From an uncultured Macellibacteroides sp. (GTDB lineage Bacteria; Bacteroidota; Bacteroidia; Bacteroidales; Tannerellaceae), in NCBI RefSeq assembly GCF_963667135.1, contig NZ_OY762974.1:4043054-4107053 (forward strand): a stretch of 64,000 nucleotides of DNA. Reading direction: 5' to 3'. The notes beneath the pieces are model-generated. The model did no database searches, was not told the origin of the DNA, and was given only the letters and a program-made list of their open reading frames with translations. Below, one piece after another: positions 1 through 64,000 of the stretch (the first letter of the stretch is position 1; each line of letters starts with the position of its first letter). Made by a program: the position numbers and the translations under genes.

Positions 1-1047
1 CAATTGAATGATTTGCTGTTCGTATTGTTTACGGGTAAAATCAGCATACCTTGCTCTGGTATCTTGAGATAGTTTGTTTTGCCTTAACTGCATTTTCTTC
101 TTATGTCCATCATAGATTGGCACTGTAAGGTTTAACCCCGTACTCCAACCCAGGTTTTTGTATGGAGCAACGGTAAGTGTAGAAGAATAACCGGCATCTG
201 CATAAGCGGATAAACGGGGTTTGTAATCGTAATTGACTATTCTAGCTTCGTTCGTTAATTTCAGGCTGTCGGTATTACTGCTTAGAGCATAAATACTTTC
301 TTCGAACGGAACAAAACTATCATCACTTAATGTGGGAGGATCTATACTCTGTGTAGTTGAATCCACAATACCTGAAAGGTAACTGAGCAAAGCATACTCG
401 TTTTTCCATTCGGCATTGCACTGTTTCAATGCTAAAATGTTTTGTTGTAAAGTAACTTTGAAGCTTAAATAATCGGTTTGTTTAAATGTGGCTGTTTGGG
501 TGAGCTTACTCAGTACATCGTCTTCCTGTTCCAAAAGGTGCACGACTTCGTTGATAACCTGATACTGCTGCTGACTTGCATACGTGTTTATGTATTGCTC
601 AGTAATGGCTCTGTTAAGAGTTTGAATCGTAATTTGGGATTGATTGAGTAGCTGTTGAATACCTAGGCTGTAATTTACTAATCTGGCATTGATATTTCCT
701 TTCACTGGAAGTTCTCTGCTTACTCTTATTATTGCTGCAAGAGTTTGCCCGTCTGAAAGATTATTATCGTATCCCCATTTTTTAATGACTGGAGAATAGG
801 ACGCATTACCGATACCATCTACCTTAAAACCATAATCTGCCTTTAATTTCAGACTGTCTATTTTTAATGAACAGACCTGATTATTGTAATCGTTTAGCAC
901 AGGACTATTAGCTTGTGCTGACGTAATGAAGTAGTCTAATTTTTTTGGTTGCTGAGCAGAGGCTCCTTCACATATGCCCAGTCCTACGACAAAGAGTACT
1001 TTAATAAAATTGTCTGTTATTCGCCTTGCTTCAGAAAGATGTAACAT
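1..1047 (-). CDS. TolC-family outer membrane efflux protein, C-terminus cut by window edge
   Basis: An open frame of 349 codons with no stop runs from ATG at 1047 off the left edge, so the C-terminus is missing. The N-terminus is a signal peptide ending about GASAQ, followed by a Gln- and Asn-rich helical protein with coiled-coil stretches typical of outer membrane factors of tripartite pumps. It starts 90 bp downstream of the histidine kinase on the same strand, so a regulator-kinase-efflux cluster is likely, with the adaptor and pump genes lying outside the window. A TACGTTTG box at 1075-1082 could give it its own promoter. The family call rests on overall composition and architecture; the substrate cannot be told. 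Confidence 0.75.
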   Translation of the reverse strand, partial: MLHLSEARRITDNFIKVLFVVGLGICEGASAQQPKKLDYFITSAQANSPVLNDYNNQVCSLKIDSLKLKADYGFKVDGIGNASYSPVIKKWGYDNNLSDGQTLAAIIRVSRELPVKGNINARLVNYSLGIQQLLNQSQITIQTLNRAITEQYINTYASQQQYQVINEVVHLLEQEDDVLSKLTQTATFKQTDYLSFKVTLQQNILALKQCNAEWKNEYALLSYLSGIVDSTTQSIDPPTLSDDSFVPFEESIYALSSNTDSLKLTNEARIVNYDYKPRLSAYADAGYSSTLTVAPYKNLGWSTGLNLTVPIYDGHKKKMQLRQNKLSQDTRARYADFTRKQYEQQIIQL

Positions 1048-1074
1048 ATCAATAGATTTTCCTTAATTACATAG

Positions 1075-1082
1075 CAAACGTA
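1075..1082 (-). promoter_or_regulatory. Putative Bacteroidota -7 element (TACGTTTG)
   Basis: On the minus strand the box matches TAnnTTTG and lies 27 bases before the ATG of the TolC-like gene. No convincing -33 TTTG was seen at the usual distance. Confidence 0.4.
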
Positions 1083-1137
1083 AAAATGAAAACTGTAGAA
1101 ATTCTGAATTGTATCTTAAAATTGGGGTATAGTGCAA

Positions 1138-2388
1138 TTAAAAGCTTACAGTAAAGCAATGCCTGTTACTATCAAAAGAATAATTGATTTGACAACCATA
1201 AAGATTTCCTATTTTTTGGCTGATTTCAAGGCCTAAACCAATGCTATGACTGTCTATTCCACTCTTCTGGAACCTTTTAAATAGTTTTTGTGCGTCCAAA
1301 GCCTTTCCTGTAGCTGTGTTGGTTATTTTAAAAGAGTTTTTATTTAATGTTATCTCTATCAAACCATTTTGAATTGTGTGGCGAATGGCGTTGGAAATTA
1401 GATTTCCAAACAAAATTTCCGCTAAGGTTTTATCTGCATAAATTTCTGCTTCTTTGTCCAAAGCTGTGAAAAGGGTAATATTTTTTTGTTGAGTAGCATC
1501 TTCATAACGACTCACTATTTTAAGGATGATTTCGCTCAAATAAATTCGCTCTTTGTTGGGAAATTGATTGTTTTCTATTTTGGCAAGCAATAATAATGCT
1601 TTGTTTAACTTATTCATGCGTTGATTGGCATCCGTAAGATTTTCTATTATCAGAGCTTGTTCTTCTGTAATTGGAGAAGTCTGTAGGAACAAATCAATAT
1701 TACTTTGCATTATTGCCAAAGGTGTCTGTAACTCGTGGGAGGCATTTTCGGTAAACTCTTTTTGTTCGATATATAACTGATGATTACGTTTGGTGAGTTC
1801 GTTAATGGATTCATTCAAATCATTCAACTCATTAATTTTTACCGGTAGTAAATCCAGTGAAGATTGTTTATCGACTCTATAGTTGTGCAGCTCATTTAAT
1901 GTCTTGTAAAAAGGCTTCCAAACTTTCCGGTTTAAATTTCTATTGATGAAAAGCAGGCTGGTAAGCAATATAATAAATATTCCTGATTGCATAGCAATAA
2001 TACTCTTCAGTAGGTCTTCATTTTCTACCAAAGATTTTTGACAACGAATATGATAAAGCTTACCATTAGCCTCTGTCGTAAATTCTAATACTCGGTGAGT
2101 CACGATTTCGTTATCTTCCGGAATATAGATATCTTGATTAAAAATGCGTTCTTTGTCGTATGCAGATGCACCGGAAGTTATAATGATATTATTGTTATAC
2201 GATATAAAATTTTCGGGAGAAATAGTTTTTAATTTTTTCTCAATCCATTGCTTCTGAAACAACAACGTTTCATCAACACTATTCATCATTACAAATAGTA
2301 TAATGAAATAAAATACAGGAATTGTTAGTAACATAACAATACTTGTAACTCCTATATAGCGAATTGAAATGTGATGCGTTAATTTCAA
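1138..2388 (-). CDS. Sensor histidine kinase (HisKA/HATPase)
   Basis: Membrane sensor kinase of 416 residues. A first membrane segment spans about residues 12-35, then a short extracytoplasmic domain of about 95 residues, a second segment about 130-148, and the kinase core. The H-box is ENASHELQTPLA with phospho-accepting His218. The N-box (NLISNAIRH) and a G-box with SIGLGLEISQKIG follow, so all catalytic motifs are present. Its start overlaps the stop of the upstream response regulator gene by 4 bp (ATGA), the usual arrangement of a cognate pair. The downstream TolC-like gene suggests that it senses an envelope stress or an efflux substrate; the signal is unknown. Confidence 0.9.
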   Translation of the reverse strand: MKLTHHISIRYIGVTSIVMLLTIPVFYFIILFVMMNSVDETLLFQKQWIEKKLKTISPENFISYNNNIIITSGASAYDKERIFNQDIYIPEDNEIVTHRVLEFTTEANGKLYHIRCQKSLVENEDLLKSIIAMQSGIFIILLTSLLFINRNLNRKVWKPFYKTLNELHNYRVDKQSSLDLLPVKINELNDLNESINELTKRNHQLYIEQKEFTENASHELQTPLAIMQSNIDLFLQTSPITEEQALIIENLTDANQRMNKLNKALLLLAKIENNQFPNKERIYLSEIILKIVSRYEDATQQKNITLFTALDKEAEIYADKTLAEILFGNLISNAIRHTIQNGLIEITLNKNSFKITNTATGKALDAQKLFKRFQKSGIDSHSIGLGLEISQKIGNLYGCQINYSFDSNRHCFTVSF

Positions 2389-3062
2389 TTTATTTCAAAT
2401 TTATACCCCATACCATAGATAGATTTAATATAATCTTCAGCACCTGCAATGGCCAATTTTTTCTTTAAGTTTTTAATGTGAGCGTAGATAAAATCAAAAT
2501 TGTCAAAATAATCCGCATTGTCGCCCGAAATATGTTCTGCTATTGCTGATTTGGAAATTACCCTATTTTTATTTACGGCTAAATATAATAATAAATCATA
2601 TTCCTTTCTTGTTATGTCCAAAAGCTTATCGTTTACATATACTGTGTTAGCTGTTGTATCGATAGTGATCTCGTTAACAATAATATTGACGCTTCCGTCA
2701 AATCTACGGCGACGAATAACAGCAGAAATTCTTGCACTTAGTTCCGACAAATGAAAAGGCTTGGCGATATAATCATCTGCACCAAGATTAAGCCCATCAA
2801 TTTTATCGTCGATTGAGTTCTTAGCTGAAACAATAATTACCCCGTCGGTCCTTTTATTTTTCTTCAACTCTTTTAATACATTCAGCCCATTGCCATCTGG
2901 CAACGTAATATCCAACAAGATACAATCATAATCAAAACTTTCAATTTTATTGAGTGCCATTTTGAAATTGTCTGCTATCTCGCAAAGGTAATTACCTGAT
3001 TTTAGATAAGAGGCTATACTATTACTCAAAGCCTTTTCGTCTTCAACAATTAGAATTTTCAT
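2385..3062 (-). CDS. OmpR/PhoB-family response regulator
   Basis: Two-domain regulator of 225 residues. The receiver domain (about residues 1-115) has the acidic pair E7/D8, phospho-acceptor Asp51 in CILLDITLPDG and the conserved Lys101 in IAKPF. The C-terminal part (about 130-225) is a winged-helix DNA-binding domain with the typical ending YIKSIYGMGYKFE. It is first in a transcription unit with the kinase at 1138-2388 and probably controls it together with the TolC-like gene. It is divergent from the metal-efflux genes that begin at 3307, so control of those is possible but not shown. Confidence 0.93.
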   Translation of the reverse strand: MKILIVEDEKALSNSIASYLKSGNYLCEIADNFKMALNKIESFDYDCILLDITLPDGNGLNVLKELKKNKRTDGVIIVSAKNSIDDKIDGLNLGADDYIAKPFHLSELSARISAVIRRRRFDGSVNIIVNEITIDTTANTVYVNDKLLDITRKEYDLLLYLAVNKNRVISKSAIAEHISGDNADYFDNFDFIYAHIKNLKKKLAIAGAEDYIKSIYGMGYKFEIN

Positions 3063-3234
3063 TCTCTTTTTTTACAAATATCTTTTTTAATTCTGAATAA
3101 AATCTGAAGAGCACGTTAAAAAACAACAATTATTTGACCTGGTTGCTCGCCTGGCACAGGTTACTACCAGGAGATAACAATACAGAAACAGTAAAGGATA
3201 CTATTAAGAATAGTAATTCACACTATTATATTTT

Positions 3235-3272
3235 AAAAGTCCGGAACTTATGCTCCGGACTTTTATTTTTTT
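3235..3272 (+). terminator. Hairpin plus T-tract between divergent genes
   Basis: AAAAGTCCGGA (3235-3245) pairs perfectly with TCCGGACTTTT (3254-3264) around an 8-base loop, followed by a T-rich stretch to 3272. It has the form of an intrinsic terminator on the plus strand, although both flanking genes point away from it. The 170 bp upstream (3063-3234) hold no gene I recognise. The hairpin may end a short leader or small RNA, or be left over from a lost gene. Confidence 0.65.
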
Positions 3273-3273
3273 G

Positions 3274-3281
3274 TATATTTG
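3274..3281 (+). promoter_or_regulatory. Putative -7 element (TATATTTG) for the metal-efflux operon
   Basis: Exact match to TAnnTTTG, 25 bases before the ATG at 3307 and just after the terminator-like hairpin. This placement suggests that transcription of the pump genes starts here. Confidence 0.5.
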
Positions 3282-3306
3282 GGCTGAACCTTAAACAGAT
3301 ACGAAG

Positions 3307-6300
3307 ATGTTTACCTCGATCGTCCGATTCTCTGTAAAGAAAAAGCTATTTGTTGGTCTGACCACCCTTTTTCTTTTTATTGGCGGCTTGTATGCCATGT
3401 TTACGTTGCCTATCGACGCCGTTCCTGATATTACCAACAATCAGGTTCAGATTGTAACCGTGTCTCCCACCCTGGCGCCTCAGGAGGTAGAGCAGCTGAT
3501 TACCTTCCCCATCGAAATTGCCATGAGTAATATCATGAATGTGGTCGAGATCCGTTCGGTATCGCGCTTTGGGTTGTCGCTGGTTACGGTGGTTTTTAAG
3601 GATAATGTGAAGACGCTGGATGCGCGCCAGCTTATCAACGAACAGATTCAGGCTGTTTCGGGCGAGATTCCTCCCGGACTGGGTACTCCGGAGCTGATGC
3701 CTATCACAACCGGACTGGGGGAGATTTACCAGTACACGCTGGAGGTTGATCCGAAGTTTAAAGATAAGTACGATCCGATGGAGTTGCGTACTATTCAGGA
3801 TTGGATTGTAAAAAGACAGCTTTCGGGCATTCCGGGTATTGTGGAGATAAATAGTTTTGGCGGATACCTGAAGCAATACGAGGTGGCGGTGGATCCGTCT
3901 GCTCTCTATTCGCTGAATATTACCATTGGCGATGTATTTGAAGCGCTTACCCGCAACAACCAGAATACCGGAGGAAGTTATATTGAAAAGGAAAAGAAGG
4001 CTTATTACATTCGTGCCGAGGGGATGATTACCCGCACGGAAGATATTGAACAGATTGTGATTAGCAACCGCGGAGGTATACCGATACATGTAAGCGATGT
4101 GGCGGTTGTTCGCCTGGGGGCTCCCAAAAGGTTCGGGGCGATGACTAAAGATGGTTTGGGCGAGTGCGTGGGTGGTATTGCCATGATGCTGAAAGGCGCC
4201 AATGCGAATGTGGTTACCAGGCAACTCGAAATGCGTGTGGATAAAATTCAGAAGATTTTGCCCGAGGGTGTTTCCATCCAGCCGTATCTGAACCGCTCTA
4301 ATCTGGTGAACCGTAATATTTCTACTGTTATTTTTAATCTCGCCGAAGGGGCTGTGATTGTTTTTCTTGTGCTTATCTTCTTTTTGGGGAATGTAAGGGC
4401 GGGACTCATTGTGGCGTCTGTTATTCCGTTATCCATGTTGTTTGGTTTTATCCTCATGCGGGTATTCAACGTATCGGCCAACCTGATGAGTTTGGGGGCT
4501 ATCGACTTCGGGATTGTGGTGGATGGTTCCATCGTTATTGTCGAAGGGATGCTGGCTCATTTGTATGGAAAGAAGCTAATCGGGAAACATCTTTCGCAGG
4601 AGAGGATGGATCAGGAGATTGAGATTGGTGCCGGTCATGTGGTTCGTTCGGCTACTTTTGCCGTTGGGATTATCCTGATTGTTTATTTTCCTATCCTTAC
4701 CCTGCAGGGCATTGAAGGTAAGTATTTTATTCCGATGGCAAAGACGCTGGTATTTTGTATAGTAGGTGCTCTTATCCTGTCGCTGACTTATGTTCCCATG
4801 ATGGCGTCGCTGTTTCTGAAGAAGGAGCTGAAAGAGACGCGGACGCTTGCAGATCGCTTCTTCGACTGGCTGAATATCTATTACAAGAAAACGCTGGATG
4901 CTTGTCTGCATCATAAAACCGTCTTTATTACGGCATCGTTCGCCGCGCTTGCCGTTAGTCTTTTTTTATTTACCAAACTGGGTGCCGAATTTATTCCTAC
5001 CATGGATGAAGGTGATTTTGCCATGCAGATGACGCTGCCTGCCGGTAGCTCGCTTACTCAGAGTATTGAGATTAGCAACCGGGCGGAGAAAATGCTGATG
5101 GATAAATTTCCTGAAATAAGGCATGTGGTGGCTAAGATTGGAACTGCCGAAGTGCCTACCGATCCCATGGCGGTGGAGGATGCGGATATTATGATTGTTA
5201 TGAAGCCTTTCAAAGAGTGGACTAGTGCTGGCAGCCGTGCGGAGATGGTGGCTAAAATGAAAGAAGCCCTCAAACCAATCACCGGAGCGGAATTCAATTT
5301 TAGTCAGCCGATACAGCTTCGTTTCAACGAACTTATGACCGGTGCCAAGGCGGATATTGCCATCAAACTGTACGGCGAGAATATGGAGGAGCTTTATGCG
5401 AAAGCGAAAGAGGCGGCATTGCTGGTGGAGAAAGTTCCCGGGGCATCGGACGTGCAGGTGGAACAGGTTATGGGGTTGCCTCAGCTTGTGATTTCTTACG
5501 ACCGTAAAAAGATTGCCCGTTACGGAATGAATATAGAGGAAATGAATACGCTGATTCGTACCGCCTATGCGGGCGAGATAGCCGGAGTGGTGTTCGAAAA
5601 CGAGCGGCGCTTTGATCTGGTACTGCGGATGGATAAAGACCGGGTTGCCGATCTTAACCTGGATAAGCTTTTTGTGCGTACTGCCGACGGTGTTGAGATA
5701 CCGGTAAGCGAAATAGCAAAGATAAAACTGATAAACGGGCCTTTGCAGATTAACCGCGATGCGACCAAACGACGTATCGTTATTGGTGTTAACGTGCGTA
5801 ACGCGGATATACAGAAGGTGGTTGAAGGGATTCAAAGTACGCTGGATAAAAACATCAAGCTAAACCCGGGTTACTATTTCGAATACGGCGGGCAGTTCGA
5901 GAACCTTCAGAATGCCATCAAAACGTTGCTGATTGTTATTCCGGTGGCACTGATGCTTATTCTGCTGCTGCTATTCTTCTCTTTCAAGAGCATAGTCTAT
6001 TCGTTGCTGGTATTCAGTACGGTGCCTTTATCGCTGATTGGGGGAATTCTGGCGCTTTGGCTAAGGGGTTTGCCTTTCAGTATCTCGGCTGGCGTAGGCT
6101 TTATTGCTTTGTTCGGGGTGGCGGTTCTCAATGGTATTCTGATGATTAATCATTTCAATGAGTTCAGTCATAAGTCGGTTTATAAAAAGACAACAGGGCG
6201 AATCATCGCCGAAGGTTGTCCGCATCTGCTTCGTCCGGTATTCCTTACTGGATTGGTTGCCTCCCTGGGCTTTGTGCCTATGGCCATTGCCACCAGCGCG

Positions 6301-7611
6301 GGCTCGGAGGTTCAGCGTCCGCTTGCCACGGTTGTGATTGGGGGATTGCTTGTATCTACAGCCCTCACGTTGCTTATTATTCCTGTATTTTACAGAATCG
6401 TAAACAGTGCTGCCACTTTGCAACGCACTAAATATAAAAAATTACTGTTCTTCTCTCTGTTGCTTTTTGCGGCTCTCCCGCTGCAGGCACAGAAAGAAGT
6501 TAGTCTTGGGGAGGCCATCACGATAAGTAAGGCTAATCATCCCCGTATGCGGATGGCTAATGCCGAGATTGAACGAAGCCGGAGTGCCCGGAACGAGGCT
6601 TGGGAACTGGCACCTACATCCTTTACTTATTCGTGGGGGCAGCTTAACGGTGAAACACGGAAAGACAAACAGATGGAATTTACGCAGGAGATTGGGTCGC
6701 TTCTAACGCCGTTTTACAAGAACGCGCTTGTAAATAAAAAGGTAACTTCCGGAAACTACTACCGCGACATTGTGGAGAAAGAGGTGGTTGCCGAAGTGAA
6801 ACGGGCCTGGTGTTATTACCTTTTTGCCCGCGGGCAGGCATCGCTCTACCGCGAGCAATCGGATCTGGCCGATCGGTTGCAACGCGCCGGGGAGATTCGT
6901 TATCAGCAGGGTGACATTACTTTGCTGGAGAAGAATATGAGTAGTACGCTTGCCGCCGATATGCGGAACAAATTGTTTCAGGCTAACGAAGAACTTAAAA
7001 TAGCTGCCAACCGCTTGCAGTGGGCATGTTATTCGGACGAGGCCATCGTTCCGGTGGATTTAGGAGTAACTTTGCTTCCTGTACCTGCATCGGACGATGT
7101 ATCCGGACAAGTCCATTTGAATTACCTGCAGAGTCTTACAGATCAGAAGAAAACTCTTTTACAGATTGAACGAAGTCGTTTTTTCCCGGAGTTATCTGTT
7201 GGGTATGTGCGACAGGATATACTTCCGCTAAAGGGACTTCATTCGTGGATGGTAGGGGTATCTTTTCCTATTTTCTTTACAGCACAACAAAGCCGGATAA
7301 AACAGGCTCGCATTGATTATCGGATACAGCAGACTCAACAGGAGCTTAACGTGCGCGAACTGATAAACAAGCTGACCGAATTGAATGCCGAACTGGCACG
7401 GCAGGGCGAGAGTATTCGTTACTTTACCACTTCTGCCCTACCCGAAGCCGAAGCGCTTATCAAAGCTGCAGCTCTTCAGCTTAAAGCCAGCGACACCGAC
7501 ATCACCCAGTTTATTCAAAGCATCAACAGCGCGCTGTTCATCAAAAAGAGTTATCTGGAAACGGTTTACCTTTACAACGTTGCCGTACTTGAAACCGAAT
7601 TATATAAATAA
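3307..7611 (+). CDS. CusA/CzcA heavy-metal RND pump fused to a CusC-like outer membrane factor
   Basis: Protein of 1434 residues. Residues 1-1040 form a complete CusA/CzcA-type RND proton antiporter: the first membrane helix follows MFTSIVRFSVKKK, the TM4 motif AIDFGIVVDGSIVIVEG carries D400, D406 and E413, and the last helices end at LLIIPVFYRIV. From about residue 1045 a hydrophobic stretch with a signal-peptide look (LLFFSLLLFAALPLQAQ) precedes a 370-residue TolC/CzcC-like domain. The frame is continuous, so this is a true fusion. Such fusions of about 1430-1450 residues are, as I recall, common in Bacteroidota. The internal signal-like segment (possible cleavage at A1061/Q1062) suggests that the outer membrane part is released after export. 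The adaptor gene follows 13 bp downstream. The substrate is probably Cu, Ag, Zn, Co or Cd. Confidence 0.9.
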   Translation: MFTSIVRFSVKKKLFVGLTTLFLFIGGLYAMFTLPIDAVPDITNNQVQIVTVSPTLAPQEVEQLITFPIEIAMSNIMNVVEIRSVSRFGLSLVTVVFKDNVKTLDARQLINEQIQAVSGEIPPGLGTPELMPITTGLGEIYQYTLEVDPKFKDKYDPMELRTIQDWIVKRQLSGIPGIVEINSFGGYLKQYEVAVDPSALYSLNITIGDVFEALTRNNQNTGGSYIEKEKKAYYIRAEGMITRTEDIEQIVISNRGGIPIHVSDVAVVRLGAPKRFGAMTKDGLGECVGGIAMMLKGANANVVTRQLEMRVDKIQKILPEGVSIQPYLNRSNLVNRNISTVIFNLAEGAVIVFLVLIFFLGNVRAGLIVASVIPLSMLFGFILMRVFNVSANLMSLGAIDFGIVVDGSIVIVEGMLAHLYGKKLIGKHLSQERMDQEIEIGAGHVVRSATFAVGIILIVYFPILTLQGIEGKYFIPMAKTLVFCIVGALILSLTYVPMMASLFLKKELKETRTLADRFFDWLNIYYKKTLDACLHHKTVFITASFAALAVSLFLFTKLGAEFIPTMDEGDFAMQMTLPAGSSLTQSIEISNRAEKMLMDKFPEIRHVVAKIGTAEVPTDPMAVEDADIMIVMKPFKEWTSAGSRAEMVAKMKEALKPITGAEFNFSQPIQLRFNELMTGAKADIAIKLYGENMEELYAKAKEAALLVEKVPGASDVQVEQVMGLPQLVISYDRKKIARYGMNIEEMNTLIRTAYAGEIAGVVFENERRFDLVLRMDKDRVADLNLDKLFVRTADGVEIPVSEIAKIKLINGPLQINRDATKRRIVIGVNVRNADIQKVVEGIQSTLDKNIKLNPGYYFEYGGQFENLQNAIKTLLIVIPVALMLILLLLFFSFKSIVYSLLVFSTVPLSLIGGILALWLRGLPFSISAGVGFIALFGVAVLNGILMINHFNEFSHKSVYKKTTGRIIAEGCPHLLRPVFLTGLVASLGFVPMAIATSAGSEVQRPLATVVIGGLLVSTALTLLIIPVFYRIVNSAATLQRTKYKKLLFFSLLLFAALPLQAQKEVSLGEAITISKANHPRMRMANAEIERSRSARNEAWELAPTSFTYSWGQLNGETRKDKQMEFTQEIGSLLTPFYKNALVNKKVTSGNYYRDIVEKEVVAEVKRAWCYYLFARGQASLYREQSDLADRLQRAGEIRYQQGDITLLEKNMSSTLAADMRNKLFQANEELKIAANRLQWACYSDEAIVPVDLGVTLLPVPASDDVSGQVHLNYLQSLTDQKKTLLQIERSRFFPELSVGYVRQDILPLKGLHSWMVGVSFPIFFTAQQSRIKQARIDYRIQQTQQELNVRELINKLTELNAELARQGESIRYFTTSALPEAEALIKAAALQLKASDTDITQFIQSINSALFIKKSYLETVYLYNVAVLETELYK

Positions 7612-7624
7612 AAAAGATACTACA

Positions 7625-8563
7625 ATGAAACGAGCTATTCTATTCATAGTGGTCTGCACGCTTGCAGCCTGTAATTCTTCCACAAAACAGGAATCCGAAG
7701 CCGGACAGGCAAAAGCTGCTCCCGACAGTGTGATGACTCAGTCTGCGGATTCGGCAATGACAGCACAGTCTGCCTCTTCGGAGGATTCGGATGCGGTAGA
7801 CGGAAATTCGGGTGCTACCTTGGCAAATAAGGTTTCGTTCAACGGAATACTGGTTATTCCGCCTCAGAACTTTGCTTCGGTTACCCTGCACATGGGAGGA
7901 ATTATCCGTTATACCAGTCTGCTTCCCGGAGTTTACGTAAAGAAAGGCTCACTGCTGGCTACGCTGGATAATCCGGATTTCATTACCCTGCAGCAGACCT
8001 ACCTTGAGAGTCATGCCCAGACAGAATACCTGGAATCCGAATACAAACGCCAGCAACTTCTTGCCAAAGAAGAGGTGGCTTCCGAGAAAAAACTACAACA
8101 GTGTAAAGCGGAATATCTTTCCATGAAGAGCCGTTTGGAAGCCGCTGCTGCACAATTATCGTTGCTTGGAGTCTCTTCTCAATCGTTGCTTAAGGATGGA
8201 ATTAAACCTACCCTGGAAATAAAATCGCCGGTTAATGGGTACGTGGGCAATGTGAAGGTGAATATTGGCAAACACCTGGATGCAGGAGAAACTTTGTGCG
8301 ATGTGATTAATAAACAGGAAACCTTGCTTAGACTTACCACCTACGAAAAAGATTTAAAAGACATCCGGCTGGGAGCTAAAGTGTGGTTCAGGGTAAATGG
8401 TATGGGCGACAAGACGTTTGATGCCACGTTAATTTCTATTGGTCAGGAGGTTGACGAATCGAGCCGTTCGCTGGAGGTGTATGCCAGAGTTAATTCCGGC
8501 GATCTGTCATTCAGACCGGGAATGTATGTTACAGCTCAGATAGAACGGGTATCGCAGTACTAA
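7625..8563 (+). CDS. Efflux RND periplasmic adaptor (CusB/CzcB-like) lipoprotein
   Basis: Start chosen at 7625 because it gives a clean lipoprotein signal, MKRAILFIVVCTLAAC, with lipobox Cys16, and leaves 13 bp after the pump gene. Upstream in-frame codons lie inside that gene. The mature 296-residue protein begins with a Ser/Ala/Asp-rich linker, then a lipoyl half-motif, a coiled-coil hairpin (about residues 120-180), the second lipoyl half (IKSPVNGYVG) and a beta-barrel part. It joins the fused pump and outer membrane factor, completing a tripartite system from two genes. No His/Met-rich metal-binding N-terminal segment is visible, so metal specificity is not set here. Confidence 0.87.
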   Translation: MKRAILFIVVCTLAACNSSTKQESEAGQAKAAPDSVMTQSADSAMTAQSASSEDSDAVDGNSGATLANKVSFNGILVIPPQNFASVTLHMGGIIRYTSLLPGVYVKKGSLLATLDNPDFITLQQTYLESHAQTEYLESEYKRQQLLAKEEVASEKKLQQCKAEYLSMKSRLEAAAAQLSLLGVSSQSLLKDGIKPTLEIKSPVNGYVGNVKVNIGKHLDAGETLCDVINKQETLLRLTTYEKDLKDIRLGAKVWFRVNGMGDKTFDATLISIGQEVDESSRSLEVYARVNSGDLSFRPGMYVTAQIERVSQY

Positions 8564-8645
8564 CCTACGCGCACTAACCAATGCGATATATGTTAACGCT
8601 GTTACACTATCTTAACAATGCTTGGACATATTAAACTAATTTTTA

Positions 8646-8653
8646 TATCTTTG
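8646..8653 (+). promoter_or_regulatory. Putative -7 element (TATCTTTG) for DUF5020-permease genes
   Basis: Exact TAnnTTTG match 47 bases before the ATG at 8701. A TTGG at 8622-8625, 20 bases upstream, may be the -33 element. Confidence 0.55.
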
Positions 8654-8700
8654 ACCCCTTATTTTTAGTATTAAATTATAAATTAATAGAATTAGATTCG

Positions 8701-9399
8701 ATGAAAAAATTCTTTACCATTGCAGCGATCTTATTAATTGCCTTTAGTGGAAAGGCACAGAATGTTCAATTTCACCATGATTTTGGTAGCGCCTTGAACG
8801 ATGATCTGGATGGCAGACCTGCTACAACGACAACTGTTGAGATGTTTAAACCAGACAAATGGGGTAGTACGTTTTTCTTTGTAGATATGGATTACAACAG
8901 CAAAGGTGTGCAAGGTGCTTACTGGGAAATTGCCCGCGAACTGAAGTTCTGGGAAGGTCCGCTGTCTGCTCACGTTGAATACAATGGTGGTAGAGGTCAA
9001 TATCCTTACAACAATGCTTACTTGGCTGGTATCACGTTTACACATAACAGTGCCGACTTCTCAAAGGGGTTCAGCATACAGGCTATGTATAAGTATATCC
9101 AGAAATCTTATAAACCAAACAACTTCCAGCTTACAGGTACCTGGTACCTGAACTTTGCCAAGGGTGCAGGTACATTCAGTGGATTTGCCGACTTGTGGAG
9201 AGAAAACACAGATATGATTTTCCTTGCTGAACCTCAGATCTGGTTAAACTTTAACAAACTAAAGGGTGTGGATCCTGCTTTCAACCTGAGCTTTGGTTCG
9301 GAAGTAGAAATAAGCAACAACTTTGTTTGGAATAAATTCGGAGAACACAACAAGTTCTATGTTAATCCTACATTGGCTCTTAAATGGTCATTTAATTAA
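8701..9399 (+). CDS. DUF5020 / Tsx-like outer membrane channel
   Basis: Protein of 232 residues with a signal peptide ending GKAQ, then alternating beta-strand segments rich in aromatic residues and ending in an aromatic-terminated strand (LALKWSFN), as expected of a small outer membrane barrel. It resembles the DUF5020 family, which is related to nucleoside-specific Tsx channels. The purine permease gene starts 2 bp after its stop. A linked route for nucleobases or nucleosides across outer and inner membranes is therefore a reasonable inference. Specificity is not shown by the sequence alone. Confidence 0.75.
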   Translation: MKKFFTIAAILLIAFSGKAQNVQFHHDFGSALNDDLDGRPATTTTVEMFKPDKWGSTFFFVDMDYNSKGVQGAYWEIARELKFWEGPLSAHVEYNGGRGQYPYNNAYLAGITFTHNSADFSKGFSIQAMYKYIQKSYKPNNFQLTGTWYLNFAKGAGTFSGFADLWRENTDMIFLAEPQIWLNFNKLKGVDPAFNLSFGSEVEISNNFVWNKFGEHNKFYVNPTLALKWSFN

Positions 9400-9401
9400 T
9401 T

Positions 9402-10709
9402 ATGGAAGCCACTCTATTTAAAAAAATGGTTGGGTTTAATCCCAAGACCATGAAGGTACGTACCGAGATTCTAGCCGGTGTTACCACGTTCCTTACAATG
9501 AGTTATATCCTGGCCGTAAACCCGGATATTCTTAGTGCCGCTGGTATGGATAAGGGGTCTGTCTTTACTGCCACAGCCTTCTCGTCTGCAATTGCAACCC
9601 TGATGATTGCCTTTTTGGCAAAACTTCCTTTTGCTCAGGCTCCTGGTATGGGACTGAATGCATTCTTTGCCTTCACCTTGGTGCTGGGTATGGGATACAG
9701 TTGGGAAACAGCTTTGGCTGCCGTATTTGCCGAAGGTATTATCTTTATCATCATCACGCTTTTAAATATACGGGAAAAGGTTGTAAACTGTATTCCATTG
9801 AATCTCCGCTATGCCATGTCGGTGGGTATCGGTATGTTTATAGCCTTTATCGGGTTAAAGAATTCGGGTGTTATTGAAGCCAATCCGGCTACGTTTGTAG
9901 CTTTAGGTAAATTTACGCCTGTATCTTTGCTTGCCATTATGGGTATTGTTATCAGTGGTGTGCTTATGGCCAAAGGCGTTAAAGGCGCTTTATTCTACAG
10001 TATCCTTCTTTGTACCGCTATTGGTATTCCAATGGGTGTTACGGCTTTGCCCGAAAATTTCACCATCATGTCGTTGCCTCCTTCCATGGCTCCTACATTC
10101 CTGAAGTTCGATTTTGCATCGTTGCTTAATATCGATATGTTCTTTATTGTGTTATTGCTTGTGTTTATGGATTTGTTTAACACGATTGGGACATTGGTTG
10201 GTGCTGCTGCAAAAACAGAAATGATGGACGAGAAGGGAAATATCCCTCACATGAAGGAAGCTTTATTGGCTGATGCCATTGGTACAAGTGTGGGTGCTGT
10301 TTGTGGAACTTCTACTGTTACAACATATGTTGAAAGTGCTGCGGGAATCGCAGAAGGTGGTCGTTCGGGACTAACTGCATTTGTTGTTGGTATCCTGTTC
10401 TTTGTGGCTTTGCTTTTTGCTCCTGTATTCCTTTTGGTTCCGAGTGCTGCTACAACGGGTGCTTTGGTAATTGTTGGGGTATTCATGATGGAGTCTGTAC
10501 GCAAGATCGATTTCTCGGATATGACTGAGGCTTTGCCTGCTTTTGTAACCATTATCGTTATGGTTTTGGCTTATTCGATAGCCGAGGGTATGGCGATGGG
10601 TATGATGAGCTACGCGATCCTAAAATTACTTACCGGAAAGTATAAAGAAGTATCTATTACATTATATGTTCTCACAGTACTCTTAATACTGCGTTACATG
10701 TATTATTAA
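9402..10709 (+). CDS. NCS2 (AzgA-type) guanine/hypoxanthine permease
   Basis: Polytopic membrane protein of 435 residues with about 12-14 helices. It has the family signatures KLPFAQAPGMGLNAFFAF near residue 75, FMDLFNTIGTLVGAA near 255 and GTSTVTTYVESAAGIAEGGR near 300, all of AzgA/PbuG-type proton-coupled purine transporters. The length is normal for the family. It starts 2 bp after the DUF5020 barrel gene, so the pair is almost surely cotranscribed and would import purine bases, probably for salvage. Guanine, hypoxanthine and adenine cannot be told apart from the sequence. Confidence 0.9.
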   Translation: MEATLFKKMVGFNPKTMKVRTEILAGVTTFLTMSYILAVNPDILSAAGMDKGSVFTATAFSSAIATLMIAFLAKLPFAQAPGMGLNAFFAFTLVLGMGYSWETALAAVFAEGIIFIIITLLNIREKVVNCIPLNLRYAMSVGIGMFIAFIGLKNSGVIEANPATFVALGKFTPVSLLAIMGIVISGVLMAKGVKGALFYSILLCTAIGIPMGVTALPENFTIMSLPPSMAPTFLKFDFASLLNIDMFFIVLLLVFMDLFNTIGTLVGAAAKTEMMDEKGNIPHMKEALLADAIGTSVGAVCGTSTVTTYVESAAGIAEGGRSGLTAFVVGILFFVALLFAPVFLLVPSAATTGALVIVGVFMMESVRKIDFSDMTEALPAFVTIIVMVLAYSIAEGMAMGMMSYAILKLLTGKYKEVSITLYVLTVLLILRYMYY

Positions 10710-10716
10710 ATTATTG

Positions 10717-10724
10717 TATCTTTG
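10717..10724 (+). promoter_or_regulatory. Putative -7 element (TATCTTTG) directly before topB
   Basis: Exact match to TAnnTTTG ending only 5 bases before the topB ATG at 10730. The transcript would start at or very near the start codon. The box also lies just after the permease stop. Confidence 0.5.
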
Positions 10725-10729
10725 CCCCC

Positions 10730-12874
10730 ATGAAAGTATGTATTGCGGAAAAGCCCAGTGTGGCTCGTGAAATTGCAAAGGTTCTGGGGGCAAAGAACAG
10801 TTCTAATAAAGGCTATATCGAAGGTAACGGCTATCAGGTTACCTGGACATTCGGCCATCTTTGTACCCTTAAAGAGCCTCACGAATATACGCCCGACTGG
10901 AAACGCTGGTCTCTCAGCTCCTTACCTATGATTCCTCCCCGTTTTGGAATTAAACTTATTGATTCGCCTTCGTATATTGAGCAGTTTCAAATTATTGAAA
11001 AGCTGATGCAGAATGCCGACGAGGTGATAAACTGTGGTGATGCCGGGCAAGAAGGAGAACTTATCCAACGCTGGGTGATGCAAAAAGCCGGAGTTACCTG
11101 TCCCGTTTCCCGTTTGTGGATCTCCTCTCTTACGGAAGAGGCCATCCGCGAAGGCTTTCAGAAACTTAAAACACAGAATTCATTCAATAAACTATACGAA
11201 GCAGGTCTTTCGCGCGCTATCGGCGACTGGCTGTTGGGTATGAATGCGACTCGTTTGTACACACTTAAGTACGGACAGAACAGGCAGGTATTGTCCATCG
11301 GACGGGTACAAACCCCTACCCTTGCGCTTATTGTAAACAGGCAGACCGAGATTGCCAACTTTACCCCGGAGCCTTACTGGGAGTTGAAAACAATCTATCG
11401 CAACACGACCTTTTCGTCTACCAAAGGAAAGTTCTCCGACAAAGTGGAGGGCGAAAACTTCCTTACGGTTGTTAAAGAGGAAGATTTTGAAGTAACCGAT
11501 ACTTCCGAGAAGAAGGGAAAGGAGTTCCCTCCCCGGTTGTTCGACCTTACCTCGCTGCAGGTGGAGTGTAACAAGAAGTTTGCTTTCTCGGCAGATGAAA
11601 CGCTGAAACTTATTCAGTCGCTCTACGAAAAGAAGGTGACTACCTACCCCCGTGTAGACACTACCTATTTGAGTGATGATATTTATCCCAAGATTCCTGC
11701 TACTTTAAAGGGTATGACCGATTACGCGGAGCTTACTTCGCCTTTGCTTGGCAAGAAATTACCCAAAAGCAAGAAGGTATTTGATGATACAAAAGTAACG
11801 GATCACCATGCCATTATTCCTACCGGAGTTAGGCCCAACAACCTTTCTGAGAACGAAAGGAAGGTATACGATTTGATTGCCAAACGTTTTATCGCAGCCT
11901 TTTACCCGGACTGTCAGATCTCGACGACTACGGTTATGGGTAAGGTTGGTAAAGTGGAATTTAAGGTTACAGGAAAACAGATTCTTGAACCCGGCTGGCG
12001 TGTGGTGTTCGGTGCCGAGCAAAAGGATCCGGATGCAGAGCCAACCGACGAAGAAGGCATATTACCCGAATTTATTAAAGGCGAACGCGGTCCGCACGAA
12101 CCTGTTCTTGGTGAAAAGTGGACACAGGCTCCTAAGCCTTATACCGAAGCAACGCTCCTTCGTGCCATGGAAACTGCGGGTAAGCTGGTGGATAACGACG
12201 ATCTGCGCGATGCGCTGAAAGAAAACGGTATTGGTCGCCCGTCTACCCGTGCGGCTATTATTGAGACGTTGTTTAAGCGTAACTACGTTCGCAAGGAGAA
12301 GAAAAATCTTATAGCTACGCCCACCGGCATGGAACTGATTGGCACCATACAGGAAGAGCTTCTTAAAAGTGCCGAATTAACCGGTTTGTGGGAAAAGAAG
12401 CTTCGCCAGATTGAAAAAGGAACCTATGAGGCCCGCACCTTTCTGGAAGAATTGAAGCAACTGGTGTGTCAGATTGTCTCCAACGTATTTTCGGATACCA
12501 GTGCCCGTTCCATTACTATCCAGGAAGCGGTAGCCGAAAAGCAAATAGAAACAAAAGAGAAGAAGAAACCGGCAGCAGCCAAAGAGAAAGCTCCAAAAAG
12601 TGATGGCGCTCCAAAAGGAAAAGCGGCAAAGGAAAAAGACGTGGCTAAAAAGGAAACAAGCCCGGGGGCAGAAACAAAGACTTTGCCCGAGAATAATCTG
12701 CAGGCTCCCTCTGTTAAGTTGGTATGTCCAATATGCCACAAAGGGACCATCCTACGTGGAAAAATGGCCTACGGTTGTTCCGAATACAAGAGTGGTTGTA
12801 CTTTCCGTATGGATTACAGCACTTACGGTCCCAATCTGTCTGACGAGGAACTTGATCAGATTATCAGATCGTGA
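10730..12874 (+). CDS. topB: DNA topoisomerase III
   Basis: Type IA topoisomerase of 714 residues. The Toprim domain starts at MKVCIAEKPSVAREIAKVLG and includes the acidic motif GDAGQEGELIQRW. The catalytic tyrosine is Tyr306 in VTTYPRVDTTYLSDD. Typical central motifs include ENGIGRPSTRAAII. The C-terminal region has a Lys/Ala/Glu-rich low-complexity linker (about 595-655), then one CxxC...C-type zinc ribbon (LVCPICHKGT, GCSEYKSGCTF). It relaxes or decatenates DNA by single-strand passage. Its last 19 bases overlap the 3' end of the convergent gene at 12856-13974. The gene is plainly chromosomal in style, although TopB paralogues also occur on integrative elements in this phylum; no such element is seen here. 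Confidence 0.95.
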   Translation: MKVCIAEKPSVAREIAKVLGAKNSSNKGYIEGNGYQVTWTFGHLCTLKEPHEYTPDWKRWSLSSLPMIPPRFGIKLIDSPSYIEQFQIIEKLMQNADEVINCGDAGQEGELIQRWVMQKAGVTCPVSRLWISSLTEEAIREGFQKLKTQNSFNKLYEAGLSRAIGDWLLGMNATRLYTLKYGQNRQVLSIGRVQTPTLALIVNRQTEIANFTPEPYWELKTIYRNTTFSSTKGKFSDKVEGENFLTVVKEEDFEVTDTSEKKGKEFPPRLFDLTSLQVECNKKFAFSADETLKLIQSLYEKKVTTYPRVDTTYLSDDIYPKIPATLKGMTDYAELTSPLLGKKLPKSKKVFDDTKVTDHHAIIPTGVRPNNLSENERKVYDLIAKRFIAAFYPDCQISTTTVMGKVGKVEFKVTGKQILEPGWRVVFGAEQKDPDAEPTDEEGILPEFIKGERGPHEPVLGEKWTQAPKPYTEATLLRAMETAGKLVDNDDLRDALKENGIGRPSTRAAIIETLFKRNYVRKEKKNLIATPTGMELIGTIQEELLKSAELTGLWEKKLRQIEKGTYEARTFLEELKQLVCQIVSNVFSDTSARSITIQEAVAEKQIETKEKKKPAAAKEKAPKSDGAPKGKAAKEKDVAKKETSPGAETKTLPENNLQAPSVKLVCPICHKGTILRGKMAYGCSEYKSGCTFRMDYSTYGPNLSDEELDQIIRS

Positions 12875-13974
12875 CTCCACTCATCCAAACGGTCGGGCAG
12901 CGTATGAATAAAGTCTACGCGCTCTTCTGCCGTGAGGGGTGCGAACAGGTCGATCTGCAAATCTTTGCACTTATCCCGTAAATCACTGGCAAGGGGATAA
13001 TACGAAGCCAGAACGGCCTGTGAAATATCGCCCCCGTAGGTTTCGCGAACTGCATCAATCTTGTAGATGTCGTTCTGACTAACGTAACCGGATTTGCACT
13101 CTATAAATACAAGATTCATCTCGTTGTTTAGCAGCACATCTATTTCGTTCTTCGTACGGGTATTATCCTTACCCGTCTGGAATATAACGCTTTGCCATAC
13201 TTCACGTGGTGAAGGTTGTCTTTCGCTCCATTGCCTTACCTGATCGGCTACAAGGGTTTCCCACCAGCGACCTTCGAAGTAGAGGTGACAGCCATTGGTG
13301 CGTGGAATAGTAAGCAGCGGCTGATTGCCTTTGTACACATAGAGCGCTCCTTCATTTTGCTTGTAGCGCAGTTCATTTGGAAAGACTTGGGACGAAGGCA
13401 GGTTTATCAGGTCGCGACGGCAATAAACTCCAAAGAACTTCTGCAGTTTGGCATGCTCTTTTGGATATTGTTCGATAAAGTTCTTTATTTCCATTGAAGC
13501 ACGAACATCATCTGCTTTGAGGTCCTTTACATTGTTGTATTCGGCCAGATAGTTACCGCTGAGCTGCAAGATCTCATCGTTATTCAGGATACTGTTCGTC
13601 ATTGTTTTCTCGAAAGTGTCCAGCCAGACTATTTCACGTTGCTGCGTAAGATAAAAGGCTTCAGACTGATACTTTTGGACAACTTGGTATGCGCCGAAAG
13701 TCATCAGTTTAGTTCCTTCCGACAAATTGTAGGAAAAGCTTCCCTCATTTTCGGCATGAATCTTTTCGCACACTTCGGCAACCGACTTTGGATTATAGGG
13801 TTCCACCATATATATACGATGTTCGACTGATGAAGGTAACAACGAAAGGATACGTGCAGGCAGCTCCCTGGTTTCCTCTGTGCAGATAAAATGAACCCTG
13901 TCCGGACCGAATTCCTTCAGTCCGTGATAAACAGACAGGATCTCTTTTCCCAATATGGCAATTTGATGTTTCAT
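12856..13974 (-). CDS. Card1/Can2-like (DUF1887) CARF-domain nuclease, orphan
   Basis: Protein of 372 residues, the same size as Card1. The N-terminal half is a Rossmann/CARF-like domain with the ligand-loop motif YNLSEGTKLMTFGAY (residues 82-96), matching the NxTGGTK loop of Card1 as I recall it. The C-terminal part is a PD-(D/E)xK nuclease: E239 in GRWWETLVADQV, D279 in KNEIDVLL and E292/K294 in FIECKSGY. Known Card1/Can2 proteins cut nucleic acid when bound by cyclic tetra-adenylate made by type III CRISPR complexes. No cas gene or array occurs in this window. The start overlaps the HAD gene stop by 4 bp (13971-13974), so the two are coupled. Family call strong, activator unknown. Confidence 0.82.
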   Translation of the reverse strand: MKHQIAILGKEILSVYHGLKEFGPDRVHFICTEETRELPARILSLLPSSVEHRIYMVEPYNPKSVAEVCEKIHAENEGSFSYNLSEGTKLMTFGAYQVVQKYQSEAFYLTQQREIVWLDTFEKTMTNSILNNDEILQLSGNYLAEYNNVKDLKADDVRASMEIKNFIEQYPKEHAKLQKFFGVYCRRDLINLPSSQVFPNELRYKQNEGALYVYKGNQPLLTIPRTNGCHLYFEGRWWETLVADQVRQWSERQPSPREVWQSVIFQTGKDNTRTKNEIDVLLNNEMNLVFIECKSGYVSQNDIYKIDAVRETYGGDISQAVLASYYPLASDLRDKCKDLQIDLFAPLTAEERVDFIHTLPDRLDEWSHDLII

Positions 13975-14594
13975 AAGCTTATATTAAACAGATGCGACCA
14001 ATCTTCGCCAGCTTCAGGCATATAGGTTTTAAATCCCAATGAAGCGGCAGTTTCACAGTTTGGTCTGGCGTCATCTATTAAAAGAGTCTCTTCCGGACGA
14101 ATACCCGCATCCTGAATCACATACTTAAAGATCTCGGGGAAAGGCTTTACCAGTCCCAGTTGATAAGACAGATAGCATTGATGAAAGTAATCGTCGGGCA
14201 CATGTCCTTTGTACGAGAAACGTTCGCGACAAATAAAGTCCCAATGAATAATGTTTGTGTTACTCAGCAACATCACATTGTATTTTTCACGAAGAGTAAG
14301 CAACAGCTCCAGTTTGGCAGCAGGCATATCAGCCAGCATTGCAATCCACGCATCTTCGATCTGCTGGTCGGTTATCGTTTGGGAAGTCAGCTTTCTTATA
14401 CCATCCCGGAACTCTTCGGGCGTAATACTCCCCTCTTCTATCTTCAAAAAAAGACCTTCCTGAAGATAGGTGGTAGTTATCAACTCGCGGATGGTGCTCA
14501 CACCGATTTCCTCGAAGGAAGCTATACAGCGCGGGCGGTTCAGGTTAATTAAAACGCCACCCATATCTACTAACAGATTTTTAATTTTCTCCAT
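13971..14594 (-). CDS. HAD-superfamily hydrolase, YihX-like
   Basis: Start set at 14594 (MEKIKNLLVDMGG), giving 207 residues. An in-frame ATG at 14627 lies upstream of a good -7 box (14601-14608), so it cannot be in the transcript. HAD motifs: I, LLVDMGGVL with nucleophile Asp but Gly in place of the second Asp, as in the DLGNV motif of YihX-type sugar-phosphate phosphatases; II, LLSNTN; III, Lys in GLVKPFPEIF; IV, LLIDDARPN. A small-molecule phosphatase is likely. It is translationally coupled to the Card1-like nuclease, an unusual partner. The substrate is unknown. Confidence 0.85.
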   Translation of the reverse strand: MEKIKNLLVDMGGVLINLNRPRCIASFEEIGVSTIRELITTTYLQEGLFLKIEEGSITPEEFRDGIRKLTSQTITDQQIEDAWIAMLADMPAAKLELLLTLREKYNVMLLSNTNIIHWDFICRERFSYKGHVPDDYFHQCYLSYQLGLVKPFPEIFKYVIQDAGIRPEETLLIDDARPNCETAASLGFKTYMPEAGEDWSHLFNISL

Positions 14595-14600
14595 AGATTG

Positions 14601-14608
14601 CAAACTTA
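14601..14608 (-). promoter_or_regulatory. Putative -7 element (TAAGTTTG) for the HAD-Card1-like pair
   Basis: Minus-strand TAnnTTTG match that ends 6 bases before the ATG at 14594. It implies a very short or absent 5' leader and decides the start codon of the HAD gene. Confidence 0.5.
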
Positions 14609-14666
14609 CAAAAAAAACTTTATGCATCTTGTGTTTGTTTACTAGTTAAACTTCAAACATAAAGCT

Positions 14667-14993
14667 ATGAACACAGTATTTGAAAAAGGAACAGTTATGA
14701 ATCTGGAAAATATGATCGATTATTCCGAAGGTGGAGTCGTGAGTAAGCAAGTGATTAAAACTGATTCGGGCAATCTTACTCTTTTTTCGTTTGATGAAAG
14801 CCAGGGCCTTACCGAGCACACCTCTCCTTTTAATGCGGTTGTACAGGTATTGGATGGTACAGCTCAAATATCCATCGACCGCAAACCTCACATCGTTCAT
14901 GCGGGTGAGACAATCATTATGCCCGCCAACACACCCCATGCGCTGTATGCGATAAAACGTTTCAAGATGCTACTCACTATGATAAAGGGTTGA
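14667..14993 (+). CDS. Small cupin-domain protein
   Basis: Single-domain cupin of 108 residues. The beta-barrel motifs are visible: a degenerate motif 1 around GLTEHTSPFNAVVQVLDG, with a His for metal binding, and motif 2 around HAGETIIMPANTPHALYA, with His near the end. Such proteins are often metal-binding sensors or small enzymes of unclear role. It is transcribed away from the HAD gene and ends at a strong bidirectional terminator. A second possible start is ATG at 14697 (MNLEN), but the longer form is kept because the first strand would otherwise be short. Confidence 0.8.
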   Translation: MNTVFEKGTVMNLENMIDYSEGGVVSKQVIKTDSGNLTLFSFDESQGLTEHTSPFNAVVQVLDGTAQISIDRKPHIVHAGETIIMPANTPHALYAIKRFKMLLTMIKG

Positions 14994-15015
14994 TTTGGGT
15001 TGACTAATTTCCTAT

Positions 15016-15065
15016 AAAAAGAAAGTTCCCGGGAATGCATTACCATTCCCGGGAACTTTCTTTTT
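15016..15065. terminator. Bidirectional intrinsic terminator, perfect 22-bp stem
   Basis: 15016-15037 pairs with 15044-15065 around the loop CATTAC. The stem has a GC-rich core (TTCCCGGGAA) flanked by A- and T-runs on both sides. It lies between the convergent cupin and thioredoxin genes and can serve both. Confidence 0.9.
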
Positions 15066-15084
15066 CTTTTAATATGCTGCAGCC

Positions 15085-15654
15085 TTATTTCTTCGACAAT
15101 GCCTTATCTACATGCTTAAGCAATCCATTGTATTCTTCTTCATTAAACAAGCGTGTTAAGTAGATAATGTGACCGCTTTTATCAATCAGCACATTACGTG
15201 TAATACCGGCTTTGGATTCGGCAAACAGAGTAAATATCTTTCCTGCCGGATCGAGACCAAGTGGATAGGTAACACCCGTTTGTTCTGCGAATTTTAACAC
15301 TGTTTCTAATGGCTCATCACGATCTACACCGATAAAGACAAAATTAGGATCGTTCTTATATTTCTGCCAGATATCATTTTCGAGATGCGGCATCTCCTTA
15401 CGGCAAACGCCACACCAGCTGGCTGTAAACTGCAGAAGCACGACTTTTCCTTTAAAATCCTTGGGCAAAAGTTTCTTGCCATTGGTAAGTGTGATAGAGA
15501 AAGCCGGTGCTTTGTCGCCAACCTTTACAATATATCCGGTACTGTCTTTGGGCACAGCAGCTGTTATTCCTTTTTTTACAGGTTGCTGAGCAAATACGGC
15601 AGAGCTTCCCGCCATTAGAACCATAGCCAACAGATAAAATACTTTTCTTTTCAT
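15085..15654 (-). CDS. Exported TlpA/ResA-like thioredoxin-fold protein
   Basis: Protein of 189 residues with a signal peptide (MKRKVFYLLAMVLMAGSSAV then FAQ), then an AhpC/TSA-thioredoxin fold. The redox motif WCGVC has Cys81 and Cys84, preceded by GKVVLLQFTAS. The conserved cis-Pro area is present near GVTYPLGLD. This is the architecture of periplasmic TlpA/ResA disulfide reductases, which reduce disulfides in envelope proteins. It is a single gene, facing the cupin gene across the shared terminator. A redox partner such as CcdA/DsbD is not in the window. Confidence 0.88.
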   Translation of the reverse strand: MKRKVFYLLAMVLMAGSSAVFAQQPVKKGITAAVPKDSTGYIVKVGDKAPAFSITLTNGKKLLPKDFKGKVVLLQFTASWCGVCRKEMPHLENDIWQKYKNDPNFVFIGVDRDEPLETVLKFAEQTGVTYPLGLDPAGKIFTLFAESKAGITRNVLIDKSGHIIYLTRLFNEEEYNGLLKHVDKALSKK

Positions 15655-15804
15655 ATCGATGCGCTTTAATATAACTAAATAAGACTACAAATGTAGTAAA
15701 TTAACCTGGTACAGAAAATAGCACATAACAGGCATTCTTATACCATGTTTATGGTATATAAGCAAGAAAATTATCTTATTAGAAGCAATCCTTTCAATTT
15801 TCAT

Positions 15805-15812
15805 TACCTTTG
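15805..15812 (+). promoter_or_regulatory. Putative -7 element (TACCTTTG) with a 75-bp leader
   Basis: Exact match to TAnnTTTG, 75 bases before the ATG at 15888. The leader shows no riboswitch fold that I can recognise. Confidence 0.5.
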
Positions 15813-15887
15813 CTATCCTGTAAAGTGATATGCGTAACATATGAGATGGTGTTACTGCAAACAAAAATCAAATAGGTATTAAGAATA

Positions 15888-17123
15888 ATGGAAGAATTTA
15901 GTTTTGAAGCCCGGGTGCTTAACACCCCATACGAAAAGCCGGATGTACATCATTCGCTATCCATGCCAGTGTACAATACTGCTGCTTACGAATTTGACAC
16001 GGCAGAAGATATGGAGGCTGCTTTTTGTGGCCGTACTACCGACCATGCTTATTCACGTATTACCAACCCTACTGTACAGTATTTCGAAGACCGGGTACGT
16101 ACAATTTCCGGAGCCATGGGCGTTACGGCTTTGAATTCGGGTATGGCGGCTATCAGCAACACATTGATGGCGGTAGCTTATTCGGGATCCAATATTGTAA
16201 CTTCCCTGCATTTGTTTGGCAACACCTGGTCATTTATAAAGAACACACTTGGTGCATTCGGAGTGGAAGCCCGTTTTTGTGATCTTACCAACCCCGAAGA
16301 AGTAAAAGCACAGGTAGATGCAAACACCTGCGCTATTTTTCTGGAAGTAATTACCAATCCACAACTTGAGGTGGCCGACTTAAAAGCGTTAAGCGCAATA
16401 GGTAAAGAAGCTGGGGTCCCATTGATTGCAGACACAACTGTCGTTCCTTTCAATATTTTCAAAGCAACTGATTTCGGTGTGGATATAGAAATTGTATCCA
16501 GCACCAAATACATATCTGGCGGAGCAACAAGTACCGGAGGATTGATTCTCGATTACGGCACATTCGACTGGTCAAGATCGGCGAGGTTGAAAGAAGTGGC
16601 AGACCTGGTTGGAAGTACCCAAGCGTTCACGTTCAAGATGCGTAAAGAGATACACCGTAACCTGGGCGCCTATATGACGCCACAGGTTGCTTATATGCAA
16701 ACGTTGGGACTGGAAACTATGCAGATACGTTTCGAACGCCAGGGATCTACATGCCTCGAACTGGCTAAAAAACTGCAACATGTAGAAGGAATAGAGTCTG
16801 TAAATTATACAGGTCTGCCGGACAATCCTTTTCATTCCCTTAGTACAGCGCAGTTCGGCAACTTGCCGGGAGCAATGCTTACCTTCGATTTGCCATCGCG
16901 CGAAGCCTGCTTTGCCTTCATGAACAAGCTAAAGCTAATACGCCGTGCCACCAACCTGTTCGACAACAAGACGCTTGCCATTCATCCGGCTAGCACTATT
17001 TATGGTACGTTTACCGAAGAGCAACGGAAAGACATGGATGTAAGCTCAAAAACAATCCGGCTCTCTGTAGGGTTGGAAACAACAGACGACTTGCTGAAAG
17101 ATATAAAACAAGCCTTATCCTAA
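15888..17123 (+). CDS. Cys/Met-metabolism PLP enzyme (methionine gamma-lyase or O-acetylhomoserine sulfhydrylase type)
   Basis: Fold-type I PLP enzyme of 411 residues. The PLP lysine is K207 in SSTKYISGG, with the Asp that holds the pyridine nitrogen in LIADTTVVP. The N-terminal SMPVYNTAAYEF and AYSRITNPTV segments and the C-terminal RLSVGLETTDDLLKDI are family signatures. Members perform gamma-elimination of methionine or gamma-replacement of O-acetylhomoserine with sulfide; the sequence alone does not separate these. A LuxR-type regulator follows 12 bp downstream and is probably cotranscribed. Confidence 0.85.
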   Translation: MEEFSFEARVLNTPYEKPDVHHSLSMPVYNTAAYEFDTAEDMEAAFCGRTTDHAYSRITNPTVQYFEDRVRTISGAMGVTALNSGMAAISNTLMAVAYSGSNIVTSLHLFGNTWSFIKNTLGAFGVEARFCDLTNPEEVKAQVDANTCAIFLEVITNPQLEVADLKALSAIGKEAGVPLIADTTVVPFNIFKATDFGVDIEIVSSTKYISGGATSTGGLILDYGTFDWSRSARLKEVADLVGSTQAFTFKMRKEIHRNLGAYMTPQVAYMQTLGLETMQIRFERQGSTCLELAKKLQHVEGIESVNYTGLPDNPFHSLSTAQFGNLPGAMLTFDLPSREACFAFMNKLKLIRRATNLFDNKTLAIHPASTIYGTFTEEQRKDMDVSSKTIRLSVGLETTDDLLKDIKQALS

Positions 17124-17135
17124 AAGCGATAAAAT

Positions 17136-17786
17136 ATGTCAAAGCCATTTATCCTTGCAGATAATCAAGACATCACCAAAGCCGGCATCCTCTTCTTACT
17201 GAACAGGATGCCCGGTTTTACCGAGCCCTTCGAGGCCGACAATAAGAAAGATCTGATACAGCAGCTTACTGCCCATCCTAATGCGGTAGTGATACTGGAT
17301 TATACGCTGTTTGACATTGTAAGTGCCGACGAGCTTATTATTCTGAGCGAGCGTTTCAACGCGGCAGAATGGATTTTGTTTTCGGACGAGCTTAGTGAGG
17401 AATTTATGCGCAGAATTGTATTCAGCTCCGACAAATTCAGCGTGGTGATGAAAGAATGTACCAAGGAAGAGATAGAGGCGGCCCTGCAGTATACAATCCG
17501 TTCCGAACGTTTTATCTGTAACCGGATAACCAACCTTCTTCTTAGCAAAAAAACAACGGCGGAGAAACAAGAGAAAGTATTAACCGGTACCGAACAGGAG
17601 ATACTAAAACTAATTGCTTTGGGTAAAACAACCAAGGAAATAGCTTCCGAACGTATCTCGAGCATGCATACCATCATTACGCACCGCAAGAATATCTTCC
17701 GTAAACTGGCCGTAAACAACGTTCACGAAGCCACTAAGTATGCCCTGCGTGCCGGTATTATCGATTCGGCAGAATATTATATTTAA
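17136..17786 (+). CDS. NarL/LuxR-type response regulator
   Basis: Protein of 216 residues. Residues 1-120 form a degenerate receiver domain: D9 is kept, D55 in VVILDYTLFD is the likely phosphate acceptor, and K107 may replace the conserved Lys. The C-terminal domain (about 145-205) is a LuxR helix-turn-helix with LTGTEQEILKLIALGKTTKEIA and the recognition helix near SMHTIITHRKNIFRKL. No kinase gene is adjacent; the gene follows the PLP enzyme by 12 bp. It might be a partner of an orphan kinase elsewhere, or work without phosphorylation. Confidence 0.85.
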   Translation: MSKPFILADNQDITKAGILFLLNRMPGFTEPFEADNKKDLIQQLTAHPNAVVILDYTLFDIVSADELIILSERFNAAEWILFSDELSEEFMRRIVFSSDKFSVVMKECTKEEIEAALQYTIRSERFICNRITNLLLSKKTTAEKQEKVLTGTEQEILKLIALGKTTKEIASERISSMHTIITHRKNIFRKLAVNNVHEATKYALRAGIIDSAEYYI

Positions 17787-18158
17787 GTAATTTCCCCTGC
17801 TATATATAGCCACAAAATAAAGCAATCTTAAGGTTAGAACCCCTTAAGATTAAGAGCGAAAGATATAGTATTCGCTCCGTACGCCCATGGGCGTATTTTT
17901 TTGCCCCCATGGTTGTATTTTTTTACGCCCATGGGCGCGCGGCGCAAACATACCTGTAATGAACTTTAGTGCTGCCTACTTTCACCCTTAAAGATACCGG
18001 ATAGTACCCTTATCATTAATTATAATGATTAGCAAACTGGCAATTATTAATCAAAAATAAAAAGTAATAAGTCAAAAAGAACAAGCATTCACCAATCATA
18101 ATAACTTATTTTGCACATGTAGATCTGAATAAATGGGAGAATCTATTAAAACATTACT
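17787..18158. other. Gene-free region of 372 bp with hairpins and a CCCATGGG element
   Basis: It holds in order: a 10-bp stem (AATCTTAAGG at 17824-17833 with CCTTAAGATT at 17842-17851) that may terminate the LuxR gene, a 7-bp stem (17854-17860 with 17871-17877), the palindromic element, and about 190 bp of AT-rich DNA before the glycosidase-like gene. The TTATTTTG near 18108 is one mismatch from a -7 box. Confidence 0.7.
17854..17970 (+). repeat. CCCATGGG palindromic element, copy A
   Basis: Palindrome TACGCCCATGGGCGTA (17880-17895), T-run, central CCCCCATGG (17904-17912), T-run, then TACGCCCATGGGCG (17924-17937), which is the inverse of 17882-17895. It is followed by GCGCGGCGCAAA and a tail ending GAACTTTAGT. 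A second copy with the same order of parts lies at 43383-43490 in the same orientation. I see no ORF in it. It may be a REP-like repeat, a structured RNA or a protein-binding site. Confidence 0.75.
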
Positions 18159-19913
18159 ATGCAGAAAACTTATTCTATTTCATTTTTGCTTGTTAGTTTA
18201 TTGATGTGGTCGGATGCAGTACTCGCGCAAACGCAGTCGTTAGGGGGAACCGATGGATTGGGGAGGGTGCTTCCTCAGTACAAGGAAGCAGGTGCCCCCA
18301 TCGGTAATGCCCAGGTAGCCATGTTCTACTTCTTATGGCAGGGAGATGCCTCATCCAAAACTTCGGAAAGACAGTGGGATTTATATGATATATATACAAA
18401 ATATCCGGAAGTATTTGAAGATGCTGATCATCCGAACTGGGGAAGTGGCACGGGTAATTATTATTTCTGGGGAAAACCGATTTACGGTTACTACCGGGGG
18501 GATGATTATTGGGTGCATGTAAGAAATATACAACTTCTTACTGATGCGGGAGTAGACCTTCTGGTAATTGACGCGACAAATGGAATTGCCTATACCCAGC
18601 AGGCAAATGTTCTGATGCAGGCGATCAATTCGGTACGTTTACAAGGAAAGAACCCTCCTAAAATAGTCTTTTACACCAACACCGCTTCCGGTAAAACCAT
18701 ACAAGAAATTTATGATTCTTTCTATAAGGAAGGAGCTCCTTATTTTTATCCGGATTGCTGGTATTACCTGGATCAGAAACCTTTAATTATTGGAGTATCT
18801 GCCGAAACGAAAGATAAAAACTACAAAGATTTCTTTACAATAAAGGAATCGCAGTGGCCTACTGTCGAGCAGGTAGCAGACGGTTGGCCGTGGATTGAAT
18901 TTGTTCGTCCGCAGAAAGTGTATTATAACAATCGGGGAGAAAAAGAAATCATAAATGTCTCCGTTGCCCAGCATCCCAATCCCGGTGCAGGAATGGGAGG
19001 TTCTGCCTTCTATAAAAACAAGGATAATTGGGGACGAAGTTTCCATAATGGTCGTCCGGCGGAGAATCCGAAAATCGATATTCTGTATGGATATAACTTT
19101 CAGGAACAATGGGATGTGGCCATTAAGGAACGTCCCCCGTTTGTTTTCGTTACCGGATGGAACGAATGGATTGCGGGTAAATGGCCCAGTCACGACGATA
19201 ATCCGGAACATTCGTGGTTTTGCGATCAGGCAAGCCCCGAATACAGCCGCGACATAGAGCCTACGTTTACAGCAGGCCTCGACGATCATTATTATATGCA
19301 GCTCGTTAGCAACATCCGGCGCTATAAGGGGGTCTCCCCTCTCCCGGTATTAAGTGCGAAGAAAACAATCAGAACGTTTGATGATTGGGACGAGGTACAA
19401 CCTGAGTATTCGGATTATACCGGAGATGTAAAGCATAGAAATCATCCAAGTGCTCAATCAGGGCCTTTGGTTACTAACGTAAACAATACCGGACGAAACG
19501 ATTTCAAGTGGATGAAAGTAGCCAGAGATGATAAAAACATCTGGTTTTTAGCTCAGACTGCCAACGAAATTACATCGCCTTCCGGCAAACAATGGATGAC
19601 TCTCTTCATTGACACGGATCGTTCCCGCAAGACAGGCTGGAATGGATATGATTTCCGGATCCTGGCCGGGTTGTCCCTCGAGCACTACCATAATGGAAAA
19701 TGGGAATATATGGGGGATGTGAACTATCAACTGGAAGGGAATAAAATGATGATTTCTATTCCCTTCAAAATACTTGGCATTCTACCGGATAAGATTAACA
19801 TTGAATTTAAATGGTCCGACAACTGGCAGAAGGAAGATCCTTTAGATTGGTATATAAATGGTGATGCCGCTCCCGGAGCCCGCTTCAACTTTGTTGCCGT
19901 ATCACAGTTTTAG
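18159..19913 (+). CDS. Secreted GH99/GH71-like protein with C-terminal beta-sandwich (CBM9-like) domain
   Basis: Protein of 584 residues with a signal peptide ending VLAQ. Residues about 45-390 look like a GH71/GH99-type (beta/alpha)8 domain: AMFYFLWQGD, GVDLLVIDATNG, a tyrosine- and tryptophan-rich interior, and FVFVTGWNEWIAGKW near residue 330, with an acidic residue placed as a likely catalytic or structural one. Residues about 420-584 form a separate beta-rich domain (KWMKVARDDKNIWFLAQTA, LFIDTDRSRKTGW) similar to CBM9-like domains. Endo-acting glycosidase activity is a family inference; the substrate is unknown. Its stop interleaves with that of the convergent M28 gene. Confidence 0.65.
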   Translation: MQKTYSISFLLVSLLMWSDAVLAQTQSLGGTDGLGRVLPQYKEAGAPIGNAQVAMFYFLWQGDASSKTSERQWDLYDIYTKYPEVFEDADHPNWGSGTGNYYFWGKPIYGYYRGDDYWVHVRNIQLLTDAGVDLLVIDATNGIAYTQQANVLMQAINSVRLQGKNPPKIVFYTNTASGKTIQEIYDSFYKEGAPYFYPDCWYYLDQKPLIIGVSAETKDKNYKDFFTIKESQWPTVEQVADGWPWIEFVRPQKVYYNNRGEKEIINVSVAQHPNPGAGMGGSAFYKNKDNWGRSFHNGRPAENPKIDILYGYNFQEQWDVAIKERPPFVFVTGWNEWIAGKWPSHDDNPEHSWFCDQASPEYSRDIEPTFTAGLDDHYYMQLVSNIRRYKGVSPLPVLSAKKTIRTFDDWDEVQPEYSDYTGDVKHRNHPSAQSGPLVTNVNNTGRNDFKWMKVARDDKNIWFLAQTANEITSPSGKQWMTLFIDTDRSRKTGWNGYDFRILAGLSLEHYHNGKWEYMGDVNYQLEGNKMMISIPFKILGILPDKINIEFKWSDNWQKEDPLDWYINGDAAPGARFNFVAVSQF

Positions 19914-21430
19914 TCTTTACTTAAATCCTGCTTTTCATCGTTTGCAAGCATAATTATTGTCCAATAAAGCCATTCTGTGGCTGATTGAAGTATTTCCGGG
20001 TTTATTGATGCCGAATTATCATTTGGATGATGATAGAAGCGCCCTCCTACTGCTCGAACATCAACGCAAGGGTATCCGGATTTCATAAATACGGCACCAT
20101 CCGTACGGGGACGGGTAAGGTATTGTGTACTTGAAACGGATAACCGGCGATGCACATACGATTTGTTTGCTTTATCAAGATAGGCAGCAAACCCGGGAAA
20201 TGTATATCCATACGAGGCTTTAAGCGTTTCGCCGGCACCTACCTGTTCCAAATTTAGTATGGCTTTAATTTTATCTTTAGGAAACAAGGGATGCTGAATG
20301 TAATAAGTGCTACCGGTAAGACCGGATTCCTCTCCATCCAAACTTAAAAACACCACACTTCGCTTAGGCTTGATTCCTGATTTGGCCAATGCTTCGGCTA
20401 CTCCCAGCAATGCTGCTGAAGAAGTGTTGTTATCGTTTGCGCCTTCAATAAGAAACGGAATCAGGCCCAGATGATCAAGATGGGCGGAAATGACAATATA
20501 TTCATTGCTTAAATCAGGATCGCTTCCTTTCACTATTCCGAGTATGTTTTTCCCTGTAGCATCCGGATTATAGGTAGAAACCATCTTAATGTGTGCTTTC
20601 TTTCCGGTAGCAAATGATGCTGATTTTTTTGTACTGTATATCTTTTTTACGGTTTCCTTATACGTTTTACCAGTTCCCTTAAAAATATCTTCCACCAGAG
20701 CTTCGGTAACGTGGCAATATACAAAATTGGGGTTGTAAACAGCATTAGGCCCCGGCACCCACTTGTAAAGCATACCAATGGCACCATGACTGGCTGCATT
20801 GGCCAGTTTTGTCTGATGCAACGTATGCTTGTACCACAAGGCAATTGAGTCGGGCTTCTGACTTGTATTTGGTGTTTCGCCTTCTACCAAAACGATTTTT
20901 CCTTTAACATCTATTCCTTTATAATCATCGTAACCTAATTCCGGAGCCGATACACCAAATCCGGCATAAACTACGTCGGCCGTAATGTCGCCGTTACCGG
21001 AAGAATTTCCGGCAAACCAACCATCTGCCCAAGGGTATTGTTTGCTAATCCAGACAGTTTCCTTTTTACTTCCTACTGTAGGAAAAAGGATTTCCATGGT
21101 ACTACCCTCCTTTATTTCTACACAAGGATGAGGATATTCCTGTATATATGAGCCTTTGTCGCCTCCGGGAAGTAACCCCCAAGCTGAGTAATAACCTTTA
21201 ACAATCTCTGCAGCTTTTGCCATACCCAGCGATCCGGCAAGTCTTCCTTCCAAAGAAGGATCAGACAATTGTTTAACATATCCGAATAATTTTTCGGAAG
21301 TAATGTGCCGATGCATTGCATCGAGATATGTTTCTTCTTCAGAAAGCTTAGAACTGTCTGTTTGAAGCGGCTGAGCCATTAGCGCACTGGTAATCAGCAG
21401 AAATAAGGTAAAAAGTATTTCTTTTCTCAT
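19910..21430 (-). CDS. Exported M28-family zinc aminopeptidase (first of two)
   Basis: Start set at 21430 (MRKEILFTLFLLITSALMAQ) because it gives a standard signal peptide; an upstream ATG at 21493 only adds a second hydrophobic stretch. 506 residues. Residues 130-270 hold an inserted PA-like domain. Zinc and catalytic residues: H317 in SAHLDHLG, D333 in GANDNNTS, E367/E368 in DGEESGLTG, E395 in LNLEQVG where most relatives have Asp, and H467/H468 in FYHHPND. The Glu variant recalls the NLE motif of Pff1/ERMP1-type M28 enzymes. Last gene of the M28-SusC-SusD-M28 operon. Likely role: releasing N-terminal residues from peptides. Confidence 0.9.
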   Translation of the reverse strand: MRKEILFTLFLLITSALMAQPLQTDSSKLSEEETYLDAMHRHITSEKLFGYVKQLSDPSLEGRLAGSLGMAKAAEIVKGYYSAWGLLPGGDKGSYIQEYPHPCVEIKEGSTMEILFPTVGSKKETVWISKQYPWADGWFAGNSSGNGDITADVVYAGFGVSAPELGYDDYKGIDVKGKIVLVEGETPNTSQKPDSIALWYKHTLHQTKLANAASHGAIGMLYKWVPGPNAVYNPNFVYCHVTEALVEDIFKGTGKTYKETVKKIYSTKKSASFATGKKAHIKMVSTYNPDATGKNILGIVKGSDPDLSNEYIVISAHLDHLGLIPFLIEGANDNNTSSAALLGVAEALAKSGIKPKRSVVFLSLDGEESGLTGSTYYIQHPLFPKDKIKAILNLEQVGAGETLKASYGYTFPGFAAYLDKANKSYVHRRLSVSSTQYLTRPRTDGAVFMKSGYPCVDVRAVGGRFYHHPNDNSASINPEILQSATEWLYWTIIMLANDEKQDLSKD

Positions 21431-21541
21431 GTCACATATAATTTGAAGTACTAAAAGTACAATAGTTTTTAGAATAAAAAACAAGGAGATCATTACAATC
21501 TCCTTGCCAAACGTGTGTGTGTTTAGAATATAGCAAAAAGG

Positions 21542-22930
21542 CTAATCAGCAATAAGTTTATTCTGCGAACGTTCTGATTGAGGAATTGGCCAAATATATC
21601 CGTTGGTTTTTAATTCCGGGCCCACACTTAGTTCTCCTATGGTACCCTTTTGCTTTACAATCGTTTCTGCCCGTCTTCTCTGATCAAAAGGACGAATAGC
21701 CTCTCCAACAAACTCAGCTCTCTTTTCATTATAGATTGCTGTTTTTAAAGCATCACCTGAAAGATTGGCTATATCAATGGGATCTGCACTGGCCGGAACT
21801 GAACGTCTGCGTACTTCAAGTAAGGCGGCTCTGGCCTTTCCCGGTTCATTGTTGTTATAGTAGCATTCGGATAAGTCCAGTAATGTTTCGGCATAGCGGA
21901 ATAAAGGCACCCAATCGTCGAAAGTTACTCCATCAATGAATTTCTTCAGAATAACTCCATCAGTAAGACCAGAAATACGTGCGTCTTCAGACAATCCGTA
22001 TCCAGGGATACTCATTATATTACTTTGCTTATCAAGAACAATAGATGTTCCATCGTAGTAAAAATAGCCAAGCGCAAATTGATTATCGGGATGGTTTGTG
22101 GATGACATGGGTAAAGAGAAAATAGCCTCTTCCGATATATAAGGCGATCTGAATACCGTTGTAACATTTGATAAAAGCTTATAGCCCTTCACTTTTTCGC
22201 CGGCTTTTATGGCATTACCCCAATCTTCCATAACCATGTAAACCCTCATTTTAAGCATTTCGGCAGCACCCTGGGTTGCACGGGTTACCAGACTATAAGT
22301 ATTACCTCCCGAAGGAAGCGCATCGGATTCTGATAAATCGGCAAGAATCTGATCCAATACTTCTTTCGACGTGGAACGAGCCAAGTCATTATTGGTAATA
22401 TCACTTTCTGCATTCAAACGTAATGGAACCGATAACGCACTACTTCCCATTTTGTAAGGCATAGTATAAATCTGGTGTAGATAATAATAACACATAGCAC
22501 GTACAAATTTTGCTTCTGCAACGTATTGGTTGTATTTATCTCCGGCATATTCCTTACTTGCCTCTAAATTCTTAAGAAAAGTATTTACTTTATTTATTGT
22601 TAGATACGCATATTGCCAGGTCTGCGAGTTTTCCTGAGTGGTAAGTCCAACACTCATTTCGTAAGACATAAGCGCCTCGTATCCGTTTCCTGATACATTA
22701 ACCATTTCGTCGCCAATATTGTCTATAACAATCGCCGCCTTACCTCCCATAAAATAAGGATCTTTTAAAGCAAGATACAAGCCTGTTACGGCGCCCTCCA
22801 GTCTTTCGGAATCTGTATATACGTCGTTTTCTGTAATATACAAAGGCGGTTCTTTTTCCAGAAAATCGGAGCAGCCTGTAACAGATAATAAACTGCAAAA
22901 TAGCAATGAATATATAACTAATCTTTTCAT
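21542..22930 (-). CDS. SusD/RagB-family nutrient-binding lipoprotein
   Basis: Lipoprotein of 462 residues with signal MKRLVIYSLLFCSLLSVTGC and lipobox Cys20, followed by SDFLEKEP, a very typical SusD start. TPR-like helices follow (AVTGLYLALKDPYF, YYYLHQIY), and the C-terminus has the RagB/SusD ending IRPFDQRRRAE and NGYIWPIPQSE. It sits on the outer face of the outer membrane and forms the lid over the SusC-type barrel. Its neighbours are two M28 peptidases and no glycoside hydrolase on the same strand, so peptides are the more likely ligand than glycans. Confidence 0.93.
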   Translation of the reverse strand: MKRLVIYSLLFCSLLSVTGCSDFLEKEPPLYITENDVYTDSERLEGAVTGLYLALKDPYFMGGKAAIVIDNIGDEMVNVSGNGYEALMSYEMSVGLTTQENSQTWQYAYLTINKVNTFLKNLEASKEYAGDKYNQYVAEAKFVRAMCYYYLHQIYTMPYKMGSSALSVPLRLNAESDITNNDLARSTSKEVLDQILADLSESDALPSGGNTYSLVTRATQGAAEMLKMRVYMVMEDWGNAIKAGEKVKGYKLLSNVTTVFRSPYISEEAIFSLPMSSTNHPDNQFALGYFYYDGTSIVLDKQSNIMSIPGYGLSEDARISGLTDGVILKKFIDGVTFDDWVPLFRYAETLLDLSECYYNNNEPGKARAALLEVRRRSVPASADPIDIANLSGDALKTAIYNEKRAEFVGEAIRPFDQRRRAETIVKQKGTIGELSVGPELKTNGYIWPIPQSERSQNKLIAD

Positions 22931-22960
22931 ACTCTTAATTTATTAAATTATACAATTCTT

Positions 22961-25900
22961 TTAGAATGTAATGTTTGCACCAAATGTGTATACTTTGGAG
23001 TTCGGCATGGTATTTTTATCAACGCCACCCTGTAGAATAGCATTATCTGTAGTAACCAATGCTTCGGGATCTAAACCTGAATAGCTGGTAATTACGAACA
23101 GATTCTGCGCTTGAGCGTAGACACGAAGGGCGCTTATGCCAATTTTCTTTGACCATTTTTTTGTATCAAATGTATAACCGAATGAGATGTTCTTCATACG
23201 CAGATAATCTCCTTTTTCAACCCATTGAGAAATAGGAAAAGCTGATCCGTTTGAATAGTTATCCCCATAAATTGGTTTTGCGTATTTAGCCGCATCTCCG
23301 GATGCTTTCCAGTAGTTATTGTATACATCCATTGCATTGTTCCAGAAACGCATATCACTTAATGTGGCTGTGGTACCATTATATATTTTGTTACCTCCGG
23401 AGTACTGAAACAATAAGGAAAGGTCAAAGTTCTTATATTTGAAGTCGTTGCTCCAACCTCCGTAATAGGTAGGAAGTGTACCTCCGGCAATAATCTTCTT
23501 GATATCGCTTTCCATATAAGCTTCACCATTATCCTTTCTGAAGTACTTACCACTTTTTTCGAACATCATCAAAACTTCCGTGCCATCTCCTCCGATAAAT
23601 ATACGGCGACCTGTTTCCGGATCTATACCAGCTGTTGGTGTTACATAAAGTTGCCCGATCGAATATCCGGGTAATGTAATATTTGACTCGTTGGATCCGC
23701 TACCTCCGATAAGACTGGAAACGCCTTCGGCCAGTTCGTTTACCCGGTTTTTAGATGTGGTAATGTTAAAAGACGTGTTCCAGGTAAAATCATCGGCTTT
23801 AACAACCTGAGCCGAAAGAGTGAGTTCAATTCCTGAGTTGGTCATCTTCCCTGCATTGGTTGTGATTTTGTTATCAGGAATACCTTTTGAAGGGGAGACC
23901 GGCACGTCCAGAATTAAATCGGATGCAACATTTTTATAATAATCGAACTCGACTGTAAGGTTATTAAATAATTGAGCCGAAAATCCCAAATCCATCTTTG
24001 AACTTGATTCCCACTTCAGGTTTTCGCTATCGGCAATACTGCTAAGTTTATACACACCTGAAGTTCCGTAGTATCCGCTTGTATAGTACGATTTAGAAGC
24101 ATACTCCTTTACATTAGTATTTCCTACAATACCCCAGCTTCCCTTAACTTTCAAATCGGTAACAACATTGCTGAAGGGTTTGAAAAATTCTTCCTGAGAG
24201 ATACGCCATGCAGCTGATGCTCCGCCAAAGTTACCCCATCGGTGGTTTTTACTTAGTGCTGAATAGCCATCTCGACGGAAGTTTAGTGAAAGCATGTATT
24301 TAGCCATATAATCGTAGTTGATACGACCTAAATAAGACAATAAGCTACTTTCTACAATTTCATTTCCATATGGATAGGTATTGCTGAAATCTGCCTGATA
24401 AAGCTGAAATTTCGTATCTGCAATATCTGTACGGTATGCTCCCCAGCGATCGCGTTTCTTTTCGTAAGATTCCATACCGGCAAGTACGTCAAAATTATGA
24501 TCTCCGAGACTGAAATTATATTGGGCTGTGTTTGTCCACGTCAATGTCTTATTTTTAATCTGAACACTGTAAGCCTCGCCATGCGTAGAGTATCCATCTC
24601 CCATGTATGGGTTATTGAAACGCTTGTCGACCACGTTCATATAGTCAATTCCAAGCTGCGTCTTTAAGGTAAGATTTTTAATCGGAGTTAATTCGGCAAA
24701 GTAACTGGACAAAATACGAGCTACATCCGTTTCCACCTGACTACCATTTTCCAGCAAAGCTGCCGGGTTGGGATACCCGCTTACACGTACAGTATTCGGA
24801 ACAATACCCATTGCTCCTCCGTCGCCAAGATAGGCTGTACCATCTTCATTGTATGCCGGCATATTAGGAGGGAGAATTAGTGCCAGACGAGTATATCCTT
24901 CTGTTGCAAATACCCCTCCGTTACGACCTTTGTCTGAATATTTTGTACCAGAGTTTGTTGCATTCATATTGAAGCCAATCTTTAACCAGTCTGTTGCTTT
25001 TGCTGTAACATTGGCAGCACCTCCCAGACGATTGTAATTATCGTTTTTAATTACGCCCGACTGATCTGTATAATTTGCCGACAAATAATATTGAATTCTT
25101 TGCGTACCTCCGCTAATTGATACCGCGTGACTGTGCTGCAAACCCGTCTGAAAGACTTCCTTGGACCAATCAGTATCCACATAGCTGCCATCGGTAAGTT
25201 TCCACATATTATAGGCTTTATTGCCGTATGGGGATGTATAACCAGATGTTAATGACCTTTCGTCGGTTCCATAACGATTCTTGACAGTCAGGTTCTTGAA
25301 ATCTACATACTGCTGTGCGTTCATTACGTCAACAGTTTTACTTGGAACCGTAACCCCCACCCATGTATTGTAGGAAATCTTGGTTTTTTCCTGCTGTCCT
25401 TTTTTCGTTGTAATCAACACAACACCATTCGCTGCACGAGATCCGTACATAGCCGCTGCTGCTGCATCTTTTAATACATCCATCGAAAGGATATCCGCAG
25501 GGTTGATATCTGCCAGTGGATTTATGCTACCTGTATACGAAACATTTCCTGTTTGTACTGGAACTCCATCCACAACGTATAATGGTTCTGTTCCGGATGT
25601 AATAGAGGAAACACCACGAACTCGTACGATTGGAGCTTGCCCGACGGCTCCCGAAGTGGTGATAATGCTAACTCCTGCCGCACGTCCTTGCAAAGCAGTT
25701 TCTGCACTTGGACTTGGCATGTCTTTAAAAGAATCTCCTTTAACCGATGCTACCGAAGCTGTTACCGTGCGTTTAGTCTGTGTTCCATAACCAACCACAA
25801 CTACTTCATCCATGCTAATTGCATCGTTTTTCATTTCTACATTAATTACTGCACGACCTTTAACTGGTTCTATCAATGTTTCCATACCTAAGAACCTGAA

Positions 25901-26119
25901 TTCCAAAACTCCTTCTTTGGTTACATCCAAAGAATACTTACCGTCGAATCCAGTTACAGCACCTGTAGATGAACCTTGTAAAATAACTGTAACACCAGCA
26001 ATCGGGCCCATTCCGGCCTCTGTTACCTCTCCGGTTACCCGGGTCTTTTGTGCTGAAACAAGGGTTGTTCCAACCAAAAACATGACTAAGAGCGATAGAA
26101 TAAATCTTTTTGTAGCCAT
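22961..26119 (-). CDS. SusC/RagA-family TonB-linked outer membrane transporter
   Basis: Protein of 1052 residues. A signal peptide (ending LVSAQ) is followed by a carboxypeptidase-D-like domain (about 26-98), the TonB box and plug start MDEVVVVGYGTQTKRTVT (about 103-120), the plug to about 230, and a long 22-strand barrel ending in the C-terminal Phe of TFGANITF. All parts are intact. It works with the SusD homologue 30 bp downstream and needs TonB-ExbBD energy. Gene order M28, SusC, SusD, M28 on one strand indicates a single operon. No ECF sigma, anti-sigma or hybrid two-component regulator is adjacent. Confidence 0.95.
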   Translation of the reverse strand: MATKRFILSLLVMFLVGTTLVSAQKTRVTGEVTEAGMGPIAGVTVILQGSSTGAVTGFDGKYSLDVTKEGVLEFRFLGMETLIEPVKGRAVINVEMKNDAISMDEVVVVGYGTQTKRTVTASVASVKGDSFKDMPSPSAETALQGRAAGVSIITTSGAVGQAPIVRVRGVSSITSGTEPLYVVDGVPVQTGNVSYTGSINPLADINPADILSMDVLKDAAAAAMYGSRAANGVVLITTKKGQQEKTKISYNTWVGVTVPSKTVDVMNAQQYVDFKNLTVKNRYGTDERSLTSGYTSPYGNKAYNMWKLTDGSYVDTDWSKEVFQTGLQHSHAVSISGGTQRIQYYLSANYTDQSGVIKNDNYNRLGGAANVTAKATDWLKIGFNMNATNSGTKYSDKGRNGGVFATEGYTRLALILPPNMPAYNEDGTAYLGDGGAMGIVPNTVRVSGYPNPAALLENGSQVETDVARILSSYFAELTPIKNLTLKTQLGIDYMNVVDKRFNNPYMGDGYSTHGEAYSVQIKNKTLTWTNTAQYNFSLGDHNFDVLAGMESYEKKRDRWGAYRTDIADTKFQLYQADFSNTYPYGNEIVESSLLSYLGRINYDYMAKYMLSLNFRRDGYSALSKNHRWGNFGGASAAWRISQEEFFKPFSNVVTDLKVKGSWGIVGNTNVKEYASKSYYTSGYYGTSGVYKLSSIADSENLKWESSSKMDLGFSAQLFNNLTVEFDYYKNVASDLILDVPVSPSKGIPDNKITTNAGKMTNSGIELTLSAQVVKADDFTWNTSFNITTSKNRVNELAEGVSSLIGGSGSNESNITLPGYSIGQLYVTPTAGIDPETGRRIFIGGDGTEVLMMFEKSGKYFRKDNGEAYMESDIKKIIAGGTLPTYYGGWSNDFKYKNFDLSLLFQYSGGNKIYNGTTATLSDMRFWNNAMDVYNNYWKASGDAAKYAKPIYGDNYSNGSAFPISQWVEKGDYLRMKNISFGYTFDTKKWSKKIGISALRVYAQAQNLFVITSYSGLDPEALVTTDNAILQGGVDKNTMPNSKVYTFGANITF

Positions 26120-26257
26120 TCTTTTTTCATTTTAGAATAAAACTTATTTTTCTTGTGTGTAGATTATAATCTAAGTTTTGTTCCCTATGGAAAACCTGTA
26201 CTACCTTGTCACTTATAATTTGGTCTAAATATTATATGCTATTTTACTATTGTATTT

Positions 26258-27778
26258 TCAGAGATTTACTTTTGAAACTTCCGACATATCCATCATTGTA
26301 GTAGATACTAGTTTTACTGCATCACGCATGATTTCAAAATTTATCAGTTCAATTACATCACCCGGATGATGGTATGGTGTTTTTTCTGTAGCACCAAACG
26401 CATGCAAGCTGATTACAGGTATTCCTTTTTGGAAAAATACGGCTCCATCAGTTCGTGGTCTTGTAATAATCTCGTTTGCGCCCAAACTGGTTCTGAACGG
26501 TCGTTTTACAAACGTATCATTTGCTTGTTTTACATAACTAAGCACATTCTCATACTTTTGAGCCGTGTTAGCACCAATTCCATATCCTGTTCCTAACATA
26601 TCAATATTGAATAGAGCTTTAATGCTTTCAAGCGGAACTAGTGGATGGTCAACAAAGTACTGACTTCCCAACAAACCAGTTTCTTCGCCTGCATATAGTA
26701 TAAATAATAGTGTTCGTTTAGGTTTATAACCAGAAGTAGCAAGGGCTTTCGCAGCTCCCATAATAATCACTGAACCTGAGCCATTATCCAATGCTCCTGG
26801 CATAAGAACGGGCATCATTCCCACATGATCCAAATGACCTCCGGCCATTATTACTTCTGGAGCAAGTGTAGCATCTGTCCCTTTTATCATTCCTACCACA
26901 TTATAACCAATACCCTCTGGATGAAATGCTGTTACTGCCTTGATGTCGGCTTTTTTATTGATTGAGAATGACTGAGGTTTAAGAGTTTCTCTTATCTTTA
27001 ATTTAGTTTTGTCATAATTTTTACCTGTACCTGCAAATATATCATTTACTACTTTTTCACTAATACACGCGTATACAAAACCTTTGTTCCATCCAGGATT
27101 CGGATTGGCTGTAGTCGAAATGTATAGCATTCCGGCAGCTCCATGATCTGTAGCATTTTTCATTTTATGAGAGTGATATTGATATGGCATCCATTTTTTC
27201 TGTAATACCGGATCATTTCCTCCGTAAGGGATATCCCTTTCACAAACAACAATTTTCCCTTTAACATCAATACCATTATAATCATCGTAATGTAGTTCCG
27301 GTGCAGTTATGCCATATCCGATATAAATAAGATCAATTCCTTTTATCTCTCCTGAGTCTGAAGTTCCTCCAGCCATATAGTCGTCAGGATAGTCATATGT
27401 CTTCTCGACCCAATCATTTCCAACCGGCAGGTATAATTTGAAATATCCACCTGGTTTTACTTCTGTATAAGGATGAGAAAATGATTGAAAATAAGTACTA
27501 TTATCCCCTGCTGGAGCTAATCCCCATTCTCCAAAAAGTTTGGCAGCAAAGTGCGCTGCTTTTGTGTAACCAACATCTCCGGTTAACCGCCCTCGGCATT
27601 CTGCCGACACAAAATAGGATAACCATGTTCGTAAATCAGATTCTGTTACTGTGTGAAGAATTTTACTGGTTTTATCGTATTCAACCGTTTGAGATTGATT
27701 AGTACCCTGAGGTAAAACTTTCTGGCTTGTAGTACTGATCACTACTAGAAAAAGAATAAAAATCCTAAACTTTCCCAT
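26258..27778 (-). CDS. Exported M28-family zinc aminopeptidase (second of two)
   Basis: Protein of 506 residues with a signal peptide at the N-terminus (hydrophobic 5-20). A PA-like insert occupies about 125-260. Metal ligands and the catalytic base are canonical: H315 in GGHLDHVG, D331 in GALDNGSGS, E365/E366 in AGEETGLLG, D393 in FNIDMLG and H470/H471 in YHHPGD. It is about the same length as the other M28 protein of the operon and similar along its whole length, so the two arose by an old duplication, with divergence at the fourth metal ligand. It is first in the operon and starts about 90 bp after a good -7 element. Confidence 0.92.
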   Translation of the reverse strand: MGKFRIFILFLVVISTTSQKVLPQGTNQSQTVEYDKTSKILHTVTESDLRTWLSYFVSAECRGRLTGDVGYTKAAHFAAKLFGEWGLAPAGDNSTYFQSFSHPYTEVKPGGYFKLYLPVGNDWVEKTYDYPDDYMAGGTSDSGEIKGIDLIYIGYGITAPELHYDDYNGIDVKGKIVVCERDIPYGGNDPVLQKKWMPYQYHSHKMKNATDHGAAGMLYISTTANPNPGWNKGFVYACISEKVVNDIFAGTGKNYDKTKLKIRETLKPQSFSINKKADIKAVTAFHPEGIGYNVVGMIKGTDATLAPEVIMAGGHLDHVGMMPVLMPGALDNGSGSVIIMGAAKALATSGYKPKRTLLFILYAGEETGLLGSQYFVDHPLVPLESIKALFNIDMLGTGYGIGANTAQKYENVLSYVKQANDTFVKRPFRTSLGANEIITRPRTDGAVFFQKGIPVISLHAFGATEKTPYHHPGDVIELINFEIMRDAVKLVSTTMMDMSEVSKVNL

Positions 27779-27865
27779 ACTATTAATGTTTCTGAAATAA
27801 AAAACCTTTTATCAAGTTATACACAAGACAAAATAGTAAAACCTAGATCCGTAATCCACACGTTG

Positions 27866-27873
27866 CAAATTTA
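27866..27873 (-). promoter_or_regulatory. Putative -7 element (TAAATTTG) for the M28-SusC-SusD-M28 operon
   Basis: Minus-strand TAnnTTTG match 87 bases before the ATG at 27778. No clear -33 TTTG at the normal spacing. Confidence 0.45.
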
Positions 27874-28044
27874 TACACATTGTTATAATATATACATTTT
27901 AACAACGATTTGTTTTAATAATTAAATAAATAGTTTCATTATAACTATATTTTACAATATATATTTACATTTAAACACAATACAAACCAAATAAATTACA
28001 TTTTAAAACTATAAATGTTTAATACAATAACAAAAACACACATA

Positions 28045-28075
28045 TTTAATCATATCACACAACATTATGATTAAA
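28045..28075. repeat. Inverted repeat, 10-bp arms (TTTAATCATA)
   Basis: Arms at 28045-28054 and 28066-28075 are perfect inverse copies around an 11-base spacer. It lies upstream of both divergent promoters and could be an operator. Confidence 0.55.
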
Positions 28076-28133
28076 TAAAAAGGATAAATCTATATTTTTT
28101 ACTGTTATTTATTATAAAACATATCGTATTGAC

Positions 28134-28164
28134 GTATTTGTATTTTATTTGCAAATACAAATAC
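28134..28164. repeat. Inverted repeat, 12-bp arms (GTATTTGTATTT)
   Basis: Arms at 28134-28145 and 28153-28164 are perfect inverse copies around a 7-base spacer, about 100 bp before the -7 box of the isoaspartyl peptidase gene. A candidate regulator site. Confidence 0.55.
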
Positions 28165-28260
28165 AATAATATTTAAAGTATGCCACAACTTTTAAAGCAA
28201 TTTGAGTATTATCATTCACGCCTTTTATATTATCCTTTATTACAATCTCAAAATGATCCT

Positions 28261-28268
28261 TATCTTTG
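28261..28268 (+). promoter_or_regulatory. Putative -7 element (TATCTTTG) for the isoaspartyl peptidase gene
   Basis: Exact TAnnTTTG match, 28 bases before the ATG at 28297. Confidence 0.55.
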
Positions 28269-28296
28269 AATAGTTTAATAGTAACACTCTATCATT

Positions 28297-29289
28297 ATGT
28301 TAAAATATCTATTAACTCTTACTGCTGTATTGCTATGTTCGGTAACTGTGGTTCAGGCTCAGAAGCGTGAGTATGTTATTGTGGTGCACGGTGGTGCCGG
28401 GGCTATGAAAGGACTGGAAAACGATTCGGTAAAGGCAGCCCAATATTATGCTGCGCTGGACTCTGCACTTATTATTGGAGATAAAATTCTTTCTACAGGT
28501 GCAGATGGTGCAGAGGCAGTGGTGGCTGTTATCAATTTCTTCGAAAACTGTCCTCTTTTTAATGCCGGGATTGGGGCAACCTGTACGGCCGATGGCACTT
28601 TCGAATTGGATGCTTCCATCATGCAGGGAAAAGATCTCATGGCTGGTGCTGTTGCAGGAGTGAAATATATTAAACACCCAATCAGTGCCGCATACGCAAT
28701 AATGACTAAATCTCCGCATGTTTTATTGAGTGGTACCGGAGCAGAATTGTTTGCCAAAGAACAAGGTATCGAACTGGTTGATGATAATATGTATTTTGCA
28801 ACTCCCAAAACGATGGAGTGGATCGAAACTTTGAAAAAAGAGAGTAAAAAGAACGGGACTGTAGGTTGCGTGGTACTTGATACTAAAGGAAATCTGACTG
28901 CGGGAACCAGTACTGGGGGCATGTTTAAAAAGCGTTGGGGACGCATTGGAGACTCTCCGGTTATAGGTGCAGGTACGTATGCTGATAACAATAGTTGTGC
29001 CGTATCTTGTACTGGTCATGGAGAATACTTTATCCGACATGCCGTTGCCTATAATCTTTGTGCTCGTGTTAAATACTTGAAAGAGACTGTAGACAAAGCT
29101 GCCGAAGCTATTATTTTCAATGAACTAAACGAAAAAGAAGGAAATGGAGGATTGATTGCCATTGATAAGGATGGAAATATCGCCATGACTTTTAACAGTG
29201 GAGGTATGTTTCGCGGCTATTTATATAAGGAACAGGGTAAGACTTCGGTTAAAAAGGGAGTGGGTATTGGTAAACTTATGAGTAAGTAA
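28297..29289 (+). CDS. Exported isoaspartyl peptidase / L-asparaginase (Ntn hydrolase, T2 family)
   Basis: Protein of 330 residues with a signal peptide ending VVQAQ, so it acts in the periplasm. It is made as a precursor that cleaves itself before Thr188 in KNGTVGCVVLD; that Thr is the N-terminal nucleophile. The other T2 signatures are VVHGGAGA near residue 29, FNAGIGATCTADGT near 88 and STGGMFKKRWGRIGD near 206. It removes beta-aspartyl residues from damaged or dietary peptides, or hydrolyses asparagine. It is divergent from the M28-SusCD operon and fits a peptide-degradation theme. Confidence 0.93.
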   Translation: MLKYLLTLTAVLLCSVTVVQAQKREYVIVVHGGAGAMKGLENDSVKAAQYYAALDSALIIGDKILSTGADGAEAVVAVINFFENCPLFNAGIGATCTADGTFELDASIMQGKDLMAGAVAGVKYIKHPISAAYAIMTKSPHVLLSGTGAELFAKEQGIELVDDNMYFATPKTMEWIETLKKESKKNGTVGCVVLDTKGNLTAGTSTGGMFKKRWGRIGDSPVIGAGTYADNNSCAVSCTGHGEYFIRHAVAYNLCARVKYLKETVDKAAEAIIFNELNEKEGNGGLIAIDKDGNIAMTFNSGGMFRGYLYKEQGKTSVKKGVGIGKLMSK

Positions 29290-29325
29290 TCACCGCCACC
29301 ACATTCGGGCAGCGGTGCAACTTAT

Positions 29326-30498
29326 TTATTTGATCCCCAATTTTGCTTTAAGTTCTTTTTGCAAGGCATCTTTATGTACCATGATATAAATGGTCTTGGC
29401 CCTTACAAAACTTTCAGACATATTGAGATATCCATCGAATGCATTACGTTCTGTACCCCATGAATTCTTGGTAATATAATATTTAGTTCCATTCTGGTCT
29501 TTGGTAATTCCGGTAAGATGCATCAAGTGATCATCGGTTGTTACAAAAGATTCGTAGCCATTCTGACGAACTTCGGGCGTTACTTTAACTTCAGGGAATG
29601 GTTGTCCGAACTTGTATGCTTCTTCCATGCGTTCTTTTTCATCCATTTTTTCGAAACGAGCCCTATCAGTCGTTGAATATTGATCTACATTTTTTACTTC
29701 CGGGTTAATGGCTACCCCATTTTTAAATGAGAATCCCTTTTCACTAACATCGCCATCCCAACATATTGTGTATCCATTTTTTAAGGCAATATCCATTACC
29801 TGTTCCATTTCATCCAACGGAATGTTGTAAATTTGTTTGTGTTCCCAGTTATCGGGAATTTCAAGTTCGAACTTGGTATAGTAGGGTCGATGGATATAGC
29901 TTCCCAATTCGATATAATCATCCATATTTAATCCTAATGAAGCTGCATAACTTTTTGGAGTGTATTCCTTTCCCTGATAAGTGAATTTCTGAGGCAATTT
30001 ACCCAAATAGGTATCAAACAGATTTGTTACCAGCTCGTTATACTCCGGACTTCGTTTCTTCATTTTAACGGCAGCATCTGCTATCGCATTCAAGTATGCT
30101 GACAATTCAGTGTGATTGTGATGGTCGGATTCGTAATTGATACCCGTATAGATTTCTTCAGGAACAATTCCTACTTGGTCAAATGCATGCATAAAGGTGT
30201 GAGAAAGACTCCCCTCTCCTATATTACCTCTCCCTTGCCGCATGTAGTTGTCCTGAAGTTGATTCATATACTTCTGACGAACAATAAACATTTCCGAAAG
30301 ATCATAGGTTCCTTTTCCCATACGCAATAGTTCTGCCTCCATAAAAGAGGCAGTAGCAAAACACCAGCAAGTACCTGATGATGCCTGATTTTTAACGGGA
30401 GTAACCGGAATTTTGGTTACCTCGGTAAATTGATAACCCTGTCCAAATGTACTTGCGGCCGAAAATAGAAGCGCACAAGAGAGAATTAATGATTTCAT
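29326..30498 (-). CDS. Exported C1-family cysteine peptidase (bleomycin hydrolase/PepC-like)
   Basis: Protein of 390 residues with a signal peptide ending TFGQG. The papain-type catalytic set is present: oxyanion Gln38 in VKNQASSGT, nucleophile Cys44 in GTCWCFATASF, His in DDHLMHLTGI and Asn in ITKNSWGTERN. The layout follows C1B bleomycin hydrolase/PepC aminopeptidases, which are usually cytosolic; the signal peptide places this one in the envelope, as in several Bacteroidales homologues. It has its own promoter and is close to, but convergent with, the isoaspartyl peptidase gene. Confidence 0.9.
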   Translation of the reverse strand: MKSLILSCALLFSAASTFGQGYQFTEVTKIPVTPVKNQASSGTCWCFATASFMEAELLRMGKGTYDLSEMFIVRQKYMNQLQDNYMRQGRGNIGEGSLSHTFMHAFDQVGIVPEEIYTGINYESDHHNHTELSAYLNAIADAAVKMKKRSPEYNELVTNLFDTYLGKLPQKFTYQGKEYTPKSYAASLGLNMDDYIELGSYIHRPYYTKFELEIPDNWEHKQIYNIPLDEMEQVMDIALKNGYTICWDGDVSEKGFSFKNGVAINPEVKNVDQYSTTDRARFEKMDEKERMEEAYKFGQPFPEVKVTPEVRQNGYESFVTTDDHLMHLTGITKDQNGTKYYITKNSWGTERNAFDGYLNMSESFVRAKTIYIMVHKDALQKELKAKLGIK

Positions 30499-30539
30499 AT
30501 AATTACAGGTTTTAATAGTTCATTGTTTCATAAAAAAAA

Positions 30540-30547
30540 CAAAGATA
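30540..30547 (-). promoter_or_regulatory. Putative -7 element (TATCTTTG) for the C1 peptidase gene
   Basis: Minus-strand exact match to TAnnTTTG, 41 bases before the ATG at 30498. Confidence 0.55.
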
Positions 30548-30593
30548 CTGAATTGAACATTATATTCTGTATTTGCAGGACCATAAAACAAAT

Positions 30594-30624
30594 AAAGGCG
30601 GTTCCCGTTTGAGGAACCGCCTTT
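30594..30624 (-). terminator. Intrinsic terminator after gcvT
   Basis: AAAGGCGGTTCC (30594-30605) pairs perfectly with GGAACCGCCTTT (30613-30624) around a 7-base loop. It lies 17 bases after the gcvT stop and is followed on the minus strand by a T-rich stretch. Confidence 0.9.
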
Positions 30625-30641
30625 GTTATTTGCTCTTGATA

Positions 30642-31727
30642 TTATTTACGGAAGGGAGCTTTTACTACTTTCGCCTTTAAACCACGGTTGCGGACTTTAA
30701 TATAGATCTCTGATCCTACTTTAGCATATTCGGGCTTTACGTATCCCATGCCGATTCCTAACTTCATCAGCGGCGACATGGTGCCTGAAGTAACAACTCC
30801 TATTATCTGATCGTTAGCATCGGCTATCTCGTAACCATGACGGGGTACACCTTTGTCTATCAATTCAAATGCGCAGAGTTTGCGGGTTACTCCTTCCGTT
30901 TTTTGTTTTTCGAGATTGGCCCTATTGGTAAATTCTTTTCCTTCAGCAAATTTGGTAATCCATCCTAAACCGGCTTCGATTGGTGATGTAGTATCATCAA
31001 GGTCGTTGCCGTAAAGACAGAATCCCATTTCCAGACGCAATGTATCGCGGGCTCCCAATCCAATTGGTTTAATGCCTTCTGGTTTACCGGCTTCAAATAT
31101 GGCATTCCATATCTTCATACCGTCTTCGTTATAAAAATAAAGCTCGAAGCCTCCGGCACCAGTATAACCTGTATTGGAAATAATTACATTTTTACAACCC
31201 GCAAATTCGCCTGTTGTAAAGCTGTAATATGGAATGGCCGACAAATCCACAGATGTTAACCGTTGTAACACTTCAGTTGCCTTAGGACCCTGAATAGCCA
31301 GCTGTGCGGTACGATCTGACGAGTTTTCGAGTACAGCTCCTACCGAATTATGAGATACGCACCATTCCCAATCTTTGGCAATGTTACCGGCATTAACTAC
31401 CAGCAGATATTTTTCTGGTTCAAAATGATAAACCAACAAATCGTCCACAATGCCTCCGTTATCGTTGGGGAAGCAGGTGTACTGTGCCTTTCCTAAAGGC
31501 AATACGGAAGCATCATTGGACGTAATACGTTGAATAAATTCGAGTGCGTTGGGTCCTTTTACCCAAAATTCGCCCATGTGCGATACATCAAACACTCCCA
31601 CTCCGTTGCAAACGGCAAGGTGTTCGTCGATAATTCCGGAATACTCAATGGGCATGTTATAGCCCGCAAATTCGTGCATCTTAGCACCAAGAGCGATGTG
31701 CACATCGGTAAATGGCGTTGTTTTCAT
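30642..31727 (-). CDS. gcvT: Aminomethyltransferase (glycine cleavage T protein)
   Basis: Protein of 361 residues, the normal length. The N-terminus has the family pattern [20 protein letters not shown], then [20 protein letters not shown] with the folate-site residues, and later [12 protein letters not shown] and [20 protein letters not shown]. It transfers the methylene group from aminomethylated H protein to tetrahydrofolate, releasing ammonia. It is last in an operon with pepT and a PurF-like gene; gcvH and gcvP are not in the window. In this setting glycine released from peptides could feed one-carbon and purine metabolism. Confidence 0.95.
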
Positions 31728-31740
31728 GTTATTTTGTAAT

Positions 31741-32970
31741 TTAAGATTTCTGAGCGGTTAACTCAGTTATTTTGATAATAGTTTGCATACTTTTCTCCAA
31801 TGACTGCACGGGAAGGAATTCGTACCTTCCATGAAAGTTAAGACCTCCTGCAAAAATATTGGGACAAGGCAATCCCATAAACGACAAGCGGGCACCGTCC
31901 GTTCCACCGCGAATGGGCTTCACAAGGGGTTTAACACCAACGGCCGTCATGGCTTCGAAAGCCAGGTCAACAATATGTTTTTGTGGCTCAACAACTTCAC
32001 GCATATTGTAATACTGATCACGAACTTCCAATCGGGTACTACCCGGGTGCATTTCATTCATCCGGTCAACCAACAATTGAAGAAGCTGTTTCTTTTGTTC
32101 AAACAAGGATCTTACATGATCGCGAACGATATACGACAAGGTTGCCTCTTCTACTGTGCCGGTCATATTGGTAAGATGAAAAAAACCTTCATAGCCGGTA
32201 GTATGCTCCGGCCGTTGCACTACTGGCAACCAGGAAGCGAAATCCATCGCAAGCAAAGATGCATTCACCATTTTACCTTTCGCATATCCCGGATGAACAT
32301 TAAGTCCTTTGATAATAATCTTGGCAGCTGCAGCATTGAAATTTTCGAACTCGAGTTCGCCAATCTGTCCACCATCTATGGTATAGGCCCATTTACAGCC
32401 AAACTTATCCACATCGAAATGATCGGCACCTTGCCCAATCTCTTCATCGGGCGTAAATCCGATACGGATTTTCCCGTGTTTGATTTCGGGATGTTCAGTC
32501 AGATACTGTATAGCGCCAATAATAGCAGCTACTCCAGCTTTATCATCGGCGCCCAGCAATGTTTTGCCATCAGTAACAATCAAATCCTGTTCTTTGTAAT
32601 CGTTGAGTTCAGGGAACATAGATGGAGACAACACTATATTATCTTCAGCATTCAAAATTATATCTCCGCCTTTATATGACACTATGCGAGGAGTAACATC
32701 CTTACCCGACATATCAGGACTTGTGTCAAGGTGAGCTATAAATCCAATGGTAGGAATTGAAGAATTGTCTATATTCGCAGGCAGCGTAGCCATAATATAC
32801 GAATTATCGTCCAACGATATTTCTTCCAAACCCAACACTTCCAGTTCTTTTACTAACGCTTCTGCAAATACACGTTGTCCGGGTGTACTAGGCGTTGTTC
32901 CTGTCTCTTCACTCGATTTAGTATCGAACGTAACATATTTCAAAAATCTGTCTGTTACTGTTAGCTTCAT
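31741..32970 (-). CDS. pepT: Peptidase T (tripeptide aminopeptidase)
   Basis: M20-family cytosolic zinc peptidase of 409 residues, full length. Signatures: [16 protein letters not shown] with the first metal His and the catalytic Asp; [16 protein letters not shown] with the bridging Asp; [15 protein letters not shown] with the catalytic Glu pair; [18 protein letters not shown] and the C-terminal [10 protein letters not shown] with a metal His. It removes the N-terminal residue from tripeptides and so completes breakdown of imported peptides. It lies 13 bp after the gcvT start side in an operon with the PurF-like gene upstream. Confidence 0.95.
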
Positions 32971-32982
32971 AATTTATTCTTT

Positions 32983-34386
32983 TTAAAAAGTACTTGACCC
33001 ATCATAGCAGTGTGTACAGACGCACTCTTTGGGCAAGCCAATTGATTCAATTAAATCTTCTACTGTATTAAATCTCAAAGTAGTGATGTTAAGTCTTTCG
33101 CGGATGCACTCCACCAGTTTGTTATATTGCTCACTTCCGGTAGTTGCATATTTTTCAAGATCCTTACTGTCATCGCCTTCCAATTCTTTAACAATTCTGC
33201 GGGCAATAAGTTCTAAAGCAGATTTAGATGCCGAAAAACCAATAAACGGACATGAATGCAAAATAGGAGGACACCCGATACGCATGTGAACTTCCTTGGC
33301 TCCGTATCCATATAATATATTAACGTTGTCGCGAAGCTGTGTACCACGAACAATGGAGTCGTCACAGAAAACAACACGCTTACCCTTTAAAAGCTGACGG
33401 TTAGGAATCAATTTCATTCGAGCCACCAAGTCACGAACAGTTTGATTGGATGGAGTAAAACTACGTGGCCAGGTTGGTGTATATTTTACAATTGCACGAC
33501 GATAGGGAATATTCTTTCCTTCGGCATATCCAAGTGCCATACCAATTCCAGAGTCGGGAATTCCTGAAACGTAATCGGCGTCAACCTTATCCTTTTTCGC
33601 CATCGCCATTCCACTGGCATAACGAACTTGATCTACATTCACTCCTTCATAATCGGATACCGGATAACCATAATACACCCACAAGAAAGAACAAACCTGC
33701 ATCTTATCATTGGGTTTACGAAGTTGTGTAATCTTATCGGCTGAAAGATGCACAATTTCGCCAGGGCCAACATTATATTCAAGTTCGAAATCAAGGTTAG
33801 GAAAACTACAAGGTTCACTGGTTGCAGCATACGCACCATCCTTTTTCCCAATCAACAAAGGAGTACGGCCCCATTTGTCACGGGCGGCAATAAGTCCGTC
33901 TTCTGTTAGGAGTAACATGTTACACGATCCTTTTATACTATCGTACACTTTTTCAATGCCTTCTACAAATGTCTTTCCTTGCGAAATGAGCAAAGAAATT
34001 AACTCCGTCTGATTTGTTAGTCCGGAGCTTAGCTCAGAAAAATGACATCCCTTTGAAAGTAATTCGACTTCGAGTTCCTTCATGTTATTTACTTTCGCCA
34101 CAGTAACCAATGCATACTTCCCCAAATGAGAATTAACAAAGATTGGTTGTGGATCAGTATCACTTATAACTCCAATACCCGAATTTCCTTCAAACTTGCC
34201 TAGCTCACTCTCAAAGCGAGTCCTGAAGTATGAATTTTCCAGATTGTGGATAGAGCGAATAAAAACTCCGTTGTTGTTTGTAACCATCCCGCCTCTGCGG
34301 GTTCCTAAGTGAGAGTTATAGTCTGTGCCATAAAATAAATCTGTTGCACAAGCTGATTTAGAAATTGTTCCGAAAAAACCACCCAT
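32983..34386 (-). CDS. PurF-like amidophosphoribosyltransferase paralogue without the N-terminal Cys
   Basis: Protein of 467 residues with the two-domain plan of glutamine PRPP amidotransferase: an Ntn glutaminase-like domain (about 1-230, with RRGGMVTNN and NQTELISLLI) and a phosphoribosyltransferase domain with the PRPP loop VVFCDDSIVRGTQ and SGIPDSGIGMALGYAEG. The active PurF begins, after processing, with Cys; here the N-terminus is MGGFFGTIS, so the nucleophile is Gly and glutamine hydrolysis should be lost. I recall similar proteins annotated as amidophosphoribosyltransferase in other Bacteroidales. It may use ammonia or have another role. First gene of the pepT-gcvT operon. Confidence 0.85.
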   Translation of the reverse strand: MGGFFGTISKSACATDLFYGTDYNSHLGTRRGGMVTNNNGVFIRSIHNLENSYFRTRFESELGKFEGNSGIGVISDTDPQPIFVNSHLGKYALVTVAKVNNMKELEVELLSKGCHFSELSSGLTNQTELISLLISQGKTFVEGIEKVYDSIKGSCNMLLLTEDGLIAARDKWGRTPLLIGKKDGAYAATSEPCSFPNLDFELEYNVGPGEIVHLSADKITQLRKPNDKMQVCSFLWVYYGYPVSDYEGVNVDQVRYASGMAMAKKDKVDADYVSGIPDSGIGMALGYAEGKNIPYRRAIVKYTPTWPRSFTPSNQTVRDLVARMKLIPNRQLLKGKRVVFCDDSIVRGTQLRDNVNILYGYGAKEVHMRIGCPPILHSCPFIGFSASKSALELIARRIVKELEGDDSKDLEKYATTGSEQYNKLVECIRERLNITTLRFNTVEDLIESIGLPKECVCTHCYDGSSTF

Positions 34387-34416
34387 TGTCTTGTTGTTTA
34401 CTAATTTTATAGGTTA

Positions 34417-34424
34417 CAAAGGTA
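34417..34424 (-). promoter_or_regulatory. Putative -7 element (TACCTTTG) for the PurF-like-pepT-gcvT operon
   Basis: Minus-strand exact match to TAnnTTTG, 30 bases before the ATG at 34386. Confidence 0.55.
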
Positions 34425-34679
34425 ATTAAAATCGTATTAGACGAAGCAGTTGCGATTATAATTATATTCGTTATTACTTAATTAAAAATGATTCTTTTGA
34501 TTTAAAACTTATTCTTTTTATTATATGTTGGATTTCCTTTTTAGTTTGATTAACTCAGTAAACTTATAATTAATCCAATATGTTATAATATAAAACAAAC
34601 GCTTAAACAATTTCATTGAATAAGAATCTCGCCACACAATATCTAAATTATATTTTTATTATATATTTTCTTTAGGAAA

Positions 34680-34710
34680 TTTGTTTGTATGCAAATAATA
34701 TATATCTTTG
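34680..34710 (+). promoter_or_regulatory. Full promoter (TTTG, 19 bp, TATCTTTG) of the RND efflux operon
   Basis: TTTG at 34680-34683 and TATCTTTG at 34703-34710 are separated by 19 bases, matching both elements of the Bacteroidota promoter. It is the best full match in the window. A palindrome follows 13 bases downstream. Confidence 0.7.
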
Positions 34711-34723
34711 CAATATATTTCCA

Positions 34724-34741
34724 TGAGATATTATTATCTCA
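34724..34741. promoter_or_regulatory. Candidate operator: TGAGATA-TTAT-TATCTCA palindrome
   Basis: Perfect 7-bp arms around TTAT, just downstream of the probable transcription start of the efflux operon. The size and place suit a roadblock operator for a MarR-type dimer, and a MarR gene closes this operon. That link is inference. Confidence 0.5.
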
Positions 34742-34795
34742 AGAAATATAAAGAAAGCAAAATGCAATTTAAAACAGAATAAATAATACAGAAGA

Positions 34796-35011
34796 ATGAG
34801 ACAAGTAAGAGAAATTATTAAAGAACATGCGCTAACAATTATTGGATCGGTGATTGGCGCTGTTGGAGGATACCTTTACTGGCATTACATTGGTTGTCTG
34901 AGCGGGACGTGTCCTATCACTTCTTCGCCAGTAATGAGCACTATCTGGGGTGCTATTATCGGTGGTTTACTATTGAGTATGTTCAAAAAAGATAAAAAAG
35001 AATCAAAATGA
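34796..35011 (+). CDS. DUF6132-type small membrane protein
   Basis: Protein of 71 residues with two membrane segments (about 11-30 and 47-62) separated by the motif GCLSGTCPITSSP, where two Cys flank SGT. Charged ends (RQVREIIKEH and KKDKKESK) point to the cytoplasm. This pattern is that of DUF6132 proteins. The role is unknown; a Cys pair in a small membrane protein near efflux genes might bind metal or react with thiols. Its stop overlaps the start of the TolC-like gene (ATGA, 35008-35011), so it is a real member of the efflux operon. Confidence 0.75.
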   Translation: MRQVREIIKEHALTIIGSVIGAVGGYLYWHYIGCLSGTCPITSSPVMSTIWGAIIGGLLLSMFKKDKKESK

Positions 35012-36330
35012 GAGTTTCAAATTTATTTTTTGCTGGTATGATTACCGGGGCATTGATCGTGTCTGGCACACTCAATGCACAAACACCAATTAAAAAGTTA
35101 CAGCTTAATGAAGCTATTCAATTAGCAGAAGCAAATAACAAAACATTAAAGGAATCAGGTCTGAACAGTAGTATCGCCTCCGAAAAGTATAAACAATCGT
35201 CTGCCATGTTCATGCCTCAGGTTGATTTATCTTATTCAGCCTTATTTACGGACAATCCTCTCAATGCTTTTGGATTTAATTTACAACAAGGCACTGTTAC
35301 GGCGGCCGACTTTGATCCTTCCAAGCTCAACAATCCATCCTTGACAAAAGATTTCGGTAGTAAGATAGAGGTTATGCAGCCTTTAATTAATCCGGATCTT
35401 TTCTATCAGAGGAAAGCGGCGAAAAAGGGTAAGGAGATTGCCGAACTGCAAAAAATGCGAACATCCGAGTATGTTGCTTTTCAAGTAAAGCAAACATATA
35501 TGGAGTTGGCTTTGGCGTACGATGCGAAAGAGGTAATCGGCAGAGCGCTGGCTACTTCTGCTGAAGGACTAAAAAGGGCTCAATCATTTTATGACGAAGG
35601 ACTTATTCAGCGTACAGATTTATTGGATGCACAGATATTTAACAGCAAACTGGAAACCGATTTATCGCAGGCTACTAATTCTATCCAGGATATTTCAGAC
35701 AGACTAAGTCTTGTAATGGGTACAGAAACCGGTATACAATATACAATCGACAAAGTAACGGAAACGGCTGAAGCTGATTTCTCGTACAATGACCACCGGA
35801 CAGATTTCGTTGCCATGAACAAAGCCATCGAGGCGCAGACAATGATGAAGCAAGCTTCTAAGATGAATTTTCTTCCTAAGCTAAATGCTTTTGGCAGTTA
35901 TCAGTATAATGATTCAAAGTTTGCTCAATTCGACAAGGGAAGTTATCTGGTAGGTATTAAGCTTTCGTGGAATATATTCAATGGGATGCGGGACAAAAGA
36001 AGTATAAATATCTCCAATTACGAGATTCAAAAGTTAAACACTCAACTTTCTCAACAGAAAGACGAAGCCAAGGCCGAACTTATGAAAAGCACGCGTGCGT
36101 TGGAAACTTTGTCCAAAGAAACTGTAAATAACCAGCTGATGGTTGAACAAGCCCGCGAAGCTCTTCGCATTTTGCAGGACAGATACAGCGAAGGACTTGT
36201 TTCCACAACAGACTTGTTAAGATCGCAGACACAATTGGCGCAGACTGAACTAGCCTTAACACAGTCTGTCTTCAAAAAGAACGTTACAAAGGCCTACATT
36301 GAATTATTAACAGAAACAAATCGTAAATAA
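35008..36330 (+). CDS. TolC-family outer membrane efflux protein
   Basis: Protein of 440 residues with a signal peptide ending LNAQ. It has the duplicated OEP architecture: LQLNEAIQLAEANNKTLKES at the start of the first repeat, long coiled-coil helices, and the second repeat with GTDLL-like patterns (YDEGLIQRTDLLDAQIFNSK and YSEGLVSTTDLLRSQTQLA). It forms the trimeric exit duct of the tripartite pump with the adaptor and RND pump genes that follow directly. It is coupled to the small DUF6132 gene by a 4-bp overlap. Confidence 0.93.
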   Translation: MRVSNLFFAGMITGALIVSGTLNAQTPIKKLQLNEAIQLAEANNKTLKESGLNSSIASEKYKQSSAMFMPQVDLSYSALFTDNPLNAFGFNLQQGTVTAADFDPSKLNNPSLTKDFGSKIEVMQPLINPDLFYQRKAAKKGKEIAELQKMRTSEYVAFQVKQTYMELALAYDAKEVIGRALATSAEGLKRAQSFYDEGLIQRTDLLDAQIFNSKLETDLSQATNSIQDISDRLSLVMGTETGIQYTIDKVTETAEADFSYNDHRTDFVAMNKAIEAQTMMKQASKMNFLPKLNAFGSYQYNDSKFAQFDKGSYLVGIKLSWNIFNGMRDKRSINISNYEIQKLNTQLSQQKDEAKAELMKSTRALETLSKETVNNQLMVEQAREALRILQDRYSEGLVSTTDLLRSQTQLAQTELALTQSVFKKNVTKAYIELLTETNRK

Positions 36331-36347
36331 ATTAAGCTTAACATAGT

Positions 36348-37430
36348 ATGAAACAGATGAGAACAATCCTATCAATCGCTTTAGGAATAACCGCAATCGG
36401 TTTAATAACCTCTTGTTCTTCGGGTGCTGAAAAGAAAGCAGCAGCAAAGCCTGTAAAAGTAACCACCATGATTCCTGCGCTGCAGCAGAATGACGGTATT
36501 GTGGCAAACGGTCAGGTTCGTTCTATCGACGTAGCTAATATCGGCACCCGCATCATGGGTACAGTAACAAAAGTACATGTTCGGGTTGGACAGAAAGTTT
36601 CCAAAGGAGCCTCCCTCATATCCATTCAGGATGATGAACTGCAGGCAAAGGAAGGTCAGGCCAACGCTATGATTGCAGAAGCTAAAGCGGCTTTGGATAT
36701 AGCAGAAAAAGATTACAATCGTTATCAGACTTTGTTTGAAAAGAAAAGCGTTTCCCGTAAGGAGTTGGAAAATGTAACATTGAACTACCAGTCTATGAAA
36801 GCTAAATACAGTGCCGCACAGAATATGCAGAAAGAAGTGGCTGCCCACCGTGGATATACTCAATTAAGAGCACCATTCGACGGAGTTGTTACACAGGTTT
36901 CGGCAGACAACGGTATGCTTGCCAGTCCGGGTATGCCATTGGTTGTTATTGAAAAACCGGCTACACTTGAGGTGGTTGCCAGTGTAACAGAAAGCGACAT
37001 AGCATCGGTTAATGAGGGTATGCAGGCTCACATCACAGTTAAATCCATGAATAAGACTTTTACAACGACTGTTCGTGAGAAAAGCACCTCATCTACAACC
37101 ACAGGCGGACAATATGTTATAAAACTTTCTATTCCCGATTCAGTGAAGAAGGGAGTATTTACAGGAATGAACGTACATGTATTTATTCCGGTGGCAAAAA
37201 CAGAAAAAGAAGCCAAAGGTTTACTTATCCCGCAATCGGCACTCATTGAGAAAGATCAGCTAAAGGGTGTATATATTGCCACTTCCGACAACAAGGCATT
37301 ACTTCGCTGGGTACGTTTGGGAAAACAATGGGGTAACGAGGTAGAAGTTCTTTCCGGTCTTAATCCCGACGATAAAGTAATTACCTCATCCGAAGGTAGA
37401 TTGTTCAACAGTTGTTTAATCGCAGAATAA
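36348..37430 (+). CDS. RND efflux periplasmic adaptor (HlyD/AcrA family) lipoprotein
   Basis: Protein of 360 residues. The lipoprotein signal ends at LITSC with lipobox Cys23, followed by SSGAEKKAAAKPVKV. Domains in order: first lipoyl half (TRIMGTVTKVHVRVGQKVSKGASL), alpha-hairpin (about 100-155), second lipoyl half (LRAPFDGVVTQVSADNG), beta-barrel and membrane-proximal domain (GLLIPQSALIEKD). It couples the pump to the TolC-like duct. It lies 17 bp after the TolC gene and 4 bp before the pump gene. Confidence 0.93.
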   Translation: MKQMRTILSIALGITAIGLITSCSSGAEKKAAAKPVKVTTMIPALQQNDGIVANGQVRSIDVANIGTRIMGTVTKVHVRVGQKVSKGASLISIQDDELQAKEGQANAMIAEAKAALDIAEKDYNRYQTLFEKKSVSRKELENVTLNYQSMKAKYSAAQNMQKEVAAHRGYTQLRAPFDGVVTQVSADNGMLASPGMPLVVIEKPATLEVVASVTESDIASVNEGMQAHITVKSMNKTFTTTVREKSTSSTTTGGQYVIKLSIPDSVKKGVFTGMNVHVFIPVAKTEKEAKGLLIPQSALIEKDQLKGVYIATSDNKALLRWVRLGKQWGNEVEVLSGLNPDDKVITSSEGRLFNSCLIAE

Positions 37431-37434
37431 GACC

Positions 37435-40400
37435 ATGAGTAACAAACAAGGATTATCAGGTAATATCGCAGGGGCATTTCTTCAGAGTAAGTTATCTATC
37501 CTGCTTATGGTTGCTTTTCTTTTGGTTGGAATATACAGCACCATGCTAATTCCGCGGGAAGAAGAGCCACAAATAGAAGTTCCTGTTGCCGATATCTTTA
37601 TCGGAATGCCAGGTGCTACTCCTCAGGAGATGGATTCTCGTGTGGTGGCTCCGCTTGAAAAGATTATTTCCAATATAAAAGGGGTTGAGTATGTATATTC
37701 GAATGCCATGCACGACCAGGCCATGATTACTGTTCAGTTTTATGTAGGCAATAATCTGGAGAATTCGCTGGTGCTTCTATACAACGAGCTGATGAAGGGA
37801 ATGGACAAAATGCCCGAGGGAGCTACCATGCCACTCATTAAAACCCGTTCCATTGATGATGTTCCGGCGCTTTCGCTTACCTTATGGAGCGAGAACTACA
37901 GCGATTATTCATTGAAACAACAGGCCGAAGTGTTGGGTAGCGAACTGAAAAAGATTCCCGATGTTTCGTATGTGGATATATTGGGAGGACGAAGCAGACA
38001 GGTTAAAGTTACAGTGGACAAAGATAAAATGGCAGGTAACAACCTGGATTTTACATCGATTTCTAACTATATAAAAGGATCTAACATGCAGATGCAGGCG
38101 GGCAAGATGTACGCCAACAATGAAATGTTTACGGTGGAAACCGGCAACTTCCTTCAATCGGCCGATGATGTAGCTAACCTTATCGTAGGGATGAATAACA
38201 ATCAACCGGTTTACATGCACCAGATTGCTACCATAGAAGAAGGACCTGAGAATCCTTCGCAATACGTTTCCTTCGGTTATGGGAAAGTTGAATCGGACAA
38301 GGCTGGCCGTTTCCCTTCGGAATACGAAGCCGTTACATTGGCCATTTCCAAACGTCAGGGTACAGATGCCATGAAGTTATCCGAAAAGATCCTTGAAAAG
38401 GTAGATCACCTGAAAACGGAATTAATCCCTTCGGATGTACAGGTGAGCGTTACAAGAAACTATGGCAATACAGCTTCGCATAAAGTAAACGAATTGTTAC
38501 TGCACCTTGCAGGAGCTATACTGGCTGTGACTCTATTTGTGATGACGGCCATGGGTTGGCGGGGTGGATTAGTTGTATTCCTTTCGGTACCTGTTACGTT
38601 TGCACTTACATTGTTCGCCTACTACGCAATGGATTATACGCTAAACCGTATTACCCTGTTTGCCCTGGTATTTGTAACCGGAATTGTTGTGGACGACTCC
38701 ATTATCATAGCAGAGAATATGCACCGGCACTTTAAAATGAAGCTGCTTCCCTTCCGGCAGGCTGCCCTGTTTGCCATAAACGAAGTAGGTAATCCTACCA
38801 TTTTGGCTACATTCACCGTAATTGCCGCCGTACTTCCCATGGCATTTGTATCCGGATTGATGGGTCCGTATATGAGTCCAATGCCTATCGGAGCATCCAT
38901 CGCCATGGCTTTCTCTTTGTTAATAGCATTGACCATTACTCCATATCTGGGCTACTTGTTCCTTCGCGAAAAAGAGAAGAAAAGTACATTATCGAAAGAT
39001 GACGTTGTAGGTGATGCCATTGTTGCGGAAGAAAACATGGAAGCGGCGGAAGTACAGCAGGGTAAAGTATACCGTATGTATGAGAAACTGATTTCGCCTA
39101 TGCTTGAATCAAGAAAATTACGTTGGGGATTTATGCTTGTAACAACAGCAATATTGTTGATCTCCTTATCGTTCTTTTATTTCAAACTGGTACCGGTTAA
39201 GATGTTACCGTTCGATAACAAGAATGAATTTCAGGTGGTGATTGATATGCCCGAGGGTACTTCTTTGGAACAAACTGCTGCTGTTACAAAAGAGATAGCC
39301 GCCTATGTAGCTCAGCAGGAAGAAGTCGTTGATTACCAAAGCTACGTGGGAACTTCGGCTCCAATCAGCTTTAACGGCTTGATGCGCCACTACGACCTGC
39401 GTCGCGGTGATAATGTGGCCGACATTCAGGTTAATCTGACCGACAAGGGAGATCGATCCATACAGAGTCACGATATTGCCAAGAAAATGCGTAAACCAAT
39501 CCAGAACATTGCCCGTAAGTTTAATGCGAACGCCAAAGTGGTTGAAGTACCTCCTGGCCCTCCTGTGCTGTCTACGCTGGTAGCCGAGGTTTACGGACCT
39601 GATTACGAAACGCAGATTGAAGTGGCCAAACAGGTTAAGCAGCTATTTGCCAAGACAACGGATGTGGTAGATGTTGACTGGATGGTGGAGAGCGACCATG
39701 ATAAGTATCGTTTCGAAGTAGACAAAGAAAAGTCTATGCAACGAGGAGTTGTTCCGGCTATGGTTACAGCCAACATACGTGCTGCTTTGTCGGGTATGCC
39801 CGTTGGTATAATGCACGATGAACAGGCGGAGAATCCTGTAAACATTGTATTGCAGTTATCCGACATGGACAAGACAAGCATCGATGAGATAAAAAATATA
39901 AAGATCATCAATCAGATGGGACAACCTGTTGCCATTGGTGATATAACGACCATAAAGAAAGAGGTAAAAGAAAAGAGTATCGCCCGTAAAAATCAAAAGC
40001 GCGTTGTATACGTTACAGGAGACATGGCAGGCGAGCTTGAAAGTCCGGTTTATGCGCTGATGAACATGAACGAAGAACTTAAAAAGGTAAAACTTCCGGA
40101 AGGGTACAGCCTTACTGTTCTTAACAGCGAACAGCCTGAAAATGAAAGCGATTATTCCCTGAAATGGGATGGCGAATGGCAGATTACCTACGAAGTATTC
40201 AGAGACCTGGGCATCGCCTTTCTGGTTGCCATCATCATTATCTATATGTTGATTGTGGGATGGTTCCAGAGCTTCTCTGCTCCTCTTGTAATGCTTTCGG
40301 TGATTCCGTTATCGCTTATCGGTATCATTATCGGTCACTGGTTAATGGGAGCATACTTTAGTGCGACTTCCATGATTGGATTTATCGCTCTTGCCGGCGT

Positions 40401-40695
40401 GATGGTGCGAAACTCTATCTTGCTGATAGACTTTATAAACATCAGGCTTAAGGAGGGAGTTCCTGTAAAGCAGGCCATCATCGAATCGGGAGCTGTGCGT
40501 AGTATTCCTATTATTCTTACGGCAGGTACTGTGGTGATTGGAGCTATTGTTATTCTATTTGACCCCTTGTTCCAGGGACTGGCTATCTCGCTTATGGGTG
40601 GAACAATTACCTCAACGCTACTTACCCTTGTGGTAGTTCCTCTGCTGTATTTTAAATTAGTACGAAACAAGTACGTGGATAACAACAATAAATAA
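37435..40695 (+). CDS. RND-family efflux pump (permease subunit)
   Basis: Inner membrane pump of 1086 residues with 12 helices and two large periplasmic loops. The first helix is near residues 15-32 and is followed by IPREEEPQIEVP. The TM4 proton-relay motif TGIVVDDSIIIAEN carries D420/D421. The final helices include GFIALAGVMVRNSILLIDF. The sequence belongs to the branch of RND pumps with one short acidic motif and is closer to drug/solvent or small-molecule exporters than to CusA; the substrate is not evident. Together with TolC and adaptor it makes a full tripartite pump. Confidence 0.93.
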   Translation: MSNKQGLSGNIAGAFLQSKLSILLMVAFLLVGIYSTMLIPREEEPQIEVPVADIFIGMPGATPQEMDSRVVAPLEKIISNIKGVEYVYSNAMHDQAMITVQFYVGNNLENSLVLLYNELMKGMDKMPEGATMPLIKTRSIDDVPALSLTLWSENYSDYSLKQQAEVLGSELKKIPDVSYVDILGGRSRQVKVTVDKDKMAGNNLDFTSISNYIKGSNMQMQAGKMYANNEMFTVETGNFLQSADDVANLIVGMNNNQPVYMHQIATIEEGPENPSQYVSFGYGKVESDKAGRFPSEYEAVTLAISKRQGTDAMKLSEKILEKVDHLKTELIPSDVQVSVTRNYGNTASHKVNELLLHLAGAILAVTLFVMTAMGWRGGLVVFLSVPVTFALTLFAYYAMDYTLNRITLFALVFVTGIVVDDSIIIAENMHRHFKMKLLPFRQAALFAINEVGNPTILATFTVIAAVLPMAFVSGLMGPYMSPMPIGASIAMAFSLLIALTITPYLGYLFLREKEKKSTLSKDDVVGDAIVAEENMEAAEVQQGKVYRMYEKLISPMLESRKLRWGFMLVTTAILLISLSFFYFKLVPVKMLPFDNKNEFQVVIDMPEGTSLEQTAAVTKEIAAYVAQQEEVVDYQSYVGTSAPISFNGLMRHYDLRRGDNVADIQVNLTDKGDRSIQSHDIAKKMRKPIQNIARKFNANAKVVEVPPGPPVLSTLVAEVYGPDYETQIEVAKQVKQLFAKTTDVVDVDWMVESDHDKYRFEVDKEKSMQRGVVPAMVTANIRAALSGMPVGIMHDEQAENPVNIVLQLSDMDKTSIDEIKNIKIINQMGQPVAIGDITTIKKEVKEKSIARKNQKRVVYVTGDMAGELESPVYALMNMNEELKKVKLPEGYSLTVLNSEQPENESDYSLKWDGEWQITYEVFRDLGIAFLVAIIIIYMLIVGWFQSFSAPLVMLSVIPLSLIGIIIGHWLMGAYFSATSMIGFIALAGVMVRNSILLIDFINIRLKEGVPVKQAIIESGAVRSIPIILTAGTVVIGAIVILFDPLFQGLAISLMGGTITSTLLTLVVVPLLYFKLVRNKYVDNNNK

Positions 40696-40703
40696 ACCGG
40701 AAT

Positions 40704-41015
40704 ATGAAACTAATCGTAGTAATGTCTATGGAAGAGGTGGCGGACGCCATCCTCTCCATTCTCAAGCAAGCTTCGGTCCCCGTGTTGAGCATGGTAGAAA
40801 CAAAGGGAATGAAACCAAACATTTCGCTTAGCTTTGCAGCCAGCTGGATTGGAAAGGAAAAACAAACATACAACTCGCTTCTTTACTTTTCGTTTACGGA
40901 TGAAGAAAAAGCAACTAAAGTTGTCCACCTTATTGATGAATATAACAAACAGGAGAAATGCATATTTCCGGCTCATGCCTTTGTATTACCCGTTGAAAGT
41001 TCGTCATTAAAATAA
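40704..41015 (+). CDS. Small PII-like (ferredoxin-fold) protein of the efflux operon
   Basis: Protein of 103 residues with a beta-alpha-beta start (MKLIVVMSMEEVADAILSIL) and a second alpha-beta half (ATKVVHLIDEYNKQ), resembling PII/GlnB-like or DUF3240-type folds. PII-like small proteins are known next to some RND metal pumps. It starts 9 bp after the pump gene. A role as a ligand- or metal-sensing regulator of the pump is inference. The key PII T-loop residues are not evident. Confidence 0.6.
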   Translation: MKLIVVMSMEEVADAILSILKQASVPVLSMVETKGMKPNISLSFAASWIGKEKQTYNSLLYFSFTDEEKATKVVHLIDEYNKQEKCIFPAHAFVLPVESSSLK

Positions 41016-41021
41016 TTGTAT

Positions 41022-41029
41022 TATTTTTG
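41022..41029 (+). promoter_or_regulatory. Putative -7 element (TATTTTTG) for the MarR gene
   Basis: Exact TAnnTTTG match 19 bases before the ATG at 41048 and just after the PII-like gene stop. It may give the regulator its own promoter besides readthrough. Confidence 0.45.
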
Positions 41030-41047
41030 CACATAAAACGAAACAAC

Positions 41048-41401
41048 ATGGACACATTGTGTTTAATAAGAGATATATACAGATCCATCGGCGATTTTGA
41101 AGCAAATTTCCAGCAAACGCACGATCTTTGCCTCAACGAGGGAATGTTATTGTGCACCTTGCAAAAAGGCAAATTATCCTCGGGAGAAATTGCAGAAGCG
41201 CTGGGATTAAGCCATTCTAACGCGTCCAAAGTAATCAAATCCGTGGAAGACAAAGGTCTTGTGGACCGGGTTTTAGGATCAAAAGACAAACGTCAGATGT
41301 ACTTTTCACTCTCCGAAGAAGGTAAAAAACGGTTGTCGGCCATTAAATGCGACAGAGTTGATATCCCTGAACTGCTTAAGAGTGTACTGCCTAAAGAGTA
41401 A
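41048..41401 (+). CDS. MarR-family transcriptional regulator
   Basis: Start chosen at ATG 41048 (MDTLCLIRDIY), giving 117 residues; an in-frame TTG upstream lies inside the likely -7 box. The winged helix-turn-helix spans about residues 35-100: LSSGEIAEALGLSHSNASKVIKSVEDKGLVDRV and the wing LGSKDKRQMYFSLSEEGKKRL with the DxR pair typical of MarR. It is shorter than many MarR proteins but complete in the DNA-binding part. Lying last in the efflux gene cluster, it probably represses that operon, perhaps at the palindrome 34724-34741. Confidence 0.88.
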   Translation: MDTLCLIRDIYRSIGDFEANFQQTHDLCLNEGMLLCTLQKGKLSSGEIAEALGLSHSNASKVIKSVEDKGLVDRVLGSKDKRQMYFSLSEEGKKRLSAIKCDRVDIPELLKSVLPKE

Positions 41402-41422
41402 CAAGAATAATGATAACCAATC

Positions 41423-41468
41423 AAAGGCCGGATTCTTTCTGATAATAGAAAGAGTACGGCCTTTTTTT
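41423..41468. terminator. Intrinsic terminator after the MarR gene
   Basis: AAAGGCCG (41423-41430) pairs with CGGCCTTT (41457-41464); the inside adds TTCTTTCT with AGAAAGAG. A T-tract runs to 41468. A-rich DNA on the other side lets it serve the convergent esterase gene too. Confidence 0.85.
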
Positions 41469-41493
41469 AATTACAGTTATGTATAGATGTAAT

Positions 41494-43164
41494 TTATCCG
41501 TTCAAGGTCTTTCGCGCTTCCCTGTCCGGATCGTTCATTACTTCGCACGTATCATTTAATACCATTACCTCTCCCTTTTCTGATGAATAGCGGGGCCATT
41601 TAGGCAAAGCACCCCCGTTAGGATCTCCGTTCTTCATAAAACTAAGTAACGCGTCGGCCATCTTTACAGATAGTTTCCGCGGACGAGCACCTCCTCCGGT
41701 ATGCGTATACATCAAATCCGTATTTTTATACCAGAAGCAAATGTCGAGGCAATGGAAAGCTCGCATACGATTATCAAACAAAGGAGGTTGCCACCCGAAC
41801 CATGCCATATAAACCGGAGCCGGTTGCTTTAGCTTTGCCTCAGCCGTATTGACTGCCCCCTGACGGGAAGATAGTATCATTGCATACAATTCGATGGGCT
41901 TTACGTTGGGAAATGCTTTTGCGTAGGCACTGACTATAGCCGGAGCCTTGTCGCCACGCGTGGCACGCACTTTTTCTATGACACCTTCCATCGTTATCTT
42001 TTCAATTTCAGGATCCGTACGACTGGGCGACCACTCGTGGAATGTGGTGCATATAAGTAACGGAACATCGGCTTCGTAGGAGGTTGCATCGGAATAAAAA
42101 GTTTCTTTAGGCAGGTGTATGCCATCAGCTACCGGAGCAAATCCCCCACGCATCATCCCTGTGGTGCCCAACTCTTTGTTAAGTTTAGTCGAGGCTGCAT
42201 TAGCTATGACCAGGTATTCTTTCCAGGGAATATTTTGAAGTTCGTCAATCTCGTCGCGGGTAACCCCTGCTTCCTGAAGGATATATTCGCCCAGCTTACG
42301 TGAATAATCCTGACTGAGTGCTCCGGTAGTGCTTCCGCTAAGGGCAACACCTTTATGAACCAGCCATTGTGCTTCGGGCATGGCAAGAATGGTACATACT
42401 TTAGCTCCTCCTCCCGACTGCCCCATAATGGTTACATTTCCCGGATCGCCGCCAAAATTGGCTATATTTTTATTTACCCACCTAAGCGCGGCGATGATAT
42501 CCAACATCCCTACATTGGCGGAATCTTTGTATTTCTCTCCTCCTACTCCCGATAAATCAGAAAATCCTATCGGACCTAACCGATGATTGATAGAACAGAA
42601 AACGATATTACCGTATTTGCTGATATTAGCACCATGATATCCATCCTGTTCGATCCCATTTCCGTTGGTATAGCCTCCGCCATGTAACCATACCATAACC
42701 GGGCGTTTGCCATTATCGTTTATTCCGGGTGTCCATACATTAATAGAAAGACAGTTTTCGCTCACATCATCGTAATTCCAATGATCAGCAAACGTACTGT
42801 AATTGTTGGGAAAACGGTTATCCATGTTCTGTGGTGCCGTATTACCATAGTAAACCGCCGGCTTAATTCCTTCCCAGGGTTCGGGTTCTTTCGGAGCCAT
42901 AAACCGGTTTTTGCCGGAGGTATCGGCACCGTAAGGTATTCCAAGGAAAGTATAAACATCCCGAAGTATATACCCTTTCACTTTGCCGTAGGCAGTATCC
43001 GCAATGGCAATATCATCGCCAATAAACAATATCTGCGAGTCATCATCATCTTTTGCAGACATTTCGGGTGAAGCATAGGAAGATAACGGAACCATCGACC
43101 CCAGTCCTAATGCGGCTGTACCGGTTCCAACAGTCTTAAAGAATTTACGTCTGTCGATTTTCAT
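41494..43164 (-). CDS. Tat-exported type B carboxylesterase
   Basis: Protein of 556 residues. The twin-arginine signal is MKIDRRKFFKTVGTGTAALG, so it is folded before export. Alpha/beta-hydrolase features: oxyanion-hole motif WLHGGGYTNGNG, nucleophile Ser250 in MGQSGGGAKV, a Glu/Asp acid probably near YEADVPLL or HEWSPSRTD, and His in RAFHCLDICFWY. It belongs to the carboxylesterase/lipase (COesterase) family and hydrolyses esters such as acetylated or feruloylated sugars or xenobiotics; the substrate is unknown. It is a single gene between a shared terminator and a long intergenic region. Confidence 0.92.
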   Translation of the reverse strand: MKIDRRKFFKTVGTGTAALGLGSMVPLSSYASPEMSAKDDDDSQILFIGDDIAIADTAYGKVKGYILRDVYTFLGIPYGADTSGKNRFMAPKEPEPWEGIKPAVYYGNTAPQNMDNRFPNNYSTFADHWNYDDVSENCLSINVWTPGINDNGKRPVMVWLHGGGYTNGNGIEQDGYHGANISKYGNIVFCSINHRLGPIGFSDLSGVGGEKYKDSANVGMLDIIAALRWVNKNIANFGGDPGNVTIMGQSGGGAKVCTILAMPEAQWLVHKGVALSGSTTGALSQDYSRKLGEYILQEAGVTRDEIDELQNIPWKEYLVIANAASTKLNKELGTTGMMRGGFAPVADGIHLPKETFYSDATSYEADVPLLICTTFHEWSPSRTDPEIEKITMEGVIEKVRATRGDKAPAIVSAYAKAFPNVKPIELYAMILSSRQGAVNTAEAKLKQPAPVYMAWFGWQPPLFDNRMRAFHCLDICFWYKNTDLMYTHTGGGARPRKLSVKMADALLSFMKNGDPNGGALPKWPRYSSEKGEVMVLNDTCEVMNDPDREARKTLNG

Positions 43165-43338
43165 AATGTATGTAATTTAAGGACCGAAAATAAAACATCG
43201 TAAAAATAATAGATTATTCCATTAATTCACTTACAGTTAACGAATTTATTTCTCACTTATTTACAGAAAAACGAATCGATTGGTCTTTCAAAATCAGCAG
43301 CAGTTAATTTCAATCCCGCTTAAGTTAAACTTCAAAAT

Positions 43339-43404
43339 TATATCTCTTAAGTTGTAAAGATATATCTTTTAAAGCGCAAAGCTATATCTCTTCTAAAACG
43401 CGCC
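43339..43404. repeat. Three 22-bp imperfect tandem repeats
   Basis: Units at 43339-43360, 43361-43382 and 43383-43404 each begin TATATCT and continue CTTAAG/TTTTAAA/CTTCTAA. The third runs directly into the CCCATGGG element. Repeat drift is high and there is no spacer between units. Confidence 0.7.
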
Positions 43405-43490
43405 CATGGGGGTATAAAAACATGCCCATGGGCGCGTTTTTATACCCCCATGGGCGCACGGCACAAAGTGTACGAGAACGAAGCTTAGTT
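43383..43490 (+). repeat. CCCATGGG palindromic element, copy B
   Basis: A perfect 21-bp inverted repeat: 43400-43420 with 43437-43457, around a 16-base loop that itself carries GCCCATGGGC. It therefore has three CCCATGG cores, as in the copy at 17854-17970, and the same downstream tail: GCGCACGGCACAAA, then GT..GA..GAA..TTAGTT. Orientation is the same. The stem could form a cruciform or a long RNA hairpin. Confidence 0.8.
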
Positions 43491-43528
43491 CATTAGAGAA
43501 TGGTCCTTAATCTGTTTGAGGTTTGTTA

Positions 43529-44128
43529 TTACTCTTTAATATGAGCTGTATCAACTTTAAGGAGTCGGTTGCGTAGTTTATCGGCTTCACTTTTACGGAT
43601 TCGGAGGGTCATTTCGCAATTCATGTCGAACGACTGCGATAACACCTCTGGATTGTCTTCCTTAATAATACGCATGATACCGTTCATAAACGGGTATTCG
43701 AATTGGACAGTTATAACTTCATCCACGGTTCGCTCCTCAATGTCGGCAATAGAAAGCACTTCGGCAGCGGCGGTTTTGTAAGCCACGATTAATCCTCCGG
43801 TACCCAGTTTAATTCCACCAAAGTAACGAACAACAACAACAAGCAGATCGGTAAGCCCCAGCGAATTAATTTGCCCCAGTATCGGCTTTCCTGCAGTTCC
43901 CGAAGGTTCGCCATCATCATTGGAGCGAAAGGTAATACGCTCCGGACCTAACATATAGGCCCAACAAACATGCCGGGCATCGTAGTACTGTTTTTTGAAT
44001 TTATCCACCTGCTCTTTTACCTCTTCTACGGTACGTACCGGAACAGCATAAGCAATAAAACGGCTTCTTTTTTCCGTATAGCAACTGTCCACCGCAGCAG
44101 ATATCGTTTTATAGGTATCGTCCGCCAT
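43529..44128 (-). CDS. IMPACT/YigZ-family protein
   Basis: Protein of 199 residues with the UPF0029 (IMPACT) domain in about residues 15-125: KRSRFIAYAVPV, DARHVCWAYMLG, SNDDGEPSGTAGKPIL and VVVVRYFGGIKLGTGGL. The C-terminal DUF1949-like ferredoxin fold follows. Bacterial members bind nucleic acid or ribosomes and their role is still poorly defined. It is the third gene of the uvrA transcription unit, 3 bp after the small hypothetical gene. Confidence 0.9.
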   Translation of the reverse strand: MADDTYKTISAAVDSCYTEKRSRFIAYAVPVRTVEEVKEQVDKFKKQYYDARHVCWAYMLGPERITFRSNDDGEPSGTAGKPILGQINSLGLTDLLVVVVRYFGGIKLGTGGLIVAYKTAAAEVLSIADIEERTVDEVITVQFEYPFMNGIMRIIKEDNPEVLSQSFDMNCEMTLRIRKSEADKLRNRLLKVDTAHIKE

Positions 44129-44131
44129 CCT

Positions 44132-44350
44132 TTAATCAGGTATTTTTGTATGCTGTTCTTTTAGAAAAGCCTGGAAATCATTCTTGATTTCTTGTATCTC
44201 TTCAATAAAATAGGGATCGTTTACTTTATCCTTTACTGCTTCATAATAAGCTTCAATGGCAGCAAGGGCACATACATCCTGCCCGCGAAGCACGAAATAA
44301 GGTTCGTCCTTCTCCACACACTGCTTTATCATTACAATGGGATTCTTCAT
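44132..44350 (-). CDS. Small conserved-looking hypothetical protein in the uvrA operon
   Basis: Protein of 72 residues, acidic, with two predicted helices (about 25-40 and 46-66) and a short N-terminal strand-rich part (MKNPIVMIKQCVEKDEPYFV). No known domain recognised. It starts directly after the uvrA stop and ends 3 bp before the IMPACT-family gene, so both spacing and codon use support a real gene. Function unknown; a small accessory protein of DNA repair is only a guess from context. Confidence 0.7.
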   Translation of the reverse strand: MKNPIVMIKQCVEKDEPYFVLRGQDVCALAAIEAYYEAVKDKVNDPYFIEEIQEIKNDFQAFLKEQHTKIPD

Positions 44351-47221
44351 TTATTCTTTATTCTTCGCTGTTATTTTACCTTGATCATTCTTTAACTCGT
44401 GGCGTAAAAATGGAGCCGTGAATCCTGATGTTTTCTTTCCAATCATCTCTTCGGGTGTTCCGGCAAAAAGCAACTGCCCGCCTCTGCGTCCACCTTCGGG
44501 ACCCATATCAATAATATAGTCTGCACATTTTATTACATCCAGGTTGTGTTCTATTACAATAATTGTGTTACCCTTGTCGACAAGCTTGTTCAGCACGCCC
44601 AATAGCACCCGTATATCTTCGAAATGAAGACCGGTTGTGGGTTCGTCGAGGACATAAAGTGTTTTGCCTGTATCTTTTTTTGCCAGTTCGGTTGCCAGCT
44701 TAACCCGCTGACTTTCTCCGCCGGACAAAGTTGTTGAAGGTTGACCGAGTTTGATATATCCTAATCCCACGTCCTGAAGTACTTTGATTTTGTATAAGAT
44801 GGTGGGTATATTTTCAAAGAACTCTACCGCCATATTGATTGTCATATCAAGGATATCGGCAATGGATTTCCCTCTGAAACGTACTTCAAGGGTTTCTCTG
44901 TTATAGCGCTTTCCGTGGCAATCTTCGCAAGGGACGAGTACATCGGGAAGAAAATTCATTTCTATTGTTTTATAGCCGTTACCCTTACAGGTTTCGCACC
45001 GGCCACCGGAAACATTGAAAGAAAAACGTCCGGGTTTGTATCCCCTAACCTTTGCCTCGGGAAGATCTACAAAAAGTGAACGGATATCTGAGAATACGCC
45101 GGTATAGGTAGCCGGATTGCTTCGCGGCGATCTCCCGATAGGAGATTGGTCCACATTAACAATCTTATCCACCAAGTCTATGCCATCAAGCGATTTGTAA
45201 GGCAACGGATCTTCAAGCGAACGATAGAAATATTGACTAAGTATAGGTTGCAGCGTTCTGTTTATCAACGAAGACTTTCCACTTCCTGAAACACCCGTAA
45301 CACAGATCAAGGTGCCCAGGGGAAAAGAAGCGGTCACCTTTTTCAGGTTATTACCAGTCGCCCCATGAATGGTTATAAACGAACCATTCCCTTTTCGTCT
45401 TTCAGCGGGGACAGCAATCTCCTGCAACCCGTTTAAGTAGGCAGCTGTAAGTGTATTCGAGCGCAGCATTTCTTCGGGAGTACCGGCAAACACAACCTCG
45501 CCACCTAAACGTCCGGCTTTAGGACCCATGTCTATTACATAGTCTGCCTGTAGCATCATATCTTTATCGTGCTCCACAACAATAACCGAGTTGCCGGAAT
45601 CGCGAAGTTGCTTCAGCGAATTGATAAGTCTTATGTTATCGCGCTGATGCAATCCGATACTGGGTTCATCCAGGATATAAAGCACATTGACCAGCTGACT
45701 GCCAATCTGTGTAGCCAAACGTATTCGCTGACTCTCTCCTCCCGACAAAGAAGAAGAAGCTCGGTTCATGGCCAGATAATCCAATCCCACATCAAGCAGA
45801 AACTCGAGTCGCGAACGTATCTCTTTGAGAATCTCGGTAGCAATCTGAAGCTGCTTTGGATTTAGTTTCGCTTCCAGCGTACTTACCCATTCATAAAGTT
45901 CAGAGATATCGAGTTCCGAAATATCAGCAATGTTCTTACCTGCAATTCTGTAATGAAGAGCCTCCTTGTTAAGGCGCTGTCCGTTACACTCGGGGCAAGC
46001 CGACATCTTAATAAACTGACCAGCCCATTTCTGAGCAGTGGCAGAAGCCTCAGACTCCTGCTGCATTAATATATATTTAGCTACCCCTTCATAAGAAAGG
46101 AAGTAGTTTGAATTGCCCAACGATTCGTTCTTTATCTGCAGACGCTCGTCCGTTCCGTTCAGAATCTCATCCATGGCTTCTTCCGGAATATCTCTGATTG
46201 GCGTTTTAACCGACACTCCGTACTTCTCGCAAATGGCTTCTATCTGCCAAAAGATTAAAGCATTCTTATATTTCCCCAGCGGAGCAATACCTCCATGATA
46301 AATATTGAGTGAATTGTCGGGAACAATCTTATCCATATCAAGCAGGTTAACCTGTCCGATTCCTTTGCACTTATGACAAGCTCCATGGGGCGAGTTAAAA
46401 GAGAAATTATGAGGAGCGGGCTCTCCGTACGACAGTCCAGTAACCGGGCACATCAATCTTCGGCTATAATGGCGGGCTTCATTCGTTTCAGCATCCAGTA
46501 CAAGGACCAATCCGTCGCCCTGTTTCATCGCAATACGAAGACTTTCCTTCAACCTGCGCTCATCACCTGCCGAAACCATCAATTTGTCTATCACAACTTC
46601 AATGCTGTGATTCTTGTAGCGGTCGAGCTTCATCCCGTGAAAGATTTCTTTCAGCTCGCCATCTACCCGCACATTCAGGTACCCCTTTTTACGAATCTGC
46701 TCGAACAATTCTTTATAATGTCCTTTACGGCTACGAACAACCGGAGCCAGTAAATATGTTTTTTTACCCGCGTACTTTTCAAGAATCAGCTCAAGCACCT
46801 GTTCTTCCGTGTACTTTACCATCTTCTCTCCCGAAAGATAAGAATAAGCCTCACCCGCACGGGCAAACAAAAGACGGAAAAAGTCGTATATTTCTGTAGT
46901 TGTTCCAACGGTAGAACGCGGATTCTTATTGGTTGTCTTCTGCTCAATAGATATAACCGGACTTAATCCTGAAATCTTATCTACATCGGGGCGTTCCATA
47001 TTGCCGAGAAAATTACGGGCATAGGCAGAGAAAGTTTCCACATACCTTCGCTGACCTTCGGCAAAGATGGTGTCAAATGCCAAAGAAGACTTCCCGCTCC
47101 CACTCATACCGGTAATTACCGTTAATTGATTGCGGGGAATATCTACATCTATGTTCTTTAAATTGTGTACCCTTGCTCCCAAAACGGAGATGAGTCCACG
47201 CTCTATATTTTTTTTGTCCAT
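44351..47221 (-). CDS. uvrA: Excinuclease ABC subunit A
   Basis: Protein of 956 residues, full length for the phylum. Two ABC ATPase modules: Walker A TGMSGSGKSSLAFDT near residue 37 and TGVSGSGKSSLINRT near 645; signature SLSGGESQRIRLATQ and TLSGGESQRVKLATE; Walker B LYILDEPSIGLHQRD and LYVLDEPTTGLHFED. The C-terminal zinc finger (CETCKGNG...CEDCHGK) is complete. The first zinc site reads CPVTG...CHKC, with Thr at one Cys position. It recognises bulky DNA lesions with UvrB in nucleotide excision repair. Two small genes follow with no gap. Confidence 0.97.
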   Translation of the reverse strand: MDKKNIERGLISVLGARVHNLKNIDVDIPRNQLTVITGMSGSGKSSLAFDTIFAEGQRRYVETFSAYARNFLGNMERPDVDKISGLSPVISIEQKTTNKNPRSTVGTTTEIYDFFRLLFARAGEAYSYLSGEKMVKYTEEQVLELILEKYAGKKTYLLAPVVRSRKGHYKELFEQIRKKGYLNVRVDGELKEIFHGMKLDRYKNHSIEVVIDKLMVSAGDERRLKESLRIAMKQGDGLVLVLDAETNEARHYSRRLMCPVTGLSYGEPAPHNFSFNSPHGACHKCKGIGQVNLLDMDKIVPDNSLNIYHGGIAPLGKYKNALIFWQIEAICEKYGVSVKTPIRDIPEEAMDEILNGTDERLQIKNESLGNSNYFLSYEGVAKYILMQQESEASATAQKWAGQFIKMSACPECNGQRLNKEALHYRIAGKNIADISELDISELYEWVSTLEAKLNPKQLQIATEILKEIRSRLEFLLDVGLDYLAMNRASSSLSGGESQRIRLATQIGSQLVNVLYILDEPSIGLHQRDNIRLINSLKQLRDSGNSVIVVEHDKDMMLQADYVIDMGPKAGRLGGEVVFAGTPEEMLRSNTLTAAYLNGLQEIAVPAERRKGNGSFITIHGATGNNLKKVTASFPLGTLICVTGVSGSGKSSLINRTLQPILSQYFYRSLEDPLPYKSLDGIDLVDKIVNVDQSPIGRSPRSNPATYTGVFSDIRSLFVDLPEAKVRGYKPGRFSFNVSGGRCETCKGNGYKTIEMNFLPDVLVPCEDCHGKRYNRETLEVRFRGKSIADILDMTINMAVEFFENIPTILYKIKVLQDVGLGYIKLGQPSTTLSGGESQRVKLATELAKKDTGKTLYVLDEPTTGLHFEDIRVLLGVLNKLVDKGNTIIVIEHNLDVIKCADYIIDMGPEGGRRGGQLLFAGTPEEMIGKKTSGFTAPFLRHELKNDQGKITAKNKE

Positions 47222-47260
47222 CGTTTTCTACTTAATTCTTTGCAATTCCAAACCAGTCGG

Positions 47261-47274
47261 ACCGGTACACCGGT
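47261..47274. repeat. Two ACCGGT boxes upstream of uvrA
   Basis: ACCGGT (47261-47266) and ACCGGT (47269-47274), each self-complementary, are separated by AC in the 65-bp gap between the transglycosylase stop and the uvrA ATG. They could be an operator; no known damage-response box is matched. Confidence 0.35.
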
Positions 47275-47286
47275 ATGAAGTAATTG

Positions 47287-48255
47287 TTAATCTATCACCC
47301 ACCGTGAATCATGCACTTTCGTGTTGGGCTTCTTATAATACAACTCGCCGGACTTTGGGATCATAATTTTATATGTCTTACCTCCCGTTGTTAATTTCCG
47401 GTCACGTAACCACAAATTAAACTGCTTTAAGTCGGCATACGTTATATCGTACTTTGCAGCAAAAGCAGCCAAATCGTCAATATTACTAGAAACTTCAACC
47501 TCTTTGCATGCTATTGGCTTGTATAGGTTTTCTGCTTTAAAAACAAAACCATACTTATAAGGGTTCTCAAAAATTTGTTTAATCGCCAATATCCTGTAAA
47601 CATAACGCGACGTTTCCTCAACAAGCCACAAATTAAACGTACTTTCAGCATTCTGTTTTGTCAGCTCGCCGGATATACGACCCATCCCTGCATTATAAGA
47701 TGCTGCCACTGCCGGCCAGCTTCCATACTTTTTATACGCCGATTTAAAATATTTACACGCCGTTTCCGTCGCTTTTTCCAAATTATATCGTTCATCTACT
47801 TCATCACCTACAGTAAGACCGTATTGTTTAGCTGTGGCAGGCATCAGCTGCCAGATACCTACAGCATTTGTATACGATACTGCACGTGGATCCATATTAC
47901 TTTCAACTACTGCCAGATATTTGAAATCGTCGGGAACTCCGTTAGCCTTCAATATCGGCTCCATAATAGAAAAGTATCTGTTTGCTCTTTTAAATTGCAA
48001 CATGGTTGTTGCATGAAAATAGATAAAACTGGTAAGTTCTCTATCAAAGCCTTCATGCATATTGTAACGGGTCAAATCTATTTTTTCATCACAAAACATT
48101 ACCTCATCAGGAATTTCGGGAGATACCGTCATCGACGAAACCAACGGCTTCTCGTTCTTTGCCTTTTCTGAATCAGAAGAACCAATTGAAAGACAAGCGG
48201 TAAGACAAACCAAACCGACTAACACAAAACTAACTAACTTTTGAACACTATTCAT
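47287..48255 (-). CDS. MltD-like lytic transglycosylase lipoprotein
   Basis: Start set at 48255 (MNSVQKLVSFVLVGLVCLTAC) because it gives a lipoprotein signal with Cys21; ATG at 48264 is equally in frame, and both overlap the upstream gene end, so translation is coupled. 322 residues. The SLT domain (about 95-235) has catalytic Glu118 in LAVVESNMDP and the motifs GIWQLMPATAKQYGL and ASYNAGMGRI. A short LysM-like or other C-terminal segment (about 255-315, DLAAFAAKYDITYADLKQFN) follows. It cleaves peptidoglycan glycan strands with anhydro-MurNAc formation. Confidence 0.9.
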   Translation of the reverse strand: MNSVQKLVSFVLVGLVCLTACLSIGSSDSEKAKNEKPLVSSMTVSPEIPDEVMFCDEKIDLTRYNMHEGFDRELTSFIYFHATTMLQFKRANRYFSIMEPILKANGVPDDFKYLAVVESNMDPRAVSYTNAVGIWQLMPATAKQYGLTVGDEVDERYNLEKATETACKYFKSAYKKYGSWPAVAASYNAGMGRISGELTKQNAESTFNLWLVEETSRYVYRILAIKQIFENPYKYGFVFKAENLYKPIACKEVEVSSNIDDLAAFAAKYDITYADLKQFNLWLRDRKLTTGGKTYKIMIPKSGELYYKKPNTKVHDSRWVID

Positions 48256-49579
48256 TTTCAACATTTTTTGATCGTAATATATTAATGTTTCCTTTACGAT
48301 TGTATTTCTCACCATCAGCCCCTTCGGCTTCTATAATATAAAAATACACACCCGGAGATACATACTTTCCTCCTTTTTTACCATCCCATCCCTCAGCCGG
48401 ATTGGTCCAATGAAACATCTCCACTCCCCATCGGTTAAAAATCGTTCCATTGAATTTCACAAGTGATTTATAGGCCACTCTAAATTCATCATTTATTCCC
48501 GGAGATGTTCCCGGAGAGAATGCATTGGGTATCTCTATAGATGATTCCACAATCTTAATCTCACGGGAATATGAATTATCAGAACATTTTCCACTCCGGT
48601 CGCTTACTTCCAGTTCTGCTACATAATCACCGAATTTATCAAAAGTAAAAACCAACTCTTCGCCGGGAAAGCGAACCACGAGGGTTTGGGAACTTTCTTC
48701 CTTTTTGTAGATCTTCCAGACATAAAGTGCCGCCACTGGGTCATTAGCTACAGCCTTGAAACGAATCTCGACCGGAGCCGATCCTCCTAAATCGACTGGA
48801 TCATTAGTAACAACATTCTTCGCGTCTGTGTTCATTTTATCAGCAAATCCATGTGCCTCGACGGACATAGCCTCATATACACCAGATACTATTTTCTTTT
48901 CCATATTAAAATGGCGTGCAAACAAATCGCCCGAGACTTTAACTTCCGTATCGCAAAGAGGAGCTTTCACTGTTGCCTCTGCAGGCGATCCACTGATAAG
49001 TTCAATTACCTCCTTTTGCGAAAATAAACCCAGGGTTTCAGACCATTCCAGTGTTTTATAGGTTACTTCGAACTGCCGTTTTAATTCGGTTGGAAGTCCG
49101 TTAGGTGTATAATAAAGCAGCTTGCTCATGGTCATATCTCCCGACAGTTTCAGATAAGCGCAGGGGTCGGGCTGTTGAGTTAAATCCAAGCTCCGGAGTT
49201 CTGCCGGATATAGGCTATAATCAATAATCCATACGTATCTGGGCAATTCTCCGGGAACTTCGACAAAATACCCATATCCCTCTTCGGGATTAGTCACAAA
49301 AGAAACATTTCCCTGCTGGGTAGACGCAACCGATTCGGGATTGAGCGCACTTTTGTTGTAACGAAACCACTTATGGGTTCCGGTAGAAGCAGAAGTATAG
49401 CGAATCTCCGACTGCGAAACTCCGTTTAGCAGGTAAACCTGAAGCCTGTTATAGGTATCGTCTTTTGCCAGCATGGGAACTCCGCTTCCTCCAGATACCA
49501 GATACTGAGCCTGCAAAGTAAATCCAAACAAAAGCAAACCAAGAATTAAACTAAATTTTATGTATTGATCACGTAACAT
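48248..49579 (-). CDS. Exported protein with T9SS type B (CHU_C) C-terminal sorting domain
   Basis: Start set at 49579 (MLRDQYIKFSLILGLLLFGF, signal ending LQAQ); an upstream ATG at 49597 lies right beside the -7 box 49599-49606 and cannot be transcribed. 443 residues. The middle holds beta-rich domains including a PKD-like fold (ALYVWKIYKKEESSQ, FTFDKFGDYVAELEVSD). The last 90 residues match the gliding-motility-type sorting domain: IEIPNAFSPGTSPGINDEF, FNRWGVEMFH and YVSPGVYFYIIEA. It should pass through a type IX secretion system. It is coupled to the lytic transglycosylase. Confidence 0.85.
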   Translation of the reverse strand: MLRDQYIKFSLILGLLLFGFTLQAQYLVSGGSGVPMLAKDDTYNRLQVYLLNGVSQSEIRYTSASTGTHKWFRYNKSALNPESVASTQQGNVSFVTNPEEGYGYFVEVPGELPRYVWIIDYSLYPAELRSLDLTQQPDPCAYLKLSGDMTMSKLLYYTPNGLPTELKRQFEVTYKTLEWSETLGLFSQKEVIELISGSPAEATVKAPLCDTEVKVSGDLFARHFNMEKKIVSGVYEAMSVEAHGFADKMNTDAKNVVTNDPVDLGGSAPVEIRFKAVANDPVAALYVWKIYKKEESSQTLVVRFPGEELVFTFDKFGDYVAELEVSDRSGKCSDNSYSREIKIVESSIEIPNAFSPGTSPGINDEFRVAYKSLVKFNGTIFNRWGVEMFHWTNPAEGWDGKKGGKYVSPGVYFYIIEAEGADGEKYNRKGNINILRSKNVENE

Positions 49580-49598
49580 AATCTTCCTAATTAGCATC

Positions 49599-49606
49599 CA
49601 AAATTA
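49599..49606 (-). promoter_or_regulatory. Putative -7 element (TAATTTTG) for the CHU_C-transglycosylase pair
   Basis: Minus-strand TAnnTTTG match, 19 bases before the chosen ATG at 49579. It decides that start. Confidence 0.5.
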
Positions 49607-49627
49607 GTATTTTATACCGACTTACAC

Positions 49628-49635
49628 TATCTTTG
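49628..49635 (+). promoter_or_regulatory. Putative -7 element (TATCTTTG) for the LysM-PBP1 gene
   Basis: Exact TAnnTTTG match, 22 bases before the ATG at 49658. Confidence 0.55.
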
Positions 49636-49657
49636 CATCAAATAATCCAATCAGTGT

Positions 49658-51466
49658 ATGAATAAGATTAGTGCATATATTATCGTTTTCTTTCTGGCAA
49701 TCAACTGCTCAACTACTATCGCTCAAAATAATAAAACATCTGCCATTACTTCTAACGAACAAGGAAGTGATATATTTTACCACACAATCGAACGTGGTGA
49801 AACTGTATATGCGATAGCAACAATGTATGGAGTAAAAGCAGAAGATATTTATCGATTGAACCCTGATAGCAGAGACGGTATTAAAGTTGGCTTTAAACTT
49901 AAGATACCCCAGCTTGATTCGACCGCACGAAATGGAGTAAAAGGAACCGCGACCTATTCATTTCATACGATTAAAGCAAAAGAAACATTGTTTTCTGTAT
50001 CCAGACTCTATAAGGTTCCTGCCAATCAGATCGTGGAAGCCAATCCGGGATTAGCTGCCGAAACATTTACAACAGGTAAAAATATCCGCATTCCTCTTAA
50101 TCCGTACGAGGTTGCTCCTGTGGAAAGTATCAAAACGGTTACAAAGGATGTTCCTTATACGATTGAGAAAAAAGAAACATTATACCGAATTGGCAGGAAA
50201 TTCAATATTACAAGTGCCGAACTCATTAAACGAAATCCGTCTTTGAAAGAGGGTGTTAAAGCAGGGACGGTTATCTATATACCGGTTAATGAACAACAAA
50301 AGGTACTTGTATCTTCCGAAGCAACCGACGAGAAAGAAGTGAATGCCCTGCTTTCACGCCGTAAAGAGGCCAAAAAGTTACCGGTCGTAAAGGTATCTTT
50401 ACTTTTGCCGTTTATGACAGAAGAAGCTTATCCATCTTCTAACACTTCCCGTTTTATCGAATATTATGAAGGTTTTCTGCTTGCTGTAGACAGTTTGCGC
50501 AGTCAGGGTTGCTCCATTGATTTATCTGTTTTCGATACCGGAAATGGAACAGATAAGATTAACGATATTTTGAAGAACGCCGAAGTAAAGAATGCTGATT
50601 TATTAATAGGAGCCGTTCAGAACGACCAGATTCATCCCATATCTGAATTTGCAGAGAAAAACAAAATCAGGTATGTGATACCTTTTACTTCCAAAAACGA
50701 CGATGTTCTTTCGAATGCTTATGTATTTCAGGTAAACACTCCTCACTCCTATCTTTATTCGAAAGCAGCACAGGCCGGTTACGAACTATTTAAAAATTAT
50801 AACATCGTTTTGCTGAATACAAATGATTCGCAGGAAGACAAAAAAGATTTTATCAAAGCATTAAAAGCCGAACTTAAACAAAACAAGATAAGTTATAAAG
50901 AATGTACGTACGACCCGACAACTTTCTCTGCAGATATTGAAAATCAGTTAAGTAAAGAAAAGCCGAATGTTATTATTCCGATGTCCGGAAGTCTTGAAAC
51001 ATTGAATAAAATAAAGAATCCGCTGGTAACAATTGCAAAAAACAAGTCGGAGTATGAGCTCACGCTTTTTGGTTACCCTGAATGGCAAACATATACACGC
51101 GATTGTCTGGAAGAATTTTACGCTCTTAATACATACATTTATAGCAATTTCTATGCCGACAATCTTAGCAGCGATGTTCAGGACTTCTACCATAAGTACA
51201 AAACATGGTATAGCAAGAACCTTATAAATACGTTCCCTAAATACGGTATGTTAGGTTTCGACACGGGTATGTATTTCTTTAAGGCTATGTGCTTCTATGG
51301 TTCTAATTTTGAAAATAATCTAAAAAGAACAGATTATCAAAGTATTCAGACTGGATTTCACTTCGAGCGGGTAAACAACTGGGGTGGTTTTATCAATACA
51401 AACCTGTTTATTGTTCATTACAACAAGGACTTTACCATCACTCGATTGCAACTAAACGAATTATGA
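49658..51466 (+). CDS. Triple-LysM protein with a type 1 periplasmic-binding-protein domain
   Basis: Protein of 602 residues with a signal peptide ending TIAQ. Three LysM modules: about 40-85 (FYHTIERGETVYAIATMYGV), 105-150 (FHTIKAKETLFSVSRLYKV) and 167-212 (YTIEKKETLYRIGRKFNI), each ending IPQ/IPL/IPV. Residues about 245-602 form a LpoA/Leu-binding-like periplasmic-binding domain (VKVSLLLPFMTEEAYPSSN, ADLLIGAVQNDQIHPISEFA). The LysM part would hold it to peptidoglycan. By analogy with LpoA it could regulate a peptidoglycan synthase; that is inference. A barrel gene follows with 4-bp overlap. Confidence 0.85.
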   Translation: MNKISAYIIVFFLAINCSTTIAQNNKTSAITSNEQGSDIFYHTIERGETVYAIATMYGVKAEDIYRLNPDSRDGIKVGFKLKIPQLDSTARNGVKGTATYSFHTIKAKETLFSVSRLYKVPANQIVEANPGLAAETFTTGKNIRIPLNPYEVAPVESIKTVTKDVPYTIEKKETLYRIGRKFNITSAELIKRNPSLKEGVKAGTVIYIPVNEQQKVLVSSEATDEKEVNALLSRRKEAKKLPVVKVSLLLPFMTEEAYPSSNTSRFIEYYEGFLLAVDSLRSQGCSIDLSVFDTGNGTDKINDILKNAEVKNADLLIGAVQNDQIHPISEFAEKNKIRYVIPFTSKNDDVLSNAYVFQVNTPHSYLYSKAAQAGYELFKNYNIVLLNTNDSQEDKKDFIKALKAELKQNKISYKECTYDPTTFSADIENQLSKEKPNVIIPMSGSLETLNKIKNPLVTIAKNKSEYELTLFGYPEWQTYTRDCLEEFYALNTYIYSNFYADNLSSDVQDFYHKYKTWYSKNLINTFPKYGMLGFDTGMYFFKAMCFYGSNFENNLKRTDYQSIQTGFHFERVNNWGGFINTNLFIVHYNKDFTITRLQLNEL

Positions 51467-52122
51467 AAAGAAAATTTTACAGTACATTATCAGCGCTTTT
51501 GCTAACTGCTGTAGTATATTCGCAGGAAGTTTTTAAACCTGAATTAGCCGTGGGTGTTTCATTCGGGACAAGTTTCTCTTCGGTTGGATTCTCTCCCAAA
51601 GTACAACAGGGTATGCTTAGGGGCTATACCGGGGGAGTTACCGCTCGTTACAATACAGAAAAGAATGTGGGACTTCAGGCGGAACTTAATTTTGCTCAGC
51701 AAGGCTGGAAAGAACAATTCGATGCAAACCCTCAGTATGCATACAGTCGCATCATCAACTATGTTGAACTACCTTTCCTGACTCATATTTATTTTGGAGG
51801 CAAAGGAGCTAAGTTTTTCTTAAACCTGGGTCCTAAAATTGGTTACGCTATAAGTGATAAAACGGACAGTAACCTGGGAGATGCTACTCCTAACACAACG
51901 AACGAACAGCACAATATGGCCATAGACAATAAATTTGACTGGGGATTATGTGGCGGACCAGGATTGGAAGTGCGTACAGGGATTGGTTATTTTCTTCTTG
52001 AAGGCCGCTATTATTATGCTTTAGGAAATATATTCGGGAGCCGAAAAGAAGATTTCTTTGAGCAGTCGCCCGGACAGGTCCTTTCTGTAAAGTTAACCTA
52101 CCTCCTTCCTTTATTCAAATAA
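51463..52122 (+). CDS. PorT-like outer membrane beta-barrel protein
   Basis: Protein of 219 residues with a signal peptide (cleavage near VYSQE). The rest alternates in strands of about 10 residues: ELAVGVSFGTSFSSVGFSPK, AELNFAQQGWKEQ, YVELPFLTHIYFGG, FFLNLGPKIGYAISDK, ending SVKLTYLLPLFK. This fits the outer membrane protein beta-barrel (PorT/OprF-like) domain common in Bacteroidota. The ATG overlaps the stop of the LysM-PBP1 gene, so the two are cotranscribed and probably act in the same envelope process. Specific role unknown. Confidence 0.85.
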   Translation: MKRKFYSTLSALLLTAVVYSQEVFKPELAVGVSFGTSFSSVGFSPKVQQGMLRGYTGGVTARYNTEKNVGLQAELNFAQQGWKEQFDANPQYAYSRIINYVELPFLTHIYFGGKGAKFFLNLGPKIGYAISDKTDSNLGDATPNTTNEQHNMAIDNKFDWGLCGGPGLEVRTGIGYFLLEGRYYYALGNIFGSRKEDFFEQSPGQVLSVKLTYLLPLFK

Positions 52123-52144
52123 CATAGTTATCTTACAAATAATA

Positions 52145-52191
52145 AAAACAAAAGCCGGCGAATCAAATAGTGATTCGCCGGCTTTTGTTTT
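52145..52191. terminator. Bidirectional terminator, perfect 21-bp stem
   Basis: 52145-52165 pairs with 52171-52191 around the loop AATAG. The GC-rich core (GCCGGCGAATCA) is flanked by A- and T-runs on both sides. It lies between the convergent barrel and DUF4293 genes. Confidence 0.92.
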
Positions 52192-52216
52192 ATTATTAAA
52201 TTCCCTTAAACAGTTT

Positions 52217-52681
52217 TTATCTTAACCGCTCAAGCGATCTTACCAACGCTTCGTCAGCACCAATATTGCGAACAGCAAGATAAGTAAGAATCAGGTTTAC
52301 AAGTGGGAATGAAAGAGCAAATTCGATACCGAAATGTGTTGCTGAATACTTACCATATGTAATCCAAACAAAAAAAGCAAACAAGGCGTAAAAGCAGATA
52401 AGTAGTATCGCATTAAAGATACAAAACCGTATCTGAAGCATACGTTTCTTATACATAAAGACAGTAACAAAAGGCAGAACAGCGGTGATAATAGTAATCA
52501 CAGCCAAACTCCAGGTGCGATATACCTGCTGGGTTTCGGGACCAGCACCGGCATTTAATCCGAACACATCAAAAGTAAATAGTTCCGTGCCCGCTTGCAT
52601 ATTTGCTATCGGCAAAAACAACATGGCAAAACCAAGCGCCGCAACAATAAGTAAATAAACAGTTTGTATTCTTTGTAACAT
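52217..52681 (-). CDS. DUF4293 family membrane protein
   Basis: Protein of 154 residues with four predicted membrane segments (about 7-25, 57-76, 88-112, 122-140). The start MLQRIQTVYLLIVAALGF and the ending NIGADEALVRSLERLR are typical of the DUF4293 family of Bacteroidota. Function unknown. It is the third gene of the BamD-RpoZ-DUF4293 unit, an order conserved in Bacteroidales as I recall. Confidence 0.88.
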   Translation of the reverse strand: MLQRIQTVYLLIVAALGFAMLFLPIANMQAGTELFTFDVFGLNAGAGPETQQVYRTWSLAVITIITAVLPFVTVFMYKKRMLQIRFCIFNAILLICFYALFAFFVWITYGKYSATHFGIEFALSFPLVNLILTYLAVRNIGADEALVRSLERLR

Positions 52682-52751
52682 GATAGTATTATTTTAAACA
52701 CAAAGGCCGATCCGCGAAGAACCAGCCTTGATGTTGAGTGTTTTGTATTTC

Positions 52752-53084
52752 TTAGAAATTGCTTTTCTCCTTAAGCGGATTTTTATGATAAACCTTTCCG
52801 TCTTCATATTCCTGAGCTGCAATCAAAGTAGATTTAGGCAACTTTTCATAATAACGGGAGATCTCAATTTGTTCTCTGTTTTCGAACACTTCCTCAAGAT
52901 TGTCGTTGTATGAGGCAAACTCCTGAAGTTTCTTTTCCAGATCTTGCTTCATTTCCACACTGATCTGGTTAGCCCTCTTACCAATGATCACTACAGTTTC
53001 GTACACATTACCAGTATCTTCTGACACTTTCATCATGTCGCGGGTAATTGTATTCGTTGGAGCATTTGACTTTCTGTAATCCAT
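52752..53084 (-). CDS. rpoZ: RNA polymerase omega subunit-like protein
   Basis: Protein of 110 residues matching the Bacteroidales omega form: MDYRKSNAPTNTITRDMM, then VYETVVIIGKRANQISVEMK with the ARRAxQL-like omega motif as KRANQI, and the extension NLEEVFENREQIEISRYYEKLP. Omega helps to hold the beta' subunit and RNA polymerase together. It lies between bamD and the DUF4293 gene on the same strand with short gaps. The ORF length is larger than enterobacterial omega only by a C-terminal tail. Confidence 0.9.
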   Translation of the reverse strand: MDYRKSNAPTNTITRDMMKVSEDTGNVYETVVIIGKRANQISVEMKQDLEKKLQEFASYNDNLEEVFENREQIEISRYYEKLPKSTLIAAQEYEDGKVYHKNPLKEKSNF

Positions 53085-53108
53085 CTTTCTATTTATTGAT
53101 TAAAATCA

Positions 53109-53915
53109 TTAATACGCATCATTAATTCTCTTGCTGGCATAATCGTAAAACTTCTTCACCTGTTTTACATATTTACCTTCAGGATATTCATTCATGTAAT
53201 TGTAATATTCATCTACCACATCACGATATCTGCCTTGCAGCTTTTCTTCCACACTAACCAAAGCCAGATCGTACTTAGACTGTATCACATAATACATAAA
53301 TTCTTCTCTATACTTCGAATAAGGATAATTTTTCAATGCACTCTGAGCTGTGATCACAGAAGAAAGGTAATTATTACCCATATACGTTCCTAAATTATAA
53401 TACAATCGGGTTGCCATTAATTCTTTGTAAGCAAGTTTTTCCTGCAACTCAAACATAATGTTTTGTGCTTCCTTAGCCCGTTCGCTCTGAGGATAATATT
53501 CAAGATAAAGCTGCAACTCAGAAATAGCCTTATACGTTTGAGTCTGATCTAATCTTGGATCAGGTGAATCAAGATACAGACCGTATCCGGAATAATAGCG
53601 GGCCAACTCCGTGTACTCGCCTTTCGGATAGGTGGTGTAATAGGTATTAAAATACTGCGAAGCAGTTAAATAATCTTTTTGTCCGTAATAGCTTTGTGCC
53701 AACAAATACAAAGATTCTTCGGCATTAGCTGTTCCTTTAAAGATTGTAACCAGTTCATCCAACAAAGTAGCAGATTTAGAAAACTCCTTCTTATTGAAGT
53801 ATTTCTTAGCATACGAATATTTAAGCTCGTAGTCTGTACTCTTCAATATCTTGTTATACTCCCCGCAGGAAGAAAACAAGACCGCAATCATCATTATAAA
53901 TACAACCTTTTTCAT
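53109..53915 (-). CDS. bamD: Outer membrane protein assembly factor BamD
   Basis: Lipoprotein of 268 residues: MKKVVFIMMIAVLFSSC with lipobox Cys17, then GEYNKILKSTDYELKYSYAK. It has TPR-like repeats across the whole length (LYLLAQSYYGQKDYLTASQYF and following), matching BamD/ComL. It is a subunit of the BAM complex that inserts beta-barrel proteins in the outer membrane. It has its own -7 element and is followed by rpoZ. Confidence 0.93.
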   Translation of the reverse strand: MKKVVFIMMIAVLFSSCGEYNKILKSTDYELKYSYAKKYFNKKEFSKSATLLDELVTIFKGTANAEESLYLLAQSYYGQKDYLTASQYFNTYYTTYPKGEYTELARYYSGYGLYLDSPDPRLDQTQTYKAISELQLYLEYYPQSERAKEAQNIMFELQEKLAYKELMATRLYYNLGTYMGNNYLSSVITAQSALKNYPYSKYREEFMYYVIQSKYDLALVSVEEKLQGRYRDVVDEYYNYMNEYPEGKYVKQVKKFYDYASKRINDAY

Positions 53916-53933
53916 TCACATACTTTTAGCGCG

Positions 53934-53941
53934 CAAAGTTA
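53934..53941 (-). promoter_or_regulatory. Putative -7 element (TAACTTTG) for the bamD operon
   Basis: Minus-strand exact match to TAnnTTTG, 18 bases before the ATG at 53915. Confidence 0.5.
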
Positions 53942-53981
53942 ACAGTTACTTGTTAATTTACGAAACACAAAACGTTAATAA

Positions 53982-54407
53982 TTACAACTTATACAAATCA
54001 CTTGCGGCTAAAAGCTCCAATTTGTTTGCTTTTAGCACTTCAGCACACTTTTCCACATTGTCGGGTCTGATTATTACATTTGCTGCTTCTCCCTGAGAGA
54101 AGGCATACATGTATTCAATAAAAATCCCTTCCGCTGTGATAATATCCATCGCCTTCGCTAATGCACCGGGTTGATTCGGGCAATGCAGGCACACCACATT
54201 GGCAACACTTACAGCATATAGCTTATCGCGAAGCACTTTAATCGCTTTATCAGTATCCGAAACTATTAAACGCAAAATACCAAAATCAGAGTTTTCGGCA
54301 ACTGTAAAAGCAGACATATTTATACCGGCTTCTCCAAGCAACTTGGCTACTTCAGTAAAACGCCCTTTTTTATTTTCCAGAAAGATAGACAACTGTTTAA
54401 TTAACAT
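53982..54407 (-). CDS. Tandem ACT-domain protein
   Basis: Protein of 141 residues made of two ACT domains: about 1-68 (IKQLSIFLENKKGRFTEVAKLLGEAGINM) and 70-140 (VVCLHCPNQPGALAKAMDIITAEGI). Such proteins bind amino acids and act as regulators. It lies 17 bp after the phenylacetate-CoA ligase gene on the same strand; this pair often accompanies indolepyruvate oxidoreductase genes in anaerobes, which are not in this window. A regulator of aromatic amino-acid catabolism is a fair inference. Confidence 0.9.
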   Translation of the reverse strand: MLIKQLSIFLENKKGRFTEVAKLLGEAGINMSAFTVAENSDFGILRLIVSDTDKAIKVLRDKLYAVSVANVVCLHCPNQPGALAKAMDIITAEGIFIEYMYAFSQGEAANVIIRPDNVEKCAEVLKANKLELLAASDLYKL

Positions 54408-54424
54408 AGTTCTTTATCATTAGG

Positions 54425-55726
54425 TTATAGTAACTTTCTGTTATCAATAACGTGTTTTGCTTTACCCTGACTACGTTCGATACTACGCGGTTCAACAATT
54501 TTAACATCGGGAGCAATCCCAAGTACACTTTGTAAACGGTGTGTTATCTTTTTCTTTAAAGCAATCAGTTTATTCATTTCGTCCGTATAAAACTCTTGTC
54601 TTACTTCCACTTGTACCTGCAAGGTGTCGGTATTGTTTACCCGGTCAACAATCAGCAGATAATGTGGTTCAAACTCTTCGAGCTCCAGAATTACAGATTC
54701 AATCTGCGATGGGAATACGTTTACACCTCTGATAATCAACATATCGTCGCTTCTTCCCAAGATCCGGCTCATACGAACTGCGGTACGACCGCAATCACAT
54801 ACTTCATAATTCAAAGAAGTAAGGTCTCTTGTCCGATAACGCAACATAGGCATTCCTTCTTTTGTAAGCGTTGTAAATACCAATTCACCCGGTTGCCCTG
54901 GTTCTACAGGTTCAAGCGTATTCGGATCTATAATTTCTGGAAAGAAATGATCTTCCCACAAATGAGTCCCATTCTGGCACTCGCATTCACAACCAACACC
55001 CGGACCGATTATCTCCGTAAGACCATAAATATCGTAAGCTTTGATGCCTAACTTTTCTTCAATATCCTTACGCATATTCTCTGTCCAGGGTTCAGCTCCA
55101 AAGATACCAGTTTTTAATTGAAATTCCTCTCTTTTAATACCGGAATCTTTAATGGCTTCTGCTAAAAACAATGCATACGAAGGTGTACAGGCCAAAGCCT
55201 TTGCCCCAAAGTCGTGCATAAGCTGTATTTGTTTCTGTGTATTACCGCTACTTATAGGAATAACCGTTCCACCAATTGTTTCAACACCATAATGCAAACC
55301 AAGGCCTCCGGTAAATAATCCATACCCATAAGACACTTGAACAGAGTCGTTACGAGACAAACCGTAAGCAGTTAAACAGCGTGCTACCACTTCGCTCCAG
55401 GTAGAAAGATCCTTTCTTGTATAACCAACCACAATAGGCTGACCTGTTGTTCCTGATGAAGCATGAAGACGAACGATTTCGGACATAGGCACAGCCATTA
55501 ATCCAAATGGATAATTGTCGCGTAAATCCTGTTTTACGGTAAAAGGAAGTTTTTTAATATCTTCAATAGAGTTGATATCACCGGGAGTTAATCCGATCTC
55601 CTGCATTTTTTTCCGATAGAAGGGAGTATTGTGGTACGCATGTTCTACTACTCGTTTTAAGCGGATGCTCTGTAGTTTTCTCATTTCCTCGCGACTCATG
55701 CATTCTATTGTCTCGTTCCAAATCAT
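54425..55726 (-). CDS. paaK: Phenylacetate-CoA ligase
   Basis: Start set at 55726 (MIWNETIECMSREEM), the typical N-terminus; a frame extension to 55777 adds only a hydrophobic stretch. 433 residues, normal for PaaK. The adenylation motif is LHASSGTTGQPIVVGYT, followed by YGLFTGGLGLHYG, GAEPWTE and IYGLTEIIGPGVG. The C-terminal domain has the hinge with RSDDMLIIRGVNVFPSQIE. It makes aryl-acetyl-CoA from arylacetates with ATP. In anaerobes it can run in the reverse sense for ATP gain, or activate aryl acids from aromatic amino-acid fermentation. Confidence 0.93.
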   Translation of the reverse strand: MIWNETIECMSREEMRKLQSIRLKRVVEHAYHNTPFYRKKMQEIGLTPGDINSIEDIKKLPFTVKQDLRDNYPFGLMAVPMSEIVRLHASSGTTGQPIVVGYTRKDLSTWSEVVARCLTAYGLSRNDSVQVSYGYGLFTGGLGLHYGVETIGGTVIPISSGNTQKQIQLMHDFGAKALACTPSYALFLAEAIKDSGIKREEFQLKTGIFGAEPWTENMRKDIEEKLGIKAYDIYGLTEIIGPGVGCECECQNGTHLWEDHFFPEIIDPNTLEPVEPGQPGELVFTTLTKEGMPMLRYRTRDLTSLNYEVCDCGRTAVRMSRILGRSDDMLIIRGVNVFPSQIESVILELEEFEPHYLLIVDRVNNTDTLQVQVEVRQEFYTDEMNKLIALKKKITHRLQSVLGIAPDVKIVEPRSIERSQGKAKHVIDNRKLL

Positions 55727-55836
55727 GATAATATAGTATTTTATAATTAGAAGCAAATTAGTGACGCAAAGTAACAACTTTTTTTATTTTTATCCCATTC
55801 TGTTACTAATTAATTCCCATTCACGACAACAATTCG

Positions 55837-55844
55837 TACCTTTG
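55837..55844 (+). promoter_or_regulatory. Putative -7 element (TACCTTTG) for the MFS gene
   Basis: Exact TAnnTTTG match, 44 bases before the ATG at 55889. Confidence 0.5.
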
Positions 55845-55888
55845 CCCGCAAATCAGACAATAAATATAAATAGAATCAACGCTTTTCA

Positions 55889-57103
55889 ATGTCCTTCCGT
55901 AAAAATATAAGCCTTTTATACCTGATCAAGATATCCAAATGGTTTACGCTTGTGATGCCAATCATCGTTCTTTTTTACGAATCTAACGGATTGGGACTAA
56001 AGGATGTATTTATTTTGAAAAGTGTTTATTCTCTTGCTGCCGTTATTTTGGAAATACCTTCGGGCTATCTTGCCGATGTCTGGGGACGCAGAAAATGTCT
56101 TATTCTTGGGTGCATTCTCTATTTTGGAGGCTTTCTCACCTACTCTTTTACAGAAACTTTCAGTGCATTTTTATTTGCCGAAATACTGCTCGGCATAGGT
56201 CAGACGTTGGTAAACGGAGCCGATTCGGCACTCTTGTACGACACTACAGTTCAATATAAAAAGGAACGGCTTTATTTGCGTTACGAAGGACGAATCACAA
56301 TGATTGGAAACTTCGCCGAAGCTTTTGCAGGCATTTGCGGCGGATTATTGGCTGTTTATTCTCTCCGTTTACCTTTTTTCTTTCAAACGGCAATTGCCTT
56401 TATAGGAATTCCCGCTGCCTTTGCCCTAAAAGAAACGACTCAGAAAAGTATTATAAAAAGTCCGGTTGGCGAAATAGTAAGGATTATCAGGTATTCGCTC
56501 GTCACCAACAAACAATTATGTTATAACATCTTGTACTCCGGCATTATTGGAGCAGCCACCTTAACTATGGCCTGGTTTGTACAACCCTTGCTTATATATT
56601 TGAAAACACCTACTTCCATGTACGGTATTATATGGACCCTGCTAAACCTTACTGTCGGAATAGCGGCGCTATACTCCGACAAGGCCGATCGTTTATTGGG
56701 TATGCGGCGGATGAGTACTATAATTCTGATATTTATTGCAGGCGGTTACGTTGCCCTTGCGTTCAATCTTAGCTACGCAGGATTGTTCGTCTTGTTTGTT
56801 TTTTATATATTCAGGGGATTAGCCACACCAATTCTTAAAGGGTATATCAACCAAAATACTTTCTCAGAGATGCGGGCAACAGTTCTGTCTATACGCAATT
56901 TCGTAATCAGACTTATTTTTGCCGCCATCGCGCCATTTATCGGCTGGATGAACGATGTTTATTCCCTTCGAACGGCGTTGCTAACAACAGCCATTATCAT
57001 ATTCGTACCCGGACTCTTGTTTCTGTTACTTCAGATAAAAAGTCATGCCGGAAACTCAAACAATAATCCGGGAGATAACAAAGGGATTGATGTAAAAATT
57101 TAA
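55889..57103 (+). CDS. Major facilitator superfamily transporter
   Basis: Protein of 404 residues with about 12 membrane segments. The MFS loop 2-3 signature appears as SGYLADVWGRRKCLILG, and a weaker second-half repeat is DKADRLLGMRRMSTI. The ligand is unclear; multidrug or small-molecule efflux is the default guess. It is a lone gene with its own promoter and ends before a strong terminator at 57234. A charged C-terminal tail (NNNPGDNKGIDVKI) is cytoplasmic. Confidence 0.85.
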   Translation: MSFRKNISLLYLIKISKWFTLVMPIIVLFYESNGLGLKDVFILKSVYSLAAVILEIPSGYLADVWGRRKCLILGCILYFGGFLTYSFTETFSAFLFAEILLGIGQTLVNGADSALLYDTTVQYKKERLYLRYEGRITMIGNFAEAFAGICGGLLAVYSLRLPFFFQTAIAFIGIPAAFALKETTQKSIIKSPVGEIVRIIRYSLVTNKQLCYNILYSGIIGAATLTMAWFVQPLLIYLKTPTSMYGIIWTLLNLTVGIAALYSDKADRLLGMRRMSTIILIFIAGGYVALAFNLSYAGLFVLFVFYIFRGLATPILKGYINQNTFSEMRATVLSIRNFVIRLIFAAIAPFIGWMNDVYSLRTALLTTAIIIFVPGLLFLLLQIKSHAGNSNNNPGDNKGIDVKI

Positions 57104-57491
57104 TATTATCCTCTTCATATTTGTTCTAATTTTTGTTTTCCAGATAGCCATTGGATGTTTATTTATTAGTTCTACTATATCTACGCTATTGAAGAGTACC
57201 AGGGGGAGTAAAGTAAGACGAATACGTGTAAACATATAGAGGGCCTCTTCGCAAAGGCCCTCTATATAGGTTTTTAATAGGTATTAGTCTTTAAGGCAAA
57301 AAGATTGTTTAGGTTATCTGGACACAAAGATGAAGTAATAATTGATATTGGACAAATAAAAAAAGATATTATAAAACATATTTTTAAGAAATTCTTAATT
57401 TATTTGCAGCTTCTATTACTTTTTAACAGTTTCATCTTTGAATTTAACATCAATGATATGGATTTAACGAAGATAATAAAAAATTACTTAA
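57104..57491. other. Gene-free region of 388 bp with a terminator
   Basis: It holds the MFS terminator and, from about 57340 to the GH130 stop, very AT-rich DNA. An open frame at 57305-57517 gives a Lys/Ile/Phe/Leu-rich peptide that overlaps the GH130 stop; it looks like a product of base composition. Confidence 0.7.
57234..57275 (+). terminator. Intrinsic terminator after the MFS gene
   Basis: ATATAGAGGGCCT (57234-57246) pairs perfectly with AGGCCCTCTATAT (57255-57267) around an 8-base loop, followed by a TTTTT run at 57271-57275. Confidence 0.88.
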
Positions 57492-58505
57492 TTAAATTAT
57501 TGAATTTTTTTTCGTGAATTCGATTATCTCGTCGATATATCCAAAAGCCAATCCTGTAACAGTGTCGGCACATCCATAATAGACGGCTATGCGTTTCGTT
57601 TCGGGATCATGCAACGCTGCGCAAGGAAAAACAACGTTTGGAACATCCCCCATGCATTCGTAGTCTTTTTGCGGAGACAACAGATAAGGTCCCGAACGGA
57701 ATTTAACCTTCCAAGGCTGATCAATATCCAATAACGCGGATCCAAAGCTATAAACAAAGCCATTGCAAGAATGCAATACCCCGTGATATATTAGCAACCA
57801 GCCTTCTGAAGTTTCGATAGGAATAGGTCCCGCACCGATTTTTGTACACTGCCAGGCGCTATCTTCAAAGGGAGCAGGCGACATTACATGACGATGCTTT
57901 CCCCAAAAACACATATCCGGAGACTCACTATAGAATATATCACCAAAAGGTGTATGACCATTATCACTTGGCCGACTAAGCATGGCATAGTTTCCATTAA
58001 TCTTACGTGGAAACATTACCCCGTTACGATTAAACGGCAAATAAGCATTTTCGAGTTGATGGAACGTTTCGAAATCAAACGTGTATGCAACACCAATTGT
58101 AGGACCATGGTATCCATTACACCAGGTTACATAGTATCTGTCTTCGATAAAGCAAACACGAGGGTCGTAAGCATAAACAAACTCGCCAATCTCTTTATCG
58201 TCACAAACAAACTCTAATTTGGTTTTCTTTATATCCCAGTGAATGGCATCTTTGCTAAAACCAACATGTAAACGCATTCGCCGGTTTGTATCGTCGCAGC
58301 GAAACACGCCTGCATATCCATCTTTGAATGGTACAACCGCACTATTAAACACGCTGTTTGAAGTGGGAATGATATTTCTTGGAATCACCGGATTCTTTGA
58401 AAAACGCCACATAACATCGCTACATCCTTCCGGGCGATCTTCCCAAGGCATATCGGGCAGCGCGTCTCCTGTTATTTTTAAATCAAACTTATTCATGCTA
58501 CTCAT
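57492..58505 (-). CDS. GH130-family glycoside phosphorylase or hydrolase
   Basis: Protein of 337 residues, a five-bladed propeller of the GH130 size. Motifs: [41 protein letters not shown] with the catalytic Asp in YDPRV, and [20 protein letters not shown]. Known members phosphorolyse beta-mannosides (mannosyl-glucose, mannosyl-GlcNAc); some are hydrolases. No signal peptide, so cytoplasmic. ATG at 58496 is a possible alternative start. It follows the symporter gene by 22 bp and is last in the operon, so the symporter may import its substrate. Confidence 0.9.
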
Positions 58506-58527
58506 ATAGTTTTTGTTTAAACAATCA

Positions 58528-60411
58528 TCAATCCTTTTTATCTAAATCCAATTCTTTCATCAAAGCATCGTATTCTTTTTCGTCTTTATCCATTTTATCA
58601 TACCAGTTTTTCTTAAGTATCAATGTAGTAATAATAAGAATAAGAACAGATGTTAACAACGGAAATCCTTCTTTAATAACAATATACATGGGTATAATGG
58701 TTAAGCAACTTTGCCATAAAATACCAATAGCCACGTTAAACATATCGCGCTTAAAGTTTTTATTTGTCTTAACCTGAGGGTATTTGGCTATTGCTTTTTT
58801 TGCAACAGGACCCCAGAGCCCCCAGGGACGTACTCGGATATAAAAATTAATCAGTGTTTTTTCGTCTGTGGGTTCAGAAAGCAATGTTCCTACAATACAG
58901 CCGATAAACGACACAGACATAAGTACCGGGAAATAATACAAAGGCAATGTATCCGGGAAAAAATACGGAACAATCATTGCTGCCAGAATACCAACCAGCA
59001 TTCCCCAGAAATAACCTGTTCCATTAAACCGCCACCAATGCCATTTTAATAAGTTGGCAGCAATATAGCCTCCGTACAAAGCAGAGACAATCCATTGCAG
59101 TACTGAATTAATATTCAAAACAAAGAAACCGATAACAGTACTAACAACTACAACCAAAACGGAAATAATATAACTTGCCCGTATCTGAATCTTAGCAGAA
59201 GCTTTCGGATTGATATACTTCAGGTAAACATCATTTACCAGATAAGCAGGTGCAGCATTTACAGTAGAAGCAAAGGTAGACATAAATGCAGCAAGCAAAC
59301 CAGCAAGCAAAAGTCCGGCAAGTCCGGTTGGAACAAATTGACCTATCGCTCGCGGAAGAATAGTCTCAAAGTCTACCGACGATCCCATTGCCCGAAAATC
59401 TTCACTAAAGAAAACAATTGCCAATACAGCAAAACCCATAATCATCAGATATCTTGGAATAAGCAATATTACAGGAACAGAACCGCTCATCAAAGCTGCT
59501 TCTTTCGGAGTTTTACATGCCAGAATCTTTTGCATATCATAATTGGGTGCTGGGCCTGCCATACTTAAAAATACTCCTTTAAAAAGCATCATCATTATAA
59601 ATATGGTAAATAAACCGTACTGATCTGCCGCTATTTTATCCATAACATTAGGAAGAAGATTGCTCCAATCCAGATCCAGCGTCCAACCAAAAAATGGAGT
59701 ATTCCAACCTGCAGGCACATGTGCGGCAAGCATTTCGGGAGTTACATTAATCATTGCAATAACAGCTATCACCACCCCGGCAATTGTCATTATAGCAAAT
59801 TGCACCACATCCGTCCACACGATACTTAGCATTCCTCCAAGCATCACATAGATAGTAGCTATCGAAGTAAAGAAGATACCATAAACATGAGGCACATACT
59901 CGGGCGTTACATCGAATGGCACGTATTGCGAAACCACTTCCCAGGGGAAGAAGATTTCCATAAATTTACCAATACCTATAAAGCCATAGCTTAGAAAACC
60001 TAAAACACCAATTACTGCGTAAAGGACTACGATAGTATGAGAAAGATTGGCTCCTCTGCCATATCCAAAACGAGTACGAATCCATTCGGCTCCAGTCAGC
60101 ACATTTGAACGACGAAGCCAGACAGAAAGGTATACCATCAGGAAAATTTGATTAAACACCGGCCAAAGCCACGGAATCCATAGACTCTTAAGTCCATAAA
60201 CAAATGCCAGGTACACCATCCACATCGTTCCGGAAATATCAAACATCCCCGAAGCATTAGAAAGCCCTAACATGTAAAAAGGCAAGGTTTTACCTCCAAG
60301 GAAGTAAGAATCGAGATTTTTGGACGCTTTCTTCTTAAGCATCAGTCCGATGACAAGCATAATCACCAGATAGGCAGCTATTATCAACACGTCCAGCAGT
60401 TGTAATTTCAT
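58528..60411 (-). CDS. Sodium:solute symporter (SSS family)
   Basis: Protein of 627 residues with 14-15 predicted membrane segments. The N-terminus ([20 protein letters not shown]) and [21 protein letters not shown] are typical of the SSS family; the segment [20 protein letters not shown] near residue 370 holds Na+-site serines and threonines of helix 8. The C-terminal part is cytoplasmic and charged ([20 protein letters not shown]). It would co-transport a sugar, sugar acid or related solute with sodium. Neighbours suggest a mannoside-like glycoside or a small ketose as ligand. It has its own -7 element. Confidence 0.92.
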
Positions 60412-60445
60412 GATAAGATCAATTTGTTTTCATAATAAACTCTGG

Positions 60446-60453
60446 CAAAGATA
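60446..60453 (-). promoter_or_regulatory. Putative -7 element (TATCTTTG) for the symporter-GH130 pair
   Basis: Minus-strand exact match to TAnnTTTG, 34 bases before the ATG at 60411; TTTG at 60476-60479 on the minus strand is 22 bases upstream. It would allow separate expression of the last two genes. Confidence 0.5.
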
Positions 60454-60462
60454 TAAAAACTA

Positions 60463-61347
60463 TTAATTTAAAGGACAAACAGCCGAAATCATTCCGGTCT
60501 CCTTATAGTCTGATAGCGACCATACCATTTTTCCCTTTTTATTCAACTCTATTAACTTAGGATATCCCCCGGGCGCATCGCCACCATGCCCCTGCCAATT
60601 ACAGATATAAATTCCTCCGTCTTTTACAGGGAACATTTCGGCAACAAATGAAAGAGGAGCTCCTGTAATTTGTTTTTCTGTCACGGTACGAACTATTATT
60701 CCTTTGTCAAAATTCAGTTCTATATACTGGTGAGCGTCTCCGCAAGCTACCAATAAATTACCATTTGGAAGAGGAACGGCACAGAATGGATTTCCAGGAA
60801 CCTTTACACTTTTAATAAGATCACCATTTGGACTTACTTCCCGGATATCGGATGTTTGAAAAACCGGGATAAGATAATTCCCTCTTTTATTTTTATTAAC
60901 CTGGCGAAACTGAGCATGTGTATGTTCTACTCCCGTTTCGTATTCAGTCTTTTTTATAACCTGCCCTTTGCCATTAACTTCAAGAATAGCAGCCGGGTGT
61001 CCGCACCAGGCAAGCAAGCAGTTTCCGTTTGCAAGAACTCTGGCAGTCTGCATTTCACAATTTTCAGGCACATTTATATTCCATACTTCCTTATGGTCTC
61101 TCGTAATCAGCTTTGCTCCTTTTCCATATGAAAACAGAATGTTTCCATCACGAGTTACTGACACTGAATTGCATTCCCATCCCTTTTCGAGAGAATGTTC
61201 CCACTCAACTTTTTTTGATTCTTTATCGATAATGGCAATTTTATTCCATCCTGAACCACCAATCAATAACTTGGCATCTTTCCGCTTAAATGAAAAGAAA
61301 AGAATTGACAAAGCAGCCACACTAACAAGGATATATATTCTATTCAT
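60463..61347 (-). CDS. Exported or membrane-anchored beta-propeller (PQQ-like) protein
   Basis: Protein of 294 residues with an N-terminal hydrophobic segment (IYILVSVAALSILFFSF) without a clear cleavage site, followed by repeated WD/PQQ-like strands: KLLIGGSGWNKIAIIDKESK, VSVTRDGNILFSYGKG, LANGNCLLAWCGHPAAILEV, PLPNGNLLVACGDAHQYIEL. A six- or seven-bladed propeller fold is likely. No enzyme motif was recognised; similar proteins accompany sugar-catabolic genes in this phylum as secreted sugar-binding or enzyme-like proteins. It lies between the LsrF gene terminator and the symporter gene. Confidence 0.75.
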   Translation of the reverse strand: MNRIYILVSVAALSILFFSFKRKDAKLLIGGSGWNKIAIIDKESKKVEWEHSLEKGWECNSVSVTRDGNILFSYGKGAKLITRDHKEVWNINVPENCEMQTARVLANGNCLLAWCGHPAAILEVNGKGQVIKKTEYETGVEHTHAQFRQVNKNKRGNYLIPVFQTSDIREVSPNGDLIKSVKVPGNPFCAVPLPNGNLLVACGDAHQYIELNFDKGIIVRTVTEKQITGAPLSFVAEMFPVKDGGIYICNWQGHGGDAPGGYPKLIELNKKGKMVWSLSDYKETGMISAVCPLN

Positions 61348-61384
61348 CTTTATATATGCAGTTTAACTGATTAAGAATAAAAAC

Positions 61385-61420
61385 AAAAAGGGCTGCCTTA
61401 ACAGGAAGCAGCCCCTTTTT
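61385..61420 (-). terminator. Intrinsic terminator after the LsrF gene
   Basis: A hairpin with core GGGCTGC (61390-61396) and GCAGCCC (61408-61414), extended by A/T pairs and with one small bulge, lies 6 bases after the LsrF gene stop. It ends in a T-rich stretch on the minus strand. It probably lowers transcription from the kinase-LsrF genes into the downstream genes. Confidence 0.8.
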
Positions 61421-61426
61421 AATAAA

Positions 61427-62305
61427 TCATTTTGAAAGATTATTAAATAGCTCAAAAGCCTGATCGGGGGTCAGTCCCTCATGCACAACGCCACGAACAG
61501 CACGAATCATGGCTATGGGCGATTCACTTTGGAAAACATTACGTCCCATATCTACTCCTGCGGCACCTTCATTTATTGCTCTGTAGCAAAGATCCAATGC
61601 ATCTTTCTCGGGTAATTTTTTACCTCCAGCAATAACAATGGGAACCGGACATGCGTTAATTACCTTTCCAAAATCTTGCTCGGTATAGTATGTTTTTACA
61701 AAAGTTGCTCCGTTTTCTGCACAAATACGTGTTGCGGCAGAAAAATAACGGGCATCGCGTGTCATTTGCTTTCCTACGGCAGTTACTCCCATGGTTGGAA
61801 TGCCGTATGTATAGCCAAAATCGGCTGTGCGAACTAAATTTTCAATAGTTTTACCTTCGTAAGTATCACCAATCGAAACCATAACTGCCAAAGCTGATGC
61901 ATTTAAACGGATAGCATCCTTGATATCCAAAATACATTCATTGTTCAATTCTGTTAGGACAGTAGTTCCGGCCGAATAGCGCAAGCAAATCGGTTTGTTG
62001 GAAACAGGAGGAACCACCGAACGCAATGCGCCCCTCGTACACATCAGGGAGTCGGCGTATTCGATAAGCGGTACAATTGACAAATCAAGTCTTTCCAATC
62101 CCGAGGTAGGTCCCATTATGTATCCGTGATCGAAAGCCAGCATAACCGTACGTCCTGTAGCCGGATTAAAAATCCGGCTCATTCTGTCCTTAATTCCCCA
62201 GTCACAATGATCCAGTCCCTTTAGAAAGTAAGATTGTTTCTGTACAGGGACACCTATTCCGTAATCTTTGTCTTTGTTGGCGATAATGCCATCTAAATCT
62301 GCCAT
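61427..62305 (-). CDS. LsrF-like class I aldolase/thiolase (phospho-AI-2 processing family)
   Basis: Protein of 292 residues that matches E. coli LsrF closely over its whole length as I recall it: DWGIKDRMSRIFNPATGRTV, MLAFDHGYIMGPTSGLER, MCTRGALRSVVPP, and GGKKLPEKDALDLCYRAIN. The Schiff-base lysine is K204 in FVKTYYTEQDFG. LsrF transfers the acetyl group of phospho-HPD to CoA, giving acetyl-CoA and dihydroxyacetone phosphate in AI-2 catabolism. None of the other lsr genes are in the window; the upstream partners are a DhaK/DhaL kinase pair. A different small-ketose phosphate as substrate is possible. Confidence 0.9.
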   Translation of the reverse strand: MADLDGIIANKDKDYGIGVPVQKQSYFLKGLDHCDWGIKDRMSRIFNPATGRTVMLAFDHGYIMGPTSGLERLDLSIVPLIEYADSLMCTRGALRSVVPPVSNKPICLRYSAGTTVLTELNNECILDIKDAIRLNASALAVMVSIGDTYEGKTIENLVRTADFGYTYGIPTMGVTAVGKQMTRDARYFSAATRICAENGATFVKTYYTEQDFGKVINACPVPIVIAGGKKLPEKDALDLCYRAINEGAAGVDMGRNVFQSESPIAMIRAVRGVVHEGLTPDQAFELFNNLSK

Positions 62306-62332
62306 TTTCTTATAATTAAAATGTAAAAGTTA

Positions 62333-62947
62333 TTATACAGCCTCTGCAAATGCAGCAAACATACATGACCACGAAGTTGCTCCCGAATCTGCATAACCAA
62401 TTGACTGCTCTCCGTAGTTACGGGCTCTTCCAAAATTAGCTTTCATCCTGACTGTATCTTCGGCTCCCTTTAAGGCTGCATCCGCAGCAGACAACAGCAA
62501 TTCTTTTACATCTGCGGTGTCTGAATTCTGCATCGCCTCAACAGCCGGAATTAAAGCATCCATCATTGTTTTATCACCCTTCTGAGCCTTTGTCTGCTTC
62601 TGAACGTTTTCGAGTCCTCCGGCAAACATGGCTTTTACTCCATTTACATCAAGTAAAGAGCCGCTTGCATGATCGCTCATTCCAAGAAAGAAAGCGCCTA
62701 GCAACGTACTTGTAGAACCGCTGGTTTGCAGCATTACAGCAAATCCCATATCATTAAGTACCGATTTGAACTCGGTTCCTTTTTCGAGAGGAGTCATTAC
62801 GCAAGAAAGAGCCGTAACAATAGCAGTTCCGTGATCACCGTCACCAATAACCGCATCGAGTTTCGAAAATTCGTCTTCCCTAAGCTTTACATGAACCAGC
62901 GCGTTACTCATCATCGCTTTAAAAGCGTCTATCGTTAATAATTCCAT
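62333..62947 (-). CDS. DhaL-like ADP/ATP-binding subunit of a dihydroxyacetone-type kinase
   Basis: Protein of 204 residues, the DAK2/DhaL fold. The metal-nucleotide loop DAVIGDGDHGTAI has D31, D36 and D38. Further motifs are QTSGSTSTLLGAFFLGM near residue 74, KGDKTMMDALIPAVEAM near 122 and GRARNYGEQSIGYADSGATS near the end. This subunit carries the nucleotide and passes phosphate to the ketose held by DhaK. It is separate from DhaK, as in PTS-dependent systems, but no DhaM-like gene is nearby. It starts 3 bp after the dhaK stop and is followed 27 bp later by the LsrF gene. Confidence 0.9.
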   Translation of the reverse strand: MELLTIDAFKAMMSNALVHVKLREDEFSKLDAVIGDGDHGTAIVTALSCVMTPLEKGTEFKSVLNDMGFAVMLQTSGSTSTLLGAFFLGMSDHASGSLLDVNGVKAMFAGGLENVQKQTKAQKGDKTMMDALIPAVEAMQNSDTADVKELLLSAADAALKGAEDTVRMKANFGRARNYGEQSIGYADSGATSWSCMFAAFAEAV

Positions 62948-62950
62948 GTT

Positions 62951-63967
62951 TTATTTACCTATTGTAACCCAGTAAGGTGCATCTGCACGTTTGTTTTTCA
63001 AATAATCAATGTGATCAGCGTCAAGTCTGGCAATTATCATCTGGAAACCAGCTTGCTCCTGAACGGTAAGGATTTCTTGGATACGGCCTTCCACCACATC
63101 AAATCCCTTTTCCTCCAAAACAAGACATGATTTACGATAAATAATATTCAGTTCCATATGAGTTGTTGCCCCTACTCCATTAATGATAAGCATTAATTTA
63201 TCTCCTGCGGCAGGTTTAAGTTGTTGCAACAACAGGTCTACCATTTGAGAAGCAGTTTCATCGGCCGATACTAATGGCTGGCGTCCACCACCACCTTCTC
63301 CGTGCTGTCCCATACCTATCTCCATAATACCTTCGGGAAGGTCGGTTATGATACCGTTGTTCTGAGGATGTGTGCAAGAACGCATAGCAACAGCAAGAGT
63401 TGCTACATTATCACAGAAACGTTCGCCGATTTCCAATAATTCATCCAATGATTTACCTTCTTCAGCAGCAGCTCCGATAATTTTAAACAAAGGAACGCAA
63501 CCAGCCAATCCGCGACGGTCGTCTTTCGGAGCACCAATCCCGGCGCTTATGTCGTCGTGAGTAAGTAAACGCTTCACCTTGATGCCCACACGTTCGGCAA
63601 GTTGGCAAGCCATGTTGGCACTCATTACATCACCCGAGTGATTTAGAACAACCAACAATATTCCGGCTTCTCTTTTAAACATTTGCAGTGCCTGGAAAAG
63701 ACGCTGTGCTCCTGGTGCGGCAAATATATCGCCTACCACAGAGCAATCAAGCATTCCTTCGCCAACAAAGCCACTTAATGCAGGCTCGTGACCCGATCCG
63801 CCCAAGGTTACAATAGCCACTTTATCTTCGCTTTTTGGATGAACACGAACAACAATGTTCTCGCCACCTAAAGTCACTTTATCTTTATATGCCATTACAT
63901 AGCCTTCCAATAGTTCCTGGGTAATATTTTCCGGATTGTTTATGAATTTTATCTTATTTGCTGACAT
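62951..63967 (-). CDS. DhaK-like substrate-binding subunit of a dihydroxyacetone-type kinase
   Basis: Protein of 338 residues, the DAK1/DhaK fold. The covalent substrate His is H222 in IGMGQHGEGG, matching His in the GIHGEPG motif of E. coli DhaK; the second active-site His is H60 in LGGSGHEPALSG. VVLNHSGDVMSANMACQLAE is also conserved. It holds a short ketose such as dihydroxyacetone, erythrulose, apulose or a related C3-C5 ketose for phosphorylation by DhaL. It is the first gene of the operon; the promoter lies beyond or at the window end. Confidence 0.92.
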   Translation of the reverse strand: MSANKIKFINNPENITQELLEGYVMAYKDKVTLGGENIVVRVHPKSEDKVAIVTLGGSGHEPALSGFVGEGMLDCSVVGDIFAAPGAQRLFQALQMFKREAGILLVVLNHSGDVMSANMACQLAERVGIKVKRLLTHDDISAGIGAPKDDRRGLAGCVPLFKIIGAAAEEGKSLDELLEIGERFCDNVATLAVAMRSCTHPQNNGIITDLPEGIMEIGMGQHGEGGGGRQPLVSADETASQMVDLLLQQLKPAAGDKLMLIINGVGATTHMELNIIYRKSCLVLEEKGFDVVEGRIQEILTVQEQAGFQMIIARLDADHIDYLKNKRADAPYWVTIGK

Positions 63968-64000
63968 GTTTGAGTCTCCTTTCGTATGATTTATTTAATT

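Follow-up and report, generated by a model that had tools for sequence, protein, structure and literature searches.

A DhaK-DhaL-LsrF operon that also encodes hydrazine-synthase-like haem proteins: a candidate route of sugar breakdown

What is a two-subunit kinase of the dihydroxyacetone (DHA) type doing directly upstream of a homologue of LsrF when the other Lsr genes are not to be seen? The question came from a preliminary description of the window (the whole stretch of DNA analysed, 64,000 nt), where it was proposed that the kinase and the LsrF homologue form a route for AI-2, or for a ketose from mannosides, with propeller, symporter and GH130 genes as downstream partners.

A gene run that crosses the window edge

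All six open reading frames of that description are present in the order and at the coordinates claimed (Table 1), and H60 and H222 of DhaK, D31/D36/D38 of DhaL and K204 of the LsrF homologue are where it placed them. DhaK is not the first gene of the operon, most of which is concealed by the window edge: seven further genes, from that for a VOC-fold enzyme to that for an IclR regulator, extend upstream of it, and the gaps in this one-strand run are −29 to 79 bp overall and −29 to 58 bp from IclR to LsrF. Directly 3' of lsrF is a terminator-like hairpin, with such matches being no commoner in the stretch (13) than in shuffles (16.7).

Table 1. Features of the locus; genes beyond the window edge are in L002 coordinates (window = L002 + 56946)
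Feature	Position	Strand	Remarks
GH130 glycoside phosphorylase-type enzyme	57492..58505	-	3.9e-72
Sodium:solute symporter (SSF)	58528..60411	-	6.7e-26
Mala_s_1-like beta-propeller	60463..61347	-	8.5e-68
Terminator-like hairpin, 14 pairs, T-rich tail	61385..61419 (L002 4473-4439)	-	consensus match only
LsrF homologue, 292 aa, K204	61427..62305	-	DeoC/LacD aldolase 1.7e-16; NF006081
DhaL-like nucleotide-binding kinase subunit, 204 aa	62333..62947	-	Dak2 4.9e-37; D31/D36/D38
DhaK-like kinase subunit, 338 aa	62951..63967	-	Dak1 5.8e-95; motifs FAAP, LNHxGD, GMGQHGE
VOC-fold metalloenzyme, 104 aa	L002 7045-7359; last 10 bases in window 63991..64000	-	
CcsBA	L002 7392-9830	same	past window edge
NPCBM + HZS_alpha + FGE protein (HzsA-like)	L002 9889-13866	same	past window edge
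D-lyxose-isomerase-family cupin	L002 13898-14623	same	past window edge
FkbO/Hyg5 chorismatase-like protein	L002 14657-15754	same	past window edge
Hydrazine synthase beta-gamma-like cytochrome (HzsBC-like)	L002 15764-17575	same	TTG start as listed, true start unsure
IclR regulator	L002 17547-18356	same	past window edge

Two sets of loci were gathered for comparison, 41 family loci and 80 named loci (Bacteroidota, PVC phyla), which make 121 stretches with five loci in both sets. DhaK, DhaL and LsrF follow one another contiguously in 34 of the 41 and 53 of the 80 (the five shared loci included), in several phyla, while LsrK, LsrR, LsrB, LsrC, LsrD and LsrG were found in none of the 121 stretches and an LsrA query met generic ABC ATPases only, in four of them. 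A search for the gene order and for LsrK, LsrR and LsrB thus supports the idea that kinase (DAK-type) and LsrF homologue make up one conserved unit without Lsr genes. The propeller-symporter-GH130 part of the proposed operon is not supported; the conserved partners are on the other side, past the window edge. The propeller is found in 25/41 family loci; symporter (8/41) and GH130 (12/41) are optional genes, and these low counts, together with the hairpin following lsrF, leave mannosides as the feed unsupported. No transporter is in the operon core among the gathered loci.

Catalytic and metal residues are retained wherever aligned with the sole exception of K204 in one stretch; it is kept in 120/121 (five loci counted twice) and its equivalent is presumably the catalytic lysine of E. 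coli LsrF. At the 42 loci from outside Bacteroidota the HzsA-like protein is present in 10, the HzsBC-like protein in 1, the VOC enzyme in 13 and the cupin in 15, so the haem part is not required everywhere, and in 15 of them, some being short contigs, LsrF has neither DhaK nor DhaL nearby. Among 98 family genomes LsrF and the cupin (match at ≤1e-100) occur together in 45, LsrF alone in 7, the cupin alone in 1 (with internal stops) and neither in 45 (Fisher 3e-19); with a looser 1e-15 cupin cut-off the counts become 47, 5, 4 and 42 (Fisher 2e-17), both tests ignoring kinship among the genomes. LsrF distances correlate at r 0.78 with those of DhaK and at 0.56 with those of HzsBC and CcsBA; judged by these values they follow their partners less closely than DhaK and DhaL follow each other (0.94). 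Clusters shared by four or more of the 80 loci comprise eleven operon families and eight others. Four of these eight look by eye like antisense frames; of the other four, with one member of each examined, one had no Pfam match and the rest gave an ABC ATPase, a sensor kinase and a GFO/IDH oxidoreductase. The same run at one Planctomycetota locus, L089, has a phosphate acyltransferase-family gene, which fits what an acyl-CoA product would want; its protein is below every curated NCBIfam cut-off listed, and the gene is clear in that locus only, L142 having one weak 31% match.

The proteins encoded

The window kinase pair has the Dak1 and Dak2 domains, the substrate-binding His and the metal Asp residues, with H60 and H222 kept in 93/93 gathered loci and D31/D36/D38 in 96/98, the remaining two not being aligned there (five loci counted twice). 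Its scores are below the equivalog cut-offs for DHA kinase, with 276 bits for DhaK where TIGR02363 asks 406 (291 and 326 in L050 and L089) and 131 for DhaL where TIGR02365 asks 138. A Lys of both aligned DHA kinases is Leu in 93/93 members and their FTSP motif has become FAAP; the pocket Lys and the FTSP motif are taken by us to have a role in DHA binding. On sequence grounds the DhaK-like protein looks to be its own subfamily, and these scores and replacements make it unlikely that the pair is an ordinary DHA kinase.

Its neighbour is closer to type. At 445 bits the LsrF homologue passes the curated NF006081 cut-off of 297 (471 in L050, 443 in L094, 356 in L069 and 560 for E. coli LsrF itself), and 163 of 290 aligned residues (56%) are identical to E. 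coli LsrF. LuxS had no match in the strain's own genome, in a search that was positive in 5/14 control genomes, and is absent from 98/98 family genomes, so any AI-2 would be foreign. The own genome gave no match to LsrB, in a search without positive control, and four distant matches only to LsrK (24-27% identity); by these LuxS, LsrB and LsrK searches no full lsr operon was found elsewhere in it.

The HZS_alpha domain of the HzsA-like protein is matched at 8.8e-38 in Pfam, yet curated NCBIfam cut-offs for hydrazine synthase are missed by far (alpha 42.9 versus 800, beta-gamma 92.8 versus 1250). In a PDB search the HzsA-like protein met FGE-domain-type chains only and no hydrazine synthase alpha; the top match of the HzsBC-like protein was a surface-layer propeller, followed by hydrazine synthase gamma and beta. 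Every near-full-length member has exactly two CxxCH motifs, both for HzsA-like (29/29 and 35/35) and HzsBC-like proteins (29/29 and 17/17). Homology to alpha, beta and gamma with four haem motifs is therefore indicated, that to alpha by the Pfam match and a weak NCBIfam one. A RidA-superfamily member is encoded in the operon.

The VOC protein of the window strain matched no Pfam family; its model (pLDDT 96) has glyoxalase I and methylmalonyl-CoA epimerase as Foldseek matches, and with the ligands H6/E39/H58/E99 all kept the modelled fold points to VOC superfamily membership. Single cupin sequences likewise matched no Pfam cupin family, whereas the profile matches D-lyxose isomerases at 3.3e-22 and 3.5e-19. 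H141, H143 and H209 are present in 77/78 cupins and E153 in 76/78, the rest not being aligned there, and most members seen begin, as judged by eye, with a signal, lipobox or Tat-type start.

A proposed pathway, its rivals and its relatives

We hold with about even confidence that the operon serves the catabolism of a sugar or sugar derivative, and probably it is a sugar-breakdown route not previously described. The HzsA-like/FGE and HzsBC-like proteins would be a c-type cytochrome pair working, if exported as we infer, in the cell envelope, with CcsBA from the same run as their maturation protein. With the isomerase-like cupin they might act there on a substrate of aldose type to give a ketose or diketose; once this was taken up the VOC metalloenzyme could shift a carbonyl or epimerise, as LsrG does, DhaK-DhaL would phosphorylate the hydroxyl adjoining the ketone, and LsrF would cleave the C5 or C6 phosphate to DHAP plus either acyl-CoA (thiolase mode) or an aldehyde (aldolase mode). 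IclR may be the controller. A bolder version is doubtful: an undescribed pathway with a four-haem HZS-like envelope complex acting on sugar rather than nitrogen compounds and yielding a diketo sugar, which the VOC enzyme, a specialised DAK kinase and an LsrF thiolase would take to DHAP and acyl-CoA, the E. coli Lsr route being an outlying case in which this cleavage chemistry is used.

Could the answer be simpler? The cupin family and DAK chemistry agree with a ketose route without CoA, where the cupin turns D-lyxose or 5-deoxyribose, for example, into the ketose (D-xylulose or 5-deoxyribulose), DhaK-DhaL makes the 1-phosphate of this, and LsrF acts as a class I aldolase to give DHAP and a short aldehyde; 5-deoxyribulose 1-phosphate shares its carbon skeleton with the LsrF substrate. 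An exported-looking cupin is odd for a plain cytosolic kinase-aldolase route, however, the VOC enzyme goes unexplained and the haem proteins have to be set aside as separate, and no aldehyde dehydrogenase is among the examined clusters shared by four or more of the 80 loci; we regard it as rather unlikely. Scavenging or quenching of AI-2 (DPD), with the VOC enzyme for the LsrG step, DhaK-DhaL for the LsrK step, LsrF yielding acetyl-CoA and DHAP, and another transporter, is possible and not favoured, with a likelihood we put lower again. The closeness to E. coli LsrF with its Lys, the absence of LuxS, and three cytosolic activities that would correspond one for one all speak for it, and a gut-linked Bacteroidetes lsrF homologue has been suggested to degrade AI-2 (PMC6084841). 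Against it, haem cytochromes and an extracellular aldose isomerase would be superfluous for AI-2 uptake, the module is also in non-gut records such as that from groundwater, L148, and LsrF is the only specific Lsr gene near any of the 121 stretches; it is the HZS-like proteins and the sugar-isomerase-like cupin with its export signal that disfavour AI-2.

If the aldolase were misnamed, the operon could be an ordinary pathway for DHA, glycerol or erythrulose. That reading has the Dak1/Dak2 domains to commend it and is improbable given the kinase scores and the replaced pocket residues; no glycerol dehydrogenase- or erythrulose-phosphate-isomerase-like cluster was seen among those shared by four or more of the 80 loci, and no gene set known for erythrulose, apiose or DHA recurs among annotated neighbours. 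Least probable of all is that HZS-like and RidA-fold proteins handle an amine, imine or nitrogen oxide of an amino sugar, with DhaK-DhaL and LsrF recovering the carbon: the HZS_alpha domain, the matches to hydrazine synthase beta and gamma chains and the RidA-superfamily member invite the thought, but the curated cut-offs are far off and no nitrogen-metabolism family is among the recurring clusters.

A gene set of gut and environmental bacteria that joins a sugar-type kinase, a signal-breakdown enzyme and HZS-like haem proteins bears on two questions. In PMC6084841 a Bacteroidetes lsrF homologue is statistically linked to the gut, and the operon may offer such a gene a different or more specific role. 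As the cytosolic steps would mirror LsrK-LsrG-LsrF with two enzymes replaced, the AI-2-destruction idea becomes testable, and the operon tells which genes to delete; the locus is present in a record titled Parabacteroides distasonis strain NM39_I3, so tests are probably within reach. The role of HZS-like proteins outside anammox is open, and a broad family with other substrates has been proposed (PMC10732223); the operon gives them a metabolic setting resembling sugar breakdown.

How, then, does the operon compare with what is known? With anammox hydrazine synthase and HZS-like proteins it shares the HZS_alpha domain, a beta-gamma-like fusion and two haem motifs per part, and it differs from hydrazine synthase in its scores, in lacking a PDB alpha-chain match, in its FGE and NPCBM domains and in a sugar-type neighbourhood. 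The cupin has the profile and metal-ligand pattern of YdaE-type D-lyxose/D-mannose isomerases, of which the solved relatives (7nzo, 2y0o) are, we take it, cytosolic, whereas here there is by eye a lipoprotein, Tat-type or other signal start. DhaK-DhaL DHA kinase has the same two subunits, substrate His and partner His/Asp, but not the invariant pocket changes, and the DHA or glycerol context is missing here. D- and L-erythrulose kinases (DerK/LerK) and the 5-deoxyribose/DHAP shunt follow a similar logic of kinase, then cleavage or isomerase, on short ketoses; their isomerase or class II aldolase had no counterpart among the examined clusters that four or more of the 80 loci share. The operon shares with the E. 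coli Lsr pathway a homologous terminal enzyme, its conserved catalytic Lys and what would be the same kinase, isomerase and thiolase logic. There the kinase is the FGGY enzyme LsrK and the carbonyl shift falls to LsrG, whose fold is other than VOC; here a DAK kinase and a VOC enzyme stand in their places, LsrB, C, D and R are nowhere near, and haem proteins and an exported-looking cupin have been added.

An operon that continues beyond the window

All six genes that the preliminary description assembled into an operon proposed for AI-2 or for a mannoside-derived ketose (DhaK, DhaL, LsrF, a propeller protein, a symporter and GH130) lie where it placed them, with their Pfam families in agreement. 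The operon does not stop at the window edge: in L002, a stretch of the same contig that reaches past it, the operon extends on the same strand through the genes that head the table, with intergenic gaps of -29 to 58 bp from IclR to LsrF. Terminator-like hairpins matching the consensus stand 3' of lsrF and between the HzsA-like gene and CcsBA, though the stretch contains no more such matches than shuffled sequence does; at 48 versus 46.8, promoter-like sites across the operon likewise show no excess over shuffles, an Rfam search gave no match and a tRNA search found none. The host genome, a single contig of 4.46 Mb that contains the window, holds one LsrF, one Dak1 and one HZS_alpha, and a second copy of its own was accordingly rejected as the reason for LsrF being here.

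Genes of the operon beyond the window edge, and other features of the window and of related loci
Feature	Position	Strand	Remarks
VOC-type protein, 104 aa	beyond window edge	same as DhaK	
CcsBA	beyond window edge, after the VOC gene	same	
HzsA-like protein, 1325 aa	beyond window edge	same	NPCBM, HZS_alpha and FGE domains
Cupin, 241 aa	beyond window edge	same	lipoprotein-type start
Chorismatase-like (FkbO-like) protein, 365 aa	beyond window edge	same	
HzsBC-like propeller-cytochrome, 603 aa	beyond window edge	same	hydrazine synthase beta and gamma matches
IclR regulator	beyond window edge, last of the run listed	same	
RND efflux pump gene	window 3307-7611		AcrB-type and OEP parts fused in one 1434-aa reading frame
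PaaK-type CoA ligase with adjoining paired-ACT-domain protein	window 53982-55777		immediately downstream of the region
Reduced operon of L061, a family locus	8619-15962		FkbO-like, CcsBA, VOC, LsrF; DhaK/DhaL absent, as are matches to cupin and HzsA; next come an MFS-like gene (by eye) and then GH130
Cupin gene of genome G321	G321:C16:14609-15232		two internal stops; genome without LsrF at 1e-60
Phosphate acyl/butyryltransferase-family and AHAS-type ACT-domain proteins of L089 (Anaerohalosphaeraceae, Planctomycetota)	6667-7938		PTA_PTB 9.5e-30 for the former

For the 603-aa protein the best match is a surface-layer propeller, ahead of hydrazine synthase beta and gamma, and against the PDB the 1325-aa protein matches FGE-domain-type chains only. 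Among homologues near full length (>85% of query length in loci of the window's family, >80% in loci from named-species genomes), two CxxCH motifs are present in every HzsA-like protein (29/29 family, 35/35 named) and in every HzsBC-like one (29/29 and 17/17). It has been proposed, in PMC10732223, that hydrazine synthase-like proteins outside anammox form a broad family with other substrates; the operon places such proteins in a sugar-type setting.

Distribution and history

Within the window's family, 52 of 98 genomes have LsrF at 1e-60, and from these 40 neighbourhoods were taken which, with the window's own, make 41 family loci. DhaK, DhaL and LsrF are contiguous, in that order, in 34 of them. 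VOC is present at 35 loci; cupin, HzsA-like, HzsBC-like and CcsBA each occur at 32, IclR at 30, FkbO-like at 29 and the propeller at 25. Since GH130 occurs at 12 loci and the symporter at 8, the mannoside feed via GH130 that had been suggested is not part of the core. At L050 an MFS gene occupies the position that the symporter has in the window.

Six of the seven non-contiguous family loci belong to one related genus with an isolated LsrF paralogue (L062, L063, L065, L068, L069 and L073). There LsrF is partnerless, mostly near what by eye is a Cof-type-looking phosphatase, and we take it as a separate paralogue; in L069 a Glu takes the place of its catalytic Lys. The seventh exception is L061.

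LsrF and cupin tend to be present or absent together. With the cupin taken at 1e-100 or better, 45 of the 98 genomes have both, 7 LsrF alone, 1 cupin alone and 45 neither (Fisher 3e-19, kinship ignored), the cupin-alone case being the gene with two internal stops, which looks like a decaying locus. A looser cut-off of 1e-15, which brings in the more distant cupins of five genomes, gives 47, 5, 4 and 42 in the same order (Fisher 2e-17 for the 98 genomes, kinship again ignored).

How far does the operon reach? Wide spread was considered and rejected: LsrF at 1e-60 was found in 2 of 295 genomes sampled at random from the class, and a random sample of 395 phylum genomes gave 2 with the cupin at 1e-40. 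All of these are in the window's own family, so the operon is rare outside it. A targeted scan of named-species genomes yielded at least 590 confirmed loci, the best 80 of which come from Bacteroidota, Verrucomicrobiota, Planctomycetota, Kiritimatiellota and Lentisphaerota and have DhaK, DhaL and LsrF contiguous in 53 cases. Of these best 80, the 38 from Bacteroidota have DhaK in 34, DhaL in 37, VOC in 34, cupin in 31 and HzsA-like in 34, and the 42 from other phyla have 25, 27, 13, 15 and 10, respectively, with neither DhaK nor DhaL in 15 of the 42 (several on short contigs). LsrF stands without DhaK/DhaL in the stretch, some of them short contigs, in the Planctomycetaceae loci L097, L100, L102, L103, L106, L110, L111, L117, L119, L124, L134, L136 and L140.

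Among homologues with at least 80% query cover, the pairwise distances of DhaK, DhaL, VOC, cupin and HzsA-like correlate with r 0.86 to 0.94; those of LsrF correlate with these five at r 0.68 to 0.78, and lowest, at r 0.56, with HzsBC and CcsBA. In a tree of LsrF from the 80 named loci (the best 80 of at least 590), 9 of the 41 family loci and E. coli, the last being a long branch of unsure placement, the window copy clusters with other Bacteroidales, beside Rikenellaceae and away from the Parabacteroides copies. From this position, LsrF seems to have been swapped within one and the same operon slot.

Conserved residues and a putative pathway

With the curated 3-hydroxy-5-phosphonooxypentane-2,4-dione thiolase model the window LsrF scores 445 bits against a cut-off of 297, and across the 121 family and named stretches (116 different loci, five being in both sets) D59 and H60 are kept in 121 and K204 in 120. 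Both kinase subunits hit the expected families, yet the scores of DhaK and DhaL stay under the equivalog cut-offs. H60, D113 and H222 of DhaK are kept in 93/93, as are the pocket residues L108, N109, H110, A83 and A84 (motifs FAAP and LNHxGD), and D31, D36 and D38 of DhaL in 96/98, the other 2 not being aligned there.

A predicted structure of the 104-aa protein (pLDDT 96) leads Foldseek to VOC proteins, methylmalonyl-CoA epimerase and glyoxalase I among them, and the profile match to glyoxalase I is 1.1e-5. Its H6, E39, H58 and E99 are kept across a divergent set (n=16); in the gathered loci E39, H58 and E99 are kept in 82/82 and H6 in 80/82, the other 2 not aligned there. By profile the 241-aa protein is a D-lyxose/D-mannose isomerase cupin (3.3e-22 and 3.5e-19), its ligands being kept in 76 to 77 of 78 with the remainder not aligned there; its AlphaFold model is poor (pLDDT 58.5), and what Foldseek finds for it does no more than agree with the profile result. 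Judged by eye, most members start with a signal, lipobox or Tat-type sequence.

From this gene content and these residues we infer a pathway that would begin in the envelope, where the haem proteins and the cupin may yield a ketose or diketose. In the cytosol the VOC enzyme would first bring about a shift, phosphorylation by DhaKL would follow, and LsrF would finally cleave the product to DHAP and an acyl-CoA or aldehyde. The phosphate acyltransferase-family gene of L089 fits acyl-CoA as product; such a gene is clear in L089 only, with a weak match in L142, and the L089 protein is under all curated NCBIfam cut-offs listed. Together with an AHAS-type ACT-domain protein it is placed between IclR and VOC.

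AI-2 as a possible substrate, and the DHA kinases

Is AI-2 the substrate? The reported lack of LsrK and Lsr transporter genes beside LsrF extends well past the window, E. coli LsrK, LsrR, LsrB, LsrC, LsrD and LsrG being matched in 0 of the 121 neighbourhoods and LsrA giving generic ABC matches in 4 of 121. LuxS is absent from 98/98 family genomes, with 5/14 controls positive. The cytosolic enzymes could still serve AI-2, since, going by the chemistry of their families, a VOC protein might do the LsrG proton shift and a DAK kinase might phosphorylate an alpha-hydroxyketone. AI-2 alone, however, accounts neither for the haem proteins nor for a cupin that looks exported. A Bacteroidetes lsrF homologue, perhaps the present one, has been tied to gut life in PMC6084841, where AI-2 destruction is proposed.

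Among the open-access (PMC) literature matches listed no description of the present operon was found; the enzyme families are known already, and it is their combination that is, within those matches, undescribed. E. coli LsrF, whose structure is solved, matches the window LsrF over nearly its full length, with 163 of 290 aligned residues identical. In place of FTSP and KNYxGD, found in two DHA kinases aligned with it, the operon DhaK has FAAP and LNHxGD, a replacement that, at the level of sequence, argues for a DhaK substrate other than DHA.
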